64,000 nucleotides of DNA from Gemmatimonadaceae bacterium (GTDB taxonomy: Bacteria; Gemmatimonadota; Gemmatimonadetes; Gemmatimonadales; Gemmatimonadaceae): NCBI GenBank assembly GCA_016742275.1, contig JACVCD010000022.1, forward strand, positions 1 through 64,000, read 5' to 3'. The notes below the pieces were generated by a model. The model saw nothing but the letters and a program-made list of their open reading frames with translations, was not told the DNA's origin and searched no databases. How positions within the stretch are numbered: position 1 is the stretch's first letter; the number at the start of each line of letters is the position of its first letter. This document shows positions 1 to 64,000 of the stretch, piece by piece. The position numbers and the translations under genes are program-made.

Positions 1-710
1 GGTCCGGGTTGCAGGGCCTGACGCAGGGTCAGCGCCGCCGCGTCGTAGGCGCCCAGGGCGCGTTGCAGCAGGGCGCGATAGAGATGGGCGTAGAGCGATG
101 CGCGCCCATCGCCGGCATCGAGCACTCGCTCGAGACAACTGTCGGCATCGGTGAAGTGCCCCTGCAGCGCCAGCCAACGCCCCCACACCATGAGTGCGAG
201 GGGATCGTTCGGGTCGATGGCCCGCGCCTGTTCCAGTGGTGCGTGCGCGGCCTCGATTTGACCGTCCGTGACCAGCGCCCAGGCCAGCAGTGTGAGCGCC
301 TCCCCCTGCCCTGGCGCCAGCGCCAATGCCTTGCGCAGGGCCTCGATCGACTCCACGGTCTTGCCGAGCGACAGAAGATTCCAGCCCTTCTCCACGAAGG
401 TGGATGCGCCGAGATAGTCCACACGCAACGGCGTTGCCGGTGCTGCAGCAGCTGTTGGTGCGGGTGCCAGATTGAGCTGCTTCCATCGCTCAGCCATCGT
501 CTTTGCCGCAGCCTTAGCCTGCTGCGCAGCGAGAATGGCTTCGTCGGACTCGCGATAGAGCGCGATGATCTGTTGCTTGAGTGACTCCGCGCTCGCAGCC
601 GTGACAGGCACAGATGCACTGGAACGGATGGCTTCGTCCAGCGCGCGTGACAGCGCATCGAGGCGTTGCGCGAGAGTTTGTGCGGGCTCGCTGTGCAACT
701 CGTCGCTCAT
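1..710 (-). CDS. TPR-repeat protein, C-terminus beyond the window edge
   Basis: The reading frame opens at the ATG whose last base is 710 and stays open to the window edge, giving 236 codons. The first 70 residues are an Ala/Gln-rich helical segment (residues around 45 to 65 include LKQQIIALYRESDE). From about residue 90 the sequence becomes TPR-like, with alternating helices carrying the A, G, Y and P spacing of the repeat (for example KGWNLLSLGKTVESIEAL followed by RKALALAPGQGEAL). The start overlaps the stop of the upstream cheW-like gene by four bases (ATGA), so it is translationally coupled and belongs to the chemosensory operon. The role is probably as a scaffold; no catalytic domain is visible in the part present. 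Confidence 0.7.
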   Translation of the reverse strand, partial: MSDELHSEPAQTLAQRLDALSRALDEAIRSSASVPVTAASAESLKQQIIALYRESDEAILAAQQAKAAAKTMAERWKQLNLAPAPTAAAAPATPLRVDYLGASTFVEKGWNLLSLGKTVESIEALRKALALAPGQGEALTLLAWALVTDGQIEAAHAPLEQARAIDPNDPLALMVWGRWLALQGHFTDADSCLERVLDAGDGRASLYAHLYRALLQRALGAYDAAALTLRQALQPG

Positions 711-1219
711 GCGTCTGACACAGTTGCAGACGTGACTTCAACAGAAACTTGCCCACTGTGCCACCGGGCAATACGCGCGACATCGGTGACCCACACGATG
801 CGCGTCGCGTGTCCAAGACCTTCGCGCACATACTGTCCGACCACAAAGGACATCGGGGGCGCATCACCAGCGGCTTGCACCAGCGCCGTCTCGATCGCAC
901 GCACTTCAAACACGTGCGAGACCACCAGATTGGCGCTCCAGTCATCGGCACGCAGCGTCAACTGGCGAGCGAGATACTCGATGTCGTGGTCGACCGTCTC
1001 CTGCGCACGATGTGCAAGGGAAATCGGCAGCGTGAGTGTGGTCTGCGTTGATACAGCATCCACGGGCAACACGCGCTCGACCTGCTCCACCGGAAACGCA
1101 ATGGTGAACTGACCGATCTGGCAAACCACAAACGTGGAGCGCTCCACTTCCGGTGCACGGCGGCGAGTGCGCGCCACGCCAGCCAATGAGCGAAACGGGC
1201 TCGAATTCGAACTGCTCAT
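707..1219 (-). CDS. CheW-like adaptor, divergent
   Basis: The 170-residue product contains one CheW-like domain. The segment FVVCQIGQFTIAFPVEQVERV near residues 30 to 50 matches the first beta strands of the fold, and VVGQYVREGLGHATRIVWV near residue 130 suits its second half. CheW proteins couple receptors to the kinase CheA. This copy is far from the other CheW in the cluster (13910 to 14338) and lacks the usual motif of CheW subdomain 2, so it may be a specialised coupling protein or may read out GTPase or TPR partners. It overlaps cheB upstream and the TPR gene downstream by four bases each. Confidence 0.7.
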   Translation of the reverse strand: MSSSNSSPFRSLAGVARTRRRAPEVERSTFVVCQIGQFTIAFPVEQVERVLPVDAVSTQTTLTLPISLAHRAQETVDHDIEYLARQLTLRADDWSANLVVSHVFEVRAIETALVQAAGDAPPMSFVVGQYVREGLGHATRIVWVTDVARIARWHSGQVSVEVTSATVSDA

Positions 1220-2427
1220 GCGCCACCGGCCGAGGCGATAGGTGCCGTAGTTGCAGCTGAAGCACCACGCTGTGCACGCAGTTGACGCACTGCGCCTTCG
1301 ATGGCTGTCGCCAGTTCATCGAGTGGCACACCATGATCACTGCCAAGGGCACGACGGGCGGCATCGGGCATACCCGGAATGATGCTGGTCGACGCGTCCT
1401 GCACAATGGTGCCACCACCGGCGTCACGCACCTGCTTCAGTCCGTCGGCTCCATCTCGGCCCATACCGGTCATGACCACGCCCACGGCATTCGGGCCATA
1501 GACCTCAGCCACCGATGCAAAGAGGATGTCAGCAGCCGGCCGCACTCCCCACTGCGGTGCGTCATCGGTCAGCGCGAGACGTGGATGCTCACGTGGTCCA
1601 CGCACACGCAGGTGCCAACCCCCGGGCGCCACGTACACATGGCCCGCGCGCAGGGGTTCGTCCGACACCGCTTCCGCCACGCGGAGACGCGACGTGCCAT
1701 CGAGACGGCGTGCGAAACTGGAGGTAAATCCAGCAGGCATGTGCTGCACGACAATCACCGCGACATCGGGGAATGCGGACAACTGCGGAATGACACGTGC
1801 CAGTGCGGCCGGTCCACCAGTCGATGCGGCGATGGCTACAACGGTAAGTGGTTCGGCCACGGTGCGCGCCAAAATCTGTCCGTTGGCCGATGACGATACG
1901 AGTGCAGACTCAGTGCGCGTGCTGTGCGAGTTTGCTGCATGCGAGTTCGCCGTATGTGCGGTCTGCCCTGCATTGGCGCCACGCGCCACATGCACGGTGG
2001 CAGCCCCACGCAATGCTTGCAGCAACTGTTCGCGCACCAGATCGAGATCAAGGCTTATTGATCCCGATGGCTTTCGCACAAAATCCACGGCACCGCATTC
2101 GAGTGCACGTAGCGTGGCGTCCATACCGCCATGCGTCGTGCCGGCGGACAACATGACCACGGGGCGTGGATACTCGCGCATCAATCGCGTGAGCGCGCCC
2201 AGTCCATCAAGCCCCGGCATATCGACATCGAGCGTGACGAGATCCGGATCGAGTGCGGCCACCTGGCGCAATGCGTCCTCACCATCGCGCGCCGTGCCGA
2301 CGACTTCGAATTCGCCGCTCGATTGCACGACATCGGACACCAGTCGACGCATGAACGCACTGTCGTCAACGACCAGGACACGACGCGTAGCATGTGCGGT
2401 GTGCGACACGCGCTCAGAGGACGACAT
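1216..2427 (-). CDS. cheB: CheB protein-glutamate methylesterase/deamidase
   Basis: The 403-residue protein has the standard CheB layout. An N-terminal receiver domain has acidic residues D21 and D22, the phosphorylation site D67 in TLDVDMPG, and K119. A linker of about 50 residues rich in Ala, His, Asn and Ser follows, and then the methylesterase domain. The catalytic triad is visible as S202 (ASTGG), H229 (QHMP) and D325 (GMGRDG). CheB removes methyl groups from chemoreceptor glutamates and deamidates glutamines once it is phosphorylated by CheA. Its substrate receptors and the opposing methyltransferase CheR are not in this window. It overlaps cheD by 14 bases and the divergent cheW by four. 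Confidence 0.95.
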   Translation of the reverse strand: MSSSERVSHTAHATRRVLVVDDSAFMRRLVSDVVQSSGEFEVVGTARDGEDALRQVAALDPDLVTLDVDMPGLDGLGALTRLMREYPRPVVMLSAGTTHGGMDATLRALECGAVDFVRKPSGSISLDLDLVREQLLQALRGAATVHVARGANAGQTAHTANSHAANSHSTRTESALVSSSANGQILARTVAEPLTVVAIAASTGGPAALARVIPQLSAFPDVAVIVVQHMPAGFTSSFARRLDGTSRLRVAEAVSDEPLRAGHVYVAPGGWHLRVRGPREHPRLALTDDAPQWGVRPAADILFASVAEVYGPNAVGVVMTGMGRDGADGLKQVRDAGGGTIVQDASTSIIPGMPDAARRALGSDHGVPLDELATAIEGAVRQLRAQRGASAATTAPIASAGGA

Positions 2428-2893
2428 GTGGCCCCCGCACAGTCTTCACATCCACACGTCCGGTGCGCACGTCGAAATACACGGAGCGACCGTAGTCGCC
2501 ACCCACGTCTTCGCCAACAACGGGAAGATCCGCCGCCGCGCAGGCCGCGCGAGCCGCCTGCACATTGCGCACGCCCAGGCTCGCGGCACCGTGTGACAGC
2601 AATGACGCAAACATGGAAGCACCACCAACCAACCGAGCCTGAATTTCACCGGTGGCACCAAGCGCACGCATACGGCTCACCATCTCGGGAACCGCGAGTC
2701 CCGGGACCTTGCCCGCCTTCGGCACACCGACGGTCAATGCCACGTGCGGCAACAGCACATGCGCCAGCCCACCAACGCGACACTCGGCATCGTGCAGCGC
2801 AATGGCCACGCAGGAGCCGAGACCGACGGTGTAGAGTGTCAGGTCACCAGCGCCCACCGCCAGATCGGCAATTCCCACGGCTTTCTGCGTCAC
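2414..2893 (-). CDS. cheD: CheD chemoreceptor glutamine deamidase
   Basis: This is a complete 159-residue CheD. The family catalytic pair is visible as C28 in GLGSCVAIALHD and H45 in GGLAHVLLPH. CheD deamidates receptor glutamines and, in Bacillus and Thermotoga, also binds and stimulates the CheY-P phosphatase CheC; a cheC gene lies in the same operon at 10702 to 11322. The gene overlaps cheB downstream and the DUF4388-TPR gene upstream by four bases, so all three are probably translated together. Residues 75 to 100 contain the conserved family motif of a glycine-rich turn (VGGASMF) followed by the helix that packs on the active site. Confidence 0.93.
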   Translation of the reverse strand: MTQKAVGIADLAVGAGDLTLYTVGLGSCVAIALHDAECRVGGLAHVLLPHVALTVGVPKAGKVPGLAVPEMVSRMRALGATGEIQARLVGGASMFASLLSHGAASLGVRNVQAARAACAAADLPVVGEDVGGDYGRSVYFDVRTGRVDVKTVRGPHVVL

Positions 2894-4599
2894 GAGTCCG
2901 ACGGTGCCGCTACAAATGCATCGGCATCGTCGGTCATCGTCGACTCGACTGAAGAAGTGGAAACAGGCGGTGTGGGCGACTTGGACGGCGTCAGCGCCGC
3001 CAGATTGGCGCGCACAATGCGATGCTCGGGATCAAAGCGCAGCGCATCTTCCCAGGCAACACGGGCAGCATCGAGTGATCCACGGCGATAGTGGATGTTA
3101 CCGAGCTTGAGGTACACATCCGGACCGTGTGCCGGAGCGAGTCGCACCACACGCGTGAATGCGTCGAACGCTTCGTCATATCGCTGTGCGCGATAGAGAT
3201 AGTCGCCGAGGTTCTTGTGGAGGTGCGCAACATTGGCGTCGGCCAGCAACGCATGTTCGAGTGTGCGGGAAGCACCCTCGTACTGCCCACGGCGCTCCTG
3301 CACGACCGCCAAATTGTTGTGTAGCACCGCCGCCTGCGGATAGAGCTGCACACCCTCCTCGAGGAGCGCCGCGGCACGTGCGCTATCTCCGCCAACGGCT
3401 GCGGCCAAACTGGCGGCGTGATACCAGGCGGCTGACGGTTGCCGCGAACCCCAGTGTGCGCGCGCCAGAGCCAATGCGTCTTCCGCGACAGCCAGCGCAC
3501 CCTCTTCAAGGGCCTGATAGGCCCGCGACAAAGCCAGTCGCGGATCGGGTGATGCACCGGAGATGCGCTCGGCGTTGGCCAGCGACACCTCTGCAGCCTC
3601 GCGATCACCACACTGCATCTGCGCATACGCCAGATTGTGCCACACACTCGGCGGCGCATCCAATTCAGCAGCTGCACGGGCAAATGTGATCGCCGCCTCG
3701 GACCATGCACCCTGACGCGCGTGCACCAACCCGAGATGGAATCGCGCTACGCCATCTGCCTCACGCAATTCGAGCACACGCTCGAATTCCCGGCGTGCTT
3801 CTTCGAGCATGCCGGTGCGGTAAAAGGCCACACCGAGATTACGATGCTCCGCCACACGGCTCTCCGGTGGCGGCTGACGACGCGCGGCGCTTCGGCCAAC
3901 GCGCTGCGCGTAGCCTGCGCTGATCAAACCGTACAATGCCTTGCCCACATCGAACTCACCCAAGCCGGACCGTTCGATGATGGACTGCACGTCCTGTATG
4001 CCATCAAGCAATGGCAGGATACGCTCTTGCGACGCGCTGAGCGGCACTTCAATCGTTTGCAGTCGCGCCGCGTCGATTTCGAAAATCAGATCGAGACTCG
4101 GCAGCTTCTTTTCGATCAGCGACCACTCATCGACACGACGCGCACCTTCGAGCAGCAGCGTGTCTGCGCTGATGGACAGCAGCGGCGTGTCACGAGCCGG
4201 ATCGTCATCAGGCTCGAATGTGAACGTGCCCTGCGACCAGGTGAACAGGTGATACACTGCCTCTTCCACCTGGAAGCGATGCTCCGTGAGCACCACATGG
4301 GCGTCCACCTGTCCTTCACGAATCAGCGCCTGCGCGAGCGCACGTTCATCCTGAGGAGGCAGTTGCGCGGCGAGACGCGCCAACTCGTCGGCCGCCACAA
4401 TGCCAAGACGCACCAGTCGATCGCCGAGCCGGTCGCGACGATTCACCATGGAGGCGTGCTCGACGCGACCGTCCACGAAAAGCACGGTACCAAAGCTGCC
4501 TTCACGCGCCACACTGAGGCAGCCGGTCTTCTGACCAAGCGCAAGCAGTTGCAGCACGTCGGCGAGACTCGCCTCGCTGAGATTTCCGCGAATGGCCAT
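2890..4599 (-). CDS. DUF4388 (PatA N-terminal type) protein with TPR repeats
   Basis: The 569-residue protein starts with a DUF4388/PatA_N domain at about residues 1 to 110 (LADVLQLLALGQKTGCLSV, then VLFVDGRVEHASMV). A second region to about residue 230 ends in a winged-helix-like segment (ILPLLDGIQDVQSIIERSGL). The C-terminal half, from about residue 250 to 530, is a run of TPR repeats with patterns such as NLGVAFYRTGMLEEARREFE and KLGNIHYRRGSLDAARVAWE. DUF4388 domains are common in Deltaproteobacteria, Cyanobacteria and Gemmatimonadota near chemosensory and GTPase genes; their biochemical role is not established. The gene overlaps cheD by four bases and follows the AAA+ gene by 13 nt. It resembles the shorter DUF4388 gene at 7007 to 8011. 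Confidence 0.85.
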   Translation of the reverse strand: MAIRGNLSEASLADVLQLLALGQKTGCLSVAREGSFGTVLFVDGRVEHASMVNRRDRLGDRLVRLGIVAADELARLAAQLPPQDERALAQALIREGQVDAHVVLTEHRFQVEEAVYHLFTWSQGTFTFEPDDDPARDTPLLSISADTLLLEGARRVDEWSLIEKKLPSLDLIFEIDAARLQTIEVPLSASQERILPLLDGIQDVQSIIERSGLGEFDVGKALYGLISAGYAQRVGRSAARRQPPPESRVAEHRNLGVAFYRTGMLEEARREFERVLELREADGVARFHLGLVHARQGAWSEAAITFARAAAELDAPPSVWHNLAYAQMQCGDREAAEVSLANAERISGASPDPRLALSRAYQALEEGALAVAEDALALARAHWGSRQPSAAWYHAASLAAAVGGDSARAAALLEEGVQLYPQAAVLHNNLAVVQERRGQYEGASRTLEHALLADANVAHLHKNLGDYLYRAQRYDEAFDAFTRVVRLAPAHGPDVYLKLGNIHYRRGSLDAARVAWEDALRFDPEHRIVRANLAALTPSKSPTPPVSTSSVESTMTDDADAFVAAPSDS

Positions 4600-4612
4600 C
4601 AGCTACACCGCC

Positions 4613-6361
4613 TCATCGATACTCCTCGATCAGGCGTCCACCGAGATCAGGCCACTGCCACACCACCTTCTCACGATCCAGGAAGTAACGATCGGGTTCG
4701 CCCGGTGTGCGCGGCACAAGCTGTTCCATGCGCGGCCGTTCGCGCGCTGGTAGTGCCACGACCAATCCGCCTTCGAAGCGTGAACGCAGACGATCTGCCA
4801 GTCCTGCCAACGCACGCGGTGCTCGCGCGCTGGTGAGCACCACCTGCGCGCCCTGCGACATGAGCTGATTGAACAGATGAAACAGTTCGTCCTGCGTGCG
4901 TTCCTTGCCCTCAAGTTCCTGAATGTCGTCGAGGATAAACACATCGGCACTGCGATAGCGTGCGCGCCACTGCTCCGTGCCGCCTTCCTGCATGGCCGCA
5001 ATGAGTTCTTCCACGAAGAGTGTGGCGGAAAGGCAGGCAATGCGCTTGCCCGCCCCCCGTTCACGCATGGCATTGCCGATGGCGTGCGCCACGTGTGTCT
5101 TGCCACTGCCCGACGGGCCGTGAATGAGCAGCGGATTGTATCGCGAACCGGGCTCGGCAATCACCGCATCCACGGCCTTGAGTGTCAGTTGGGACTCGGG
5201 CGTGGAATCGAGTGCCGCGCGCAGAAACGCCGGAGACGGTGCTGGCAGTGGCTGCGCAGTCTCGAGGATTCGTTGCAACAGCTGCTGCGCGGCTGGGATG
5301 GCCTCGACATTCCGGAACGCTTCGTGTCCCGACCATGCGGAATCCACCGCTACCGCCTGTGCTTCGAGACCGCGCAGATGATCAACGGCGGCGGCAAATG
5401 CCTGCAACAGTCCGTTTACATCAGGGGCAACGGGAAGCGACAGCGCCCGTTCGAGCACTGTGACGCGCCATCCCTCAGGACGCCACTGCGCCAGCGCATC
5501 ACCGAGTTGCACACGCCAGGGTTCGACACGTGTTTCGACTTCCTGCAGCACATCGGCGAGAAAGCCTTCGTAGTCGGTTCCCGCCGGAATGATGGCTTCG
5601 ATACGATCAGGCACACCGGTCGGTGCACGTTCACCGAGCACCGCGCGGACATCGGCGGCGGTAACAGGCGTACCTTCGAGCTGCTGAAAAGCCGAAAGCT
5701 TGTTGAGTGCGCCCTTGAGTTCGCGCACATTGCCAAACGGCAAACGGGCCACGGCATCGAGCACGCCATCGGCGAACTGCACGCTGCGTTCCTGCGCCAC
5801 GTTTCGAAGGATGGCCAGACGCATCTCAAAATCCGGCGCGCCGACATCGACTACCAGTCCGCCGGAAAGGCGTGACAGCAAACGCTCGTCCACGTCCGGA
5901 ATGTCCGAGGGCTGACGGTCACTGGTCAGCACCAACTGCTGCCCACCCTGCAGCAGCACATTCAGCAGGCGAAGCAATTCGCTCTGTGTTTCGCGCTGAC
6001 CCGTCAGGAACTGGATGTCATCGATGACCAGCAGATCGACCTGCTGAAAGTCCATCAGAAATTGATGCGGCTGGCCGCTGGCGATCGCGCTGTGCAGATG
6101 GGCCGCGAGTTCATCACCCGATGTGAATCGTACACGCAGAGTGGCCCGTCCCTCGCAGGCACGGTGGGCAATTGCGCCCACGAGGTGCGTCTTGCCCAGC
6201 CCTGATCCGCCGTAGATCACCAGCGGATTGTAGGCCTGTCCTGGCGCGTCAGCCACAGCACGTGCGGCCGCGTGTGCGAGACGATTGGACGCCCCGACCA
6301 CGAAGGTATCGAACCGCAGTGCGCGATCTACCGGCGCCAACACTCCGCTTTCACCGCTCAT
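4613..6361 (-). CDS. Tandem DnaA-like AAA+ ATPase without a DNA-binding domain
   Basis: The 582-residue protein holds two DnaA-type AAA+ modules. The first has Walker A GGSGLGKT at residues 51 to 58, Walker B LLVIDD at 110 to 115 and the DnaA sensor II region NVRELKGAL near 211. The second has Walker A GPSGSGKT at 415 to 422 and Walker B VFILDD at 474 to 479, but stops soon after the core. Neither is followed by the helix-turn-helix domain IV that DnaA uses to bind origins. It is therefore unlikely to be the replication initiator; placed between an MglA-type GTPase and a DUF4388 gene, it may be an ATP-driven switch in the chemosensory pathway (inference). The start chosen is the ATG ending at base 6361, four bases past the GTPase stop; an in-frame TTG at 6406 would overlap the GTPase gene by 41 bases. 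Confidence 0.85.
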   Translation of the reverse strand: MSGESGVLAPVDRALRFDTFVVGASNRLAHAAARAVADAPGQAYNPLVIYGGSGLGKTHLVGAIAHRACEGRATLRVRFTSGDELAAHLHSAIASGQPHQFLMDFQQVDLLVIDDIQFLTGQRETQSELLRLLNVLLQGGQQLVLTSDRQPSDIPDVDERLLSRLSGGLVVDVGAPDFEMRLAILRNVAQERSVQFADGVLDAVARLPFGNVRELKGALNKLSAFQQLEGTPVTAADVRAVLGERAPTGVPDRIEAIIPAGTDYEGFLADVLQEVETRVEPWRVQLGDALAQWRPEGWRVTVLERALSLPVAPDVNGLLQAFAAAVDHLRGLEAQAVAVDSAWSGHEAFRNVEAIPAAQQLLQRILETAQPLPAPSPAFLRAALDSTPESQLTLKAVDAVIAEPGSRYNPLLIHGPSGSGKTHVAHAIGNAMRERGAGKRIACLSATLFVEELIAAMQEGGTEQWRARYRSADVFILDDIQELEGKERTQDELFHLFNQLMSQGAQVVLTSARAPRALAGLADRLRSRFEGGLVVALPARERPRMEQLVPRTPGEPDRYFLDREKVVWQWPDLGGRLIEEYR

Positions 6362-6365
6362 CGAT

Positions 6366-6983
6366 TCATGCCGCTCGGGTCGAATTCGACCCGTCTTCGG
6401 CGCCAAGACGCTTCATCACACGTGTGCCAAGCGCACGCAGCGTATCGAACACACCCGTTCCCTGCGTGGCATCTGCGGAAAATTCCGGCACACCGCGGAA
6501 GTTGAGTGCGCTCGACAGTTCGTCCACGCTGGCAACAAGCGACGGTGGCAAGTCCTGCTTGTTGTACTGCAGCACCACCGGGAGATCGCGGGCATCTACA
6601 CCGTGTTCGGCGAGATTCGCGTGCATGTCCTGCAAGCTCTCGATGTTCTCATCCCAGCGATGCCGCTGGCTGTCGGCCACGAATGCAATACCATCGGCAC
6701 CCTGCAGCACGAGCTGGCGAATAGCCTTGTAGTACGGCTGACCAGGCACTGTGTACAGCTGAAAGCGCACGTGATACGATCCAACCGTGCCGAGATCCAC
6801 AGGCAGATAGTCGAAAAACAGCGTGCGGTCGCGGCGTGTGGCGAGGGATGTGAGCGTGCCCACCTGCCCCGTCGGCAATGCCGAATGGAGGTAAGTGAGA
6901 TTGGTCGTCTTTCCGGACCGTCCGGGTCCGTAGTAGACCAACTTGCAGGTGATCAGCCGCGTGGCATGATCGACGATGGGCAT
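6366..6983 (-). CDS. MglA-type small Ras-like GTPase
   Basis: The 205-residue protein matches the bacterial MglA GTPase family. The P-loop GPGRSGKTT lies at residues 19 to 27, the switch II region reads TVPGQPYYKAIRQLVLQGAD, and the guanine-specificity motif is NKQD in LQYNKQDL. MglA sets the leading pole in Myxococcus gliding and type IV pilus motility, acting below the Frz chemosensory system. Here the gene is embedded in a che operon, which supports an equivalent link between a CheA pathway and cell polarity. No mglB (roadblock-fold GAP) gene is recognisable nearby. The C-terminus (from about residue 190) is a short tail beyond the usual MglA length of about 195. Confidence 0.92.
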   Translation of the reverse strand: MPIVDHATRLITCKLVYYGPGRSGKTTNLTYLHSALPTGQVGTLTSLATRRDRTLFFDYLPVDLGTVGSYHVRFQLYTVPGQPYYKAIRQLVLQGADGIAFVADSQRHRWDENIESLQDMHANLAEHGVDARDLPVVLQYNKQDLPPSLVASVDELSSALNFRGVPEFSADATQGTGVFDTLRALGTRVMKRLGAEDGSNSTRAA

Positions 6984-7006
6984 TCGTCGCGTCCTCGCTC
7001 TTTCGC

Positions 7007-8011
7007 TTACGACAACAACTCGGCCAGCCGCGCTGTCAGCGAAGCCTGCTCACGCAGTCTCGCAGCAACGGCAGCCGGCAACGATCCGCGCAGCGCCCGG
7101 TGCCACAGGGCGAGCGCGCCATGCATATCTCCCTCGCGGGCTAACGAATCGCCCAAGGCGGCGTCGGCCAGCGAAACAGCTTCAGTAGTATCAACAGACG
7201 GCTCGATCGCCACCTGCGCAACCATCGGCGTGCGTTGACGCGGCATTCCCTCCGGGGTCAGCACACCCACCTCGATGGGATCGAACACTGCGTCAAACTC
7301 GAGATCATCGTCGAGGTCGCTTTCGATCACAACGTTCCCCGGAATCCACAAGTCGTGTGGATCGACCGCCACCATGGCAGGTGGCGTGGGGTTTCGTCGC
7401 TGCGGCGCCTGCCCGTCATGCAGAGTCAGCACACCTGACGCAATCAGATCGTGCACCATCTCGGCGATCTCAATCAGCGGACGTGACATCGTCGATGCGA
7501 GCGCCATGAGATCCTGCTGTCCGTCGATGCGGGTCAGCAGCTCCCACTGCGCCGGTGACAGGCGAAGCAAGGGCAACTGCTGGGCCTCGACTTCGATGAA
7601 TGCCGGTACCACTCGCGCATGCGGCACGCGCGAATCGATACGTGCCCACACTTCGGCACGAAGAGCGGCTTCCATCAACATCGGCTCGATGGCCATGTGC
7701 ACTGCTGAATCCGGCGCCGGGTTCTCCGCGGGAGCGAACCGGAAGTAGCCTTCGCGCCAGGCCAGCACATCGAGCACGGCATCTTCCACGAGATGCGCGT
7801 CTTCCTGACGACGATTGGGGTGCACCGCGCGATCGATACCGGACAGTGGTTCGACCACCGCATCAACGATCGCACCCTGACGAAATACGATCGTGCCGCA
7901 ACGCCCTTGCAGCGGCGCCTCCACATGCAACGCGCCCTGCTTGCGACCGAGCGCCAGCAGTTGCAGCACCTCGGTGAGGCTGAGATCGCGGATTTGCCCT
8001 TCGAGTGCCAT
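7007..8011 (-). CDS. DUF4388 (PatA N-terminal type) protein
   Basis: The 334-residue product begins with a DUF4388 domain (LTEVLQLLALGRKQGALHV, then IVFRQGAIVDAVVEP) at residues 1 to 110. A second domain to about residue 215 has the same winged-helix-like tail as the larger paralogue (LLTRIDGQQDLMALASTMSR). The last 110 residues are probably disordered, followed by a single TPR-like helix pair (DAALGDSLAREGDMHGALALW). The start is taken as the ATG ending at 8011, seven bases after the upstream TPR gene stops; an in-frame GTG at 8041 would create a long overlap. It lies 23 nt from the mglA-type gene. The function is unknown; location suggests a partner of the GTPase. Confidence 0.83.
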   Translation of the reverse strand: MALEGQIRDLSLTEVLQLLALGRKQGALHVEAPLQGRCGTIVFRQGAIVDAVVEPLSGIDRAVHPNRRQEDAHLVEDAVLDVLAWREGYFRFAPAENPAPDSAVHMAIEPMLMEAALRAEVWARIDSRVPHARVVPAFIEVEAQQLPLLRLSPAQWELLTRIDGQQDLMALASTMSRPLIEIAEMVHDLIASGVLTLHDGQAPQRRNPTPPAMVAVDPHDLWIPGNVVIESDLDDDLEFDAVFDPIEVGVLTPEGMPRQRTPMVAQVAIEPSVDTTEAVSLADAALGDSLAREGDMHGALALWHRALRGSLPAAVAARLREQASLTARLAELLS

Positions 8012-8018
8012 GGCGCGC

Positions 8019-10682
8019 TCAGCTCGCTCGTTGGTTGGCACTCAACTGCGCGGCACGCGCGAGTGCTTCCATCGCGCGTGAGCGCCACACGGTGGACTCC
8101 GTACGAGACGCGAGTCCCTGCCACCGCGCTACCGCATCGCGCCAACGCGCCTGATCGGCCAATAGCACGGCATCGAACCACCATGCACCTGCGCGATCAG
8201 GATCGTGGCGCAACATGCGATCCACGGCAACGCGCGCGTCATCGGTGCGCTCTTCGGCGACCAGCACATCCGTGAGTACTTCGAGCGCATCGAGATCGGT
8301 GGGCACGCGATGCAGGTGTGCGACCAGCAATTGCCGCGCTTCACTCAAACGACCGGCATCACGGTGTACCTGTGCCAACTCACACAGGGCGTCGCGCCAC
8401 TCAGGTGCGATCGCCAGTGCCGCCACGAGTTCCAGCCGTGCGGCGAGCAAGTCGCCGCGTTCACGAAGCACGCGGGCGATGGCTACGCGTGGTGTTGGGC
8501 GCGTCGGATCGAGCGCGAGGGCCCGGCGGTACGCGCCGAGTGCGATGGCTGCATCACCCAGTCGAATGGCCACGTCGCCGGCGTAGTGCAGCAGTGCGGC
8601 GCTGTCGCACTCCTGACCAAGCACACGAAGCAAGGCAGCGCGCGCGGCGGTCAAGCTATCCGCGTTGGGCGCATCTACCATGTCGATATTCGCCTCGGAC
8701 AGGCGCGCGGCCGCCAACAGCGTCAGCAATTCCGGATCGGACGACGCCTGTTCGAGCAGTGGCATCAGCAACGGCAAAGCCTGGGCGGCGTAGTCGAGCA
8801 GGCACAATGTGCGTGCTTCGCCGCGAGTGGCGCGTTGCCACGCCTGCCGCATGGCCTGCCGGACCTGCGGATCGGCTGCCGACGTCTCATCGGCAACAAG
8901 CGGTTCCAGCAGCTCGCGCGCGGCGCGATAGCGCTCCACTGCCTCACCGTGCAGTGTGCGCTCCGCAAATCCGTCAGCAACTTCACACCAATCGATGGCA
9001 CGGGCCACCGGTGACTTGTGCAGTTCACGGCGCGGCTGCTCCGGAAGCAGTGCATCCACGCCCTGCTCGGCGAGTGTCACACCGGCCAACGGCGCGCCGC
9101 CAACCAGGGCCAACAGGTCTACCGGGCCGACCGCATCAGGACACTCGCGCTGCAAATCAATGCCCACAGCGAGACGTGGCGCACGCCGAATGCTGGCCAG
9201 ACGCAGCGCCGCTTCGGTTTCACGTGCGGCACCTTCGTCATCACCTAAACGCGACAGGGCATCGGCCAGGACATAGCGCGCTTCCGCATGGGTCGGCCGA
9301 TGCTCCACTGCGTGCACCAACGCCTGACGTGCTTCATCCCAACGCTCCACGCGAGCCAGCACGACACCGAGCGCATGCCATGCGTCGGCATCGCGCGGAT
9401 GAAACGCCACAACTTCGCGCAGCAGGGCCAGAGCTTCCGACGGGTCACCGTATTCGAGTGCCCAGCGCGCGAGATTGAGTCGCGCAAGAACGAGCGTCGG
9501 ATCGAGTTCGGCCGCGCGCAGCAGTGCTTCGCGTGCGGCCTGTGCATCGCGACGATCCGCGAGGGCTACGCCGAGGTTGTTATAAGCCAACGCATGACGC
9601 GGATCGATGCGGAGGGCGCGTCGATAGCTGTCTGCGGCGGCGGCAACTTCACCACGCTGATGCATCGCCACGCCATGCTCGTTCCACGAGCGTGCGGTTT
9701 CCTGACGCGCGAGCAGCTCCTCGTAGCGCGCCTGCGCCTGCCGTGACTCACCATCGAGCAGATCGAGTTCGGCCAACGCGTGCTGTACGAGATGCGGGTC
9801 CTCACCCTGCGCCAATGCCCGCTCGAACTCCTGTCTGGCCTCGCGAAAATATCCACGCTGACGGAACGCCAATCCCAGGCCATGCCGCGCCAACGCGCCA
9901 TCGCCTTCGACCTGCATGATCGGCGTGGACGGTGCGGGATCGAGCAACAGATCGCCTTGCACAGTATCAAGGCGTGGATTGAGCTCGGACGCGTGTCGCG
10001 CGGCCAGCAACGCGGCCTCATGACGTCCCATATCACCAAGCACAAAGCCGCGCAGCAGATGCGCCTCGGCCTGACGCGGCGACTCTTCGAGCAGCTGTTC
10101 GAGTGTCTCGAGCGCCTGTTCATTCTGGCCACGCTGATACAGCACTTCCGCCAGATGCAGACGGGCATCACCGGCCGCATGTGCATTCACCGCGCGCTCG
10201 AACCACCGTTGGGCGCGACGTAAGTCGCCGGCACGCTGTTCGATGAGCCCACGCTCGAACAATGCCGCCGCGTCATCCGGATCTTCGGCGATCAGCGCAT
10301 CAAGCAGTCGCGTTGCGTCACTAGTGCGACCAATCAGACGAAGCAGCTGAGCCTGATCACGCTGGGCCTGCCGATTGTCAGGGTCCGCAGCGACTTCGTC
10401 CTGCACATGACGCAGACGCTCGTCGCAGGCGCCAGGCTGACGCGCTGCCACTTCGAGATTGCGCGCAGCGGTCCGCATACGCGGATCAAGCGTCAGCGCG
10501 CGAAGAAATGCGTCAACGGCTTCGGCGTGCAATCCCCGCGTGTGATAGAGCACGCCGAGATTGTTGAATGCGCCGGGGTCACGCGGATCGACGCGCGCGA
10601 CCATGCCGCGCAAGACATCGAGGTCGCGACCGGCGGTAGCGCCTGCGGCAACGCCTGCAGTAGTACCTGCGGCGGGTGACAT
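8019..10682 (-). CDS. Large TPR-repeat protein
   Basis: The 887-residue protein is almost wholly TPR repeats, with at least a dozen copies of the 34-residue pattern (for example NNLGVLYHTRGLHAEAVDAF near residue 45 and NNLGVALADRRDAQAAREAL near residue 370). There is no signal peptide, membrane segment or catalytic domain. TPR superhelices normally assemble protein complexes, so this is a candidate scaffold for the Che, GTPase and ATPase proteins encoded beside it. A short Ala/Gly/Thr-rich segment (residues 3 to 20) precedes the first repeat. The gene follows cheC by 19 nt and overlaps nothing downstream. Confidence 0.85.
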   Translation of the reverse strand: MSPAAGTTAGVAAGATAGRDLDVLRGMVARVDPRDPGAFNNLGVLYHTRGLHAEAVDAFLRALTLDPRMRTAARNLEVAARQPGACDERLRHVQDEVAADPDNRQAQRDQAQLLRLIGRTSDATRLLDALIAEDPDDAAALFERGLIEQRAGDLRRAQRWFERAVNAHAAGDARLHLAEVLYQRGQNEQALETLEQLLEESPRQAEAHLLRGFVLGDMGRHEAALLAARHASELNPRLDTVQGDLLLDPAPSTPIMQVEGDGALARHGLGLAFRQRGYFREARQEFERALAQGEDPHLVQHALAELDLLDGESRQAQARYEELLARQETARSWNEHGVAMHQRGEVAAAADSYRRALRIDPRHALAYNNLGVALADRRDAQAAREALLRAAELDPTLVLARLNLARWALEYGDPSEALALLREVVAFHPRDADAWHALGVVLARVERWDEARQALVHAVEHRPTHAEARYVLADALSRLGDDEGAARETEAALRLASIRRAPRLAVGIDLQRECPDAVGPVDLLALVGGAPLAGVTLAEQGVDALLPEQPRRELHKSPVARAIDWCEVADGFAERTLHGEAVERYRAARELLEPLVADETSAADPQVRQAMRQAWQRATRGEARTLCLLDYAAQALPLLMPLLEQASSDPELLTLLAAARLSEANIDMVDAPNADSLTAARAALLRVLGQECDSAALLHYAGDVAIRLGDAAIALGAYRRALALDPTRPTPRVAIARVLRERGDLLAARLELVAALAIAPEWRDALCELAQVHRDAGRLSEARQLLVAHLHRVPTDLDALEVLTDVLVAEERTDDARVAVDRMLRHDPDRAGAWWFDAVLLADQARWRDAVARWQGLASRTESTVWRSRAMEALARAAQLSANQRAS

Positions 10683-10701
10683 CGGCTTCTCGCCGCCCGA
10701 C

Positions 10702-11322
10702 TCAGGCGAGACGCAGTGCGCGCAGCATCACCTGCAGCGAGGCCGGATCCGGAAGCATCAGGAAGAAGCCACGCAGTGTCTGCTGGCTGTCGCGCACGAG
10801 AAATTCGCTCTCGACGCAGATGATGGCATCCGGATCTGCGGAGAATTCGCTGAAGGCGCTCGTGAGTACGGCCACTGACATGTCCACCACCAGCGTGGGT
10901 GGCGACGGCAGCAGCAGCATGCCGAGGAAATCGCTGAGCGCGTTCATGTAGGCGCCGCTCAGGATATTGCCGGTTTCCTTGATGGCTGACGTCTCGAGTT
11001 CGCTGAACGCCACCGACGATCCGATCGGCCGGCGCAGCATCAACTCGGCCAGGCGCAACACGGTGGGCTTTGGGAACACGAGCAACGTGCGGCCCGTGAG
11101 ATCGCCCAGCATGTGCATGACCACAGCGGCCACCGGCTCTTCCTCGGCCGAAAACTGCGCGGGCAGCTCCTCGACACTGGCGACGCTGATGGCGGGCACC
11201 TTGATCATGATGGTGCTGCCGGTCATCTGGGACAGGGCGGTGGCCGCATGCCCGGCACCGATGTTCGCGGTCTCCCGCAGGGCATCGAGCTGAATGTTCT
11301 TGAGCGACTGAATTGCGGCCAT
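10702..11322 (-). CDS. cheC: CheC-type CheY-P phosphatase
   Basis: The 206-residue product carries both phosphatase motifs of the CheC/FliY/CheX family, E17-x-x-N20 (ALRETANIG) and E116-x-x-N119 (AIKETGNIL). These residues dephosphorylate CheY-P. In Bacillus and Thermotoga CheC works with CheD, which is encoded further along this operon. The start is the ATG ending at 11322, preceded by a purine-rich GAGGGTGGGG; an in-frame GTG eight codons upstream (11346) is less likely. The 88 nt between cheA and this gene is the largest gap in the operon, so a separate regulatory signal there is possible, though no clear promoter was seen. Confidence 0.93.
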   Translation of the reverse strand: MAAIQSLKNIQLDALRETANIGAGHAATALSQMTGSTIMIKVPAISVASVEELPAQFSAEEEPVAAVVMHMLGDLTGRTLLVFPKPTVLRLAELMLRRPIGSSVAFSELETSAIKETGNILSGAYMNALSDFLGMLLLPSPPTLVVDMSVAVLTSAFSEFSADPDAIICVESEFLVRDSQQTLRGFFLMLPDPASLQVMLRALRLA

Positions 11323-11410
11323 CGTAACCCCACCCTCACTTCGCACGTCGGTGTCCTATGCCGAGGATTGTCCGGGCATGGTTGCGGGTGTGGCGGTCAT
11401 CACAGCCGCA

Positions 11411-13540
11411 TCACACCACGCTCGTCACATCAACGATCAAGGCAGGGCTCCCGTCACCAAGGACCGTGGCCCCACTGAACCACGGTGCCGCCCCCTGCAC
11501 CACATCCAGCGGCTTGACCACGATGTCCTGCTGCGAAAGCAGCCCGTCTACGAGGACAGCCGCCCTTTTTCCGGCCATTTCGACCACCGCCACATGTGGA
11601 TCAGAGGCCTCGTCTGCTGGCAGTCCGAAGCGCTCCCGCAACGCCACCAGTGGAATGACCTCGTCCCGGATGGTGACGGCATTCTGCGCCCCGCGCGCCC
11701 GCAGGTCCTCGTGGTAGGCCATGGCCTCTTCAACATGGGCAGCTGGGAGCGCAAAAACGTCGCCTCCGACCTGCACCAGCAATGCCCGTGTAATGGCCAG
11801 CGACGCAGGCAGACGCATGGTGACCACGGTGCCTACGCCGTCGATCGTTTCGAGCTCGAGCTGCCCGCCCAGCGCCCGCACACGCGTGTTGACCACGTCG
11901 ACGCCAACGCCACGTCCGGAGACCTTCGACACTTTCTGTGCGGTCGAGAATCCCGGGTGCGCGATCATGTCGAGCAGCGTGTCATCATCGAGCGGCCCGT
12001 CCTGATCGGGCGCGAGCAGTCCAAGCGCCTGCGCACGCGTGCGCACCGCTTCGCGATCGATACCGCGGCCGTCGTCCTGCACCTGCACCACCACGGTGGC
12101 CCGATCACGCGCCGCGCGCACGATCAATTCGCCGGATGCCGGCTTGCCACGTGCGACGCGGGTAGCCGGATCTTCGAGACCGTGGTCAACCGCATTTCGC
12201 AGCAGATGCAGCACCGGATCGGCGAGCGCATCGAGCAGCGAACGATCGAGCGCCAACTCGCGGCCTTCCATCACGAATCGCACATCCTTGCCGAGGTCGC
12301 GCGCCATATCGCGCACGAGACGCGGGAAGCGGTCGAAGACCTGCGCGATGGGCAGAAGACGCGCCTGCAACACCTCATCCTGCAGCACCGAAACCAATCG
12401 CGCTGCGTCACGTGCCGCACGCTGGATTTCGCGATCGGGATGTTCGGTGGCTTCAACCGCACGAACCAATCGATCGCGCGTAATCACCAGCTCCCCAACA
12501 AGATCGAGCAATGCATCGAGACGCCGCGCATCGACACGGACCGTGCTGTGGGCAGCCTCGGGCGCCCGCACATCGAGGCGAGCATCGAGACGTGTATCGA
12601 GACGCACATCATGGCGGCCATCCGCGCGTGCTCCCGATGCACCATCCGCACCGTCTGTAGCCGAACCACGTACGGATCCACCAAGCACTTCACGCAGCAG
12701 TGGCGTGTTCAGCAGATTGGCCGCGCCACGATCCTCATGCTGTGTGAGCAGCGGGCGACGCACATTCACATGCGCCACATCTCCGGCGCTGCGCACGGCC
12801 TGCTCGACACGTTCGTCTTCGGCGCCCGTGACGAGAATGACACGGAACACTCCATCGAACGATTCCTGCGACCACTGCGCCTGCGCCGGATGCGTGCTGC
12901 GCACGAGCCCCACCTGCTGCAGCTTGCCCAGCACAAGCAGCGCGCGCACGCCCTTGAGCGGGCAGTCAGCGGTCAGCCGGACGTCGACATGCCGTACATT
13001 CGTGTGCACAGGCAATTCAGCGACGACCTCGTCATGGACTGAGGAGATCGGTGACGGCGCCGCAACCGGAGGAACAACTTCGTCCGATTCAGGTTGACTG
13101 TTCGATGCAGATGCAGTCGTGTCGCGTTCAATTCGAACAACAAACTCACTGACCCGGCGCGCCAGTTCAGAGACCTCAACTTTGGGCTCCGTCTCTCCAC
13201 CCTCACCCGTTACCGATGCAATGGCATCACGCAACAACGCTGTGCCATCAAACAACAGGTCCAGCACCGCCGGACGTAACGCTTCACTGCCCGACCGGAG
13301 AGGCTCACACCGCGACTCGAGCGCGTGCGTCAATTGCTCCACGACATCATGACCCATGGCCGCAGCCATGCCCTTGATGGTGTGCATGCCGCGAAAGATC
13401 GCGCCTATTGGCGCCGCATGATCCTGCGCGCCTGACGATGTGCCCGGCGTCTGCTCGAGTGTGAGCAGCGCCGTATCAATTTCTGCGAGATGCTCCCGCG
13501 ATTCCGCCGCGAACAACGCGGCATACCGCGATGCATCCAC
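11411..13540 (-). CDS. cheA: CheA chemotaxis histidine kinase
   Basis: The 709-residue protein has all five CheA domains. P1 (1 to 120) carries the phospho-accepting H53 in GMHTIKGMAAAMG. P2 (about 180 to 275) resembles the CheY-binding domain of Thermotoga-type CheA (DCPLKGVRALLVLGKLQQ). P3 follows near 335 (VGELVITRDRLV). The P4 kinase domain has the N box (LLRNAVDHGLEDP), G1 (DDGRGID) and G2 (SGRGVGVDVV). The C-terminal P5 is the CheW-like domain that docks CheW and receptors. CheA passes phosphate to CheY (13548) and CheB (1216), both in this operon. It sits seven bases after cheY. Confidence 0.96.
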   Translation of the reverse strand: MDASRYAALFAAESREHLAEIDTALLTLEQTPGTSSGAQDHAAPIGAIFRGMHTIKGMAAAMGHDVVEQLTHALESRCEPLRSGSEALRPAVLDLLFDGTALLRDAIASVTGEGGETEPKVEVSELARRVSEFVVRIERDTTASASNSQPESDEVVPPVAAPSPISSVHDEVVAELPVHTNVRHVDVRLTADCPLKGVRALLVLGKLQQVGLVRSTHPAQAQWSQESFDGVFRVILVTGAEDERVEQAVRSAGDVAHVNVRRPLLTQHEDRGAANLLNTPLLREVLGGSVRGSATDGADGASGARADGRHDVRLDTRLDARLDVRAPEAAHSTVRVDARRLDALLDLVGELVITRDRLVRAVEATEHPDREIQRAARDAARLVSVLQDEVLQARLLPIAQVFDRFPRLVRDMARDLGKDVRFVMEGRELALDRSLLDALADPVLHLLRNAVDHGLEDPATRVARGKPASGELIVRAARDRATVVVQVQDDGRGIDREAVRTRAQALGLLAPDQDGPLDDDTLLDMIAHPGFSTAQKVSKVSGRGVGVDVVNTRVRALGGQLELETIDGVGTVVTMRLPASLAITRALLVQVGGDVFALPAAHVEEAMAYHEDLRARGAQNAVTIRDEVIPLVALRERFGLPADEASDPHVAVVEMAGKRAAVLVDGLLSQQDIVVKPLDVVQGAAPWFSGATVLGDGSPALIVDVTSVV

Positions 13541-13547
13541 GGCCTAC

Positions 13548-13913
13548 TCAGGCCGCAAGAACGCGATTCACCGCTTCCAGCACACGACTCGGCTGGAACG
13601 GCTTGACGACAAAGTCCTTGGCACCGGCCTGAATGGCCTCGACCACCAGCGCCTGCTGTCCCATGGCGCTGCACATGAGAATGCGCGCCGACGGATCATG
13701 CTTGGTGATTTCACGCACCGCATCGATGCCGCCCATGTCAGGCATCACGATGTCCATGGTCACGAGGTCCGGGCGCAGATGTTTGTACTTCTCGACGGCC
13801 TGCACGCCCGTCTCGGCTTCACCGACAACCTGAAATCCCGCCTGGGTGAGAATGTCTCCCACCATGGTGCGCATGAAAATCGCGTCGTCGCAGATGAGTA
13901 CCGTCCGGCTCAC
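13548..13913 (-). CDS. cheY: CheY single-domain response regulator
   Basis: A 121-residue stand-alone receiver domain. The acidic pocket is D9 and D10, the phosphorylation site is D54 (TMDIVMPDMGG), the switch hydroxyl is S82 (CSAMGQ) and the invariant lysine is K104 (VKPF). The downstream target is not shown by the sequence; without flagellar genes nearby, the target could be the MglA-type GTPase module rather than a motor switch. It overlaps cheW by four bases and precedes cheA by seven. Confidence 0.95.
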   Translation of the reverse strand: MSRTVLICDDAIFMRTMVGDILTQAGFQVVGEAETGVQAVEKYKHLRPDLVTMDIVMPDMGGIDAVREITKHDPSARILMCSAMGQQALVVEAIQAGAKDFVVKPFQPSRVLEAVNRVLAA

Positions 13914-14338
13914 CGTTCCCTCTCCTCAGCTGAATGCAGATGCCGCGCACACCAGGCCACAGCGTCAAACGGATGAACAGAGCGCGCATCATCGGAATCG
14001 TCTTCCGCGACCGCCACGTCCTCTACTCCGTCCACGGCAATCCCGATCGGCCGGGAGCCATACTGCAACAGGACGATTGACCCCGCCACGACGGCACGCG
14101 GGCCGGACGCGGCCACCCGACCGGCGTCGCTCGCGCTGCGGAGGGCCAGGTCGAGTACCGTCACAATGGCGCCGCGCACATTCACGATGCCGGCCTGTAC
14201 GACCGGTGCGCCCGGGACCCGACGAAGCCCGGTGGGTCGTACCACTTCGCGCACCTGCGCGATGGGAATGCCGAGCCGCTGTCCTTGAGAGCGCACAACC
14301 AACCACAGCGGACGTTGGTCGTCCGCCATGTCATCCAT
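13910..14338 (-). CDS. cheW: CheW adaptor protein
   Basis: This is a canonical CheW domain: LWLVVRSQGQRLGIPIAQV at the start, then GIVNVRGAIVTVLDLAL, which is the strongly conserved CheW motif. It links chemoreceptors to CheA. The start is set at the ATG ending at 14338 (142 residues), four bases past the rluD stop. An in-frame ATG at 14410, with an upstream AGGA, would give 166 residues and a 68-base overlap with rluD, and cannot be excluded. The gene overlaps cheY by four bases. Confidence 0.88.
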   Translation of the reverse strand: MDDMADDQRPLWLVVRSQGQRLGIPIAQVREVVRPTGLRRVPGAPVVQAGIVNVRGAIVTVLDLALRSASDAGRVAASGPRAVVAGSIVLLQYGSRPIGIAVDGVEDVAVAEDDSDDARSVHPFDAVAWCARHLHSAEERER

Positions 14339-14342
14339 CGCG

Positions 14343-15377
14343 TCAGCTATCGCTTGAGCTGTCGCGTTCGCGAGGTTGCGCGTCTGTGGTGTGGTAGAAG
14401 CCGAAGACATCGAGGGGATCCTGATTGGACTCGAGTTCGGGCATCTCGCTCAACACCGCCAGCGAGTGACGGAGGTCGGGAGGCAATGGCGACCGGAGGT
14501 CGACCACTTCGCCCGAAACGGGATGCACGAAACGCAACCAGGCCGCATGCAGGAAATGTCGACGGGGAGGCAGTGCCGCGAGTTTGCGACCGCCACCACC
14601 ACCGTACGTGTCATCGCCTATCACCGGGTGCCCCACACTCGACAAGTGGATGCGAATCTGATGCGTGCGCCCGGAATGCAGGTGCGCGCGCAGGAGATCC
14701 ACACTGTCGAAGCGGGCCAGCCGCGTGAAGTCGGTGCGTGCGGCCTTCCCCGTCTGGACGATTGCCATGCGGGTTCGGTCTCGCGGATCCCGCGCGAGGG
14801 GTTGATCCACCGTCAGCGTGTCGCCGGTGAGGTGCCCCCAGCACACGGCCACGTAGCGGCGGGTTACCTGCCGCGCGGCCAGCGCCGTGCTGAGCACCCG
14901 GTGCGATGCATCGGTCTTGGCCACCACAAGCAGCCCCGACGTATCCTTGTCGAGACGATGCACGAGCCCTGCGCGATCCTCACCGCCACCTTCGGCCAGC
15001 GGCTCACCACGCCCCATGAGCGCATTCACCAAGGTCCCGGTCCAGTTGCCGGGCGCCGGATGCACCACCATGCCGGCCGCCTTGTCCACCACCAACAGAT
15101 GCTCGTCTTCGAACACGATGTTGAGCGGAATCTGCTCGGGCACGATATCGCGGCCCGGCGGCGGCGGAATGGTCACGTCGATGACATCACCGGACTCCAC
15201 ACGGTACGACGCTTTCTCTCGGCGGCCACCCACCTGCACGGTGCCGTTGGCAATCAACGTGGCGGCCTGTGTGCGGGACAACTCGCCGTGACGCGCCACG
15301 ACGAGATCGAGACGATCACCCGCCTCTTCGCCAATCGTTACCTGATACGTGCGGGCCGCAGGTTCAGACTGCGTCAT
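14343..15377 (-). CDS. rluD: RluD-family 23S rRNA pseudouridine synthase
   Basis: The 344-residue protein has an N-terminal S4 RNA-binding domain (LSRTQAATLIANGTVQVGG) and the RluA-family catalytic domain. The catalytic aspartate lies in GLVHRLDKDTSGLLV; the downstream GRTHQIRIHLSS and GHPVIGDDTYG motifs are also intact. RluD isomerises uridines in helix 69 of 23S rRNA. The start is the ATG ending at 15377, with AGGGTG six bases upstream; an ATG nine codons earlier (15404) has no good ribosome-binding site. It overlaps the lspA gene upstream by 14 bases. The last 30 residues are an acidic, probably disordered tail not typical of the family. Confidence 0.9.
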   Translation of the reverse strand: MTQSEPAARTYQVTIGEEAGDRLDLVVARHGELSRTQAATLIANGTVQVGGRREKASYRVESGDVIDVTIPPPPGRDIVPEQIPLNIVFEDEHLLVVDKAAGMVVHPAPGNWTGTLVNALMGRGEPLAEGGGEDRAGLVHRLDKDTSGLLVVAKTDASHRVLSTALAARQVTRRYVAVCWGHLTGDTLTVDQPLARDPRDRTRMAIVQTGKAARTDFTRLARFDSVDLLRAHLHSGRTHQIRIHLSSVGHPVIGDDTYGGGGGRKLAALPPRRHFLHAAWLRFVHPVSGEVVDLRSPLPPDLRHSLAVLSEMPELESNQDPLDVFGFYHTTDAQPRERDSSSDS

Positions 15378-15969
15378 CGGTGGCACCCTGGGCCTTGAGC
15401 GCATCCTGCTGCGCGAGGTCCTGTTGCCACAGTGCGATCACGAGACACACCGCACCGATAGACACACAGGTGTCGGCCACGTTGAACGTCCAGAATCGCA
15501 CTGAGCCCAGGCCAATGTCGATGAAATCGACCACGCCTTCACGCAGACGCACACGATCAAGCAGGTTGCCGATAGCACCACCCACAACGACCGGTACACC
15601 AAACGCGGCCAGACGCGACACGCGCGTGAGGTCAGCCGTAGCGCGCAGCAGCACAATCACGATGATGAGACTGAGGCCCGCAAAGATCCACCGCGACCCG
15701 GGCCCGAGGTGCATGCCAAAGGCCGCGCCGGGATTGTAGGCCAGCGTGAATCGCACCACGTCGCCGATGATGCGATGCGGCATGTGACGCGGCACGAGAT
15801 GCTCGACCGCCAATGCCTTGGTCACAAAATCGAGAGCCACACAAATGGCCACGATGATCCAGAATCGCATCGTCGTCGAAGCGGCCGGCACATCACTGAT
15901 GGCCGCCGATGCACTGGCCGCGCGCGGATGCACGCGCGATTCAGACGACATATTGGGCGACACGTTCAT
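15364..15969 (-). CDS. lspA: Lipoprotein signal peptidase (copy 1)
   Basis: The 201-residue product is an LspA aspartyl peptidase that cleaves prolipoprotein signal peptides after lipidation. The two catalytic aspartates are in GNLLDRVRL and in FNVADTCVS, and YNPGAAFG is the conserved motif between transmembrane segments 1 and 2. About 35 hydrophilic residues precede the first membrane helix, which makes it longer than the usual 160. The start (ATG ending at 15969) overlaps the stop of the second lspA by four bases. It is about 40 percent alike by eye to the neighbouring copy, so the two look like an old tandem duplication. Confidence 0.92.
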   Translation of the reverse strand: MNVSPNMSSESRVHPRAASASAAISDVPAASTTMRFWIIVAICVALDFVTKALAVEHLVPRHMPHRIIGDVVRFTLAYNPGAAFGMHLGPGSRWIFAGLSLIIVIVLLRATADLTRVSRLAAFGVPVVVGGAIGNLLDRVRLREGVVDFIDIGLGSVRFWTFNVADTCVSIGAVCLVIALWQQDLAQQDALKAQGATDDAV

Positions 15970-16466
15970 GACTCCGATGCGGCAAGCGCGGCTTCCTGAC
16001 AACGCTCTTCCTGCCAGAGCACGAGCGCCAAAAGAATGGCACCGGTGCTCACGGCCATGTCCGCCACATTGAACGTGGGCCAGCGATGCAGGCCAATGCC
16101 CACGTCGATGAAATCGACGACGCCGAGTTCGGAGCGAATGCGATCGATGACATTGCCAACCGCGCCGGCCGCCACGAGGGCAATGGCCAACACCTTCTTC
16201 ATGTCATCATCGGCTGCCTGACGATACAACCGCCAAAGCACGCCAAGCGCGACCACCGTGAGCGTCATGAACAGCCAGCGCGAATACGGTCCGAGATGCA
16301 GACCAAATGCAGCGCCGGGATTGTACACGAGCGCAAAACGTACCCAGTCGCCAATGACGGGTCTGGGTACGCCGGCCGTGACCATGGTGGAAACCGCCAC
16401 GGCCTTGGTGATGAAATCGAGCACCACCACCACGAGAAAAACGGGAACTGCAACGATCGCCTTCAC
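15966..16466 (-). CDS. lspA: Lipoprotein signal peptidase (copy 2)
   Basis: The 166-residue product has the same LspA landmarks as its neighbour: YNPGAAFGLHLG, GNVIDRIRSELGVVDFIDV and FNVADMAVSTG, containing both catalytic aspartates. There are four predicted membrane helices. No ATG fits the length; the likely start is a GTG ending at 16466, one base after the zinc-finger gene stops and preceded by GAAGAAGG. This length equals the family norm. It overlaps the second lspA by four bases. The stop and start arrangement indicates co-translation of both peptidases. Confidence 0.9.
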   Translation of the reverse strand: MKAIVAVPVFLVVVVLDFITKAVAVSTMVTAGVPRPVIGDWVRFALVYNPGAAFGLHLGPYSRWLFMTLTVVALGVLWRLYRQAADDDMKKVLAIALVAAGAVGNVIDRIRSELGVVDFIDVGIGLHRWPTFNVADMAVSTGAILLALVLWQEERCQEAALAASES

Positions 16467-16467
16467 G

Positions 16468-16908
16468 TCATCCCTTCTTCGAATCTTCCTCGCGCTGCTT
16501 GCACGCGATACAGAAGCGCGCGTTCGGCAGCGCATCGAGACGTTCGAACGCGATGTCTTCACCGCACTGATGGCACTTGCCGAATGTTTCCGGCGACTTG
16601 TACAGACGACGCAGCGCCTGATCGATGTGCCACAGGAATCGGCCTTCCTTCGACGCGAAGAGGAACGCCTTCTCGCGCTCCATGGCATCGGTGCCCTGAT
16701 CGGCCATGTGGAACGAATAGGCGCTCGTATCGCCCTCAGAAGCCTCGCCGTTCGGACCCAGCGTATCACTGTGATGGCCGAGTTCCTTGAGCACGCGTTT
16801 GCGCTCCTCGAGCAAACGCTTCTCAAAGTACTGAAGCTGCTTCTTGGGCATCGGCTTGGACTTCTTCGCGTCCTTATCCTTGGCGGGCGCGGCTTTCGAT
16901 TCGGCCAT
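16468..16908 (-). CDS. DksA/TraR-type zinc-finger protein
   Basis: The 146-residue protein has a Lys/Ala-rich head, a helical coiled-coil region (about 30 to 60, LQYFEKRLLEERKRVLKEL) and a C-terminal four-cysteine zinc finger, CHQC and CIAC separated by 17 residues. This is the DksA/TraR/YteA layout. DksA binds RNA polymerase through its secondary channel and modifies promoter responses to ppGpp. The coiled-coil tip DxxDxA of true DksA is not evident, so it may be a DksA-like protein of other specificity. The ATG ending at 16908 overlaps the ileS stop by one base within ATGA. Confidence 0.85.
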   Translation of the reverse strand: MAESKAAPAKDKDAKKSKPMPKKQLQYFEKRLLEERKRVLKELGHHSDTLGPNGEASEGDTSAYSFHMADQGTDAMEREKAFLFASKEGRFLWHIDQALRRLYKSPETFGKCHQCGEDIAFERLDALPNARFCIACKQREEDSKKG

Positions 16909-19900
16909 CACGAACCTTCCTTTGTGAGCGCAAGGCGCACCGTCCGTCCGTCGACGTCGGCCGTCTGCAGCGCGGTCCACATGCCCCCATTCCCCTCGGA
17001 CGGGAACGGCGTTCCAGCTTCCTCGCCGAGCAGCAATCGCACGGCCAGGACTTCATCCGCGATGTGTTGGCGATGTGCCGACACAGCCGCCTGCACGTCT
17101 TCATCGCCACCCACGGCCAGCACGATGCGGTCGCTGACGTCGAGTTGCGATTCCTTGCGCAGTCGCTGAACGCGACTGATGACCTCACGCGCCAAACCTT
17201 CGGCGCGAAGTTCCGGAGTAATGGTAGGATCGAGCGCCACCCCGTAGCCCTGGTGTTCCTGGACCACGGCCGCACCCGAGGCGCGCCGGATGATGGCGAC
17301 GTCGTCCGGCGCAATCAAGCGCTGGACACCCCCCACCTCGATTGTTACCTCCTGCCCCGCCGCCAGCTGCGCGAGCAGCTCGGCCGGCATGGTCGGCACA
17401 GCCGCCGCCACTTCCGGCGTTTCCTTGCCGAACTTCTTGCCCAAGGTCCGGAAATTGGCCTTGGCCTCGAGGGACACCAGGTTGTCGGTGGACGTGACGA
17501 ACTCGACCTGCTTCACATTGAGTTCGGCCGCCAGCAACGCGCCCAGTGACGCAGCCAGAGTGACATCTCCCGGCACGACACACTGCAGCGACGGCAGCGG
17601 CTGGCGCACCTTCACGTCAGCCACGTCGCGGGCGGCATGCGCCAACCCGGTCAGTGTCCGGATATCGTCCATCGCCGCTTCGAGCGCTTCATCCACCGGC
17701 GACGGACTCTCCCGCGTGTACGACGCGAGGTGCACGGAAGTTCCCGTGAGCGCCCGATGCGCGGCATCCGTCATGAATGGCGCGAACGGCGCAAGCAGAC
17801 GGCACACCACCGTCAGCACCTCGTGCAGCGTGGCGAACGCGGCGCGATTGTCGGTCGTGCTCACATCGTAGAACCGCGCACGACTCTGACGCACATACCA
17901 CTTGGAGACGTCGTCGTCCATGAACTGCATCACGCGCCGCGCTGCCAGTGTGGCGTCGTAGTTCGTGAGTGCCGCGTTCACTTCCTGCTCCACTCGCGTC
18001 AGACGCGAAAGGATCCAGCGATCGAGCGCCGGACGATCGGCTACCGCCGGATCGGCCGCACTCGGCTTCCAACCGAAGTTGGCGTACTGCGCAAAGATGC
18101 CGTTGTAGACGTTACGGAACGTGAGCAGGAACCGGCCCGCCGTTTCGCGAATGGCGTTTTCGTCGAAGCGGCGCGGCACCCACACCTGACTCGACGCCAC
18201 CAGGAACAGGCGCACCGCGTCAGCGCCGTGGCGCTCCAGCACTTCCCACGGATTGACCACGTTGCCACGCGACTTGGACATCTTCTGCCCCGTCGCGTCG
18301 AGCACGAGGTCATTCACCACCACGTTGCGATACGGCGCCGCCTGATCATCCGCGTTATGCGGCAGGGCATCACCAAGTGCTGTCGCGATGGCCAGCAGCG
18401 AGTAGAACCAACCACGCGTCTGATCGACACCTTCGCAGATGAAGTCCGCCGGATACTGCGCGGCCACCTTGTCGGCGTTCTCGAACGGGAAGTGCCACTG
18501 CGCAAATGGCATCGATCCCGAATCAAACCAGGTATCGATGACTTCGGGCACACGACGCATGGTGCCCGTGCCACTCTTGGCCGGCCACGTGTACTGATCG
18601 ATGTGCGGCTTGTGCGGATCAAAATCGTCCGGCAGCGCACGACCGATACGCTCCGCCAATTCGGCGTAGCTGCCGATCACGTCGATGTCCGACGGGTCTT
18701 CGTCATTGACCCACACGGGCAACGGCGTACCCCAGTACCGATCACGTGAGATGGCCCAGTCCACATTGTTGGACAGCCACTCACCGAAACGACCCGAGCC
18801 CACTTCGGACGGATTCCAGTTCACCTGCGCGTTGCGCGAGAGCAGCGCATCACGGCGCGCCGTCGTGCGCACAAACCACGAACCGCGCGCGTAGTACAGC
18901 AGCGGCGTGCCGCAGCGCCAGCAGTGCGGATACGAGTGCATGAAGGTGCTGGCTTTCCACAACACGTCACGCTCGCGCAGTACTTCGATGATACGCGCAT
19001 CGGCCTTCTTCACGAACACACCGCCCACCTCGGGGATGTCGCTCGTGAATTCACCGCGCGCATTCACCGGCTGCACAAACGCGAGCCCATGACGCTGCCC
19101 GGCAGCATAGTCGTCAGCACCAAACGCTGGCGCCATGTGCACTACGCCAGAACCATCCTCCGCCGACACGAAGTCTTCGGGCACGATGATCTCGTGCTTC
19201 CCTTCTTCCGGATACGCCGCCCAGTCGAGCGGACGACGATAACGACGGCCCGCGAGCTCGCTGCCCTTGAGCGTGCCAATCACATCCCAACGATCGGCCC
19301 AATCTGCACCGAGCACACCCGCAACCCGTGCTTCCGCGAGGATGATGGTGAACTCCGCACCGCTCTTCTTGCGCAACTCGGCGTACGTGAGATCGGGATG
19401 CACGGCGAGCGCCGTGTTGGATACCAGCGTCCACGGTGTGGTGGTCCACACCAGGATGCGGCGACGCATGGCCGGCGCATTGCCATCGGCATCGAGCAGA
19501 TCGAGCGCGACATACACGCTCGGATCCTCGACGTCTTCGTAGCCCTGCGCGACTTCGTGACTGGAGAGCGCAGTACCGCAGCGCGCGCAGTACGGCAGGA
19601 TCTTGTGACCGCGCGTCAGCAAATCCTTTTCGTGCAGCGTACGCAGCGCCCACCACACGGACTCCACGAAGTCGTGCGTGTACGTGACGTACGGGCTGCC
19701 ATAGTCAAGCCAATACGCCGTACGATGCGACAGCTTTTCCCACTCGCCGCGGTACTTCCACACACTTTCGCGGCAACGACGATTGAATTCCGCCACGCCA
19801 ACCTGCTCGATGAGCTGCTTGCCACCAAGCTTCGCGATCTCGGACGGATCCACGCCGCGACGCGCGGCTTCCTCGCGCTGCAGTTCCTTCTCGACTTCAA

Positions 19901-20183
19901 TTTCGACCGGCAAACCATGCGTGTCCCAGCCGGCCTTGCGGGGCACGTAGTACCCCTGCATGGCCCGATGACGACAGAACAGATCCTTGATCGTACGCGA
20001 GAACACGTGGTGAATGCCCGGACGGCCATTGGCCGTTGGTGGCCCTTCGAAAAACACAAAGGGCTTGGCATCCGCACGCGCCGCCTGGGTCTGCTCGAAC
20101 AACTTCTCGGCATCCCAGGTGGCCAGCAGTTCGCGCTCGAGCGTGTCGGCGTTTGAATCGGGGAGCAGCGGATACAGCGTCAC
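16908..20183 (-). CDS. ileS: Isoleucyl-tRNA synthetase, long type
   Basis: The 1091-residue class I synthetase charges tRNA-Ile. The ATP-binding HIGH motif appears as GIHHVF near residue 57 and the second signature is GQKMSKSRGN near residue 640. The CP1 editing domain carries VWTTTPWTLVSNTALAV. The protein ends without the C-terminal zinc finger of the shorter E. coli-type IleS. Length and ending match the long, eukaryote-like type 2 IleS, a class known to include mupirocin-insensitive enzymes; insensitivity here is inference. The start is GTG ending at 20183 because no ATG lies near the expected N-terminus MTLYPLL. Confidence 0.95.
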   Translation of the reverse strand: MTLYPLLPDSNADTLERELLATWDAEKLFEQTQAARADAKPFVFFEGPPTANGRPGIHHVFSRTIKDLFCRHRAMQGYYVPRKAGWDTHGLPVEIEVEKELQREEAARRGVDPSEIAKLGGKQLIEQVGVAEFNRRCRESVWKYRGEWEKLSHRTAYWLDYGSPYVTYTHDFVESVWWALRTLHEKDLLTRGHKILPYCARCGTALSSHEVAQGYEDVEDPSVYVALDLLDADGNAPAMRRRILVWTTTPWTLVSNTALAVHPDLTYAELRKKSGAEFTIILAEARVAGVLGADWADRWDVIGTLKGSELAGRRYRRPLDWAAYPEEGKHEIIVPEDFVSAEDGSGVVHMAPAFGADDYAAGQRHGLAFVQPVNARGEFTSDIPEVGGVFVKKADARIIEVLRERDVLWKASTFMHSYPHCWRCGTPLLYYARGSWFVRTTARRDALLSRNAQVNWNPSEVGSGRFGEWLSNNVDWAISRDRYWGTPLPVWVNDEDPSDIDVIGSYAELAERIGRALPDDFDPHKPHIDQYTWPAKSGTGTMRRVPEVIDTWFDSGSMPFAQWHFPFENADKVAAQYPADFICEGVDQTRGWFYSLLAIATALGDALPHNADDQAAPYRNVVVNDLVLDATGQKMSKSRGNVVNPWEVLERHGADAVRLFLVASSQVWVPRRFDENAIRETAGRFLLTFRNVYNGIFAQYANFGWKPSAADPAVADRPALDRWILSRLTRVEQEVNAALTNYDATLAARRVMQFMDDDVSKWYVRQSRARFYDVSTTDNRAAFATLHEVLTVVCRLLAPFAPFMTDAAHRALTGTSVHLASYTRESPSPVDEALEAAMDDIRTLTGLAHAARDVADVKVRQPLPSLQCVVPGDVTLAASLGALLAAELNVKQVEFVTSTDNLVSLEAKANFRTLGKKFGKETPEVAAAVPTMPAELLAQLAAGQEVTIEVGGVQRLIAPDDVAIIRRASGAAVVQEHQGYGVALDPTITPELRAEGLAREVISRVQRLRKESQLDVSDRIVLAVGGDEDVQAAVSAHRQHIADEVLAVRLLLGEEAGTPFPSEGNGGMWTALQTADVDGRTVRLALTKEGS

Positions 20184-20208
20184 GTCTGAATCGGAAAAAT
20201 GTTAGGAA

Positions 20209-21117
20209 CTACAGCTGCGCCAACACGCCCTTCACCACCGCCGAGAGTTTGGGTTCGGCCGCCTTGGCCACCGCAATGATCTGCGACACGTTGGCCGGCT
20301 CGAGCGCATCAGGCAGACACTGATCGGTGATGATGGAAAGGCCCAACACCTTCATTCCGCCATGAACCGCCACGATCACTTCCGGCACCGTGCTCATACC
20401 GACCACGTCAGCACCAATGCCGCGCAGGAAGCGATACTCCGCACGCGTTTCGAGATTGGGGCCCTGCACCGCCACGTACACACCTTCACGCAAGGGCACA
20501 CCATGCTTGGCCGCGACATCGCGCGCGAGATTGCGCAGCGCTACGTCATACGGCTCCGACATGTCGGGGAAACGCGGGCCGAGTGTATCATCGTTCGGTC
20601 CGATGAGTGGATTGTCGCCGAGTAGATTGATGTGATCGGCAATGAGCATGAGATCACCCGGTGCCCACAGCGGATGCATACCGCCGCAGGCGTTGCTCAC
20701 GATCAGAGTTTCCGCGCCGAGCGCGCGCAGCACACGCACCGGGAAGGTGACCTGCTGCAGCGTGTAGCCTTCATAGCGGTGAAACCGGCCCTGCATGGCC
20801 ACGACCGTCTTGCCGCCGAGCGTGCCGCATAGCAAACGCCCCTTATGCGACTCAACGGTGCTGAGCGGAAAGTTCGGCAGATCGTGATACTCGATCACCT
20901 GCTCCACCGCGATCTCTTCGGCCAGCGCACCAAGACCGGTGCCTAGGATGATGGCGGCATCCACCGGACGCGGAAAACGCTGACGCACCGCCTGCGCACA
21001 GGCTTCGATGCGTTCACGTGCATGCAGCCCAAGCGCCGGATGCGACAAGCCTACGGCCTGATGGGCCTGCGTGTACTGCAACTGCGGCCGCGACCCGGAA
21101 GCGGGCGTATGGTTCAT
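20209..21117 (-). CDS. Purine nucleoside phosphorylase (PNP type II)
   Basis: The 302-residue product is a trimeric-type purine nucleoside phosphorylase, which splits inosine or guanosine with phosphate into base and ribose 1-phosphate for salvage. Visible motifs are ILGTGLG (phosphate loop), GRFHRYEGY, VSNACGGMHP and the base-binding loop MSTVPEV. An N-terminal tail of about 30 residues precedes the core, so the protein is longer than the 275 to 290 typical of the family. The ATG ending at 21117 overlaps the divIVA stop by four bases. It lies 25 nt from ileS. It pairs functionally with hpt, transcribed earlier in the same run. Confidence 0.93.
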   Translation of the reverse strand: MNHTPASGSRPQLQYTQAHQAVGLSHPALGLHARERIEACAQAVRQRFPRPVDAAIILGTGLGALAEEIAVEQVIEYHDLPNFPLSTVESHKGRLLCGTLGGKTVVAMQGRFHRYEGYTLQQVTFPVRVLRALGAETLIVSNACGGMHPLWAPGDLMLIADHINLLGDNPLIGPNDDTLGPRFPDMSEPYDVALRNLARDVAAKHGVPLREGVYVAVQGPNLETRAEYRFLRGIGADVVGMSTVPEVIVAVHGGMKVLGLSIITDQCLPDALEPANVSQIIAVAKAAEPKLSAVVKGVLAQL

Positions 21118-21728
21118 GATTCGTCCTCGACCACGGCATCGAGCCACGAGGGCGTCGGTGCCAAGGGGCGTGGTGGCAGTTCGCGAATATCGCGTGCCAC
21201 CGGTGGTTCAGTCGACATGGCGGTCAGCGTACGCGGCGTTGGAAACTCGGGCAGGATTTCGTTCTCCGCCGCGTTGAGCTCCGACAGCTGACGTTCGAGT
21301 TGATTGCGCATCTGCGCGAGAAACGATCGACGCGTGCGCAGCAACTGCTGCAACTCCTCCTGCGCACGGCGAACTTCATCGCGAACCGCGGCCAGCTGCC
21401 GTTCGGCCTCCTGCTGCGCTTCACGAATGATCAGTTGCGCCTCGCGTTCCGCCTGCTCGCGGATATCGCCACGCAATTGCTGCGCGCTCACCAGCGCTTC
21501 GTTGAGCGCCTTCTCACGTTCACGATACGCCTTCAGCTGCTCGTGAAAGTTGCGTGCCTTGGTGTCGAGCTCCTGATGCTGACGGGCAAGCCGCTCAAGC
21601 TCTTCGGCTACTTGGTCGCGAAACTGATCGACACGCGTGCGATCGTAGCCCCGCAGTGCGTTGCCAAAGTCGTAGCGTCGCGCGTCGAGCGCAGTGAGAT
21701 GAAAACCCTGGAAGCCGTCGTCGGTCAT
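21114..21728 (-). CDS. divIVA: DivIVA-family coiled-coil protein
   Basis: The 204-residue protein begins with the DivIVA lipid-binding head: LTALDARRYDFGNALRGYD, the conserved motif that contains the membrane-inserting residues and the FxxxLRGYD segment. A long coiled coil follows (about residues 35 to 145, rich in Glu, Gln, Arg and Leu heptads). The last 50 residues are Pro-rich and disordered. DivIVA proteins mark curved membrane at poles and septa and recruit partners. In this run an MglA-type GTPase is also present, so a polarity connection is possible but not demonstrated. It is 39 nt from the YggS-type gene. Confidence 0.9.
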   Translation of the reverse strand: MTDDGFQGFHLTALDARRYDFGNALRGYDRTRVDQFRDQVAEELERLARQHQELDTKARNFHEQLKAYREREKALNEALVSAQQLRGDIREQAEREAQLIIREAQQEAERQLAAVRDEVRRAQEELQQLLRTRRSFLAQMRNQLERQLSELNAAENEILPEFPTPRTLTAMSTEPPVARDIRELPPRPLAPTPSWLDAVVEDES

Positions 21729-21767
21729 GGGCGATCCGTTAAGCGTCAGATACGGAACAGCGGCAAC

Positions 21768-22460
21768 TCAGGTGCGACTGCCAAAGAGGATGGTCCCGAG
21801 CCGGACATGCGTGGCGCCTTCTTCCACAGCGACCTCGAAATCTCCGGACATCCCCATGCTCAAGAACTCCGCCGGATGTCCCGACTGGCGGAGCGCTTCA
21901 CGCGCCGACCGCGCACCGGCAAACACCTGGCGCAACACCGTTTCCGGCGCGTCGAAAGGGGCCATGGTCATGGCACCCCGCACACGCAGCGCTGGCATAC
22001 GCGTCAATCGTTCAGCCACAGCCGGCAACTCGGGAAGCGAGAAACCGCCCTTGCTGTCTTCTCCGCTTACGTTGACTTGCACGAGCACATCGAGCGTGGT
22101 CGACTGCCGCAACGCCTCATCATGCAGTGCCGTGGCGAGCCGCTCACTGTCGACACCGTGCACGAGATGAAATCGCGTTGCAGCCCGAGCCTTATTGCGC
22201 TGCAGATGGCCAATGAGGTGCCAACGCACGGGCGCTGAGACCTGCGCCATCTTCTGCTCGGCTTCCTGCACACGGTTTTCACCGACGTCTTCGACACCAG
22301 CCGCGAACGCTGCCTCAACAGCTTCCGGGCCATGCGTCTTGGTCACCGCGATCAGCGTAACCGGCTGACCATGTCCGCCACGCGTTCGGGCAGCGGCGAT
22401 GCGTTCACGCACCTCCGCCACGGCCTCCCGCACTTCAGCGACATGGTCGGAAATTGGCAT
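21768..22460 (-). CDS. YggS/PROSC-type PLP homeostasis protein
   Basis: The 230-residue protein belongs to the fold III PLP-binding family that buffers pyridoxal phosphate and affects amino-acid homeostasis. The PLP lysine is K41 in VTKTHG. The conserved blocks GENRVQEAEQK, HLIGHLQRNKA, VNVSGEDSKGGF and FLSMGMSGDFEVAV are all present. No catalytic reaction is known for the family. Length is standard. In many Bacteria the gene sits next to divIVA or pilT-type genes, as here, in a cell-envelope operon. Confidence 0.93.
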   Translation of the reverse strand: MPISDHVAEVREAVAEVRERIAAARTRGGHGQPVTLIAVTKTHGPEAVEAAFAAGVEDVGENRVQEAEQKMAQVSAPVRWHLIGHLQRNKARAATRFHLVHGVDSERLATALHDEALRQSTTLDVLVQVNVSGEDSKGGFSLPELPAVAERLTRMPALRVRGAMTMAPFDAPETVLRQVFAGARSAREALRQSGHPAEFLSMGMSGDFEVAVEEGATHVRLGTILFGSRT

Positions 22461-22471
22461 AGCACATAAGG

Positions 22472-24286
22472 TTAGGCACCGTTACATCCCGACACAAGTA
22501 AGGTGTCGGTCAGTTCCGTCACCTGTAGGCAACGCAACAATTCCTGCGTCATGTGCGCGGCCGGATCACTGCCCGGGGGTAGGGGTGTCAACGCCGATCG
22601 CGGCATCTCAGCCTGGCGTCGACCAAGCACCGTGCGATCAAGTCCCACCTGTCCCGGGGACACAGCCGTACTTGGCGCGTACACCAATCCTTCCAGCAGC
22701 CAGCCACTGCCCGGGGCTGCTTTTTTTCGATCGGTGGCGGTCAGCAGGGTGCTCACGCGCACCGATCGACGCGCGTCCTCCGAGTGACGCATCACCGACT
22801 GCAAGAGGTCAGGAAGCCCCGTCCAGCGGGCGACCCGCGTTGAATCAAGGAGCCCTGCGGCGGCCAGGTCCTCTCGATACCACGCGGCGCCAAGGAGCGG
22901 CACGGTGACGACCGTGACATCCGATCGATAGTCTTCGACCTGCTGCAGGTACCAGAGCGGAAAGGTGTCGTTGTCACCGGCCGCCAACAGTACCCCGCGC
23001 TGTGGGACGGCATCGAGCAGCATACGTGCGTAGGTGCGCGGCAAGGTGGCAACCGGTTCACGCGAGCGATCAGCGACCTCGCGATTGCCGAGGAGCGGCA
23101 CCAATGCGAGCGAAAACGGCAGCACGGCCAGCGGCATGGGCAGACGACGCATCAACGCTGTGGCGAGACTCGCTGTCCCCGCACCCGCGAGCAGCCCCCA
23201 CGTCCAAAACGCCAGGGCGAAGAAGTAGTCCCGTTCACGCGCCTCATGCACAGCGTCGGCGGCAACCACACCATGCCCAAAGCTCGGGCCGACACGGAGG
23301 TTGAGCCACACCACCACACCGAGCGATGCACTCACGAGCAACAGCAGTACTGCGCGCCCGACCCGCCGCTCACGATGCCAGATCGCGCGGAGGCCGAGTG
23401 CACCAAGCCAGACCCAGGCCAGTGTGAGCAACGTGCGTGGCCAGGCGGCGGTCGCGTGCGGATGCAGTCCGAAGGCTACCTGCCAGTCAGCCCATTGCCC
23501 AAAGTTGCCGATCTGCAGCCACAGCGGCGCGCGACGCGGCCATAACCCGGGGACCTCATACTGTTCGCGGCGCACCACGGCGATGAGTGAACGCAGGGTC
23601 TCTGGATTGCCAGAATCGAGCAGCGGATCCTGACCCGAAAGAAACATCAGCACGAGTACGGCCGACGCACCGCCAATCGCACTCACCAACCACTCGCCGA
23701 TCTGCCGCCGTGAAGGCGCATGTCCTGCCCATGCCAACGCCACCGCTCCCGGCAACGCGACCAATGCGCTCAGATGCAGCGGCACGGCGAGACCGGCGAG
23801 AAATGCCAGCAACATGCGTCCGCGATCGCGTTGATCCACTGTCGCAGAGGTACGTCCACTCCACTCACCCACCACCAGCATCATCACGGCGAGCAATAGC
23901 GCCGCCGCATACACCTCGGCTTCGGTGGCCAGATTCCACACGGAGTACATCGTGCCTGCCATCACGGCCGCAACAACACCAGCACGCGCCCCAAGCCACT
24001 GCGCCATCAGCCATGCGCCCGCACCACCAGCAAGCGCGGCACACCACACGGCAAGCAGGGTGACCATGCGCGCGGGCGATGTGCCACTGAACACCAGCGT
24101 GGAGATCTTGCCCATCAATACCCATAGCGGTGTGCCCGGTGGGTGTGGGATGCCCAAGGTGTGCGCCGCCGTGATGAATTCTGAGGCGTCCCAGAAGGTC
24201 AGATCAGGAGCGGATGTGGCGAGATAGGTCGCCAAAAGCACCATCGTCGCCACGACTGTGGCGACGATGGTGGAAGGAATCCGCAT
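22472..24286 (-). CDS. DUF2723 polytopic membrane protein
   Basis: The 604-residue product matches the DUF2723 family: a membrane part of about ten helices starting with an N-terminal segment, PDLTFWDASEFITAAHTLGIPHPPGTPL, in which the acidic DxxEF and the HPPGTPL motif mark the family. DUF2723 proteins are related to C-type glycosyltransferases (O-mannosyltransferase fold) and are common in Bacteroidetes and Gemmatimonadota. The substrate is unknown. The last 180 residues are a soluble domain. The start is the ATG ending at 24286; an in-frame TTG at 24310 is less convincing. A 15-bp perfect inverted repeat lies 12 bases downstream of the start codon. Confidence 0.8.
   Translation of the reverse strand: MRIPSTIVATVVATMVLLATYLATSAPDLTFWDASEFITAAHTLGIPHPPGTPLWVLMGKISTLVFSGTSPARMVTLLAVWCAALAGGAGAWLMAQWLGARAGVVAAVMAGTMYSVWNLATEAEVYAAALLLAVMMLVVGEWSGRTSATVDQRDRGRMLLAFLAGLAVPLHLSALVALPGAVALAWAGHAPSRRQIGEWLVSAIGGASAVLVLMFLSGQDPLLDSGNPETLRSLIAVVRREQYEVPGLWPRRAPLWLQIGNFGQWADWQVAFGLHPHATAAWPRTLLTLAWVWLGALGLRAIWHRERRVGRAVLLLLVSASLGVVVWLNLRVGPSFGHGVVAADAVHEARERDYFFALAFWTWGLLAGAGTASLATALMRRLPMPLAVLPFSLALVPLLGNREVADRSREPVATLPRTYARMLLDAVPQRGVLLAAGDNDTFPLWYLQQVEDYRSDVTVVTVPLLGAAWYREDLAAAGLLDSTRVARWTGLPDLLQSVMRHSEDARRSVRVSTLLTATDRKKAAPGSGWLLEGLVYAPSTAVSPGQVGLDRTVLGRRQAEMPRSALTPLPPGSDPAAHMTQELLRCLQVTELTDTLLVSGCNGA
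24239..24272 (-). repeat. 15-bp perfect inverted repeat at the start of the DUF2723 gene
   Basis: The arms CACCATCGTCGCCAC and GTGGCGACGATGGTG (24239 to 24253 and 24258 to 24272) are exact inverse complements with a four-base loop. On the mRNA the hairpin begins 12 bases past the start codon. The coding sense is a repeated T-I-V-A-T-V-V-A-T-M pattern inside the first membrane helix, so the structure may partly result from codon repetition. It would sit inside the initiating ribosome's footprint and could lower translation of DUF2723 relative to ftsH upstream. Confidence 0.75.
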
Positions 24287-24327
24287 ACGTGGGCGAGCGC
24301 GTGTTGCCAAACGAATTCAGCTGACGA

Positions 24328-26310
24328 TCAGGCGGGAGCAACCTCAGGTCCGCCCAGCAGCGGCGGCGTGGCCGGACGGGTCGGCGCTGACGTCGGCGAG
24401 GAGAGCACCGCCGGCGCCGTCGGCGCGTCCGGCCCAATTCGGGGAGGCAATGGCTTGCCTTCCTTGAGCAACAGGATGTCGTCGCGGCTCAGCGTTTCAC
24501 GTTCAAGCAACCCGTTGGCCACAGCGTCGAGCAGATCGCGATGTTCGGTCAGCACCTGCACGGCGCGCGCATGGGCTTCGAACACCACTCGCTTCACTTC
24601 ACCATCGACCACCTGTGCCGTCTGTTCCGACACTTCGCGCCGAGATTGGATCTCACGGCCGAGGAACAGTTCCTGTTCGTTGTCACCGACAAGGATCGGA
24701 CCGATGGTGTCGGACAGACCCCACTGCGTGACATAGCGACGCGCGATGTTGGTAGCCTGCTGAATATCGCTGGACGCGCCGGTAGTTACCCGATCGCGAC
24801 CAAACACGATTTCTTCGGCCGCTCGACCACCGTATGCCATGACCAGACGGGCTTCGAGTTGTTCACGCGTCACTGACACGCGATCGTCCTCGGGCAAAGT
24901 GAACGCGATACCGAGCGCACGACCACGCGGCACAATGGTGACCTTGTGCAACGGATCGTTGCCCTTGACGATCATGGCGCACACCGCATGCCCCGCCTCG
25001 TGGAACGCCGTCAGACGACGCTCTTCTTCCTTCATCACGAGTGACTTGCGTTCGGCGCCCAGCATCACGCGATCCTTCGCTTCTTCAAGATCGCTCATGA
25101 AGATCTTCTCGTGATTCTTGCGCGCCGCGAGCAATGCGCCTTCGTTCACGAGATTCGCGAGATCGGCGCCCGCCATGCCCGGTGTACCACGCGCCAGCGA
25201 CGTCACGCTCACGTCTTCAGCGATGGGCTTGTTGCGCAGGTGCACCTTGAGGATGCCCTCACGACCACGCAGGTCGGGTGCATCCACCACGATCTGGCGA
25301 TCGAAACGGCCCGGACGCAGCAGCGCCGGATCAAGCACGTCCGGACGGTTGGTCGCGGCGATCAGAATGACACCGTCGTTAGACTCGAAACCGTCCATCT
25401 CGACAAGCAGCTGATTGAGCGTCTGTTCACGTTCGTCGTGTCCACCACCAAGACCGGCGCCACGATGACGGCCGACGGCATCGATTTCGTCGATGAAGAT
25501 GATGCACGGCGCATGCGCCTTGCCCTGCTCGAAGAGATCGCGCACACGTGATGCACCAACGCCCACGAACATCTCGACAAAGTCCGAACCCGACATGCTG
25601 AAGAACGGACGGCCCGCTTCACCGGCCACCGCTTTCGCGAGCAAGGTCTTGCCGGTTCCCGGCGGGCCGACCAGCAGTGCACCCTTGGGCAGACGACCAC
25701 CCAGACGCGTGAACTTTTGCGGGTCCTTCAGGAACTCGATGATTTCCTGCAGTTCGACCTTGGCTTCGTCCGCACCGGCGACATCGGCGAACGTGATCTT
25801 GGGCGTGTCACCGCTCAGCAACTTCGCCTTGCTCTTGCCGAACGAGAACGCCTTGTTGCCGCCCGACTGCATCTGACGGAACAGGAAGATCCAGAAGCCG
25901 ATGAGCAGCAGATACGGCAGCATCGTCACCAGCAAGCTGCCGAAGTTCGCGCGCGGCTCGGCCGCAGCCGTCTTCACGCCGGCCTTGTACAGGTCTTCCT
26001 GCTCCTTGGGCGCGCTGCCGGATACCAGTCGCACCGTGAAGCGCTTGGACGGACGATTGCCCACCCGCACTTCCTGGTTGAACTGACCATTCAGCACGTT
26101 CTCGGTGAACGTGGCGGTCTTGATGTTGCCGGCAGCAAGCTGCTGGCGGTAATCGGAATAGCCGATCTCCGTGGCCTGGGCCTCACGACCGTTGCCATAG
26201 GAGAGCAGCGCCACCGGAATCAGGATGACCAGAATCCAGAACGAAAGCGTCTTGGAAATCCGGCCCCAGTTCGTGGGCTTCTTCGGGGAGGGCGTCATGT
26301 TTGGTGCCAT
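24328..26310 (-). CDS. ftsH: ATP-dependent zinc metalloprotease FtsH
   Basis: The 660-residue membrane protease has two N-terminal membrane helices (residues about 22 to 42 and 130 to 150) flanking a periplasmic domain, then an AAA+ domain and a zinc protease. Walker A is GPPGTGKT, Walker B is [12 protein letters not shown], the pore and SRH regions are intact (RPGRFDRQI), and the zinc site is HEAGH near residue 450. FtsH degrades misfolded membrane proteins and short-lived cytoplasmic factors. It sits directly downstream of hpt and tilS, the order found in many Bacteria. The C-terminus is Pro/Ala-rich and disordered. Confidence 0.96.
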
Positions 26311-26322
26311 GAGAGTACCGCC

Positions 26323-26907
26323 TTACTCCAGGCTGGCGACGTATGGCAGGTGCCGGAAGTTCTCGGCGTGATCCAGGCCATAGCCCACCAGGAATTCATG
26401 CGGCGCGTCGAACCCGACGAACCGCGTGGGATGATGTAGTTCGGTGGCGATGTGCTTGTGCAGCAACGCGCAGATTTCGAGTGAGCGCGGATTGCGTGCT
26501 CCCAACAAGTCGATCAGACGACTCAGCGTTCGTCCGGAGTCGACAATGTCTTCCACGAGCAGAATGTGCTTGCCTTCGAGCTCCGTCTCCGGATCGTAAA
26601 GCAATCGCACCACACCGCTCGATTCCATCGCGTCGCCATACGAACTGGCAACGAGGAAATCCACTTGCAGTGGACGATTGATGTGACGTACGAGGTCGCT
26701 GAGGAAAATGAAACTTCCCTTGAGCAATCCCAGCACCAGCAGATCCCCATCCGGATATGCGGCCGTGATTTCCGCGCCGAGCTCCGCCACCTTGGATTGA
26801 ATGGCGGTTGCGTCGTACACCACGCGCTTCACGGCCCGGCCATCGAGCCGGGGATCTGCAGACGGTCCTGCTGGGGGTCCAGATTGCTCAGTCAAACTCG
26901 CGCTCAC
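26323..26907 (-). CDS. hpt: Hypoxanthine phosphoribosyltransferase
   Basis: The 194-residue enzyme joins hypoxanthine or guanine to PRPP. The PRPP-binding signature is visible as [14 protein letters not shown], the pyrophosphate loop as [12 protein letters not shown] and the base-binding stretch as the final [17 protein letters not shown]. The start is GTG ending at 26907, which overlaps the end of tilS by 20 bases; the first 25 residues are not part of the conserved fold. Its neighbours tilS and ftsH form the classic tilS-hpt-ftsH cluster. Confidence 0.95.
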
Positions 26908-28285
26908 AGCGGTACCAGATCAGATCCGACCGACCGGGCCGGGACGGCGCCGCGACACCGCGGCATACTCCGGGGACCCACACCACCTCATCGTGCGACA
27001 GCACCACCGGCCAACCGGGCCGATCGAGGACGGGGATCCGCAACTCCGAAAAGTACCGTGTCACCCGCCGTCCCGCTGGTGCTCCAGGGGTTCGAATTCG
27101 ATCACCGCGCTCCCAGCGCCGCATGACGACTGGCGCGTGAGCCGGCAATCCGATGCTCCACGCATCCATGGCCAGGGGTTCGACCCCGAGACGTCGGAAG
27201 CGCCACCGCCCAAACCGGAGCGGTAGCGCTTCCGACACCCCGTTCCAAACGGTCGGGGCCGTGACACGACGTTCTGGCCGACGCACTTCGAAAAGCTCGC
27301 CGCGTCCGTCACGACGACGCAGAATGAACGCCCCACCAGCCACGGTGATGTGCGTGCCCACACGTCCGCTGGTGGTAAACCCGACCGCGCTGCGGGTTCC
27401 CCGCGCATCAAGCGTCACGCCCACCCGCGCGCAGAGTGCCGGCCATAGCACGGCCCGCCCCTCGTTCGTGGTCTGCTCGAGGGCGCGCACCGGCACCGTC
27501 AGCCGCTGGCCGTCGCCGTGTACCTGTGCACCCGATTCGTCCACCAGACGCTCCACGTCGCGGCGCCACGCTGCCGCCCGTTCACCGATGGACAGCAGGT
27601 CATCGCCAAAGGCGCCGTCCACCTGCGCAATGGCCGGCAACAGATCGTGCCGCACCCGCCCGCGCAGAAAACGCAGGGACTCGTTCATGGGGTCGTCGAG
27701 AAACGGGATATTCTCGCTGGCCACCCATCGCTTGAGCTCCACACGCGAGACACCGAGCCACGGCCGCACCACACGTGACGGAGCAGCCAATGCCGCCAGT
27801 CCGCGGGCGCCGCTGCCTCGCATAAGCCGCATGATGATGGTCTCGAGCTGATCATCGCGCGTATGGGCGGTCGCGACACGCGCTCGAAAGCCACGAGCCA
27901 CGCGCCGCAAGAAACTCCAGCGTGCGTCACGCCAGGCCGCCTCACCGGTGCCTGTTGAGCGCGATCGCTCACGCACCACCGTGACGCCCAGGCGGCGGGC
28001 CTGCGCTGCCACAAGCGACGCCGCCTCGGTGGCGTAGTCGCCGGTTGCGTGATCGAAGGTGGCAACAGCCGCAATACGCCCCGGCGCCCAGCGCACCATG
28101 GCATGCAATAGCGCCATGGAATCGCTGCCACCGGACACGGCCAGCACCAGCGGCTCGGACACATGATCCAGTGCCACTTCAAGCGATGCCCGCAGCAATT
28201 CGCCAGGCGGAATCGGCTCCAGCTCCATGGCCGCACACTCGCTACTGGGTGTGACTACGTCAACCTTGGATCCGTCCTCTGGCAC
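26888..28285 (-). CDS. tilS: tRNA(Ile)-lysidine synthase
   Basis: The 465-residue protein modifies C34 of the minor tRNA-Ile with lysine, changing its reading from AUG to AUA. The PP-loop SGGSDS near residue 50 is intact, followed by the DHATG-type segment and the motif [15 protein letters not shown] (the HxxDDxxET family signature). The C-terminal third contains the TilS C-terminal tRNA-binding domain ([12 protein letters not shown]). The GTG ending at 28285 is taken as start; an ATG ending at 28228 would remove 19 residues. This appears to be the first gene of the long minus-strand run. Confidence 0.93.
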
Positions 28286-28370
28286 AGGCCCTACCTCTTC
28301 ACGTGACAGTGGGCTACAATTGTCATGTTCCGGCGCACCGTGCGCCGCCCATCGTCATCGGAGAACCGCA

Positions 28371-28535
28371 GTGGAAACTCACGGCACCCTCGGCACCATC
28401 TGGGCCTCGTTCGGCATGACCGCCTATTACATGGCGCTCACGTGGATCAACGTCCTGCTCGGACTGTTCCTGTCGCCGCTGTTCGTGATCCCACTGTCCT
28501 GGTTGAAGCAGAAGCAGGGCGGCTTCAACAACTGA
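28371..28535 (+). CDS. Small membrane protein, 54 residues
   Basis: A GTG start is preceded by GGAG with seven bases of spacing (28360 to 28363). The 54-residue product has a hydrophobic core, ALTWINVLLGLFLSPLFVIPL, long enough for one membrane helix, flanked by a polar N-terminus with a Tyr-rich segment and a basic tail (WLKQKQGGFNN). A TACAAT element at 28315 to 28320 could be a -10 box, and a GC-rich inverted repeat (GGCGCAC and GTGCGCC, 28332 to 28346) lies in the leader. The gene is divergent from tilS and ends before a strong terminator. No known family is recognised. Confidence 0.65.
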   Translation: METHGTLGTIWASFGMTAYYMALTWINVLLGLFLSPLFVIPLSWLKQKQGGFNN

Positions 28536-28582
28536 CGTTTCGCAGGCGCCGCGCTCCTCGGAGACGGATCTGCCTCGATGGC

Positions 28583-28615
28583 AAAACGGCGAGACCCTCG
28601 GGTCCCGCCGTTTTT
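28583..28615. terminator. Bidirectional rho-independent terminator
   Basis: An inverted repeat (AAAACGGCG-A-GACCC and GGGTC-C-CGCCGTTTTT) forms a stem of 14 pairs with one mismatch and T tracts on both strands. It lies between the small membrane gene on the plus strand and the 3' end of amt on the minus strand and can terminate both. Confidence 0.85.
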
Positions 28616-28647
28616 GATTGGTACTGCAGCAAGCCCGGGTTCGTCGA

Positions 28648-29958
28648 TCAGATGAACAGTTCTGCCGGAAGCACCACCGCGTCACCGAGCGCCGTCTTGC
28701 GACCGGTGAGATCGCTCAGATCTCCGCCGTGGTACGCTTCCTCGCCGTGTTCGGAGAGATCGATGCCTTCCACTTCCACTTCGACCGGCACACGCAGCGG
28801 CATCACAAGACGCAATGCGGAGAGAATGACGAAACTGGCCAGTGCCGCAAAGGCGATGGTCGCAACCACGGCGATGGCCTGAATACCGAGCAGTGACGGA
28901 TTGCCAGCCAGCAGTCCGTCGGCGCCGGCAGGGTTCACAGCCTTCGTGGCAAACACACCCGTCAACACGGCACCTGTTACGCCAGCCACACCATGGCAGG
29001 CCAGCACATCGAGCGTGTCGTCGAGTCTGGTCTTGGGACGGTAGTGCAGCGCAAAAAATGAAAACGGCACCGCCAGTGTGCCCATGGCCAGTGCCGAAAG
29101 CGGCGTGACAAATCCGGCGGCTGGTGTGATTGCCACCAATCCCACCACAGCTCCAGTTGCTGCGCCGACGGCAGTCGCTCGCCGGTTCCTGAGGAACTCG
29201 ATCGCCACCCAGGTCACGAGGCCCGCTGCAGCCGCAGCATGCGTGGTCACCAGCGCATTGGCCGCAATGCCGTCGGCGGCCAACGCCGAACCGGCATTGA
29301 ATCCAAACCAGCCGAACCACAGCAGCCCCGCACCGAGCAATGCGAACGGCACATTGTGCGGTACGTTGGGAATGCGTTTGAAGTCACGCCGCGGTCCAAG
29401 CACCAGTGCCAACACCACAGCCGTCGTACCGGCGCTGATGTGCACGACCGTGCCACCGGCGAAATCGAGCGCGCCAAGTTCGCGCAGCCACCCGCCGGCG
29501 CCCCATACCCAGTGGGCGAGGGGATCGTACACCAGCGTGGTCCAGATCAAACCGAACGTGAGATACGCGGCGAAACGCATGCGATCGACAATGGCGCCGG
29601 AAAAGAGCGCTACGGTGATGCCGGCAAACATCGCCTGAAATGCCGCAAACAGGAGATGCGGCAGCCCAGCCGAATACGTGGGATTGGGCACTGCAGTCAC
29701 ACCGGCAAATCCCGCATGCGCAAAGCCGCCAATCCACGAGGAGCCAGGCCCGAAGGCCAGGCTGTAGCCGAACAGCACCCACTGCACCGTGACGACCGAC
29801 AACGCGCCCAGACTCATGAGCATGGTGTTGAGCGCACTCTTGGTGCGCACCAGTCCACCGTAGAAAAACGCGAGTCCCGGAACCATCAACAACACCAGCG
29901 CCGCACTCACGAGAATCCACGCGGTATCACCCGCCACGATCGTCGACGACGCGTCCAT
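28648..29958 (-). CDS. amt: Ammonium transporter
   Basis: The 436-residue Amt/MEP/Rh protein has eleven predicted membrane helices and imports ammonium. The signature blocks are present: LMVPGLAFFYGGLVRTKSALN near residue 25, DFAGGTVVHISAG near 165 (with the first pore His) and the twin-His region including LVTTHAAAAAGLVTW. The final 60 residues are the cytoplasmic tail that contacts PII. It starts at the base before the glnK stop, with zero intergenic spacing, so the sensor and transporter are one operon. Confidence 0.95.
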   Translation of the reverse strand: MDASSTIVAGDTAWILVSAALVLLMVPGLAFFYGGLVRTKSALNTMLMSLGALSVVTVQWVLFGYSLAFGPGSSWIGGFAHAGFAGVTAVPNPTYSAGLPHLLFAAFQAMFAGITVALFSGAIVDRMRFAAYLTFGLIWTTLVYDPLAHWVWGAGGWLRELGALDFAGGTVVHISAGTTAVVLALVLGPRRDFKRIPNVPHNVPFALLGAGLLWFGWFGFNAGSALAADGIAANALVTTHAAAAAGLVTWVAIEFLRNRRATAVGAATGAVVGLVAITPAAGFVTPLSALAMGTLAVPFSFFALHYRPKTRLDDTLDVLACHGVAGVTGAVLTGVFATKAVNPAGADGLLAGNPSLLGIQAIAVVATIAFAALASFVILSALRLVMPLRVPVEVEVEGIDLSEHGEEAYHGGDLSDLTGRKTALGDAVVLPAELFI

Positions 29959-30369
29959 CTAGAGATCCCCCAGCGTCGGGACACGCATCTCGAGCTGGGT
30001 CTGACGCATGACCTCATCGGCGTTCACGGCCGTGAGCGCATCATTGTCCTGTTCACCGGTGCGAATTCGCACCGTGCGTTCGAGCGGCATGACGAAGATC
30101 TTGCCGTCGCCCACGTTGCCCGTACGCGCGCTGTTGCAAATGGCTTCGATCGTCCGGTCGACGAACTCCTCGGAGCACGCCATTTCGATGCGGACTTTCT
30201 CGTGGAATTCGAGCACGACCGACTCGCCACGGTACTGCTGCACCACATCGCGCTCTCCCCCGTGTCCGCTGACACGCGACAGGGTCATGCCGGTGACGCC
30301 GACCTGAAACAGGGCGCGCTTCACTTCGGCGAGGCGCTGCGGTCGAACGATGGCCACAATGAGTTTCAT
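29959..30369 (-). CDS. glnK: PII nitrogen regulatory protein (GlnK/GlnB)
   Basis: The 136-residue PII protein has the family start MKLIVAIVRP, the T-loop around residues 37 to 54 and the B-loop TGNVGDGKIFV. Two departures are visible. The T-loop reads QQYRGESVVLEF, so Y46 is kept but position 51, uridylylated in E. coli GlnB, is Val. The chain also continues about 24 residues past the usual 112-residue end (from AVNADEV to the stop). PII binds ATP, ADP and 2-oxoglutarate and blocks Amt when nitrogen is sufficient. Regulation here is therefore probably by ligands rather than by uridylylation. Confidence 0.93.
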   Translation of the reverse strand: MKLIVAIVRPQRLAEVKRALFQVGVTGMTLSRVSGHGGERDVVQQYRGESVVLEFHEKVRIEMACSEEFVDRTIEAICNSARTGNVGDGKIFVMPLERTVRIRTGEQDNDALTAVNADEVMRQTQLEMRVPTLGDL

Positions 30370-30592
30370 GCTACCGGCGGGGTTGCGGGACGAGAATCAG
30401 TCAACGATTCAGTATTTGTTCATTTTGAGCGCCAATTCAAGCGCATTTAGACAATTTTAATGTCGCAAAACGACGAACAGATGCCTGTTTATGTCATTTT
30501 TGCATTTCAAATGAACCACTAAGGCAAGACTACGAACATTACGAACAAAACCCGGCAATAATTCTTCCGAGGTCAATCCTCATATTTCCGAA
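30370..30592. promoter_or_regulatory. Divergent AT-rich control region, glnK-amt / pfpI-like
   Basis: The 223-nt gap is clearly richer in A and T than its surroundings and holds the start regions of both divergent units. It contains the repeat TACGAAC twice (30531 to 30537 and 30540 to 30546) and a short palindrome CATTTCAAATG. No sigma-54 TGGC-N8-TTGC box was found by eye on either strand. A weak TTGAAT element on the minus strand is a possible -35 box for glnK. Confidence 0.45.
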
Positions 30593-31111
30593 ATGCCCAA
30601 TCAGCCCGTCGTTCCGGTCCTCGTCGGCCCCGAGTACGAAGACCTTGAAGTCTGGTATCCCAAGCTTCGTCTCGAAGAGGCAGGCTTCAGCGCGCCGCTC
30701 ATCGGCAATGGCGAAAGCCAGTACCGCGGCAAACACGGCTACCCCTGCACGGTCGATGGCCATGTCCGCGATCTCGAAGCCTCGACCTTGGCCGGCATCG
30801 TCTGCCCGGGCGGCTGGGCGCCCGACAAACTCCGCCGAGATCCCGCCGTGCTCGATCTCGTGCGCGGCGTGTTCAACCATGGAGGCGTAGTAGCCAGCAT
30901 CTGCCACGGCCCCTGGATCCTCATTTCCGCCGGCATCGTGCGCGGCGTGCGCATGACCGGCTCACTCGGCATTCGCGATGATCTCATCAACGCCGGTGCG
31001 CACTGGGTCGATGACGCAGCCGTCGTCGATGGGCGTATTGTCACCGCGCGGGTTCCCAAGGATCTACCGGCGTTCATGCAGCGCATGCTCGAAGTACTGA
31101 CGCCTCTCTGA
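30593..31111 (+). CDS. PfpI/DJ-1 family protein
   Basis: The 172-residue protein belongs to the DJ-1/PfpI superfamily, which includes deglycases and cysteine peptidases. The nucleophile elbow is present as ASICHGPWIL near residue 100 (catalytic Cys followed by His), the glutamate partner as E16 or E19 in EYEDLE, and the loop VCPGGWAPDKLR near 70. The canonical length is 165 to 180. Substrate and whether it acts as glyoxalase, deglycase or protease cannot be inferred. It is convergent to nothing and 64 nt from the NnrS-like gene, so co-transcription is possible. Confidence 0.88.
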   Translation: MPNQPVVPVLVGPEYEDLEVWYPKLRLEEAGFSAPLIGNGESQYRGKHGYPCTVDGHVRDLEASTLAGIVCPGGWAPDKLRRDPAVLDLVRGVFNHGGVVASICHGPWILISAGIVRGVRMTGSLGIRDDLINAGAHWVDDAAVVDGRIVTARVPKDLPAFMQRMLEVLTPL

Positions 31112-31175
31112 CGCCTGCTCCGGATGTCAGGGATTCACCGATGGGCACGCACGAGCGCCTGTCGAGATTGCATCC

Positions 31176-32522
31176 ATGGCAGACAACGGGTCTCATACCC
31201 TCCCGGCTCGGTCGGTTGGGCGGACGCTCCCCACGGCCGGTGAATCGGTCGCCGCACCGCCCTTCCTGCTCCCGGCGCTGCATTTCTTTGCAGCGCTCGG
31301 TTGGCTGACGGTGGCGGCCCTTCTGGTCGTGGCGCTGGCACCGGCACTGGCTCAGGGCCGCATCTTCGATCCACCGGTGTTCGTGCTGGTGCATGCGCTC
31401 ACGCTTGGCGTGGTGACTACGGCAATATTCGGCACCTTGCAGCAATTCGTGCCCAGTGGGCTTGGTGTACCGCTGCGCAGCATTCGCCTGGGATTTGTCG
31501 GGTTCTGGTTGCTGCAGACCGGCATTGTGCTGCTCATACTCGGCTTCTGGTGGTGGCGTGGCGTGCTCCAGATGCTTGGCTGGCTCTGTATTCTCGCCGC
31601 CGTTGGCGCGGTGTCCCGCAATGTGCTCCGGGTCCGTCGACGGTCCGTCCACGGCAAGCTGGTTGGTCTCTTCATCAGCGTTGCCCATTCGGCGCTGGGC
31701 GCCGGAATGTTCGTCGCACTCGCACGCATTGGTGAAACGATCGGCTGGTGGCATGTCGATCGTCTGTTCCTCATTGCCGCACACGCGATGCTTGGCACTA
31801 TTGGTTTCGGCACCCTGTCTGCCATCGGCGTGGGGAGTCGCATGCTTCCGACTTTTCTCATGGGTCCGGGAGATGATCGCGTGTGGTTGCATTGGCAGCT
31901 CGGCCTCACGTCTGCGGCACTGCTGCTGTTCTCCGTCGGCGCGATCATCACCAACGGCCTGGTCATGCGCTTCGGTGGCTGGCTGCTGCTGGTTGCTGCC
32001 ATACCGACACTCGGACTGCTCGTGCGCTGGTTTCGGCGACGTCGACGGACACTCGATGGCGCGCTCTGGCATGTCGCGGCTTCCGCGATGGCGTTGGCGG
32101 TCAGCACCGGTATCGGCCTCTGCCTGCTGGTGGGCGATCCCTGGCGCTTCGCGAGATGGTCCGCGCTGCTCGTGGCGCTGTTGATGGGTTGGCTGGCCGC
32201 ACTCATCGTCGGTGTCATGGCCAAGATTCTGCCGCACCTGAGCTACATCAATCTCGCGCGCACGATGCCGGGGTTTTCCGCCATCGGCACACCCAATGGG
32301 TTGTTGCGGGAAGACTGGCAGCGTTGGAGTGCATTCGTGATGGCCATCGGATGCCTCACGCTGGTTGCGGCCCTCGCGTTCGAACATTCGGCCATTGCCC
32401 GGGGCGCCGCGATACTCTGGGCCATTGGCGTCCTCATCGCTGTCGCGAACGTGGTGCGCATGTTTGTGCTTGGACGACGCGCTCCCCTGTCCCGCATGGA
32501 GCCGATGCCGTCCGGCGAATAG
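31176..32522 (+). CDS. NnrS-like polytopic membrane protein
   Basis: The 448-residue protein has roughly twelve predicted membrane helices and several intramembrane histidines with nearby Gly, such as LVHALTLGVVTTAIFGTLQQFVP near residue 72 and AHAMLGTIGFGTL near 206. This pattern resembles NnrS and the heme-copper oxidase subunit I lineage, whose histidines hold heme or copper. Its position at the start of the nitrous-oxide locus supports a role in nitric-oxide handling or metal homeostasis. The family call is by motif only; an uncharacterised DUF of similar layout is possible. Its stop abuts that of the NsrR-like gene exactly. Confidence 0.55.
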   Translation: MADNGSHTLPARSVGRTLPTAGESVAAPPFLLPALHFFAALGWLTVAALLVVALAPALAQGRIFDPPVFVLVHALTLGVVTTAIFGTLQQFVPSGLGVPLRSIRLGFVGFWLLQTGIVLLILGFWWWRGVLQMLGWLCILAAVGAVSRNVLRVRRRSVHGKLVGLFISVAHSALGAGMFVALARIGETIGWWHVDRLFLIAAHAMLGTIGFGTLSAIGVGSRMLPTFLMGPGDDRVWLHWQLGLTSAALLLFSVGAIITNGLVMRFGGWLLLVAAIPTLGLLVRWFRRRRRTLDGALWHVAASAMALAVSTGIGLCLLVGDPWRFARWSALLVALLMGWLAALIVGVMAKILPHLSYINLARTMPGFSAIGTPNGLLREDWQRWSAFVMAIGCLTLVAALAFEHSAIARGAAILWAIGVLIAVANVVRMFVLGRRAPLSRMEPMPSGE

Positions 32523-32990
32523 TCAGACGGCCGGCCTCAATGAATTGATATCGTTGGTGTGTCGCCGAAGGAGCGGCACGAGTTCCGCACGATTCTCCAG
32601 CACATCGGCCAAGGTGTAGCGATCAAGCACCTGAAAGAACGCGTGCAACGCTTCGTCAATCATCGGCGCCAGCTTGCACACGGACACCACAGGGCACTGA
32701 CTGGCGTCCCGGTCGAAGCATTCCACCAACGCCAGCGTTCCTTCCACAGCGCCGATCAATTCACCGATCCGGATCTCGCTCGGCAGTTTGGCCAGCCGCA
32801 CCCCTCCGTTGCGGCCTCGCTGTGTCTCGGTGTAACCAAGTACGCCGAGCGTGTGCACGACTTTGAGCAGGTGTTCATGCGACATGCGCATGCGCACGGC
32901 AATGGTATTCACGGGAATGAACTGATCGGAATCCAGTCCAAGCACCATGAGGCAGCGCATCGCGTTGTCGGTGAATCGTGTGAGACGCAT
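32523..32990 (-). CDS. nsrR: NsrR-like Rrf2 family transcriptional regulator
   Basis: The 155-residue product starts MRLTRFTDNAMRCLMVLG, typical of NsrR, and contains a winged helix with the recognition segment MRMSHEHLLKVVHTLGVLGY. Three cysteines (ECFDRDASQCPVVSVCKL, spaced Cys-x7-Cys-x5-Cys) suit an iron-sulfur cluster site. NsrR represses nitric-oxide response genes until its cluster reacts with NO. The spacing is not identical to E. coli NsrR, so another Rrf2 member is possible. The ATG ending at 32990 is preferred; an in-frame TTG at 33011 is weaker. The gene is transcribed away from nosZ, which it probably regulates. Confidence 0.82.
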   Translation of the reverse strand: MRLTRFTDNAMRCLMVLGLDSDQFIPVNTIAVRMRMSHEHLLKVVHTLGVLGYTETQRGRNGGVRLAKLPSEIRIGELIGAVEGTLALVECFDRDASQCPVVSVCKLAPMIDEALHAFFQVLDRYTLADVLENRAELVPLLRRHTNDINSLRPAV

Positions 32991-33031
32991 ACCGGGCAAT
33001 CTCGTCCGCAATCGCCGATGTACATGTCAGG

Positions 33032-33057
33032 GATTTCCCGGGATCGACCGGGAAATC
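33032..33057. promoter_or_regulatory. Palindromic operator candidate, nsrR-nosZ gap
   Basis: GATTTCCCGG and CCGGGAAATC are perfect inverted arms with a six-base spacer. The site overlaps a weak -35-like TCGACC (33044 to 33049) that is 17 bases from TATCTG (33067 to 33072), a possible nosZ -10. Two further GAAATC-like half sites follow at 33052 to 33057 and near 33083. A regulator bound here would block that promoter; NsrR is the natural candidate but the site differs from the E. coli NsrR consensus. Confidence 0.6.
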
Positions 33058-33161
33058 TCCGACTTTTATCTGGTATCCGAAATCCGAGATTCTTGCGTGC
33101 AGGACCATGGCAATTCGGTCACTGCATCGTCTGCTTCTCCAACTCCTCGGAGTTCCTTCTC

Positions 33162-35255
33162 ATGTCTTTCTCTCGCCGCACCGGATGGTTCGTTGCGACC
33201 GCTACTGTGGCCGCGACGCTCGCATACGGATTCGGATGCGCACCGGCCAGTCGCCCGGCGGGCACGATTGGTACCGGTGATGCTGCCAGCAAGGTCTACG
33301 TCGCTCCCGGCACACATGATGAGTTCTACGCATTCCTGTCAGGCGGATTCAACGGACAGGTGGGCGTCTACGGCATTCCGTCAGGTCGTCTGCTCAAGAT
33401 CATCCCCGTCTTCTCGCAATTCCCCGAGAACGGCTACGGCTACTCGGAAGAGACGAAGGGCATGCTCGAGACCACGTTCGGCAACATTCCGTGGGATGAT
33501 CTGCATCACACCGCGCTCTCACAAACCAACGGTGAAGACGACGGACGCTGGTTGTTCGTGAACGCCAACAACACGCCGCGTGTCGCGCGTGTCGACCTGG
33601 CATCGTTCGAAACTTCCGAGATCCTGCAGATCCCGAACTCGGGAGGCAATCACGGTTCACCGTTCATTACCTCGAACAGTGAATACGTACTGGCATCGAC
33701 ACGATTCTCGGTGCCCATCCCACAGGCGGACGTCGCCATCTCGGACTTTGCGAAATCCTTCAAGGGAACGATCTCGTTCATCAAGGCCAATGAACCCGGC
33801 AAGATGGACGTGGCCTTCCAACTGCTCGTGCCGGGATACAACTACGATCTCGCACGCGCCGGCAAGGGTCCCTCCAAGGACTGGGTGTTCTTTACGTCGT
33901 ACAACTCCGAGCAGGCGTACGAGAAGCTCGAGGTCAATGCCTCGAAGGCAGACAAGGACTTCATCGCGGCCATCAACTGGAAGTCGCTTGAAGCGTGTGT
34001 GAAGGATGGCAAAGCGGAATCGTGGTCGGCCGAATACATGCACAACGTGATGGACGACTTCTCGCGCATGGCACAGAGCGAGGTGAAGAAGTCGGTCAAG
34101 GTTCTGACACCGACGTCGTGCCCGAACTCGATCTACTTCCTGCCGACGCCCAAGTCACCGCACGGCGCGGACGTGGATCCGAGCGGCGAATACATCGTGG
34201 CCGGCGGCAAGCTGGCAACGGTGATCCCGGTGCACTCCTTTACCAAGCTGCAGCAGGCCATCAAGGACAAGGCCTTCGAAACGACCATCGATGGCATTCC
34301 GGTACTCAAATACGAAGCCATCCTCGCGGGTGAAGTGAAGGACCCGGGCCTCGGTCCTCTGCACACGGAATTCGACGGCAAGGGCTACGCCTATACGTCG
34401 CTGTTCATCTCCAGCGAGATCGTGAAGTGGAAACTGGGCACCTGGGAGATCGTGGATCGTGCGCCGACCTACTACTCGATCGGTCACCTCATGATTCCCG
34501 GTGGCGCCACGACCAAACCTGCCGGCAAGTACGTCATTGCCCTGAACAAGATCACCAAGGACCGCTACCTGCCCACGGGTCCGGAGCTCACACAGTCCGC
34601 GCAGCTCTACGACATCTCCGGCGAGCGCATGAAGCTGTTGCTCGACTTCCCGACCACGGGTGAGCCGCACTACGGCAACGCGATCGAAGCCGACAAGATC
34701 AAGAAGACGCAGAAGAAGTTCTACTCGCTGGCCGAGAACAAGCACCCGCAGGTCGCCCGCAACGAACGCGAAGTGGGTGTGAGCCGGAACGGCAAGACGG
34801 TGCACGTACGCATGGCGGCCATCCGCTCGCACTTCTCACCGGACAATATCGAGGGTGTGCAGGTCGGTGACACGGTGCTCTTCCACATCACCAATCTCGA
34901 GCAGGACTGGGACATTCCCCACGGCTTTGCGATCATGGGTGCCACCACGTCCGAACTGCTCATCATGCCGGGTGAAACGCGTACGCTGCGGTGGGTGCCG
35001 AAGACCGTGGGTGTGTATCCGATGTATTGCACGGACTTCTGCTCGGCGCTGCACCAGGAGATGTCAGGCTACGTGCGGGTCTCACCGGTTGGTTCGAGTG
35101 TGCCACTCAAGGGCAATACGCTGAAGGCACAGGGTCAGGTGGCTCGTGCCGCCGCGCGGGGCGTGACACTACCCACACCACCGGGCGCGCAGGCGGAAGG
35201 TCCGCACACGAACCCGCACGCAGGTCATGGTCCCAGCGGCAATACGCCGCGCTGA
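33162..35255 (+). CDS. nosZ: Nitrous-oxide reductase, clade II type
   Basis: The 697-residue enzyme reduces N2O to N2 in the periplasm. The CuA site is C623-TDF-C627-SAL-H631-QE-M634; the CuZ propeller histidines appear in DDLHHTAL, GGNHGSPF, SPHGADVDP, PLHTEFDGKG and EPHYGNAIEA. The start has a basic N-terminus, a hydrophobic stretch and a possible lipobox (AYGFGC), which suits the Sec-dependent export known for clade II rather than a Tat signal. GGAG lies nine bases before the start at 33162. Genes for maturation factors NosL, D, F and Y follow in order. Confidence 0.95.
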   Translation: MSFSRRTGWFVATATVAATLAYGFGCAPASRPAGTIGTGDAASKVYVAPGTHDEFYAFLSGGFNGQVGVYGIPSGRLLKIIPVFSQFPENGYGYSEETKGMLETTFGNIPWDDLHHTALSQTNGEDDGRWLFVNANNTPRVARVDLASFETSEILQIPNSGGNHGSPFITSNSEYVLASTRFSVPIPQADVAISDFAKSFKGTISFIKANEPGKMDVAFQLLVPGYNYDLARAGKGPSKDWVFFTSYNSEQAYEKLEVNASKADKDFIAAINWKSLEACVKDGKAESWSAEYMHNVMDDFSRMAQSEVKKSVKVLTPTSCPNSIYFLPTPKSPHGADVDPSGEYIVAGGKLATVIPVHSFTKLQQAIKDKAFETTIDGIPVLKYEAILAGEVKDPGLGPLHTEFDGKGYAYTSLFISSEIVKWKLGTWEIVDRAPTYYSIGHLMIPGGATTKPAGKYVIALNKITKDRYLPTGPELTQSAQLYDISGERMKLLLDFPTTGEPHYGNAIEADKIKKTQKKFYSLAENKHPQVARNEREVGVSRNGKTVHVRMAAIRSHFSPDNIEGVQVGDTVLFHITNLEQDWDIPHGFAIMGATTSELLIMPGETRTLRWVPKTVGVYPMYCTDFCSALHQEMSGYVRVSPVGSSVPLKGNTLKAQGQVARAAARGVTLPTPPGAQAEGPHTNPHAGHGPSGNTPR

Positions 35256-35333
35256 TTCGGCCTTACGGACTTCAACTGGAGGAGCGAGAGCGGTGGTGCT
35301 CCAGACGCCCCGCTCTCTGCTCCGACTCCTGAC

Positions 35334-36374
35334 ATGAACGTCTCCCGACGCACGCAATTGTTGTTCGCGATCGCAGCGATAGCCCTCGGCAGTGCCGTGG
35401 CCTTTCCGCTGTGGAGCGTGGCCCTCACGGCGCCGCAGTATCCCGAAGGGCTCGGGATGTACATCTGGGCGCACACGGTGTCCGGCATCGGTCCGAACGA
35501 CCTGCAGAACATCAATGGTCTCAACCACTACATCGGCATGAAGCCGATCGTGCCGGAGTCCATTCCCGAGCTGAAGGTCATGCGCCCGGGGATCATCGCC
35601 ATGTCGCTGCTTGGTCTGGTCGTAGCCTACAGCAGAAACTTGCGGTTCATGCGACTCTGGACCGGCGCACTGGTTCTCGCAGCACTCATCGGATTGGTGG
35701 ACTTCTGGCGCTGGGAGTACGACTACGGACACAACCTTGATCTCGAGAATGCGCCCATCAAGGTGCCTGGCATGTCGTATCAGCCACCACTCATCGGCAG
35801 CAAGAACCTCCTGAACTTTACCGCCACATCGTTGCCGGCTACCGGAGGTGTGTTGGCCATCAGTGCCGTGCTGCTTGCGGTAGGTGTGAGCCTTGCACCG
35901 CGTCGCCGGTCTGCGGCGGTTGCCGCACTCGTGGCGCTTGGCGCCTGTGATGCAGGCCCACGTCCACTGATTGCCGGTCAGGATTCGTGTGGATACTGTC
36001 GCATGTCGATCGATGATGTGCGATTTGGAGCGCTGGTGATCACCGCGAAAGGAAAGCAGCAGACCTTTGACTCCATCGAATGCGCCGCTTCGTTCGTGGC
36101 GTCGCTTCCCGCCGGTGAAGCACCGCGATCGATCTGGGTGGCCAACTTCGCCAATCCCGGAGAGTGGGTGGATGCCACACAAGCGACCTTCCTGCACGCC
36201 AGTGGTCTGCGTTCTCCGATGGGACGTGAGCTCGTGGCCTTTACCCCTGCATTCAATGCAGACTCGCTCGCCAGAACGCATGGCGGCAATCGCATGACGT
36301 GGGCTGACGTCCAGTTTCTGGTGGCGCAACCGATGAGCAGTCCCACTGCGTTGCATCAAGGCCATGCGCACTGA
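35334..36374 (+). CDS. nosL: Membrane domain fused to NosL copper chaperone
   Basis: The 346-residue protein has two parts. Residues 1 to about 190 contain a signal anchor and at least three further membrane helices with a conserved-looking WEYDYGHNLDLE segment. The C-terminal part from about 203 is a NosL domain: a lipobox-like GAC, then C219-GY-C222-R-M224 as the copper-binding motif and DSIECAASFVASL. In most nos clusters NosL is a separate lipoprotein; here the two are fused in one frame with no stop between. NosL delivers copper to NosZ. The gene overlaps nosD by 11 bases. Confidence 0.85.
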   Translation: MNVSRRTQLLFAIAAIALGSAVAFPLWSVALTAPQYPEGLGMYIWAHTVSGIGPNDLQNINGLNHYIGMKPIVPESIPELKVMRPGIIAMSLLGLVVAYSRNLRFMRLWTGALVLAALIGLVDFWRWEYDYGHNLDLENAPIKVPGMSYQPPLIGSKNLLNFTATSLPATGGVLAISAVLLAVGVSLAPRRRSAAVAALVALGACDAGPRPLIAGQDSCGYCRMSIDDVRFGALVITAKGKQQTFDSIECAASFVASLPAGEAPRSIWVANFANPGEWVDATQATFLHASGLRSPMGRELVAFTPAFNADSLARTHGGNRMTWADVQFLVAQPMSSPTALHQGHAH

Positions 36375-37650
36375 GCACCGGGCCCTCGCCGCACTGCTGA
36401 CCGCGGCTGCGGTGTCACTGCCACTTCACGCGCAGACAGCGCCGGACACGGTCCTGGACACCGTGACGGTGTCGCCTGCGCCACGTGCGGGAGAGTTTGC
36501 CCGGGTTTCGGACGCCGTGGTCCGGGTGACCCGGAACGGTGTGGTTCGCGTGCGTGCCGGTGTGTATCGGGAACCCACCATTCTCGTGAAGCAGCCCCTC
36601 ACGCTGGTCGGCGATTCGGGCGCCGTGCTTGACGGCGAAGGACAACGGGAACTCATGGTGGTGGGAGCGGATTCCGTCACCATCCGGGGCATGACCTTCC
36701 GCAACACCGGCACCAGTCAGGCGACCGACCGGGCTGCACTTCGATTGGTCGAAGCGGCAGGATGTCTCATCGAGTACAACCGTTTCGAGAACACACTCTT
36801 TGGTATCTACCTGCAGCGCGCCAGCGCCTGCCTCGTGCGCCACAATACGCTCAAGGGCATGGCGGGCTCACAGACCGTGACCGGTAACGGGCTACACAGC
36901 TGGTCCAGTCGGGATGTCGTGTTCGAAGACAATGTCATCGACGGGCATCGCGACGGCATCTATTTCGAATTTACCGTTGGTGGCGTGGCACGCCGCAATG
37001 TCAGCCAGCACAGTCGGCGCTACGGATTGCATTTCATGTTCTCCGACTCGTGCCGATACGAGGACAACACATTTCTTTCCAACGAATCCGGCGTTGCCGT
37101 GATGTATGCGAAGCATGTGCGCATGACCGGCAACCGCTTCACGAAAAATCGCGGCAGCGCCGCGTATGGTGTGTTGCTCAAGGAGATCAGCGACAGTGAA
37201 CTCCGCAACAATCAGTTCGTCGACAACTCGGTGGGCCTGCATCTCGAGGGAGCAAACCGCAACCGGATCGTCGACAACGACTTTGTGCGCAACGGCTGGG
37301 GAGTGCGGGTGATGGCCGATGCCCAGGACAACGTGCTTCGTGGCAATGCGTTCAGCGGCAATGTATTCGACGTGGGCACCAACAGCCGACTCAACTACAG
37401 CACGTTCACCGGCAACTGGTGGGATCGCTATCGCGGATACGATCTCGACCGCAATGGCCTGGGTGATGTGCCCCATCGTCCGGTTCGACTCTTTGCGCTG
37501 CTCGTCGAACAGTCTCCCACCGCCCTGACGCTGGTCCGGAGTCTATTGGTCGACATGCTCGATATCGCGGAGCGCGTGGTACCGACGCTGACACCGGAAA
37601 CCCTGCGCGACGATTCACCCCTCATGCGGGCACCACGAGCTCTCCCATGA
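36364..37650 (+). CDS. nosD: NosD periplasmic copper-site maturation protein
   Basis: The 428-residue product has a signal peptide (cleaved near residue 24, LPLHAQTAP) and a right-handed parallel beta-helix built of NosD/CASH repeats, with recurring N-x-F, N-x-I and G-I/V-x patterns such as IEYNRFENTLFGIYLQRAS and LRNNQFVDNSVGLHLEGA. NosD with the ABC pair NosFY is needed to assemble the CuZ cluster. AAGG lies five bases before the start. It overlaps nosL by 11 and nosF by four bases. Confidence 0.93.
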   Translation: MRTEHRALAALLTAAAVSLPLHAQTAPDTVLDTVTVSPAPRAGEFARVSDAVVRVTRNGVVRVRAGVYREPTILVKQPLTLVGDSGAVLDGEGQRELMVVGADSVTIRGMTFRNTGTSQATDRAALRLVEAAGCLIEYNRFENTLFGIYLQRASACLVRHNTLKGMAGSQTVTGNGLHSWSSRDVVFEDNVIDGHRDGIYFEFTVGGVARRNVSQHSRRYGLHFMFSDSCRYEDNTFLSNESGVAVMYAKHVRMTGNRFTKNRGSAAYGVLLKEISDSELRNNQFVDNSVGLHLEGANRNRIVDNDFVRNGWGVRVMADAQDNVLRGNAFSGNVFDVGTNSRLNYSTFTGNWWDRYRGYDLDRNGLGDVPHRPVRLFALLVEQSPTALTLVRSLLVDMLDIAERVVPTLTPETLRDDSPLMRAPRALP

Positions 37651-38420
37651 ACCATCGTGTTCAATCATCGCCTGCGCAGACCGGGGCTCTGGTCGAGATG
37701 CGTGGACTGATCAAGCGTTTCGGACATCGCAGCGTGCTGCAGGGAATCGATCTCGACATTCCCCGCGGCAGCGTCACGGCCATCATCGGACCCAATGGCG
37801 CCGGCAAGACCACGCTCAACAAGTCGATGCTCGGCCTGGTGCGGTTGGATTCCGGAGTGGTCCGATTCGACGGACAGGACGCGGCAGGAGAGATCGCGTA
37901 TCGCTCGCGGATCGGATACATGCCGCAGACGCCACGGTATCCGGATGCTTTTTCCGCCGGCGACGTGCTTCAGCTACTGCGCGACTTCCGCGGTCCGTCC
38001 GCAGAAACAGACGACGAGTTGGTCACGGCCTTTCAGTTGCGGCCCCTGCTCGCTGTGCCGGCCCGCGCGCTCTCCGGTGGACAGCGGCAGCGGGTAAACG
38101 CCGCCGCCGCATTCCTCTTCCGCCCGGACTTGCTGTTGCTGGATGAACCGACGGCCGGCCTCGATCCCCTGGCCAGCGGAGTGCTCAAGGACAAGATCCG
38201 CGCGGTACGCAGCGCCGGATGTGCGGTGGTCATCACTTCCCACATTCTGAGCGAGCTGCAGGAGCTTGCCGACCGGGTCGTCTTCCTGCATGAAGGACGC
38301 ATTCACTGGTCCGGCAGTCTTTCCGCATTGCTCACCGATACGGATGCCACCACACTCGAACGCGCCATTGCGCACCTCATGATGCAGTCCCATGAACAGC
38401 ACAGTCATGCACCGGCGTGA
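37647..38420 (+). CDS. nosF: NosF ABC transporter ATPase
   Basis: The 257-residue ATPase has Walker A GPNGAGKTT, the Q loop in YMPQTP, signature LSGGQRQR, Walker B LLLLDEPTAGLDPLAS and the H-loop SHILSEL. It energises the NosDFY complex that builds or supplies sulfur to CuZ. The ATG lies inside ATGA overlapping the nosD stop, so it is translationally coupled; the nosY start overlaps its end by 29 bases. An N-terminal tail of 14 residues precedes the fold. Confidence 0.94.
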   Translation: MNHRVQSSPAQTGALVEMRGLIKRFGHRSVLQGIDLDIPRGSVTAIIGPNGAGKTTLNKSMLGLVRLDSGVVRFDGQDAAGEIAYRSRIGYMPQTPRYPDAFSAGDVLQLLRDFRGPSAETDDELVTAFQLRPLLAVPARALSGGQRQRVNAAAAFLFRPDLLLLDEPTAGLDPLASGVLKDKIRAVRSAGCAVVITSHILSELQELADRVVFLHEGRIHWSGSLSALLTDTDATTLERAIAHLMMQSHEQHSHAPA

Positions 38421-39288
38421 GTCCTTCGCACTATCACCGGTATGGGCATTGACGATGTCGCGGTCGAATCGTCTGGGCGTGGCATCCCCGGCAATGCCAT
38501 CGGTGGTTGGCACGGTTTTGCGCCACGAGTGGCGAAGCGTGACGCGCAATCGCAGCGTGTTGATCTTCGGCATCGGGACAGTGGTGCTCACGGAAGTGGT
38601 GCTCCGGCTCACCGGTTCAGCACCACGCGCCCTCAGTGCGCTGCTCAACCTTGTGCTGCTCGTGGTACCCCTGGTCACAATGATGGCCGGCATCATCAGC
38701 TGGCACGCATCACGTGAGTTCAATGAGCTGCTGCTCACGCAACCCGTGCGACGGAGATCCCTCTTCCTGGCCCTCTATCTGGCACTCGTCCTTCCGTTGG
38801 CCACCGTCTTCGCATTGGGCATGCTGCTGCCGCTGGCCTGGCATCGTGTCATCGGGCCCGAATCGTCAGCGCTGCTTCTCTCCACCGTTGGCAGCGGCGT
38901 GGCCCTCACCTTCGTGTTTGGCGGACTCGCGCTGCTCATCGGCATTCGCGTCGATGACCGCCTGCGCTCCGTCATGACCGGACTCATGGTGTGGCTGTTG
39001 CTCACGGTCGGTTATGACGCGCTGGTGCTCATTGTTTCCACCACCATGGCGGACTATCCGCTCGAGCGCCCCATGCTGGCATTCATGTTGGGCAATCCTG
39101 TGGATCTTGCTCGAACCGTCATCGTGTTGCAGAGCGACTCCGCCGCACTCATGGGATACACCGGCGCGGTCATGCAGCGATTTCTTGGCTCGGCAATCGG
39201 TACGGTCGCAGCCGGCACGGGACTGCTGCTGTGGATCGCATTGCCGATGCTCATCGCACGTCGGAGCTTCGAACGACGTGACTTCTAA
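38392..39288 (+). CDS. nosY: NosY ABC transporter permease
   Basis: The 298-residue protein has six predicted membrane helices after a 55-residue N-terminal segment and belongs to the ABC-2 permease type that NosY represents. The segment WRSVTRNRSVLIFGIGTVVLTEV near residue 48 and the loop TMADYPLERPM near 215 fit the family. Several in-frame starts are possible (38392, 38407, 38455, 38494); none has a strong ribosome-binding site, so the true start may be further in. It ends 44 nt before the cytochrome gene. Confidence 0.87.
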   Translation: MNSTVMHRRESFALSPVWALTMSRSNRLGVASPAMPSVVGTVLRHEWRSVTRNRSVLIFGIGTVVLTEVVLRLTGSAPRALSALLNLVLLVVPLVTMMAGIISWHASREFNELLLTQPVRRRSLFLALYLALVLPLATVFALGMLLPLAWHRVIGPESSALLLSTVGSGVALTFVFGGLALLIGIRVDDRLRSVMTGLMVWLLLTVGYDALVLIVSTTMADYPLERPMLAFMLGNPVDLARTVIVLQSDSAALMGYTGAVMQRFLGSAIGTVAAGTGLLLWIALPMLIARRSFERRDF

Positions 39289-39332
39289 CGAACGCTCCAC
39301 TTCGCGTTACTACTCATCAAAGGAGTCTCTCC

Positions 39333-39779
39333 ATGAAAGTTGCCCGCCTTGCCCTGCCACTGTTGGTGTTCTCCGCCGTGATTGCCGCTGCCTGCAACAA
39401 GGGTGATACGCCACCCGCCGACGGCGGAGAGCCTGCGGGCGAAGCAGCACCGGCCGTACCCGTCTCGTTCGATCCGTCCACGATCACCGAATCAGAACTC
39501 GCGCTCGGCGATTCCATCTTCCATGGACTCATTGGCGCCACGTCCTGCCAGTCATGCCACGGAGCCGGCGGTCAGAATGGCGCTGCGGCTCCCAGCCTCG
39601 CGGATGACAAGTGGCTGCATAGTGACGGCAGCTTCGAGGGCATTCACAAGACGATCGCTTCCGGTGTCATGACCCCCAAGGAATTCTCCGGCGTCATGCC
39701 TCCGTTTGGCGGCGCGCCGCTCGATGCGGCCAAGCACCGCGCAGTCGCAGCCTATGTCTATCGACTGAGTCACAAGTAG
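39333..39779 (+). CDS. Lipoprotein c-type cytochrome
   Basis: The 148-residue protein starts with a type II signal ending near C21 (AVIAAAC), followed by an acidic Pro/Ala-rich linker. One heme site is present, C72-QS-C75-H76, with a plausible sixth ligand M122 in VMPPFGG. AAAGGAG precedes the start by eight bases. As the last gene of the nos operon it is well placed to carry electrons to NosZ, as the clade II-associated cytochromes do; that role is inferred from position. Confidence 0.85.
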   Translation: MKVARLALPLLVFSAVIAAACNKGDTPPADGGEPAGEAAPAVPVSFDPSTITESELALGDSIFHGLIGATSCQSCHGAGGQNGAAAPSLADDKWLHSDGSFEGIHKTIASGVMTPKEFSGVMPPFGGAPLDAAKHRAVAAYVYRLSHK

Positions 39780-39802
39780 CAGGCGCAGGAACATGCGCCT
39801 CG

Positions 39803-39835
39803 CGATCGGCTCGGGCAAACGCCCGGGCCGATCGG
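39803..39835. terminator. Hairpin between the nos operon and the glycosyltransferase gene
   Basis: CGATCGGC-T-CGGGC, loop AAAC and GCCCG-G-GCCGATCG form a stem of about 13 pairs with one mismatch. It lies between convergent genes and could end both transcripts, but there is no clear T tract on either side. Confidence 0.55.
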
Positions 39836-39838
39836 CGT

Positions 39839-41020
39839 TCAGGACGAAAGAGTTGACGGTATGAACACGCGGCCCCGCCATATCCGCGGCGTACGCAGTG
39901 TACTCCACGTGAGACGCGCTGCCGCCGCGATATCCGCAAGCCACGAACTCCAATACGGCAGCCCCCGTGTATCGTAGCTGCCACGCAGTGCCCACAGCAT
40001 GTAGAGGCGCAAGGCAAATGCCCCACCATTGATGCCGATGGCAATCCAGAACATCATCGAAAGTTCGGCGCCGCGCCACGCATGCACGCCAAGCACCACC
40101 AGCAGCGGAAATGGCGCTCCCTGCACGGCCCACACCAGCAGGACATCGAGCCACCGCTGCCACACTGGCGTCGCATCCTTGAGATCAAAACTCCGTCCCC
40201 ATTCGCGCCACATCTGACCGAGCGATGTATACGCACGCACCGCGATCAACGCCGAGCCGTCCAGGAATCCCACATGAATTCCGCGTGCGGCGAGGAAACG
40301 TGCCAGCGTCACGTCATCACTGAAGGATTCGCGCACGGCAGCATAGCCTCCGTGCTGCAGCAACACGTCACGCCGCGCAAGAAAACACTGGCCATTGGCC
40401 AGCACACGATTGGGTGGTGGCTGACGGACGCCGACCGCACCACACCGATATACGAGTGTGGTCAGCATGGCCGGTTGCACCAGACGTTCAGCGCTCGTCT
40501 GCTCCACGAACTGCGGTGAGAAGCTCACCACACCATAGCCATCGCGATCGGCCGCATCGACGACCGCACCAATGAGACCGGGCCTGGGCACCGTGTCGGC
40601 ATCGATGCCGAGTACCCATTCGCCCTGCGCTTCGCGCAGACCGGCTTCCAGCGCCCATACTTTGCCAACCCAACCGGGTGGAAGCGGTGGATCAGTCAGG
40701 AGACGAATGCGTGCATCGCGTGCGGCCGCTGTTGCCACCAGTTCGCGAGTACCGTCGGTTGAATTGCTGTCCACCACCAGGACTTCGAGAAGCGGCGCCT
40801 GCTGGTGCATGAGTCCTTCAAGGCATGGCCCCACGCGTTCCGCTTCGTTGAGTGTGGTCAACACCACACTCACCGTGGTATCGGAACGCGGCGCCGCACG
40901 CGGCGCAATCGGTGGACGCCGATGTCGACCTGGCATCAGTCGCCACAGCAGAACGGCCAGCAATACGCCCTGCCCTGCCAGCAGTACTCCCCACACGAAT
41001 TGTGTTGCGGCAGGCACCAT
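39839..41020 (-). CDS. Family 2 glycosyltransferase, membrane-linked
   Basis: The 393-residue protein begins with a membrane helix (residues about 9 to 28), then a GT-A catalytic domain: VSVVLTTLNEAERVGPCLEG, the VVDSNSTDGTRE loop and the metal site GIDADTVP, and a further conserved SDDVTLARFL and QMWREWGRS. Two or three C-terminal membrane helices follow. The layout resembles glycosyltransferases of the carotenoid or hydroxy-lipid type, but the acceptor is unknown. The ATG ending at 41020 is used; an earlier in-frame ATG at 41131 would run into the divergent gene. Confidence 0.8.
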   Translation of the reverse strand: MVPAATQFVWGVLLAGQGVLLAVLLWRLMPGRHRRPPIAPRAAPRSDTTVSVVLTTLNEAERVGPCLEGLMHQQAPLLEVLVVDSNSTDGTRELVATAAARDARIRLLTDPPLPPGWVGKVWALEAGLREAQGEWVLGIDADTVPRPGLIGAVVDAADRDGYGVVSFSPQFVEQTSAERLVQPAMLTTLVYRCGAVGVRQPPPNRVLANGQCFLARRDVLLQHGGYAAVRESFSDDVTLARFLAARGIHVGFLDGSALIAVRAYTSLGQMWREWGRSFDLKDATPVWQRWLDVLLVWAVQGAPFPLLVVLGVHAWRGAELSMMFWIAIGINGGAFALRLYMLWALRGSYDTRGLPYWSSWLADIAAAARLTWSTLRTPRIWRGRVFIPSTLSS

Positions 41021-41108
41021 GAGTTCTCGGACGATCCAACACGGACGGCACACGCTTCCAGACTGCCTACAAGGTGGCGCCCTTCCGGTTCCGGGGATAG
41101 GCTCTTGC

Positions 41109-41600
41109 ATGGCCTCGTCACCCGTCTCCATCGGTCAACAACTGCTGGCAAACTGGGATCGCCTGCACCGTCTGCCCCTTGGCAAGCGTCTCTTCAGCTG
41201 GGCAGTCGGCCGCATGGTGCCCTACACCGGCAGCATTGGCGGCATTTACGATGAAGTCCGCCCCGGATACGCCCGGGTCGTGCTGCGTGATCGGCGACCC
41301 GTGCGCAATCATCTGGCCTCGGTGCACGCCATCGCACTGGTCAACCTCGCGGAAATGACGAGTGGCGTGGCATTGCTCACCGCCTTGCCGCCCGGCGTGC
41401 GGGGGATCGTGACCGCTCTTGAAATCCGGTACCTCAAGAAGGCACGCGGTCTGCTTACGTGCGAATGCCACGCCAATGCACCCTCCGAGGTGACCGCGAG
41501 CATCGAGCACCGGATCGTGGCCGTCATTCGGGATGCGGCCAATGATGTCGTGGCCGAATGCACTGTGCAGTGGCGAGTGTCGCCGCCGGGGGCGACGTGA
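41109..41600 (+). CDS. DUF4442 hotdog-fold thioesterase-like protein
   Basis: The 163-residue protein matches DUF4442 proteins of the hotdog fold, related to acyl-CoA thioesterases. The region NHLASVHAIALVNLAEMTSG near residue 75 contains the conserved N-H and H-A-x-A-L pattern of the substrate-binding helix. There are no membrane helices. It overlaps the following nitronate monooxygenase-like gene by four bases, so the two probably share a transcript. The start at 41109 has a purine-rich GGATAGG upstream. Confidence 0.75.
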   Translation: MASSPVSIGQQLLANWDRLHRLPLGKRLFSWAVGRMVPYTGSIGGIYDEVRPGYARVVLRDRRPVRNHLASVHAIALVNLAEMTSGVALLTALPPGVRGIVTALEIRYLKKARGLLTCECHANAPSEVTASIEHRIVAVIRDAANDVVAECTVQWRVSPPGAT

Positions 41601-42607
41601 CCAACTTGATAGCCGGCGCATCCGCCGAGTCAGTCGACGGCACCGCCTTCACACGCGCCGCCAACGTGCGCGTGCCGCTGATCTGCGGACCCATGTATCC
41701 GTGCAGCAATCCGGAACTCGTTGCGGCCGTGAGCAAGGCGGGTGCATTGGGCATCGTGCAGCCGATCTCGCTCACTTACGTGCATGGTCATGACTTTCGT
41801 GAAGGGCTTCGGCTTATCGCGCGCCTGAGTGGAAACGCCCCGATCGGCTTCAACGCGCTGATCGAAGCCTCGAGCCGTACGTATCACGAGCGCATGGTGC
41901 GATGGGTAGAAACCGCCCTCGAAGAGGGTGTGCGATTCTTTCTCACGTCACTTGGCAATCCACGCTGGGTCTGTGATCGTGTGCACGCGGCGGGCGGCGT
42001 CGTCTATCACGACATCACCGAACGCAAATGGGCACTCAAGGGCCGCGATGGTGGTGTCGATGGATTGGTCGCCGTGAATCGTCTGGCTGGTGGTCATGCC
42101 GGTGCGCGCGACCCGCGTGTGCTACTCGACGAAGTAGCCGATCTCAATCTTCCCGTCGTGGGCGCCGGTGGTGTGGGCAATGGTGAGCAATTCCGTGCGC
42201 TACTCGATATGGGATATGCCGGCGTGCAGGTGGGAACACGTTTCATCGCCACCACCGAGTGCATCGCCGATGCGCGCTACAAGCAAGCCATTCTCGACGC
42301 CACATCAGACGATGTGGTGCTGACGGAACGCCTCACCGGTGTTCCTGTTGCCGTGCTCCGCACCCCATATGTGGAGCGACTGGGCACCACCGTTTCACCA
42401 TTCGCGCGCTGGTTATTTCGCGGGCGTCGGACAAAACATTGGATTCGCAGCTGGTATGCGCTGCGCTCACTCTACAGACTCAAGCGCAGCTCCATTCAGG
42501 GAGCGAGCGAAGACTACTGGCAGGCTGGCCGCAGCGTGGACACCATCCAGAGCATCCGATCAGCGTCCGACATCGTAGCCGATTTCGAAGCCGCCTGGCG
42601 AACGTGA
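41597..42607 (+). CDS. Nitronate monooxygenase-family (NPD) flavoprotein
   Basis: The 336-residue protein has the FMN-binding TIM barrel of the 2-nitropropane dioxygenase/nitronate monooxygenase family: VPLICGPMYPCSNPELVAAVSKAGALGIVQ at the N-terminus, the phosphate-binding VVGAGGVGNGEQFRALLDMGYAGVQVGTRF near residue 190, and AGGHAG before it. Family members oxidise nitronates or act as enoyl reductases, so the substrate here is open. The likely start is GTG at 41597 within GTGA, after GGGGG; an ATG at 41558 would overlap the upstream gene by 43 bases. Confidence 0.8.
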   Translation: MTNLIAGASAESVDGTAFTRAANVRVPLICGPMYPCSNPELVAAVSKAGALGIVQPISLTYVHGHDFREGLRLIARLSGNAPIGFNALIEASSRTYHERMVRWVETALEEGVRFFLTSLGNPRWVCDRVHAAGGVVYHDITERKWALKGRDGGVDGLVAVNRLAGGHAGARDPRVLLDEVADLNLPVVGAGGVGNGEQFRALLDMGYAGVQVGTRFIATTECIADARYKQAILDATSDDVVLTERLTGVPVAVLRTPYVERLGTTVSPFARWLFRGRRTKHWIRSWYALRSLYRLKRSSIQGASEDYWQAGRSVDTIQSIRSASDIVADFEAAWRT

Positions 42608-42609
42608 AC

Positions 42610-42628
42610 AGATCACAAGTAGATCACA
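42610..42628 (+). promoter_or_regulatory. Tandem AGATCACA direct repeat upstream of the lectin-like gene
   Basis: The octamer AGATCACA occurs twice at 42610 to 42617 and 42621 to 42628, one helical turn apart, ending seven bases before a -35 element. AGATCACA is also one half of the palindromic CRP consensus, here in direct rather than inverted order. A CRP/FNR-type or other activator could bind. Confidence 0.55.
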
Positions 42629-42634
42629 GTTTCT

Positions 42635-42664
42635 TTGAACTACCGAGTCACACTGCTGTATACG
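42635..42664 (+). promoter_or_regulatory. Sigma-70-like promoter of the lectin-like gene
   Basis: TTGAAC (42635 to 42640) and TATACG (42659 to 42664) are 18 bases apart. The tandem repeat lies directly upstream, and the start codon follows after 43 bases. Confidence 0.6.
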
Positions 42665-42707
42665 ACAGTACTTCGCGTCACCTCCCACCAACCTCCCTAC
42701 CGACCCC

Positions 42708-43358
42708 ATGTTCGCTATCAAGATTCCCATTGCTCTGCTCGCCACGACGCTGGCAACCACGCCGGCCAGCACTGGCGTGCAACCTGACATGTCGTTCTTC
42801 ATCACCAGTGTTGGTGTCGGTGACGGAGCCAATCTCGGCGGTATCGAAGGCGCCGACAAGCATTGCGCCACGCTGGCCGAAGCGGCCGGTGTTCGTGGCA
42901 AGACGTGGCATGCCTACCTGAGTCAGCAGGCCGTTGGCGGCAAAACCGCCATCAATGCCCGCGATCGCATCGGCAAGGGTCCGTGGAAGAATGCCAAGGG
43001 CGTAGTGGTTGCCACGAGCGTGGAAGATCTCCACTCGGACAACAACAAGTTGTCGAAGGACAACAGCCTGACGGAGAAGGGTGCCACGGTCAACGGTCGC
43101 GGTGACACACCAAACACGCACGACATCCTGACGGGCGCCGGACTCGATGGTCGCTTGCCAGCCGGCGACGGTGATCAGACGTGCAACAACTGGACGAGCA
43201 ATGCCGCTACGGGCAGCGCACTGCTCGGACATCATGATCGTCAGGGTGGCGGCGCCAACCCCACGTCATGGAACTCGGCCCACGCCTCGCGCGGCTGCGG
43301 TCAGGACAATCTCCGCGCCACGGGCGGTAACGCATTGTTCTACTGCTTCGCGGTCTGA
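42708..43358 (+). CDS. Secreted DUF1554 (lectin-like) protein
   Basis: The 216-residue product has a signal peptide (cleaved near residue 21 to 25) and then the DUF1554 domain that databases often call lectin. Conserved segments include FFITSVGVGDGANLGG, ADKHCATLAEAAGVRGKTWHAYLS, KGPWKNAKGVVVA, NGRGDTPNTHDILTG and the Cys-rich CNNWTSN and CGQDNLRATGG end. The four cysteines probably form disulfides. No binding target is established. Length suits the family. It is followed by a strong terminator. Confidence 0.82.
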   Translation: MFAIKIPIALLATTLATTPASTGVQPDMSFFITSVGVGDGANLGGIEGADKHCATLAEAAGVRGKTWHAYLSQQAVGGKTAINARDRIGKGPWKNAKGVVVATSVEDLHSDNNKLSKDNSLTEKGATVNGRGDTPNTHDILTGAGLDGRLPAGDGDQTCNNWTSNAATGSALLGHHDRQGGGANPTSWNSAHASRGCGQDNLRATGGNALFYCFAV

Positions 43359-43386
43359 TATCGCGACGCAGCATCATGCGACAAGA

Positions 43387-43424
43387 AAACGGCAGGGAGC
43401 GAGACCATCCGCTCCCTGCCGTTT
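43387..43424. terminator. Bidirectional terminator, lectin-like gene / S9 peptidase gene
   Basis: AAACGGCAGGGAGCG and CGCTCCCTGCCGTTT are 15-base perfect inverted arms with an eight-base loop and A/T ends on both sides. It lies between convergent genes. Confidence 0.85.
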
Positions 43425-43444
43425 GTCTTTCCTGCAACGAAGAC

Positions 43445-45724
43445 TTAGTTCGCTGCGGTGCCTGTCTTCTGGCCTTGCAGCCAGTAGCCAAACCACTGAC
43501 GGAGTCGACCGAGTCGATCCACCAGCAGCCACGGCTCACCCGTGCGGCTCAGGTCGTGATTGGAGCGCGGATAACGAATCAGTTCAACCGGCACGCCCTG
43601 CTTCTTGAGGGACATGAACCAGATCTCGGCGCTACCCATCGGCGTGCGATGATCCTCTTCGCTCTGCACGATCAGCATGGGCGTCTTGACCTTGTTCACG
43701 TAGCGGATCGGCGAAAGCGTGTCGTACAGCGCCTGGTTGTCCCACGGCTTGCCGTAGAATTCAAACTCCGTGAGGCCCTGTGCGTCGCTCGCGCCATACC
43801 AGTACGTCCAGTCGGTGATCGTGCGGTCCGTCTGAATCGCGGCAAAGCGATTGGTCTTCGTGGCCATCCATGTGGTCATGAAGCCACCGTACGAACCACC
43901 TGATGCACCGAGCTTGGTGTTGTCGACATCAGGACGCGCCGCCACGATGTCCACGGCCTTCATGAGGTCTTCGTAGTCTTCCATGCCCCAACGGCCACGC
44001 GTGCTGTACGTGAACTCCGCGCCGTAGCCGCTCGAACCACGCGGGTTGGTGAACAGCACGAACATGCCCTGCGCGGCGAGATTCTGGAATTCGTCGAACC
44101 AGCCTTCGCCGTAGGCCGAATGCGGACCGCCGTGAATGTAGATCACGAGCGGATACTTCTTGCCGGCCTCGTAGCCATACGGCTTCATCAGCCAGCCTTC
44201 GATTTCGACGTTACCCACGCTCTTGTACGTGAAGCGCTCCGCGTCGCTCCACACCACATCGGCGTTGACTTCCTTGTTGAAGTCCGTGAGCTGACGCTCA
44301 CCGGTGCCTTCGCCCGTGGCGACAAAGAGCTCGGTCGGACGCGTGAGGCTCGTGGCCACATACGCCATCACCTTGCCCGCCGCATCGTAGCTCACACCAC
44401 GCACCTGACGACGACCGCCGACCAGTTCCTTCGGCGGCGTCTTGCCGGTCATGTCGGCGCGCAGCACGGCCGAACGACCACCAATGTCGGCCGTGAACTG
44501 AATGCCTGTCTTGAGCCAATCGAAATCACCCGGCTCATACTGCCAGTTGCCCAACAGATTCGTTGGTGTGCCACCAGCGACGTTGATCGTGTAGATGCTC
44601 GAGTTCTTCGTACGGGCCGGACGACCGATAAACGCCAACTGCTTGCCGTCAGCCGACCACGTGAGGTTCGACTCGGCACCCATCCACTCGGCCACCTTCC
44701 GTGGCGTACCACCGTCGATACCGATGACGTAAATGTCGGCATCGTTCCGCTCCGCCTCATCGCGCGCCTTGTTGTACGGCAACTTGGCCAGCGAATCGCG
44801 CTCCATGTCGACCACGGAGTCCGCGCGGAGACGCGAATCGGCCACGAAGGCGATCCACTGTCCATCGGGGCTGACCGTCGCGCCACGATGTGAGTACGCG
44901 ACATTCGTGATCTGCTTGCGCGCCGTGTCGCCAACCGTCTGACGGAACAGCTGCTGCGGACGCCACGTCCGCGCGGTCTGACGACCGGGCACGAACCCAA
45001 CGCCATTGCTCTTGTACGTCATGTCGACCACATGACGTCCATCGAATCGCGCAGGCACTGACGGACGCGTGATGGCATCGAACGGAGGACGCGCCATCGG
45101 CTGCATCTGTCCGAACGCATTGTTGGTCGGTCCTGCAGGAACCGGAGCTGCGGCATCCGTGAACACAGCGAATGCGCCCGTTGCCGGCATCGAACCGTTG
45201 GGATACTCGGGCACCTGCACTGCCTCGCCCGCCGTCTGATCAAGACGAATGGCCCAGGTGTTTCCGCGGCCGCCGTTGCGCTGCGAATTGAAGAACAGAT
45301 ACTTGCCGTCAGCCGACCACCGCGGATTGCTGCTCTCGGTAGCCGGTGAGGTCCAACGCTGCGGCTCGCCGCCGGCCGTGTTCACCACCCACACTTCGCT
45401 GTGGCGACGGTTTTCGCTTTCGACCGCGCGCGTGACCGTCATGGCGACCCGCTTGCCATCCGGGGAGACGGCTGGCGCTCCCACGTTCGTAACGCGGTAC
45501 CAATCCCCCAGCATCATGGCGCGCGGGCCCTTGGGCAGCGCAGGCGTCGCCGCGGGACCTGCCGGCCGTGCAACGGCTCCTGCGCCAGCACCGCCACGAC
45601 CGCCAGGTTGAGCGCCGAGTGATGAATGGGGCGCCATGAGCGGGGCTGCCGCTGCAAGCACCAGGAAGGACACACCGCCGGTGTGACGGCGCCGCCAGGG
45701 GGCGGACAGGATCGAAAGCGACAT
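43445..45724 (-). CDS. S9 family prolyl-oligopeptidase-type serine peptidase
   Basis: The 759-residue exported enzyme begins with a signal peptide (residues about 1 to 38) and a Gly/Ala/Pro-rich linker. A WD40/TolB-type beta-propeller (70 to 490) contains repeated sWSADGK motifs. The C-terminal alpha/beta hydrolase domain has nucleophile S611 (GGSYGGF), D691 (EEDHRTP) and H723 (RSNHDL), the S9 catalytic triad. It resembles S9C acylaminoacyl-peptidase proteins that cut short peptides. The gene is isolated, divergent from a possible small transcript upstream. Confidence 0.92.
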   Translation of the reverse strand: MSLSILSAPWRRRHTGGVSFLVLAAAAPLMAPHSSLGAQPGGRGGAGAGAVARPAGPAATPALPKGPRAMMLGDWYRVTNVGAPAVSPDGKRVAMTVTRAVESENRRHSEVWVVNTAGGEPQRWTSPATESSNPRWSADGKYLFFNSQRNGGRGNTWAIRLDQTAGEAVQVPEYPNGSMPATGAFAVFTDAAAPVPAGPTNNAFGQMQPMARPPFDAITRPSVPARFDGRHVVDMTYKSNGVGFVPGRQTARTWRPQQLFRQTVGDTARKQITNVAYSHRGATVSPDGQWIAFVADSRLRADSVVDMERDSLAKLPYNKARDEAERNDADIYVIGIDGGTPRKVAEWMGAESNLTWSADGKQLAFIGRPARTKNSSIYTINVAGGTPTNLLGNWQYEPGDFDWLKTGIQFTADIGGRSAVLRADMTGKTPPKELVGGRRQVRGVSYDAAGKVMAYVATSLTRPTELFVATGEGTGERQLTDFNKEVNADVVWSDAERFTYKSVGNVEIEGWLMKPYGYEAGKKYPLVIYIHGGPHSAYGEGWFDEFQNLAAQGMFVLFTNPRGSSGYGAEFTYSTRGRWGMEDYEDLMKAVDIVAARPDVDNTKLGASGGSYGGFMTTWMATKTNRFAAIQTDRTITDWTYWYGASDAQGLTEFEFYGKPWDNQALYDTLSPIRYVNKVKTPMLIVQSEEDHRTPMGSAEIWFMSLKKQGVPVELIRYPRSNHDLSRTGEPWLLVDRLGRLRQWFGYWLQGQKTGTAAN

Positions 45725-45832
45725 ACGGGCGATCCGGGAAGGGAGAAACAGGACAAGGTGGGACGGGCCGCAGCCCGAACAAGAAAGCTAGAACATTTGG
45801 GCAAGAATTGTGACGTCCTGACCAAAAAATCC

Positions 45833-45861
45833 TTGCCGTTTCGCGTGTTGGGGCCTAGGAT
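45833..45861 (+). promoter_or_regulatory. Sigma-70-like promoter in the 45.7-46.2 kb gap
   Basis: TTGCCG (45833 to 45838) and TAGGAT (45856 to 45861) are spaced by exactly 17 bases. The unit would be transcribed toward the small frame and the hairpin at 46131 to 46163. Confidence 0.5.
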
Positions 45862-46019
45862 GTTGGCAATCGCGGAGGAGCGGCCGCGTTCCGAGAGGAA
45901 TCTCCATTGCCGACAGCCAGTCGGACCACTGGAGCACAGCCTTCGGTGACAGGATGCAGGACCGTAGTAAATCGGTGAACGTCAACCCGATGTCCCACCC
46001 AACTCGAGGAGGTGATCAA

Positions 46020-46085
46020 TTGTCTAGCGTCAGTCCCCTAACCGGTATGTCCTGGGCAGGCGGTCTCCTGATCGGCGCCCGGTAA
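46020..46085 (+). CDS. Possible 21-codon peptide with perfect Shine-Dalgarno
   Basis: TTG at 46020 follows AGGAGGTGATC, which pairs with 11 bases of the 16S 3' end, with ideal spacing. The frame encodes 21 residues, MSSVSPLTGMSWAGGLLIGA and a final Arg, then TAA. No family is known; the strength of the ribosome site is the only evidence for translation. Start-codon use of TTG and the shortness make it tentative. Confidence 0.35.
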   Translation: MSSVSPLTGMSWAGGLLIGAR

Positions 46086-46130
46086 ATCGGGTACTCCGGT
46101 TCGGGATCCTCGAGCCGGCAGGGAATCATG

Positions 46131-46163
46131 AAGGGCCGCCCCGAGCAATCGGTGGCGGCCCTT
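46131..46163. terminator. Terminator-like hairpin, small transcript / SDR gene
   Basis: AAGGGCCGCC and GGCGGCCCTT form a ten-pair perfect stem with a 13-base loop. T tracts are weak on both strands. It could terminate the plus-strand small transcript and the minus-strand SDR gene. Confidence 0.6.
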
Positions 46164-46188
46164 CGTCGTTTCCGGTGGTGAATTCTCT

Positions 46189-46971
46189 TCAGGAAGTCGG
46201 CACCGTTCCACCGTCGATTGTGTACTCGGTGCCAGTAATCGACGTCGCACGTGCGGATGCCAGGAAGGTGATAAGGTCTGCGATCTCGGCAGGCGCTGCG
46301 GGTCGGCCAAGTGGGATGCCCCCTAGTGCATCCATGACGATTTTCTTGCCGCCCTCGTAGTCAGTTCCGGCCGATGCCGCTAGCCGATTCGCGAAGTCGA
46401 CGGATGCCTCAGTTTCGATCCATCCCGGCGACACGCGTACCACGCGAATGCCCTTCGGAGAAACTTCTTTCGACAGGCTCTTGCTGTAGGTGGACAATGC
46501 CGCCTTTGCCGACGCGTAAGCCGTCGTAGACTCCCACAGCGGCAGGTCATGCTGAATGGAAGTGACGTGAATGATCACGCCAGAGCCCTGTTCAATCATC
46601 GCAGGGAGCAACGCGCGATCAATACGAACGGACGGCAGGAGATTCAGGTTCAACTCTGCCTCCCATGCGTGATCAGTCAGCGCCGCGAAACCACCAGATG
46701 GTGCGCTCGAACCACCCAGCGAATTGACGATGACGTCTACACCACCGAAGTAATCTTTCACAGCGTCGGTGACCACTTTGCAGCCTTCTGCCGTCATCAG
46801 ATCGGCTGCGACATAGTGGACATTCTCCACTTTCTGTGTCGGAATGGTGCGTGCCGTAGTCATGACTCGCATACCTGCGCGGCTCAGGGACTCTACAACC
46901 GCAGTGCCCAATCCCTTGGTACCGCCAGTAACGAGGGCGCGAAGACCCGCCAGTTCCAGATCGAAGCTCAC
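46189..46971 (-). CDS. Short-chain dehydrogenase/reductase
   Basis: The 260-residue SDR has the NAD(P)-binding TGGTKGLG motif near residue 16, VNSLGG at about 83 in place of NNAG, catalytic Ser (VTSIQHD), Tyr and Lys (YASAKAA) and the C-terminal [13 protein letters not shown]. It is complete and classical. GTG is the start, overlapping the SnoaL-like gene by four bases. The pair lies divergent from an HxlR regulator and probably responds to it; the substrate is unknown. Confidence 0.9.
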
Positions 46972-47297
46972 GATGTGACCCTCAGCGTTCCGATCTTGTC
47001 GCCATCAAGCCCGAAGATGAAGCGCAGATCAAGCGGACTTCCCGGAAAGTTGCCTACACAGTTCGCGGTGACGATCACCTCGCCACCGACCTCTTCAATG
47101 GCAATTGGTGTCGCGACTGACTCGTACTTCTCCCACGAATCCACCATCCAGTTTCGAATTTCTACCCGTCCGGTGTGCGTCTTCCCCTCATCCTTCACAA
47201 CAGCATCAGGGGCAAAGCAGTCTGCTGAAACGTCGCCCGCATAATCGGTCGCGAAATACTCGGCGACGGGTGTCGGTAGTTGCATCGTCATGTCCAT
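46968..47297 (-). CDS. SnoaL/NTF2-like small protein
   Basis: The 109-residue protein fits the SnoaL-like polyketide-cyclase/nuclear-transport-factor-2 fold, as judged by size and the pattern [33 protein letters not shown], then VEIRNWM and the final [16 protein letters not shown]. Such proteins often have minor or no known catalysis. It is co-translated with the SDR and starts 66 nt from the HxlR gene on the other strand. A nearby start at M3 is possible. Confidence 0.75.
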
Positions 47298-47327
47298 GCT
47301 CGCGTGATCTGGGTGCAGGCAGTTCAG

Positions 47328-47357
47328 TTGCCTGTGCGCGCATGTTGCGGGTATACT
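47328..47357 (+). promoter_or_regulatory. Promoter for the HxlR gene, predicted leaderless start
   Basis: TTGCCT (47328 to 47333) and TATACT (47352 to 47357) are 18 bases apart. The ATG at 47364 begins seven bases after the -10 box, where transcription would start, so the mRNA probably has no 5' leader and no ribosome-binding site. Confidence 0.6.
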
Positions 47358-47363
47358 GAAACT

Positions 47364-47747
47364 ATGACAAGTACAGACGAAAAAGTGGGGTACTTACCTG
47401 AAGGTAAGCGGCCTCCGACGGTGGTTGATGCTGCGGAAGGGGTGGAAGAGATCCTCAAGATTCTCGAGGGTCGTTGGAAGCTGCTCATTCTGTTCCATCT
47501 GTTCGGTGGCAAGCTGCTGCGATTCTCTGATCTTGAACGGGCCATTCCTGCGATCTCACAGAAGATGCTCATTCAGCAACTTCGGCAGATGGAGATTGAT
47601 GGAGTTGTTCGGCGCATTGTCCATCATCAGGTACCGCCCAAAGTCGAATATGGATTGACGGATTGGGGTCAAGCGCTGTGTCCTGTGCTCGATGGACTCC
47701 TCAAGTGGGGGGCGATGCGTGATGCATACATGAAGCCGGATCAATAG
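47364..47747 (+). CDS. HxlR-family transcriptional regulator
   Basis: The 127-residue product matches the HxlR winged-helix family: ILEGRWKLLILFHLFGGKLLRFSDLERAIPAISQKMLIQQLRQMEIDGVV is the characteristic DNA-binding core, followed by VEYGLTDWGQAL. HxlR members respond to thiol or carbonyl stress in several Bacteria. It is divergent from the SnoaL-like/SDR pair and the likely controller of it. The codon use looks more A/T-rich than neighbours, which may indicate recent acquisition. It ends near a nine-C tract (47763 to 47771). Confidence 0.88.
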   Translation: MTSTDEKVGYLPEGKRPPTVVDAAEGVEEILKILEGRWKLLILFHLFGGKLLRFSDLERAIPAISQKMLIQQLRQMEIDGVVRRIVHHQVPPKVEYGLTDWGQALCPVLDGLLKWGAMRDAYMKPDQ

Positions 47748-47776
47748 ATCGTTATGCCGCTGCCCCCCCCCGCGAC

Positions 47777-48760
47777 TCAGGGCGTGGCGCGCTTCTGCTT
47801 GGCAATGTCGTTCAATGCCGCATCAGCACGACGCATCAGTGCGTAGGCGTACTCCATCGTGCCGCGGAAGAATGTGGGGTTCACCTTGTCGGCATCATCA
47901 CCCGACTTGTGATAGTCCGGATGATCTTCGACGCCGAGGTACAGAAATGGGATGCCCTTGGCGTGAAAGGCGCCGTGATCGGATGAATTGGTCCAGTCGT
48001 CGCCCGGCTTGAGATCCTTGGTATCATGACCAAAGCGGATGGTCACGGCGCTGCCCTTGGCGGCATTCTCCGCCACGGCCTTGAGCGCTGGGGTGTGCGA
48101 CGTGCCAGCCACCCACAGGGCGCCTGCATCCTGACGCGCCACCATATCGAGATTGATATTCATGCCGATCGTTTCGAGCGGCACGGGTGGCGCTGCAACA
48201 AATGCGCGGGCTCCTTGCAGTCCGGACTCCTCGGCGTCAAAGAACGCGAGGATGACATCATGCGTGGGGCGTTCGCGCATAAGCCGCTCGGCGATCATGA
48301 GCAACGTGACACAGCCTGACGCATCATCATCGGCGCCGTTGAACACTTCGCCATTACGCACACCGAGGTGATCGTAGTGGGCGCTCATCACCAGCGCCGG
48401 GCCACTACGATTGGTACCGCGGATACGCGCGACCACGTTCACACCATTTGTGTCGGTTGAACCATTGCGAGCGCGAATGGTGAACGGGTGTTCGAAGCTT
48501 GCCCCCACCGGCTCCGCGCCGATGGTCTTCAGTTCGGAAATCAACCAGCGACGTGCCTTGGCCGCACCCGGTGTTCCCGCGCGACGTCCTTCCATGGAGT
48601 CGGCCGCGAGAATGGAGAGGCGCTGCATGAGACGCGCAGTGGTGGCGTCGTTTGTCGCGCCTGCCTGAGCGTGGACTTGTACGGGTACAAGCAAAGCGCC
48701 AACAACTCCGCACTGCACGAGCGCGCGAATACCCCGTTTCCAGCGACTGCCTGTATGCAT
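47777..48760 (-). CDS. M28 family zinc aminopeptidase, exported
   Basis: The 327-residue protein has a signal peptide (residues about 1 to 31, ending VQVHAQ) and an M28 di-zinc peptidase domain. Metal and catalytic residues are visible in MSAHYDHLG (His, Asp), GADDDASG, AEESG (Glu-Glu), NLDM (Asp) and PDYHKSGDD (final His). Such enzymes remove N-terminal residues from peptides in the periplasm or outside. The ATG ending at 48760 has AGAGGA upstream; an earlier ATG at 48808 gives no recognisable extension. Confidence 0.9.
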   Translation of the reverse strand: MHTGSRWKRGIRALVQCGVVGALLVPVQVHAQAGATNDATTARLMQRLSILAADSMEGRRAGTPGAAKARRWLISELKTIGAEPVGASFEHPFTIRARNGSTDTNGVNVVARIRGTNRSGPALVMSAHYDHLGVRNGEVFNGADDDASGCVTLLMIAERLMRERPTHDVILAFFDAEESGLQGARAFVAAPPVPLETIGMNINLDMVARQDAGALWVAGTSHTPALKAVAENAAKGSAVTIRFGHDTKDLKPGDDWTNSSDHGAFHAKGIPFLYLGVEDHPDYHKSGDDADKVNPTFFRGTMEYAYALMRRADAALNDIAKQKRATP

Positions 48761-48789
48761 GTGTTCCTCTTGAATTTGATACCGCTTGC

Positions 48790-49257
48790 CTACTCCAACT
48801 CTTTCCATGCCGCCGCAATGAGCGCCAGGCCGAAAGCGAGATACCCCAAGGAAAGCCAGTGAGGATGGCCCGTATACAGGCTGCTAAGGAACGGGTACAT
48901 GAACCCAACCAGACCCGTGATCGCGCCCATCCGCCGCCGCTTGTATAGCAGTCCCGTGATCAGTCCCGTGCTGAGGATATACACGGAATTTCGCACGAGG
49001 ATACGAGGTATCCACTCAGGTTCGAGGGGCGTTGGTCCGTCAAAGAGCCCGATGCCGGAGGCCGCGAGGTACACCGAATTGGCCATACCAGTCAGTGTGC
49101 CAAGTCCGAAAAATCCGATCAAGAGACGCAGCGGCCACGACGCCTTGGGCCTCTCAACCGGCACCGGCACCGCCGGCTCCTCGTACTCCACCACCATACG
49201 GCCACCAGGAAATTCCTGCGCCTGCGACTGCTGCGATTCATCAACACGTACGTCCAT
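48790..49257 (-). CDS. Four-helix membrane protein of unknown function
   Basis: The 155-residue product has a charged Pro/Val-rich N-terminal tail (1 to 40) and four predicted membrane helices (about 42 to 66, 85 to 105, 110 to 128, 132 to 152). A strong GGAGGAGG sits six to seven bases before the start. No family is recognised. It lies 29 nt upstream of the M28 peptidase gene, so the two may be co-transcribed. Confidence 0.75.
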   Translation of the reverse strand: MDVRVDESQQSQAQEFPGGRMVVEYEEPAVPVPVERPKASWPLRLLIGFFGLGTLTGMANSVYLAASGIGLFDGPTPLEPEWIPRILVRNSVYILSTGLITGLLYKRRRMGAITGLVGFMYPFLSSLYTGHPHWLSLGYLAFGLALIAAAWKELE

Positions 49258-49277
49258 TGCTACCTCCTCCGTTCAGA

Positions 49278-50018
49278 TCACCACGCCCGCTCGGCACCCG
49301 TCCAATCCACGAAGTGTCCACTGCGCTGACGTGGCAATCGCTCACACTGCATCAGCAACCCAAGTGCGATATCCTCGAGCTGCAGAGGCGACTCGCCGGC
49401 ATCCTCGGCCGACTTGTCGATTACACCACCATTGCCGAGGCATACCACAATCTGCTCCTCGGCCAGATCATGCGCCAAGGTGCGCGTGAGCATGTGAAGA
49501 CCAGCGGCGCTGGCACTCTGCGCATACGCGCCACCACTGATTTTCTCGGTGAGCGAACCTTCCGATGTGCTCACCATCAGTACCCGCGCACCTTCACCTC
49601 GGGCCAGCCACGGCAACAGCGTGCGCGCGAGCAGCACCGGCGCAACGGCATGCCGCCGATAGTGCTCGGTCAATCCCGTGGATGTGAGCGTGGGCAGATG
49701 CGCATCGCGCGCCTGATCCTTGGGTCGCTCATGCGGCCCATCTTCTGCAGGCGCCAAGACCAGCAGATCGAGTGAATCGGTGAGACTCTCGAGCACCGGT
49801 ACCGCATCAGCGACACTGGCCGGGTCGGCGGGATCGAGTGCAATGAGTTCGAGTCCACCAAACTCCGCGCGCAAATCAGCCAGCACCGGGACCCGCGCCG
49901 GATTGCGGCAACTCGCATACACCGTGTCGCCGCGGATGAGGCACTGACGCACCAGCTCGATGCCCAGAGGGCGCGACGCGCCGGTCACCAATGTGCGACG
50001 CGCACCGAGCGCGTTCAT
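49278..50018 (-). CDS. C-factor-like short-chain dehydrogenase with altered active site
   Basis: The 246-residue SDR resembles the C-factor/CsgA subgroup (TLVTGASRPLGIELVRQ). The catalytic Tyr is present in GGAYAQSASAAG, but the YxxxK lysine is Ala. A missing lysine is unusual for an active SDR; the protein may bind NAD without catalysis or use a different residue. It overlaps thrC by four bases and is the last gene of the threonine operon. A function in threonine synthesis is not implied. Confidence 0.8.
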   Translation of the reverse strand: MNALGARRTLVTGASRPLGIELVRQCLIRGDTVYASCRNPARVPVLADLRAEFGGLELIALDPADPASVADAVPVLESLTDSLDLLVLAPAEDGPHERPKDQARDAHLPTLTSTGLTEHYRRHAVAPVLLARTLLPWLARGEGARVLMVSTSEGSLTEKISGGAYAQSASAAGLHMLTRTLAHDLAEEQIVVCLGNGGVIDKSAEDAGESPLQLEDIALGLLMQCERLPRQRSGHFVDWTGAERAW

Positions 50019-51361
50019 GACGACCTCGAGTTGCTGATCACGCGAGCAACGGCATCCACCGTGGCATCAATCTCAATCGGACGATTCGCACCAGCCACAT
50101 CGTCGCGCTCCTGGTGAATGTTCACCAGCGTGCCAGGGTCCTTCAGCACATGGCCCGTAAGAATGGCCACCACACGATCGCTGCCACGAATGACACCCGC
50201 GCGCACGAGTTGACGCACACCGGCCACACTGGCGGCGCTGGCCGGTTCGCATCCCACACCGGCCGCGTCCACCACCACCTTGGCTTCGATGATCTCATCG
50301 TCGGTTACGCTGAGTACGAGGCCATTGGTTTCGCGAATGGCGCGTACCGCACGATCCCACGACGCCGGGTCACCAATGCGAATGGCAGTGGCAATCGTCT
50401 CGGCCTGCACACGATGACGCGTGGTAAATCCTTCGCTGAATCCCTTCGCAAAGGGCGCCGATCCTGCCGCCTGAACCGACACGATGCGCGGTAGACGCGT
50501 GATCAAGCCCAGTGCATGCGCTTCCCGCAGCGCTTTGCCAAAGGCGGCCGTGTTTCCGAGGTTGCCCGCCGGCAGCACGATGAAATCCGGTGCATCCCAT
50601 TCGAGCTGCTGCAACAGCTCAAACACGATGGTCTTCTGCCCTTCCACGCGCCACGGATTGATGGAGTTGAGCAGATAGATCCCCAACTCTTTCGACGCCG
50701 CTTGCACCAGTCGCAGACATTCATCGAAATCGCCGCGCACCAGCAGCGTGCGCGCACCATAGGCCAGTGTCTGCGCCATCTTGCCAAGCGCCACCTTGCC
50801 CGCCGGAACGAACACTAGGCCGGGAATACCGGCCTGCGCCGCGTAGGACGCCAGTGAGGCCGAGGTATTGCCGGTGCTGGCACATGCCACGGCCGAGGCG
50901 CCGGTGCGCACCGCCTGCGTGGTGCCCACGGTCATGCCGCGATCCTTGAAGGAACCCGTGGGATTGTAGCCTTCGTGCTTGAGCAATAGCCCATCGCATC
51001 CGGCAAACTGCTGCACGCGCGCACGATTGAGTAACGGCGTATTGCCTTCCGGATGACTGGTGATGGCATCACCTGCGGTTGGCATGATCAGCGATTCGTA
51101 GCGCCAAACACCAGAACCATGCCCACCGCGCATGCCACAGCACCGCGCATGCAACCGCTCCCGCAACGCAGCACCCGTCAGCGCCACACCATTGGCATCG
51201 GCCGGTGCACGATGCACGATGGCCAGCAAGCTGCCACACACTGGGCACGCGGGCGCCGCATCACGCTCATCGAGCTCGTGACCACAGCCATCGCACCGCT
51301 GCACACTCTGCGCTCCCGGCGCTTCATGTGCAGACAGGAATACCGCATCGGAGATGGCCAT
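50015..51361 (-). CDS. thrC: Threonine synthase
   Basis: The 448-residue PLP enzyme converts O-phosphohomoserine to threonine. The N-terminus has a CxxC-x-CxxC zinc ribbon (CDGCG and CPVCG), then NPTGSFKDRG with the PLP lysine, ACASTGNTSASLA for phosphate binding and the core PAGNLGNTAAFGKAL. It is the short, ThrC type without a lid insertion. The ATG ending at 51361 lies two bases past the stop of thrA; the operon is thrA-thrC-SDR. Confidence 0.93.
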   Translation of the reverse strand: MAISDAVFLSAHEAPGAQSVQRCDGCGHELDERDAAPACPVCGSLLAIVHRAPADANGVALTGAALRERLHARCCGMRGGHGSGVWRYESLIMPTAGDAITSHPEGNTPLLNRARVQQFAGCDGLLLKHEGYNPTGSFKDRGMTVGTTQAVRTGASAVACASTGNTSASLASYAAQAGIPGLVFVPAGKVALGKMAQTLAYGARTLLVRGDFDECLRLVQAASKELGIYLLNSINPWRVEGQKTIVFELLQQLEWDAPDFIVLPAGNLGNTAAFGKALREAHALGLITRLPRIVSVQAAGSAPFAKGFSEGFTTRHRVQAETIATAIRIGDPASWDRAVRAIRETNGLVLSVTDDEIIEAKVVVDAAGVGCEPASAASVAGVRQLVRAGVIRGSDRVVAILTGHVLKDPGTLVNIHQERDDVAGANRPIEIDATVDAVARVISNSRSS

Positions 51362-51363
51362 GA

Positions 51364-53940
51364 TCAGGCGGGCGTCAGTTGAAGGATGTCGTTCAGAACA
51401 CCGGCGGCTGTTACGGTCGGACCGGCGCCTGGCCCCGTGATCACCAGCGGATGTTCGCGGTAACGCTTGGTGGTGAAGACAATCTGATTGTCCGTACCAC
51501 GGAGTCCAGCCAGCGGATGACTGCGCTCCACCGCCATCAACTTCACCTGCACCGACTTGGGCGAGGCACGCAGGACGTAGCGCAGCACACGCTCCTGTCG
51601 TACGGCTGCGGCGTGTCGCGCGGCCCACATGGCATCCTGCGCGGCCAACGTGGCGAGAAACCGTGATGTCGACAAGCTGCGGTAGGCTTCGGGTACGAGC
51701 GACTCCACCGACACATCGGAGAGATCGCCCTCAAAGCCGATGAGACGGGCAAGAATGAGCGCCTTGCGCGCGACATCCATGCCCGAGAGATCATCGCGCG
51801 GATCCGGTTCGGTGTAACCGCGCTGCATGGCATCACGCAGTGATTCGCTGAACGGGCGTCCCTTGCCGATCTCGGTGAGCAGGAAGCCCAGCGTGCCCGA
51901 TGTGCACCCTTCCACGCGCAACACCTTGTCGCCCGTCTCCACGAGCTTGGCGTAGCTGTCCATGACCGGAAGGCCCGCGCCAACCGTGGTCTCGTGCAAA
52001 ATGCGCACGCCCTGATGCTCGGCCGCTGCCTGAAGAGCGTTCACTTCACCACGCGACGCTGCGAGTGGCTTCTTGTTGGCGAGCACGATGTCCATCTCAC
52101 CGGCGACGGCTGCGCGAATAGCGGGCAACGTTTCATCGGCCGTGAGGTCCACCAGCACGGGACGCGCCAATGCGTGTGACGCGATGTAGTGCACTGCCTG
52201 CGTGGCGCTGCCCTTGTGACCACCCGGCAACGACGCCAGCGACTCACCCGCTTCCTTGCGGCGCACCGCGTCCTGCAACTGTCGCGTGGTGAGTCCATCG
52301 GCAGCAAAGAGATAACCGCTGCGGTCGATGAGTCCCACGACAGTGGGCTTTACACGCCGACGAGTAAGCGGCAGCATGCGCAGCAGTTCGCGGCCGATCT
52401 GCCCAACACCAAGCAGCACCACATCGAGACGATCGGCGCTGCGTAAACCACCGCCGCCAATCTTGTCGAGTTGGAATTCGTCATGTACGGCGCGCGCAGC
52501 CACTTCAGCTGCCGATTCCTGAATGACCACCGAGATATTGAGCTCACTCGAGCCCTGCGCGATCGCCACAATGTTCACACCGGCGTGCGACAAGGACGTG
52601 AACATGCGCGAAGCAATACCCGGCGAGCCGGCCATGCCAAGACCCACCACGGCCAACGTGGCCATGCCCCCCTGCACCGCCATGCCTTCGAGCTCACGAC
52701 GCGCGAGCTCCCGCTCGAAGGCCTGCTCGAGCGCCTGACGCGCGTGTGCGGCGCGCTCAGCCGGCACGCAGAGGCAGATGCTGTGCTCCGACGACGCCTG
52801 CGAAATCAGCGTGACCGAGATACCCGCCTGCTGCAGCGCCGCAAAGGTGCGCGCCGCGATGCCCGGCACACCCAGCATGCCATTGCCCGTCACCGTTACC
52901 AGTGCCTGCTGACGCACGATGCTGAGTGCCTTGACCGGATAGCGCTGCAGCGTATGTCGCGTGCTGATTTCCGTGCCCGGTGCATCGGGCGTGGCGAACG
53001 GCCGCACAAATACGGGCACCTTCGTGCGCGCCAGCGGAATCAGTGCCCGCGGGTGCAAGACCTTGGCACCGTAGTACGCCAATTCCGCCGCTTCACGCAC
53101 ATTGAGCTGCGGTACAATGCGCGCGTTGGGCACGAGCCGCGGATCGGTGGTCATGAGACCAGGCACGTCCTTCCACAGCGTAATGCGTTCAGCCTTGAGG
53201 GCACGCCCAAGCACGGTAGCGGTGAGATCACTGCCTCCCCGGCCCAGCGTGACCGATGCGCCAGAGGGACTGCCGCCCACAAAGCCAGGTACCACCGGAA
53301 TGACCCGACGGGCCACCAACGGCAGCAATCGCGCCCGCACCGAACGATCCGTAGCCGGAAGATCAGGGAACGCGTTGCCGAACACACCGTCCGTGACAAT
53401 GATCTCGGCCGCCTCCACGTACTGCGCCTTGCCACCACACGCCTTGAGCCCGGCCACCACAAGCTGCGCCGAGAGCTGTTCACCACGCACCACCAGAAAA
53501 TCCCGCGTACGTGGAGTCAGTTCGCGCAAGCTCGCGACGCCGTGGGCCAGCGTACGCAATTCGTCGAACGCGACGTCGAGCTCACGACAAAGTGCCGCAC
53601 GCGCCCGCTGTGTCGTCATCACTCCGTTGGCCACGGCATGATGGCGTAGACGCAGGGCATCGACCGCCCGATCCACACGGGGCACATCGCCCCGCAACGC
53701 CGTCTCCGCCACATCGAGCAAGGCATCGGTCACGCCAGCGAGGGCCGATACCACCGTCACCACCCGGGAGCCATCGGCAGCGAGGATGAGACCAATCGCA
53801 TGGCGAACGGCATCCGCATCAGCCAACGAAGCGCCACCGAACTTGAACACCTCGAGCGGACGACGGGCGCCCCGTGCGCCACGGGCGGCCGACTTCGACA
53901 CTTGTTTCGACGACTGTTTTCTGGGAGAACGGACGGACAT
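51364..53940 (-). CDS. thrA: Bifunctional aspartokinase / homoserine dehydrogenase
   Basis: The 858-residue fusion combines the first and third steps of the threonine pathway. The aspartokinase half begins VFKFGGASLADADAVRHA and includes GRGGSDLTATVLGRAL. Two ACT regulatory domains follow near residues 325 to 475 (VTVTGNGMLGVPGIAARTFAALQQAGISV and a repeat). The homoserine dehydrogenase half starts near 510 (VVLLGVGQIGRELLRM) and contains ANKKPLA and GGVTSGTLGF-type motifs. A basic, disordered tail of about 25 residues precedes the kinase. Threonine inhibition through the ACT domains is expected. Confidence 0.94.
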   Translation of the reverse strand: MSVRSPRKQSSKQVSKSAARGARGARRPLEVFKFGGASLADADAVRHAIGLILAADGSRVVTVVSALAGVTDALLDVAETALRGDVPRVDRAVDALRLRHHAVANGVMTTQRARAALCRELDVAFDELRTLAHGVASLRELTPRTRDFLVVRGEQLSAQLVVAGLKACGGKAQYVEAAEIIVTDGVFGNAFPDLPATDRSVRARLLPLVARRVIPVVPGFVGGSPSGASVTLGRGGSDLTATVLGRALKAERITLWKDVPGLMTTDPRLVPNARIVPQLNVREAAELAYYGAKVLHPRALIPLARTKVPVFVRPFATPDAPGTEISTRHTLQRYPVKALSIVRQQALVTVTGNGMLGVPGIAARTFAALQQAGISVTLISQASSEHSICLCVPAERAAHARQALEQAFERELARRELEGMAVQGGMATLAVVGLGMAGSPGIASRMFTSLSHAGVNIVAIAQGSSELNISVVIQESAAEVAARAVHDEFQLDKIGGGGLRSADRLDVVLLGVGQIGRELLRMLPLTRRRVKPTVVGLIDRSGYLFAADGLTTRQLQDAVRRKEAGESLASLPGGHKGSATQAVHYIASHALARPVLVDLTADETLPAIRAAVAGEMDIVLANKKPLAASRGEVNALQAAAEHQGVRILHETTVGAGLPVMDSYAKLVETGDKVLRVEGCTSGTLGFLLTEIGKGRPFSESLRDAMQRGYTEPDPRDDLSGMDVARKALILARLIGFEGDLSDVSVESLVPEAYRSLSTSRFLATLAAQDAMWAARHAAAVRQERVLRYVLRASPKSVQVKLMAVERSHPLAGLRGTDNQIVFTTKRYREHPLVITGPGAGPTVTAAGVLNDILQLTPA

Positions 53941-54090
53941 GTGACACCGGGGTCAAGGGATGTTCGCGCAGCTTTTCGACTCTAGTCCGGGCCGCATTCC
54001 CTGTCCACACCCGCGGCCCCGCGCATAGCTTTCCATTGGGAATCTCACACTCGCCAATCAGGCGGATTTCAGCAACATCGGCCACACGTT

Positions 54091-56265
54091 ATGACTGCTC
54101 CTGTTGACGCGCCTACAAACCCGTTCATGCCCGGTGCTCCCGCCATTCCCGGCCGCATCCGCGGTCTGGCGCACCTCGCGCAGAATCTCGCCTGGAGCTG
54201 GAATCGCGACGCGCGCTCCCTGTTCAAGTCCATTGACGAGAGTCTGTGGGCGCGCCTCCGGCACAATCCCATCACGCTCCTGCATCAGGTCGCACCATCC
54301 CGACTTCAGGAATTGACGACGGATGATGTATTCCTCGCCCGTTACGACCGGGCCATGCAGTGGTTGGCCTCCGAACGCTCCGACGAACACACGTGGTACG
54401 CGCGCACATTCCCCGAGCTGCGCGGTCGCCCTGTCGCCTACTTCTGTGCGGAGTTCGGCATCCACAACTCGGTGCCTATTTATTCGGGTGGCCTTGGTGT
54501 GCTCGCCGGTGACCACCTCAAGACGGCCTCTGACCTCGGCGTGCCGCTTGTTGCCGTCGGGATTCTCTATCGCAACGGCTACTTCGATCAGCACATCCGC
54601 GTCGATGGCTGGCAGGAAGACTCGGACGCGCGCATCAACTTCCGCGATGTGCCAATTGCCCCGCTTCCGGGTCGCAATGGCGCCAAGCATCTCGTAACGG
54701 TCAATACGTTTGGCCGTGACATCCACATTCGTGTTTGGACCATGCAGGTGGGCCGTGTGCCCGTGTACCTGCTCGATTCCGATCTCGAGGAAAATCACCC
54801 CGACGATCGCCCCCTGCTTTCCAAGCTGTATTCGGGCGGACCGGCCATGCGTCTCCGTCAGGAGTGGCTGCTTGGAGTGGGCGGTGTGCGAGCACTTCGT
54901 GCCCTAGGCATCCATCCCGCTGCCTGGCATGCCAATGAAGGTCACGCGGCCTTCATGATGGTCGAGCGGGTTCGTGAGCTCACCACGCAGGGCACGTCGT
55001 ACGCGGATGCCGTGAAGCAGGTGCGCAATGCCAGTGTGTTTACCACGCACACGCCTGTTCCTGCTGGTCACGATCACTTCCCCGTTCAGGACGTACGTGA
55101 GTGCGCCAACGGGTACTGGCGTGACATGGGCATCGACGCCGAGCAGTTCCTGCGTATCGGATTCCACCCGGAGTCTGGCGCGGGTGTGTATCACATGACG
55201 GCGGCTTCGGTGCGACTCTCGCGACGCGTGAACGCGGTGTCGCGTCGTCACGGTATCGTCACGCGCGAAATGAGTCGCTCGTTGTGGGCCAATCGCGATG
55301 CGGATCAGGTACCCGTCGGGCACGTAACGAACGGTGTACACCTGGCGACATGGATGGCCAACCCCATCATGCGTCTGCTTGACGAACACTTGGGACCGGC
55401 GTGGGGCCACACCAACGATGCCTCCCTCTGGGAACAGGTGCTCACGCTTGATGACGAACGCCTGTGGTATGTGCACCAGCGCCTCAAGCACACGCTCATG
55501 CGCCTCGTGCGTGAGGAAGCACGTCGTGCGTTTGCCCGCGGCGCCATGGAATCCACGCAGTTGGTCGGCGCGGGTACCCTGCTCGATCCCAACACGCTCA
55601 CCATTGGATTCGCGCGCCGCTTTGCGACCTACAAACGCGCCAATCTCATTTTCCGTGACGTCGAGCGATTGCAGCGCCTCGTGACCAACTCGTCACGCCC
55701 GGTGCAGATCGTGTTCGCCGGCAAGGCCCATCCCGCCGACAATCCCGGCAAGCAGGTGCTGCAGAGCGTCTATCACTTCACGCGTGATCCGCGTTTCGAA
55801 GGACGCATTGCCTTCGTGGAAGACTACGGCATGCACCTCGCGCACCTGCTTGTGCAGGGTGTGGACCTCTGGCTCAACCTGCCGCGTGTACCGCTCGAAG
55901 CCTCGGGCACCAGCGGCATGAAGGCCGCCCTCAACGGCGTGCCGCAGCTGTCCACCATCGACGGTTGGTGGGAAGAGGGCTACGAAGGCAACAACGGCTG
56001 GGCCATCGAACCGGAAGTGGACGACGACGCGGGCTGGAACACGGCCAACCGTCTCTACGATTTGCTCGAGCAGGAAGTCGTGCCTCGCTATTACGATCGT
56101 GACCGCAACGAACTGCCGCGTCGTTGGCTCACGATGATGAAGCATGCCGTGCGTGTGGCAGGCCAGCAGTTCACCGCCCGTCGCATGGTGGAGCAGTACG
56201 CCCGCAATTACTACGCGCCGTCCATTCGTGGAGAGACCACGCCGGACGATCCACCAATCGCGTGA
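54091..56265 (+). CDS. glgP: Alpha-glucan (glycogen) phosphorylase, short type
   Basis: The 724-residue GT35 enzyme cleaves alpha-1,4-glucan with phosphate. It has the N-terminal DUF3417 extension (NLAWSWNRDARSLF) found in the shorter bacterial and archaeal branch, then FCAEFGIHNSVPIYSGGLGVLAGDHLK and the PLP segment EASGTSGMKAALNG with the cofactor lysine. No strong ribosome site precedes the start at 54091. It forms one unit with glgA and the GH57 gene, consistent with a glycogen store used between feeding and starvation. Confidence 0.93.
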   Translation: MTAPVDAPTNPFMPGAPAIPGRIRGLAHLAQNLAWSWNRDARSLFKSIDESLWARLRHNPITLLHQVAPSRLQELTTDDVFLARYDRAMQWLASERSDEHTWYARTFPELRGRPVAYFCAEFGIHNSVPIYSGGLGVLAGDHLKTASDLGVPLVAVGILYRNGYFDQHIRVDGWQEDSDARINFRDVPIAPLPGRNGAKHLVTVNTFGRDIHIRVWTMQVGRVPVYLLDSDLEENHPDDRPLLSKLYSGGPAMRLRQEWLLGVGGVRALRALGIHPAAWHANEGHAAFMMVERVRELTTQGTSYADAVKQVRNASVFTTHTPVPAGHDHFPVQDVRECANGYWRDMGIDAEQFLRIGFHPESGAGVYHMTAASVRLSRRVNAVSRRHGIVTREMSRSLWANRDADQVPVGHVTNGVHLATWMANPIMRLLDEHLGPAWGHTNDASLWEQVLTLDDERLWYVHQRLKHTLMRLVREEARRAFARGAMESTQLVGAGTLLDPNTLTIGFARRFATYKRANLIFRDVERLQRLVTNSSRPVQIVFAGKAHPADNPGKQVLQSVYHFTRDPRFEGRIAFVEDYGMHLAHLLVQGVDLWLNLPRVPLEASGTSGMKAALNGVPQLSTIDGWWEEGYEGNNGWAIEPEVDDDAGWNTANRLYDLLEQEVVPRYYDRDRNELPRRWLTMMKHAVRVAGQQFTARRMVEQYARNYYAPSIRGETTPDDPPIA

Positions 56266-56266
56266 C

Positions 56267-57766
56267 ATGACGGTTCCCGGATTCGGATCTCCAATCGTGC
56301 GCGCCCCCGCCAATGGGACGCGCACCATCGTGCACCTCACAGCCGAGTACAGCCCATATGCCCGCACGGGCGGGCTCGCGGAAGCCGTGAAGGGGCTCGC
56401 CGAGTTTCAGGTGAAGGGCGGCGCGGACGTGGTCGTGTTCGTACCGCTCTATCGCACCGTGCGAGATCACGCACCTGACCTCGCACCACTTGGCCGGCCA
56501 ATTCAGGTGGAGCTCGGCTATCGCGGTGAAGAAGTACGGTTCTTCCGCGAGGTGCACCCGAAGAAGGGACCAAAAGTTGTGTTTGTCGACATCCCGAGCG
56601 CCTTCGCGCGTGGCGGTTTGTACGGCGAAGGCGGCAAGGATTACACCGACAATGCGCGCCGCTTTGCGTTGTTCTCGCGCGCAGTACTCGACGCCATTCC
56701 GCGACTGATCGCAGGTCCCGTGCTGGTGCACGCGCACGATTGGCACACGTCGCTCGCGCTGCTCTACATGCGCAGCTACGCGGAATTGCAGCAGCGATAC
56801 GCCGATACCCCAACCGTGTTGTCCGTGCACAATGCCGGATATCAAGGGCATTTCTCGGCGTCGCTGCTCAACGACTGTGGCATTCCGCGCGAGGTCTACA
56901 ACTTCCGCCATGCCGAGTGGTACGGGCGTATCAACTTCCTCAAGTGTGGTCTGACCTTCGCCGACATGGTGGTTACGGTCAGCCCTACACATGCTCAGGA
57001 GTTGCGTACACCGGGCGGCGGCTTTGGTCTGCAGGAAGTCTTTCAGATGCTCGGCAATCGTTTCACGGGCATCACCAACGGCATTGATCAGTCAGCGTGG
57101 GATCCATCCACCGATGATCAGATCACGGCCAACTATTCGGTTGCCGATCCATCCAACAAGGCGCGCTGCAAGGCTGCATTGCAGCGGTCATTCGGACTGC
57201 CCCAGCGCAAACGCACGCCGCTGTTCGGGTTTACTGGTCGTATTGTTTCGCAGAAGGGACTGGACCTCCTGCTCAACTCGCACGAGGTATGGAATCTCGA
57301 TGCCCAGTTCGTGTTCCTTGGCGCGGGTGAAGCACGTTATGAGCAGGCACTGCTGCAGTTAGCCCGTGCCCGTCCGCGTCATGTGGGAGTGCAGCTCGAC
57401 TTCACCGATCGCATGGAGCATCGATTGATGGCGGGTGCTGACATCTTCCTCATGCCGTCGCAATACGAGCCGTGCGGGCTGACACAGCTTCGCGCGCAGC
57501 GTTATGGCGCATTGCCAGTTGGACGTCGTGTCGGTGGTATTGCCGATACCATCGATGATGACGCCAGCGGATTCCTGTTCGACGAGTTCCAGCCCGCAGC
57601 GCTCGACCGTGGCATCTCACGTGCATTGGCGCGTTTCCATGATCCAGCCGCGTGGCTGCCGCGCATGAAGACCGCCATGCTGCGTGATTTTGGATGGGAG
57701 CGGTCTGCTGAGCGCTACGCCGATGTCTATCGGCGTGCCATGGACATTGCGCATCGTCGCGGCTGA
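56267..57766 (+). CDS. glgA: Glycogen synthase (ADP-glucose type)
   Basis: The 499-residue GT5 enzyme extends glucan from ADP-glucose. N-terminal ARTGGLAEAVKGL matches the donor-binding KxGGL motif with Arg for Lys. The C-terminal domain contains GFTGRIVSQKGLDLLL and SQYEPCGLTQLRAQRYG, the conserved nucleotide-sugar site. The ATG at 56267 starts one base after the glgP stop; an earlier in-frame ATG at 56144 would overlap by 122 bases. No glgC or glgB lies in this window. Confidence 0.93.
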   Translation: MTVPGFGSPIVRAPANGTRTIVHLTAEYSPYARTGGLAEAVKGLAEFQVKGGADVVVFVPLYRTVRDHAPDLAPLGRPIQVELGYRGEEVRFFREVHPKKGPKVVFVDIPSAFARGGLYGEGGKDYTDNARRFALFSRAVLDAIPRLIAGPVLVHAHDWHTSLALLYMRSYAELQQRYADTPTVLSVHNAGYQGHFSASLLNDCGIPREVYNFRHAEWYGRINFLKCGLTFADMVVTVSPTHAQELRTPGGGFGLQEVFQMLGNRFTGITNGIDQSAWDPSTDDQITANYSVADPSNKARCKAALQRSFGLPQRKRTPLFGFTGRIVSQKGLDLLLNSHEVWNLDAQFVFLGAGEARYEQALLQLARARPRHVGVQLDFTDRMEHRLMAGADIFLMPSQYEPCGLTQLRAQRYGALPVGRRVGGIADTIDDDASGFLFDEFQPAALDRGISRALARFHDPAAWLPRMKTAMLRDFGWERSAERYADVYRRAMDIAHRRG

Positions 57767-57787
57767 CGTTTCGCGTTCATCAACACC

Positions 57788-59617
57788 ATGACCGCTCCAC
57801 ACTCGCTGATTGTCCACCAGCACCTCTACCAGCCGCCACGCGAAGATCCATGGCTGGAAGAGGTGCGAGTAGAACCATCAGCGCGTCCCGATCACGACTG
57901 GAACGCCCGCATCGATCGCGAGTGTTATGCACGACAGGCCGCGGCACCGTTCTACATTCGTGAGGCACAGGCGCGCGCCAACGATGCCGATGCGCGTTCT
58001 GGACTGGCGCGTGTGGTCAATCTCTATGGATGGTGCAACTTCGACGTCGGTGCCACACTGTGTGAGTGGCTCTCGGCCAATGCACCAGGCACACTTGCCG
58101 CCATGCGGGCCGGTGATGCGGCGAGCGTGCGTCGCTGGGGCTACGGTAATGCCATGGCGGCGCCGTATCACCACGTCATTCTTCCGCTGGCCTCTCCTCG
58201 CGACCGTCTCACGGAAATTCGCTGGGGACTCAGGGATTTCGCCCGTCGCTTCGGTCGATCGGCCGATGGCATGTGGCTTCCCGAGTGTGCGGTTGATGAA
58301 GACACACTCGAAGATCTGATCACCGAAGGGGTGCGCTACACCATCCTTGCGCCGTATCAGGTGCGTGGACACGATGGACGTGGCATGCCGGTGAGATGGA
58401 CGAGTCGCCGTCATACGGACCGATTCATCACAATCGTGCCTTATGATGGTGCATTGGCGGGCGATGTGGCATTCGGTGGGCTGCTCGACAATCCGGTCGC
58501 GCTTGCCGAACGCTTCACACCGTGGCGCGATCAGCTGCTCGAGCAACCCACCTGCACCACACTTGCCACCGACGGGGAAACATTCGGGCATCATCATGCC
58601 AATGGTGTGCAGGCACTGGGTACGGCGCTTCGGCTCATTGCCAACGCACCATCGACGCGAACAGCTACCCAGCTGACCAATGCTGCGACGTTGGTTGCCA
58701 ACCATCCGGCCGAGCAGGAGGTGACGCTGGTGTCGCCGTCGGCATGGAGTTGCGCACACGGAGTGGAGCGGTGGCGCAGCAATTGTGGCTGCCGTCTCGA
58801 TGGTGGCCGAAGCCCGCAGCAAGAGTGGCGGGCACCGCTTCGGGAAGCCATGACGCTGCTCGGTGAAACAATTCAGCAGCAATACGCAGCCGAAGCCGCC
58901 ACGCTATTTGCGGACGACCCATGGTCCGTGCGCGATGCATACGGAGAGGTCGTGGGCGAGGATGGTGAGCAGCTTGAACAGTTTGTTCGTGCAGTCATAC
59001 GACCGGATCTCGCACATCACGACGAGGCCGTGCAACGTGCGCGAGTGCTTCTTGAAGCGCAGCGCGCATCGCTCCGCACGTTCACGTCCTGTGCCTGGTT
59101 TTTCGATGATGTAGATCGCATCGAAGTGCGCCAGAATCTTCGATACACGGCACGAGCCATGGAGTTGCTCGCGGTCTCCGATGTAACACGCGAGAAGTTT
59201 CAGGCCCTCTTGAGTCAGGCCGTTTCCCGGTCGGCGCAGCACGCGTCAGGTCGCGTCAGTGCTGCGGATGTGCTGGCGCACGATGTCCCGCCCGCTCACG
59301 ATCCCTTCCTCAGCGGAGCCGCGGCCGCGATGGCATTGGTCGATGCCGGACTACCGGCCCATCGTGTCGCCGTCTTCGACGCGCGCACCTGGCGGCAGGA
59401 CGGACAGTGGCACGCGTCGCTGACGCATCGACGAACCGGTCAGCACGCGCACTTTGTTGGTGAGGTTACCGGCCGTGCGGCGGCGACGCGGGTCACACTG
59501 CAGCGTCGGGAACCTGGCTCAGTGCCCAGTGTGCTGAGCGCGCAGGATATGCCGGAAAGTGCCGCACGATTGTTGCTTCGCGCGCAGACCACACACGACG
59601 ACGCCCTGCTGGGTTAA
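57788..59617 (+). CDS. GH57/DUF3536 glycoside hydrolase-like protein
   Basis: The 609-residue protein starts with a GH57-type catalytic (beta/alpha)7 barrel: LIVHQHLYQPPREDPW, then GMWLPECAVD holding the nucleophile-region glutamate and ATDGETFGHHH with the acid/base-region aspartate. A DUF3536 C-terminal domain follows from about 320. GH57 enzymes act on alpha-glucans (amylases, branching enzymes). Linked to glgP and glgA, it may trim or branch glycogen and could take the role of the missing GlgB; that is inference. Confidence 0.85.
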   Translation: MTAPHSLIVHQHLYQPPREDPWLEEVRVEPSARPDHDWNARIDRECYARQAAAPFYIREAQARANDADARSGLARVVNLYGWCNFDVGATLCEWLSANAPGTLAAMRAGDAASVRRWGYGNAMAAPYHHVILPLASPRDRLTEIRWGLRDFARRFGRSADGMWLPECAVDEDTLEDLITEGVRYTILAPYQVRGHDGRGMPVRWTSRRHTDRFITIVPYDGALAGDVAFGGLLDNPVALAERFTPWRDQLLEQPTCTTLATDGETFGHHHANGVQALGTALRLIANAPSTRTATQLTNAATLVANHPAEQEVTLVSPSAWSCAHGVERWRSNCGCRLDGGRSPQQEWRAPLREAMTLLGETIQQQYAAEAATLFADDPWSVRDAYGEVVGEDGEQLEQFVRAVIRPDLAHHDEAVQRARVLLEAQRASLRTFTSCAWFFDDVDRIEVRQNLRYTARAMELLAVSDVTREKFQALLSQAVSRSAQHASGRVSAADVLAHDVPPAHDPFLSGAAAAMALVDAGLPAHRVAVFDARTWRQDGQWHASLTHRRTGQHAHFVGEVTGRAAATRVTLQRREPGSVPSVLSAQDMPESAARLLLRAQTTHDDALLG

Positions 59618-59629
59618 TCAGCAGGGCGT
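59601..59629 (+). terminator. Terminator hairpin over the stop of the GH57 gene
   Basis: ACGCCCTGCTG and CAGCAGGGCGT are perfect 11-base arms around a seven-base loop that contains the TAA stop. The tail TTGCTCCGTTG is only partly T-rich. It ends the glycogen operon and faces the convergent receptor gene. Confidence 0.7.
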
Positions 59630-59659
59630 TGCTCCGTTGATCGCAGGAACGGGGGGCGC

Positions 59660-61861
59660 TTACTTCGCCGCGTCCGCGTGTTCCCAGCGCAGACGGAGGC
59701 CTGCGTAGATCTGGCGATCAAACGCCGGCGTCCACATGGCCGGACGCTGTCCGAGCGCATTGTTCACACCCGCTGACAGCTCCAGCGTGCGTGTCAGCGC
59801 CTGACGGAACTGCAAATCCACAGCCATCATGGCACCCTGCTCTCCCGTGATCGACGGCGGCACGGAACCATCACTCGACCCACTCGTCACGAGGGGCGCC
59901 GCACCGGTGTAACGCGCCGTGAGATCCGTGGTGAGCCCCTGACGCAACGCCCACACACGCGACAGACGTCCACGCGCCGTGTGCCGCGCGCGGCGGCTGA
60001 GTGGCACATCGAACTCGAGATCGCGCGCGGAAAGCCCATCATAGCCCAACGACCACGTCGTGCTACCCACGGTGCCACGCAGCGTGAGTTCCACACCCCG
60101 GGTACGCGCCTGCGCGATGTTCACGTTGGCGTAGGTCTGCAAGCCCGAGGTGCCGATACCTTGAAAACGCGTGTCGATCAGATCATCGACGTTGGTCTGA
60201 TACAGTTCGACTTCCACACCAAAAGCGGCGCTGCGGGCCCATGACGCGCCCAATGACTGACTCCACGACGATTCCGGAGTCAGCAGCGGATTGCCAATGA
60301 TGGTGTAGCCGCCGCTCGCGTTCGTGAATGTGTAGCGGATGTCCTTGAACCCGGGAGCGCGGAAACCGCGTGCCACATTGCCACGCACGGTGAACTGATC
60401 GGAGAGCTGAACACTGGTGCCGATGGACGGATTCGTGGCAGCACCCCACAGTGATCCATCCGTGTGTCGCACGCCAAGCGTCCAGTATGAGCGACCAAGG
60501 GCAAACGCGTCACGTGCATAAACCTCACGCACCTGATCCGTCACACTGTCGCCATCCACCTTGGCCGGTGCCACGAGCGCACGTGAGCTGTACTGCACCC
60601 CGGCATCGAGCGTATGACGGCCAAGCACACGGCTGTACGCCAGCAGCGCACGTGTCAGGCGTTCGCGCTGTTCGAGTGAGTCACCCGATCCGGCAATCGG
60701 CACCATGCCCTGCGCCTGCTTGTACTGATACGAGAACCGCTGCGTGAATGTGCGCGCTCTCCACACACCACCGAGGCCACGGTACGTTCCTTCGACAAAA
60801 CCCTGACCACCGATGTTGTCGATGAAGCCATTGTAAAGACCATCGACCGGCCAACGCTGACGCTCCTGCGTCCCCTGTGCATCGAAACGCAAGGCAAACC
60901 GCGTCGTGACCGGTACACGGACATCCATGCGTACGTCATACAGACGATTGAGCGTCGACCCACTCGCGTTGACACCCGTGACCTGATCGAGTTGACGCCA
61001 GCCACCATTGAGGCGCACGCCAACACCGCCAATGGTATTGCTCACGCCAACATTCGCTTCCTGACGACCGAGCTCGCCCATGCGGGCCGTGCCATCGAGC
61101 GTGAGACGCTTGGCCGGCGCCGCCTGCACGAGATTGATCACACCACCAATGGCGTCGCTGCCGAACTCCACCGCTGACGGCCCCTTGGTCACTTCAATGC
61201 GTTCAGCAGACAAGGTGCTCAGGCGACCAATGTCGCGGCTGTCCATGAGACTGCCGGGAATGGGCTCGCCATCCACGAGCACGAGCACACGCGCATCATC
61301 GAACCCGCGAATGCTGATGGATGTGCGTGCCGGCGGGCTGCTGATTTCCTGCAGACCCGGAATTTGACGCAACAACGTATTGGCGGAAACCGCCGCCGCC
61401 GCATCGATATCGCGCCGCTCGAGCACCGTGACACTGCGCGGCGACTCGGACGCGCGAATTACGCGCTGTCCAACGGTGGTCGTGAACACCGGCAACACCG
61501 TGGGTAGTGGCACGAGCGTGAGCACCGAATCCGCTGCACCAGCCAGCAGGGAGAAGGCGCGGAAACCCAGCGCACGCACGGTGACACCGGCAACAATGGC
61601 AGGGAGTTGCACACGTCCATCAGGATCGGTGCGCGCCACCACTCGTCCATCGGCATCACGTAATTCGGCGCCAACCACCGGCGCACGATCTGTTGCACTG
61701 ATGATGCGAACGGTTGGTGCAGATGACGATGTGGCTTGCTGTGCTGCGGCCGCAGGAGCGGCAACGATACCATGCAACGCGCACGCGCCTGCAATGAGCA
61801 GGCGCGTGCAGGTCCACGGCGACATCACGCGCCGAATGGCGCGATGTCTGCTGTCACGCAT
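59660..61861 (-). CDS. TonB-dependent outer-membrane receptor
   Basis: The 733-residue protein has a signal peptide (residues about 15 to 41), a carboxypeptidase-like regulatory domain (PTVRIISATDRAPVVGAELRD to about 125), a plug domain (SVTVLERRDIDAAAAVSANTLLRQIPG, IEVTKGPSAVEFGSDAIGGVINLV) and a beta-barrel ending in the aromatic LRLRWEHADAAK. It imports an iron complex, heme, or other ligand using TonB energy. It is 12 nt downstream of an HmuY-like lipoprotein gene, matching the HmuR-HmuY heme uptake pair of Porphyromonas. The C-terminus ends in Lys rather than Phe or Trp. Confidence 0.9.
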   Translation of the reverse strand: MRDSRHRAIRRVMSPWTCTRLLIAGACALHGIVAAPAAAAQQATSSSAPTVRIISATDRAPVVGAELRDADGRVVARTDPDGRVQLPAIVAGVTVRALGFRAFSLLAGAADSVLTLVPLPTVLPVFTTTVGQRVIRASESPRSVTVLERRDIDAAAAVSANTLLRQIPGLQEISSPPARTSISIRGFDDARVLVLVDGEPIPGSLMDSRDIGRLSTLSAERIEVTKGPSAVEFGSDAIGGVINLVQAAPAKRLTLDGTARMGELGRQEANVGVSNTIGGVGVRLNGGWRQLDQVTGVNASGSTLNRLYDVRMDVRVPVTTRFALRFDAQGTQERQRWPVDGLYNGFIDNIGGQGFVEGTYRGLGGVWRARTFTQRFSYQYKQAQGMVPIAGSGDSLEQRERLTRALLAYSRVLGRHTLDAGVQYSSRALVAPAKVDGDSVTDQVREVYARDAFALGRSYWTLGVRHTDGSLWGAATNPSIGTSVQLSDQFTVRGNVARGFRAPGFKDIRYTFTNASGGYTIIGNPLLTPESSWSQSLGASWARSAAFGVEVELYQTNVDDLIDTRFQGIGTSGLQTYANVNIAQARTRGVELTLRGTVGSTTWSLGYDGLSARDLEFDVPLSRRARHTARGRLSRVWALRQGLTTDLTARYTGAAPLVTSGSSDGSVPPSITGEQGAMMAVDLQFRQALTRTLELSAGVNNALGQRPAMWTPAFDRQIYAGLRLRWEHADAAK

Positions 61862-61873
61862 GAACGAAAATCC

Positions 61874-62977
61874 TCAGCGAATACGAGCGTAGCGCAGCGT
61901 GACGTAGCCTGACGTCCCGGTTTCGCCGTAGTAGTTGATGAACTGCACCTTGTAGACGAGAGCGCCCGAACGCACGAGGTACGTGTTGAAGGTCGGGTGC
62001 AGACGATTCGTGCCGGCAAGGTTGTAGAGGAACGGTCCGATCTTGTCCGACGACGAGTTGGGAATCGGTCCGGACAGCACGCTGAGATACGGCACGTACT
62101 GCGCGGCATCGCTCGCGCTCGTAGCCGCAGCAAACGCCGGCGACGTCGGTCCCGGTGACGTGGCCACATTGCATGCGGTGTTCGACGTCAGGGCCAGCGA
62201 CGTTGTCGACGGATCAAAGGTGAAGTCCCAGTTGCAACCATTCGGCGTGACACTCTGCGCGCTCGTCAGGCTGATCGCCACCGGTGCCGTAGGCGCATTG
62301 ATGGTGAACGACTGCGCCGCGCCGAGCGTGGTGCCCGTCTGCTGACGCACTTCGAACGTGATCGATGCCACCTGCACGGCGGGCGTGAACGTCAACGCCG
62401 ACACACGGAACAGCGCAAAGGCACCATTGGCCGCGCGCACCTTCCAATAGCGCGCCGCATTGGCGGCTGGCACTGCACCAAACGTGAGATAGGACGTCGA
62501 GCTGCTCGACAACACATCACTCTTGAACGCAGTGTCCGCAGGAATTTGCGCCGCACGGAACTGATCAAACACCGAGAGCGTAGCAGCTGGCGTGAACGCC
62601 ATCACCTGCTCATTGGTGGCGTTGCGATTCTCCGCCACCGCATACCCCGTCACGTTGCGACTCGCCGTGCCAGCCACTGCCGGGCTGTTGAGACGCACTT
62701 CGAAACGACGCAACGCGATATCCCACGTCCCCGATGCAGGAACCACGGCACCCGTGGCCAGGTTCACATGCACCAGCGTATCGTTGCTGGTGGCGTTGAT
62801 CGGCGAGAGTGTGCGGACTTCGTTGATCGCGAGCTCACCACTCGGTCCTTCCGGGCCAGTGGGAGCGGATTCGGATTCGCAGGCTGTAAGGCCAGCCAGG
62901 CCAAGAATCGCCACCGAGGCCGCGAAGGTCGAACGCGAAACACGGTAGTTGAGAAGTGTTTTCATAGAGCGAAGCAT
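61874..62977 (-). CDS. HmuY-like lipoprotein
   Basis: The 367-residue lipoprotein has a type II signal ending at C33 (LAGLTAC). The first domain (about 60 to 130) contains ASGTWDIALRRFEVRLNSP and the last (about 310 to 360) LHPTFNTYLVRSGALVYKVQFINYYG and SGYVTLRYARI, both characteristic of HmuY-type hemophores. The two HmuY heme-ligand histidines cannot be placed with confidence, so heme binding is not assured. It is the first gene of the pair with the TonB receptor. The ATG ending at 62977 has a GGTCGGG upstream; M5 (62965) is an alternative. Confidence 0.82.
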   Translation of the reverse strand: MLRSMKTLLNYRVSRSTFAASVAILGLAGLTACESESAPTGPEGPSGELAINEVRTLSPINATSNDTLVHVNLATGAVVPASGTWDIALRRFEVRLNSPAVAGTASRNVTGYAVAENRNATNEQVMAFTPAATLSVFDQFRAAQIPADTAFKSDVLSSSSTSYLTFGAVPAANAARYWKVRAANGAFALFRVSALTFTPAVQVASITFEVRQQTGTTLGAAQSFTINAPTAPVAISLTSAQSVTPNGCNWDFTFDPSTTSLALTSNTACNVATSPGPTSPAFAAATSASDAAQYVPYLSVLSGPIPNSSSDKIGPFLYNLAGTNRLHPTFNTYLVRSGALVYKVQFINYYGETGTSGYVTLRYARIR

Positions 62978-63043
62978 AAAAACCCGACCATTTCAGTTGT
63001 ATTAGTAGTTTTTACAGGGTCGCATTCCGGAACGCATAGCATC

Positions 63044-63835
63044 ATGTCGCAATACAGCTCAGCCCAGACGGTCAGCCCGCCCCCATCACTTCCCGTCACG
63101 GTTATCACCGGCGCGAGCGACGGCATCGGTGCCGCGCTGGCAAATCAACTTGCCGGGCGGCATGCGTTGGTCCTCGTGGCGAGGCGCGGAGATCGCCTGC
63201 AGCAGCTGGCGGATCGCCTGAAACAGCTGGGCAGCCCCGTCGTTCCGATTGTCGCCGACGTGACGGATCGCTCACAGGTGGAGGACATGGTCGACACCGC
63301 GCTCGCGCAGTTCAGTCGCCTCGATGTGCTCGTGAACAACGTAGGCCGCGGCATCACTCGCCTGCCTTCACAACTCACCGACACCGACATCGACGACATG
63401 ATGCGCGTGAACGTGAAGAGCGCCCTCTATGGTACGCAGGCCGTGCTGCCCCATTTCCAGCTCGTCGGACGCGGCCACGTGATCAATGTGTCGTCCATGC
63501 TCGGCCGCATTCCTTCGGTCGTACCGCGAGCAGCTTATAGCGCCGCCAAGCATTTCCTGAACAGCCTCACCATCAACTTCCGCGACGAAGTCCAGGCCGA
63601 GCATCCCGGCATTCAGTTCTCGCTAGTCTCGCCGGGTGTGGTGCACACCGACTTCGGCCTCAATGCCCTGCACGGTGGTGTGGACTCGCGTGTGCTGCCG
63701 CTCGCTCAATCAGCGGACGAAGTGGCGGCCATCATTGCACAGGTCATCGATGACCGGCGCCCCGACGTGTACTCGCGCCAAGGCATGGCGGCGCGAGTGG
63801 CGGCACACTACGAGGCGTTGGGGCGGGATCCCTAA
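63044..63835 (+). CDS. Short-chain dehydrogenase/reductase
   Basis: The 263-residue SDR has TGASDGIGAAL near residue 22, NNVGRG for the NNAG motif, catalytic Ser in VSSMLG, and Y and K in AYSAAKHF. All catalytic residues are intact. It belongs to the classical group often called SDR family NAD(P)-dependent oxidoreductase; the substrate is unknown. It is divergent from the HmuY-like gene with a 66-nt gap, and its stop overlaps the end of a minus-strand gene by four bases. Confidence 0.9.
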   Translation: MSQYSSAQTVSPPPSLPVTVITGASDGIGAALANQLAGRHALVLVARRGDRLQQLADRLKQLGSPVVPIVADVTDRSQVEDMVDTALAQFSRLDVLVNNVGRGITRLPSQLTDTDIDDMMRVNVKSALYGTQAVLPHFQLVGRGHVINVSSMLGRIPSVVPRAAYSAAKHFLNSLTINFRDEVQAEHPGIQFSLVSPGVVHTDFGLNALHGGVDSRVLPLAQSADEVAAIIAQVIDDRRPDVYSRQGMAARVAAHYEALGRDP

Positions 63836-64000
63836 GGGACCGACTGCCCCCTCACCGCCTGATTCGACGACGGCGTCGGCGCCGCACTCTGATGTGCCGC
63901 CGAAATCGGCGACGCATACGACTCGAGTGGTGGCCCTAGGGTCGGCTCACACACGCCCTCGGCCGTCTCGCGAATCAGCTGATCGACCACCGCCCGCAAA
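63832..64000 (-). CDS. C-terminal end of an unidentified protein, cut by the window edge
   Basis: On the minus strand a frame is open from the window edge to TAG at 63832 to 63834, giving 55 residues (LRAVVDQLIRETAEG, then a Pro/Ser/Ala-rich tail). The two other minus frames are closed in the same stretch, and the helix followed by disorder looks like a real C-terminus. No family can be named. Confidence 0.45.
   Translation of the reverse strand, partial: LRAVVDQLIRETAEGVCEPTLGPPLESYASPISAAHQSAAPTPSSNQAVRGQSVP

Follow-up and report, generated by a model that had tools for sequence, protein, structure and literature searches.

Introduction

The described systems closest to the locus analyzed here are the initiator DnaA and its single-domain relative Hda, the MglA module of Myxococcus and the PATAN regulators of cyanobacteria. 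Two reports on Myxococcus describe MglA as acting on type IV pili via the TPR protein SgmX (PMC7519303, PMC7668184), and a report on cyanobacteria links PATAN proteins to the pilus system (PMC7690835). In Escherichia coli DnaA, V211 and R245 form the H/B motif, and the V211A protein is unable to bind single-stranded origin DNA (PMC12122000). The window, the 64,000-nucleotide stretch of DNA analyzed in this work, encodes a protein with two DnaA-type AAA+ domains (AAA1 and AAA2) within a chemosensory operon (Table 1). No published description of a tandem DnaA-type protein was found in the open-access PMC literature.

Table 1. Features of the tandem AAA+ protein and of the operon that encodes it, in window coordinates
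Feature	Residues	Position	Strand	Evidence and remarks
Weak CheW-like protein		707..1219	minus	E 0.0037, under curated cut-off
CheB		1216..2427	minus	Pfam
CheD		2414..2893	minus	Pfam
DUF4388 (PATAN)-TPR protein, 569 aa		2890..4599	minus	Constant neighbor; Pfam and relatives' loci
Tandem DnaA-type AAA+ protein, 582 aa		4613..6361	minus	ATG start; Pfam, NCBIfam, genome scan, model
AAA1 base (DnaA domain IIIa)	14-172	5846..6322	minus	Pfam, model, residue alignment
AAA1 lid (domain IIIb) with sensor 2 NVREL	173-243	5633..5845	minus
Family-specific five-helix linker	263-369	5255..5575	minus
AAA2 base	385-537	4751..5209	minus	Pfam, model, residue alignment
Conserved C-terminal tail FLDREKVVWQWPDLGGRLIEEYR and neighbors	558-582	4616..4690	minus	In nearly all architectures, mini-proteins included
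MglA-type small GTPase		6366..6983	minus	Match to MglA 5ymx, E 5.6e-62
DUF4388 protein		7007..8041	minus	Pfam
TPR-repeat protein, 887 aa		8019..10682	minus	Pfam
CheC-like CheY-P phosphatase		10702..11346	minus	Pfam, NCBIfam
CheA histidine kinase (HPt, HATPase, CheW-like domain)		11411..13540	minus	Sequence; ortholog synteny
CheY response regulator		13548..13913	minus	Sequence; synteny
CheW		13910..14410	minus	Pfam

Results

Domain organization of the tandem protein

The original prediction placed the gene at 4613-6361, which was borne out, and the strand it had left unstated is minus. Its proposal of two DnaA-type AAA+ domains in one 582-residue chain also holds, with Walker A and Walker B intact in both (GGSGLGKT at 6188-6211 and LLVIDD in AAA1; GPSGSGKT at 5096-5119 and VFILDD in AAA2). 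Pfam returns two matches to Bac_DnaA (PF00308; E = 2.1e-98, 327.6 bits), the NCBIfam DnaA model TIGR00362 covers two stretches of the protein at 438 bits, and the whole-genome scan detects the two AAA+ copies separately at 178 and 156 bits. AAA1 is a complete DnaA domain III. Its base retains the equivalents of the arginine finger and of R281, and the modeled domain superposes on domain III of B. subtilis DnaA, giving a TM score of 0.95 on the target and an rmsd of 1.6 Å. AAA2 is here an incomplete domain III from which the lid with sensor 2 is gone, a deletion shared by most of the genus of the window protein; most relatives have this lid. When the window protein and a relative that has the full AAA2 lid were modeled with AlphaFold, the mean pLDDT values were 89 and 87, and confidence was high inside the domains and low between them (pTM 0.47 and 0.50, respectively).

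The linker between the two domains gave nothing above the curated cut-off in Pfam or NCBIfam. Its first helix has the pattern EF.sFL.Dv...V. The predicted absence of DnaA domain IV from both halves was confirmed: only about 45 residues follow AAA2, too few to accommodate it, and a domain IV concealed in the linker was rejected by a Pfam scan at E ≤ 10 that gave no Bac_DnaA_C there. As a positive control, the Pfam scan detects Bac_DnaA_C (2.5e-28) and DnaA_N in the real DnaA of the genome, which is encoded on another contig and has the full set of domains. Domain I (PF11638) is absent from the 25 Pfam families listed, and the start of AAA1 at residue 14 leaves no room for it.

The Walker A lysine and the first Walker B aspartate are present in both halves of all 78 relatives with both domains. 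The equivalent of the R285 arginine finger is found in 66/78 AAA1 and 73/78 AAA2 domains, and the basic KERTQ motif of DnaA is kept by AAA2 and reversed to acid in AAA1. The Walker and arginine-finger residues retained in most members show that, where it is present, the ATPase matters.

Operon context and the constant partner

The chemosensory operon was recovered as predicted and its GTPase is genuinely of the MglA type, matching Myxococcus xanthus MglA with E = 5.6e-62. A 4-base gap separates the mglA gene from the tandem gene in the window, and the two genes also adjoin in families f1-f4 and f9. The usual order in these families is cheW-cheY-cheA-cheC-TPR-DUF4388-(Roadblock)-mglA-tandem-DUF4388TPR-(cheR)-cheD-cheB, with single genes missing from some genomes. 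DUF4388 is the domain published as PATAN.

The AAA+ pair and the Che-MglA genes come apart in both directions. The locus of family f5 consists of RluD, the tandem gene and the DUF4388-TPR gene only, with no MglA or Che genes. Conversely, genus g14 keeps most of the locus, including CheA, CheY, CheC and MglA, and has lost both AAA+ domains, so the Che-MglA locus can persist without the AAA+ pair. The DUF4388-TPR protein is the constant partner, since f5 retains it without MglA and Che and f1-f4 and f9 retain it with them. It is also present in 101/103 genomes with the tandem protein, and the two genes are adjacent in every fetched locus that holds both. Their stop and start codons overlap as TGATG in 79 of about 120 loci and the genes abut in 17 more, an arrangement that suggests translational coupling; 13 bases separate them in the window.

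Several other properties of the region were noted. The 6984-7006 gap between mglA and the DUF4388 gene has no room for a Roadblock gene in the window, and the two Roadblock genes of this genome are on other contigs. Relatives outside the genus carry 1-2 kb of extra genes at this position, and in f9 a Roadblock/LC7 (MglB-like) gene occupies the gap (L077, 1019-1507). The operon (707-14410) contains no recognized chemoreceptor gene, and 12 MCP signaling domains are encoded elsewhere in the genome. A tandem pair of lspA-like signal peptidase II genes occupies 15364-16826 on the minus strand, a pair also present in L058 and L059, and the frame of the upstream one opens with a DksA/TraR-like stretch.

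Distribution and origin of the two halves

Gemmatimonadota are soil and water bacteria, and the whole-genome searches covered this phylum only. The tandem protein was detected at a strict threshold of E < 1e-57 in 103/200 Gemmatimonadota genomes and spans much of the class Gemmatimonadetes, with full-length orthologs that are 40-87% identical in dozens of genomes across the order and class. A GTDB scan for the DUF4388-TPR protein found none recognizably outside Gemmatimonadota among the best 80 of 326 loci.

Each half matches Bac_DnaA, in agreement with the prediction that both come from the same DnaA AAA+ clade. In the domain tree, which like the AU tests was calculated without degenerate AAA2 rows, AAA1 forms one clade and AAA2 forms one clade (100/98). 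A tree that unites AAA1 and AAA2 as a single clade against DnaA equals the free tree in fit (p-AU 0.516). Trees in which the two halves arose separately from Gemmatimonadota DnaA have a poorer fit, with values above the 0.05 rejection level (p-AU 0.076 and 0.139). The phylogeny called for in the original prediction is thus compatible with duplication, and it does not reject the alternatives. A single recruitment followed by duplication is the simplest, though not a proven, reading of these trees.

The C-terminal tail

The tail, a feature that the original prediction did not mention, has the consensus EKvvWdWPd..gRlIEElR and is located at the extreme C terminus. Among 125 open reading frames upstream of the DUF4388-TPR gene, 114 end in the WP tail, 9 in a variant form (mostly with the proline changed) and 2 have no tail. 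A motif general to the proteins of the genome was ruled out, as each genome has a single confident match to the tail profile, which invariably lies where this upstream gene ends. The grooves of TPR proteins often hold C-terminal peptides. By analogy, the fixed C-terminal place of the tail and its TPR neighbor suggest the DUF4388-TPR protein as its docking partner.

Erosion of the AAA+ domains

The gene upstream of the DUF4388-TPR gene was classified in 129 genomes. Both AAA+ domains are present in 84 (6 of which were assigned from AAA2, as their open reading frames, mostly at contig ends, begin within the protein), AAA2 is decayed with no recognizable Walker A in 16, AAA1 alone remains in 11, neither AAA+ domain in 11 and only the linker in 1; 6 genes fall into none of these classes. 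The AAA2 of f5 lacks both Walker A and Walker B. No clear case of AAA2 kept and AAA1 lost was found in the 129 genomes, with L116, located near a contig start, being ambiguous. AAA1 is the more conserved module and AAA2 is accessory. In the DUF4388-TPR tree (FastTree, with long-branch warnings) the AAA-less set forms one clade with a support of 100 and the AAA1-only state arises by several changes. The AAA-less genomes are confined to three genera of family f1, and most other f1 members have both domains, which argues that the AAA-less state is derived.

The mini-proteins of these 11 genomes are encoded by open frames of 66-122 aa beside the DUF4388-TPR gene and have no AAA+ domain; the one in L101 is the end of a 268-aa frame. 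Their core of 54-58 residues consists of linker helix 1 and the tail, as in EYDDFLTDLQSVVAQRVEELRARQSAETPAAFNDDEKVVRVWPELSGRIMEEFR. Seven pairs gave dN values of 0 to 0.17, dS values of 0.18 to 1.05 and ratios of 0 to 0.34, and the core is under purifying selection. As judged from sequence conservation, the conserved element of the family is this linker helix plus the extreme C-terminal tail rather than the ATPase pair.

Discussion

We infer the function of the tandem protein throughout from sequence, synteny, predicted structure and analogy. The reading we favor, with a probability of roughly 0.6, is that it serves the DUF4388-TPR protein as an adaptor subunit, within an MglA/chemosensory module whose probable role is the control of type IV pili or cell polarity. 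The tandem protein would partner the DUF4388-TPR protein encoded directly downstream, its acidic Trp-Pro tail would dock on the TPR protein, and the AAA+ pair may act as an ATP-dependent oligomerization or conformational switch on the complex of the two. The DnaA-type AAA+ unit would then be an ATP-dependent module that is dispensable across lineages, and only in that sense, because the ATPase is important where it is present. A role of the protein at the replication origin is unlikely. For the output, our best guess is a type IV pilus or polarity module, given the control of pili by MglA and a TPR protein in Myxococcus and by PATAN proteins in cyanobacteria. An MglA homolog is present in 103/103 tandem genomes, at least one PilT-family gene in 103/103 and at least two in 102/103, counts that are confounded by shared ancestry and are weak evidence alone. 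Genomes lacking the DUF4388-TPR protein (most of family f7, and the f5 genus g54) usually carry no more than one PilT-family gene, and genomes with the module mostly have at least two. A flagellar function was rejected, as a FliG match is present in 41/103 tandem genomes and absent from 62/103.

The original prediction was of an ATP switch that reads the state of the GTPase or of CheY. In its explicit form, AAA1 and AAA2 open and close with nucleotide to report MglA-GTP or CheY-P to the motility machine, in keeping with the position of the gene between MglA and DUF4388-TPR in f1-f4, the catalytic and arginine-finger residues retained in both domains and the presence of MglA somewhere in every tandem genome. 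The separation of the AAA+ pair from MglA and Che in both f5 and g14, together with the Walker-less AAA2 of f5, leaves the proposal unsupported as stated. An ATP switch is possible; the reading of GTPase or CheY state is not required and is partly contradicted, and we consider this explanation unlikely. The persistence of the operon after loss of the AAA+ domains also weighs against an Hda-like replication regulator that would contact DnaA via the DnaA-type interface of its AAA+ domains and link initiation to motility signaling. Such a role would suit DnaA-clade domains that carry the R285 equivalent (66/78 for AAA1, 73/78 for AAA2) and lack domain IV in a genome with a separate true DnaA. However, the protein has no N-terminal clamp-binding motif, with only loose matches inside the AAA+ cores, it scores 159.8 bits against the 194.8-bit cut-off of the Hda model even when summed over two domains, and the locus is mostly of the motility type, which makes this role improbable.

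Residues of the H/B motif bring a DNA-associated factor into consideration, in which AAA2, like DnaA, would bind single-stranded DNA and would anchor the complex to the nucleoid or set its position there. AAA2 has the equivalent of R245 in 72/78 relatives and of K243 in 63/78, and the V211 position is hydrophobic in most of the 78. Glu replaces R245 in 65/78 AAA1 domains, AAA2 is the module most often decayed or lost and the KER residues may be retained for structure, so we regard DNA binding as very improbable. Degenerate Walker motifs and truncated domains in several members are what a series of decaying DnaA copies near the operon, or of assembly artifacts, would leave. The probability of this is negligible, and it is refuted by the conservation of full-length orthologs at 40-87% identity in dozens of genomes, the invariant catalytic residues and the purifying selection on the mini-proteins.

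Beyond the adaptor function itself, we hold more tentatively, at a little under even odds, that a short helix-plus-tail peptide on the PATAN-TPR protein of an MglA and type IV pilus module acquired and duplicated the AAA+ engine of DnaA for the ATP-dependent regulation of motility and shed it in several lineages, which would make this a new family of signaling adaptors. If so, the DnaA initiator ATPase has moved from replication into motility signaling or cell polarity, and a natural series of genomes with two ATPases, an ATPase and a pseudo-ATPase, one or none shows which parts matter. There is a practical consequence as well. The doubled domain lifts the score over the TIGR00362 equivalog cut-off (438 versus 343.9 bits), so annotation pipelines may name the tandem gene DnaA.

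The module resembles the MglA-SgmX/TPR system of Myxococcus in its bona fide MglA, its TPR and chemosensory proteins, the PilT-family ATPases of the genome and the Roadblock (MglB-like) gene in the loci of relatives. We know of no counterpart of the DUF4388-TPR protein or of the DnaA-type AAA+ domains in the Myxococcus modules. It shares DUF4388, found in two operon proteins, with the cyanobacterial PATAN regulators of type IV pili, but the domain is fused here to TPR repeats instead of receiver domains and the link to the pilus motor is putative. Like Hda/HdaA (TIGR03420), the tandem protein is a DnaA-type AAA+ protein without the HTH domain; unlike them, it has two domains, shows no clamp motif, scores below the Hda cut-off and belongs to a motility-type operon of Gemmatimonadota. 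With DnaA domain III (PF00308; B. subtilis 8bv3, A. aeolicus 1l8q/3r8f) it has in common the fold, Walker A and B, the arginine finger (R285), the initiator-type helices and, in AAA1, the lid with sensor 2. It differs from DnaA in having two copies per chain joined to a linker and tail of its own, in lacking domains I and IV, and in residing in a genome that has a true DnaA elsewhere.
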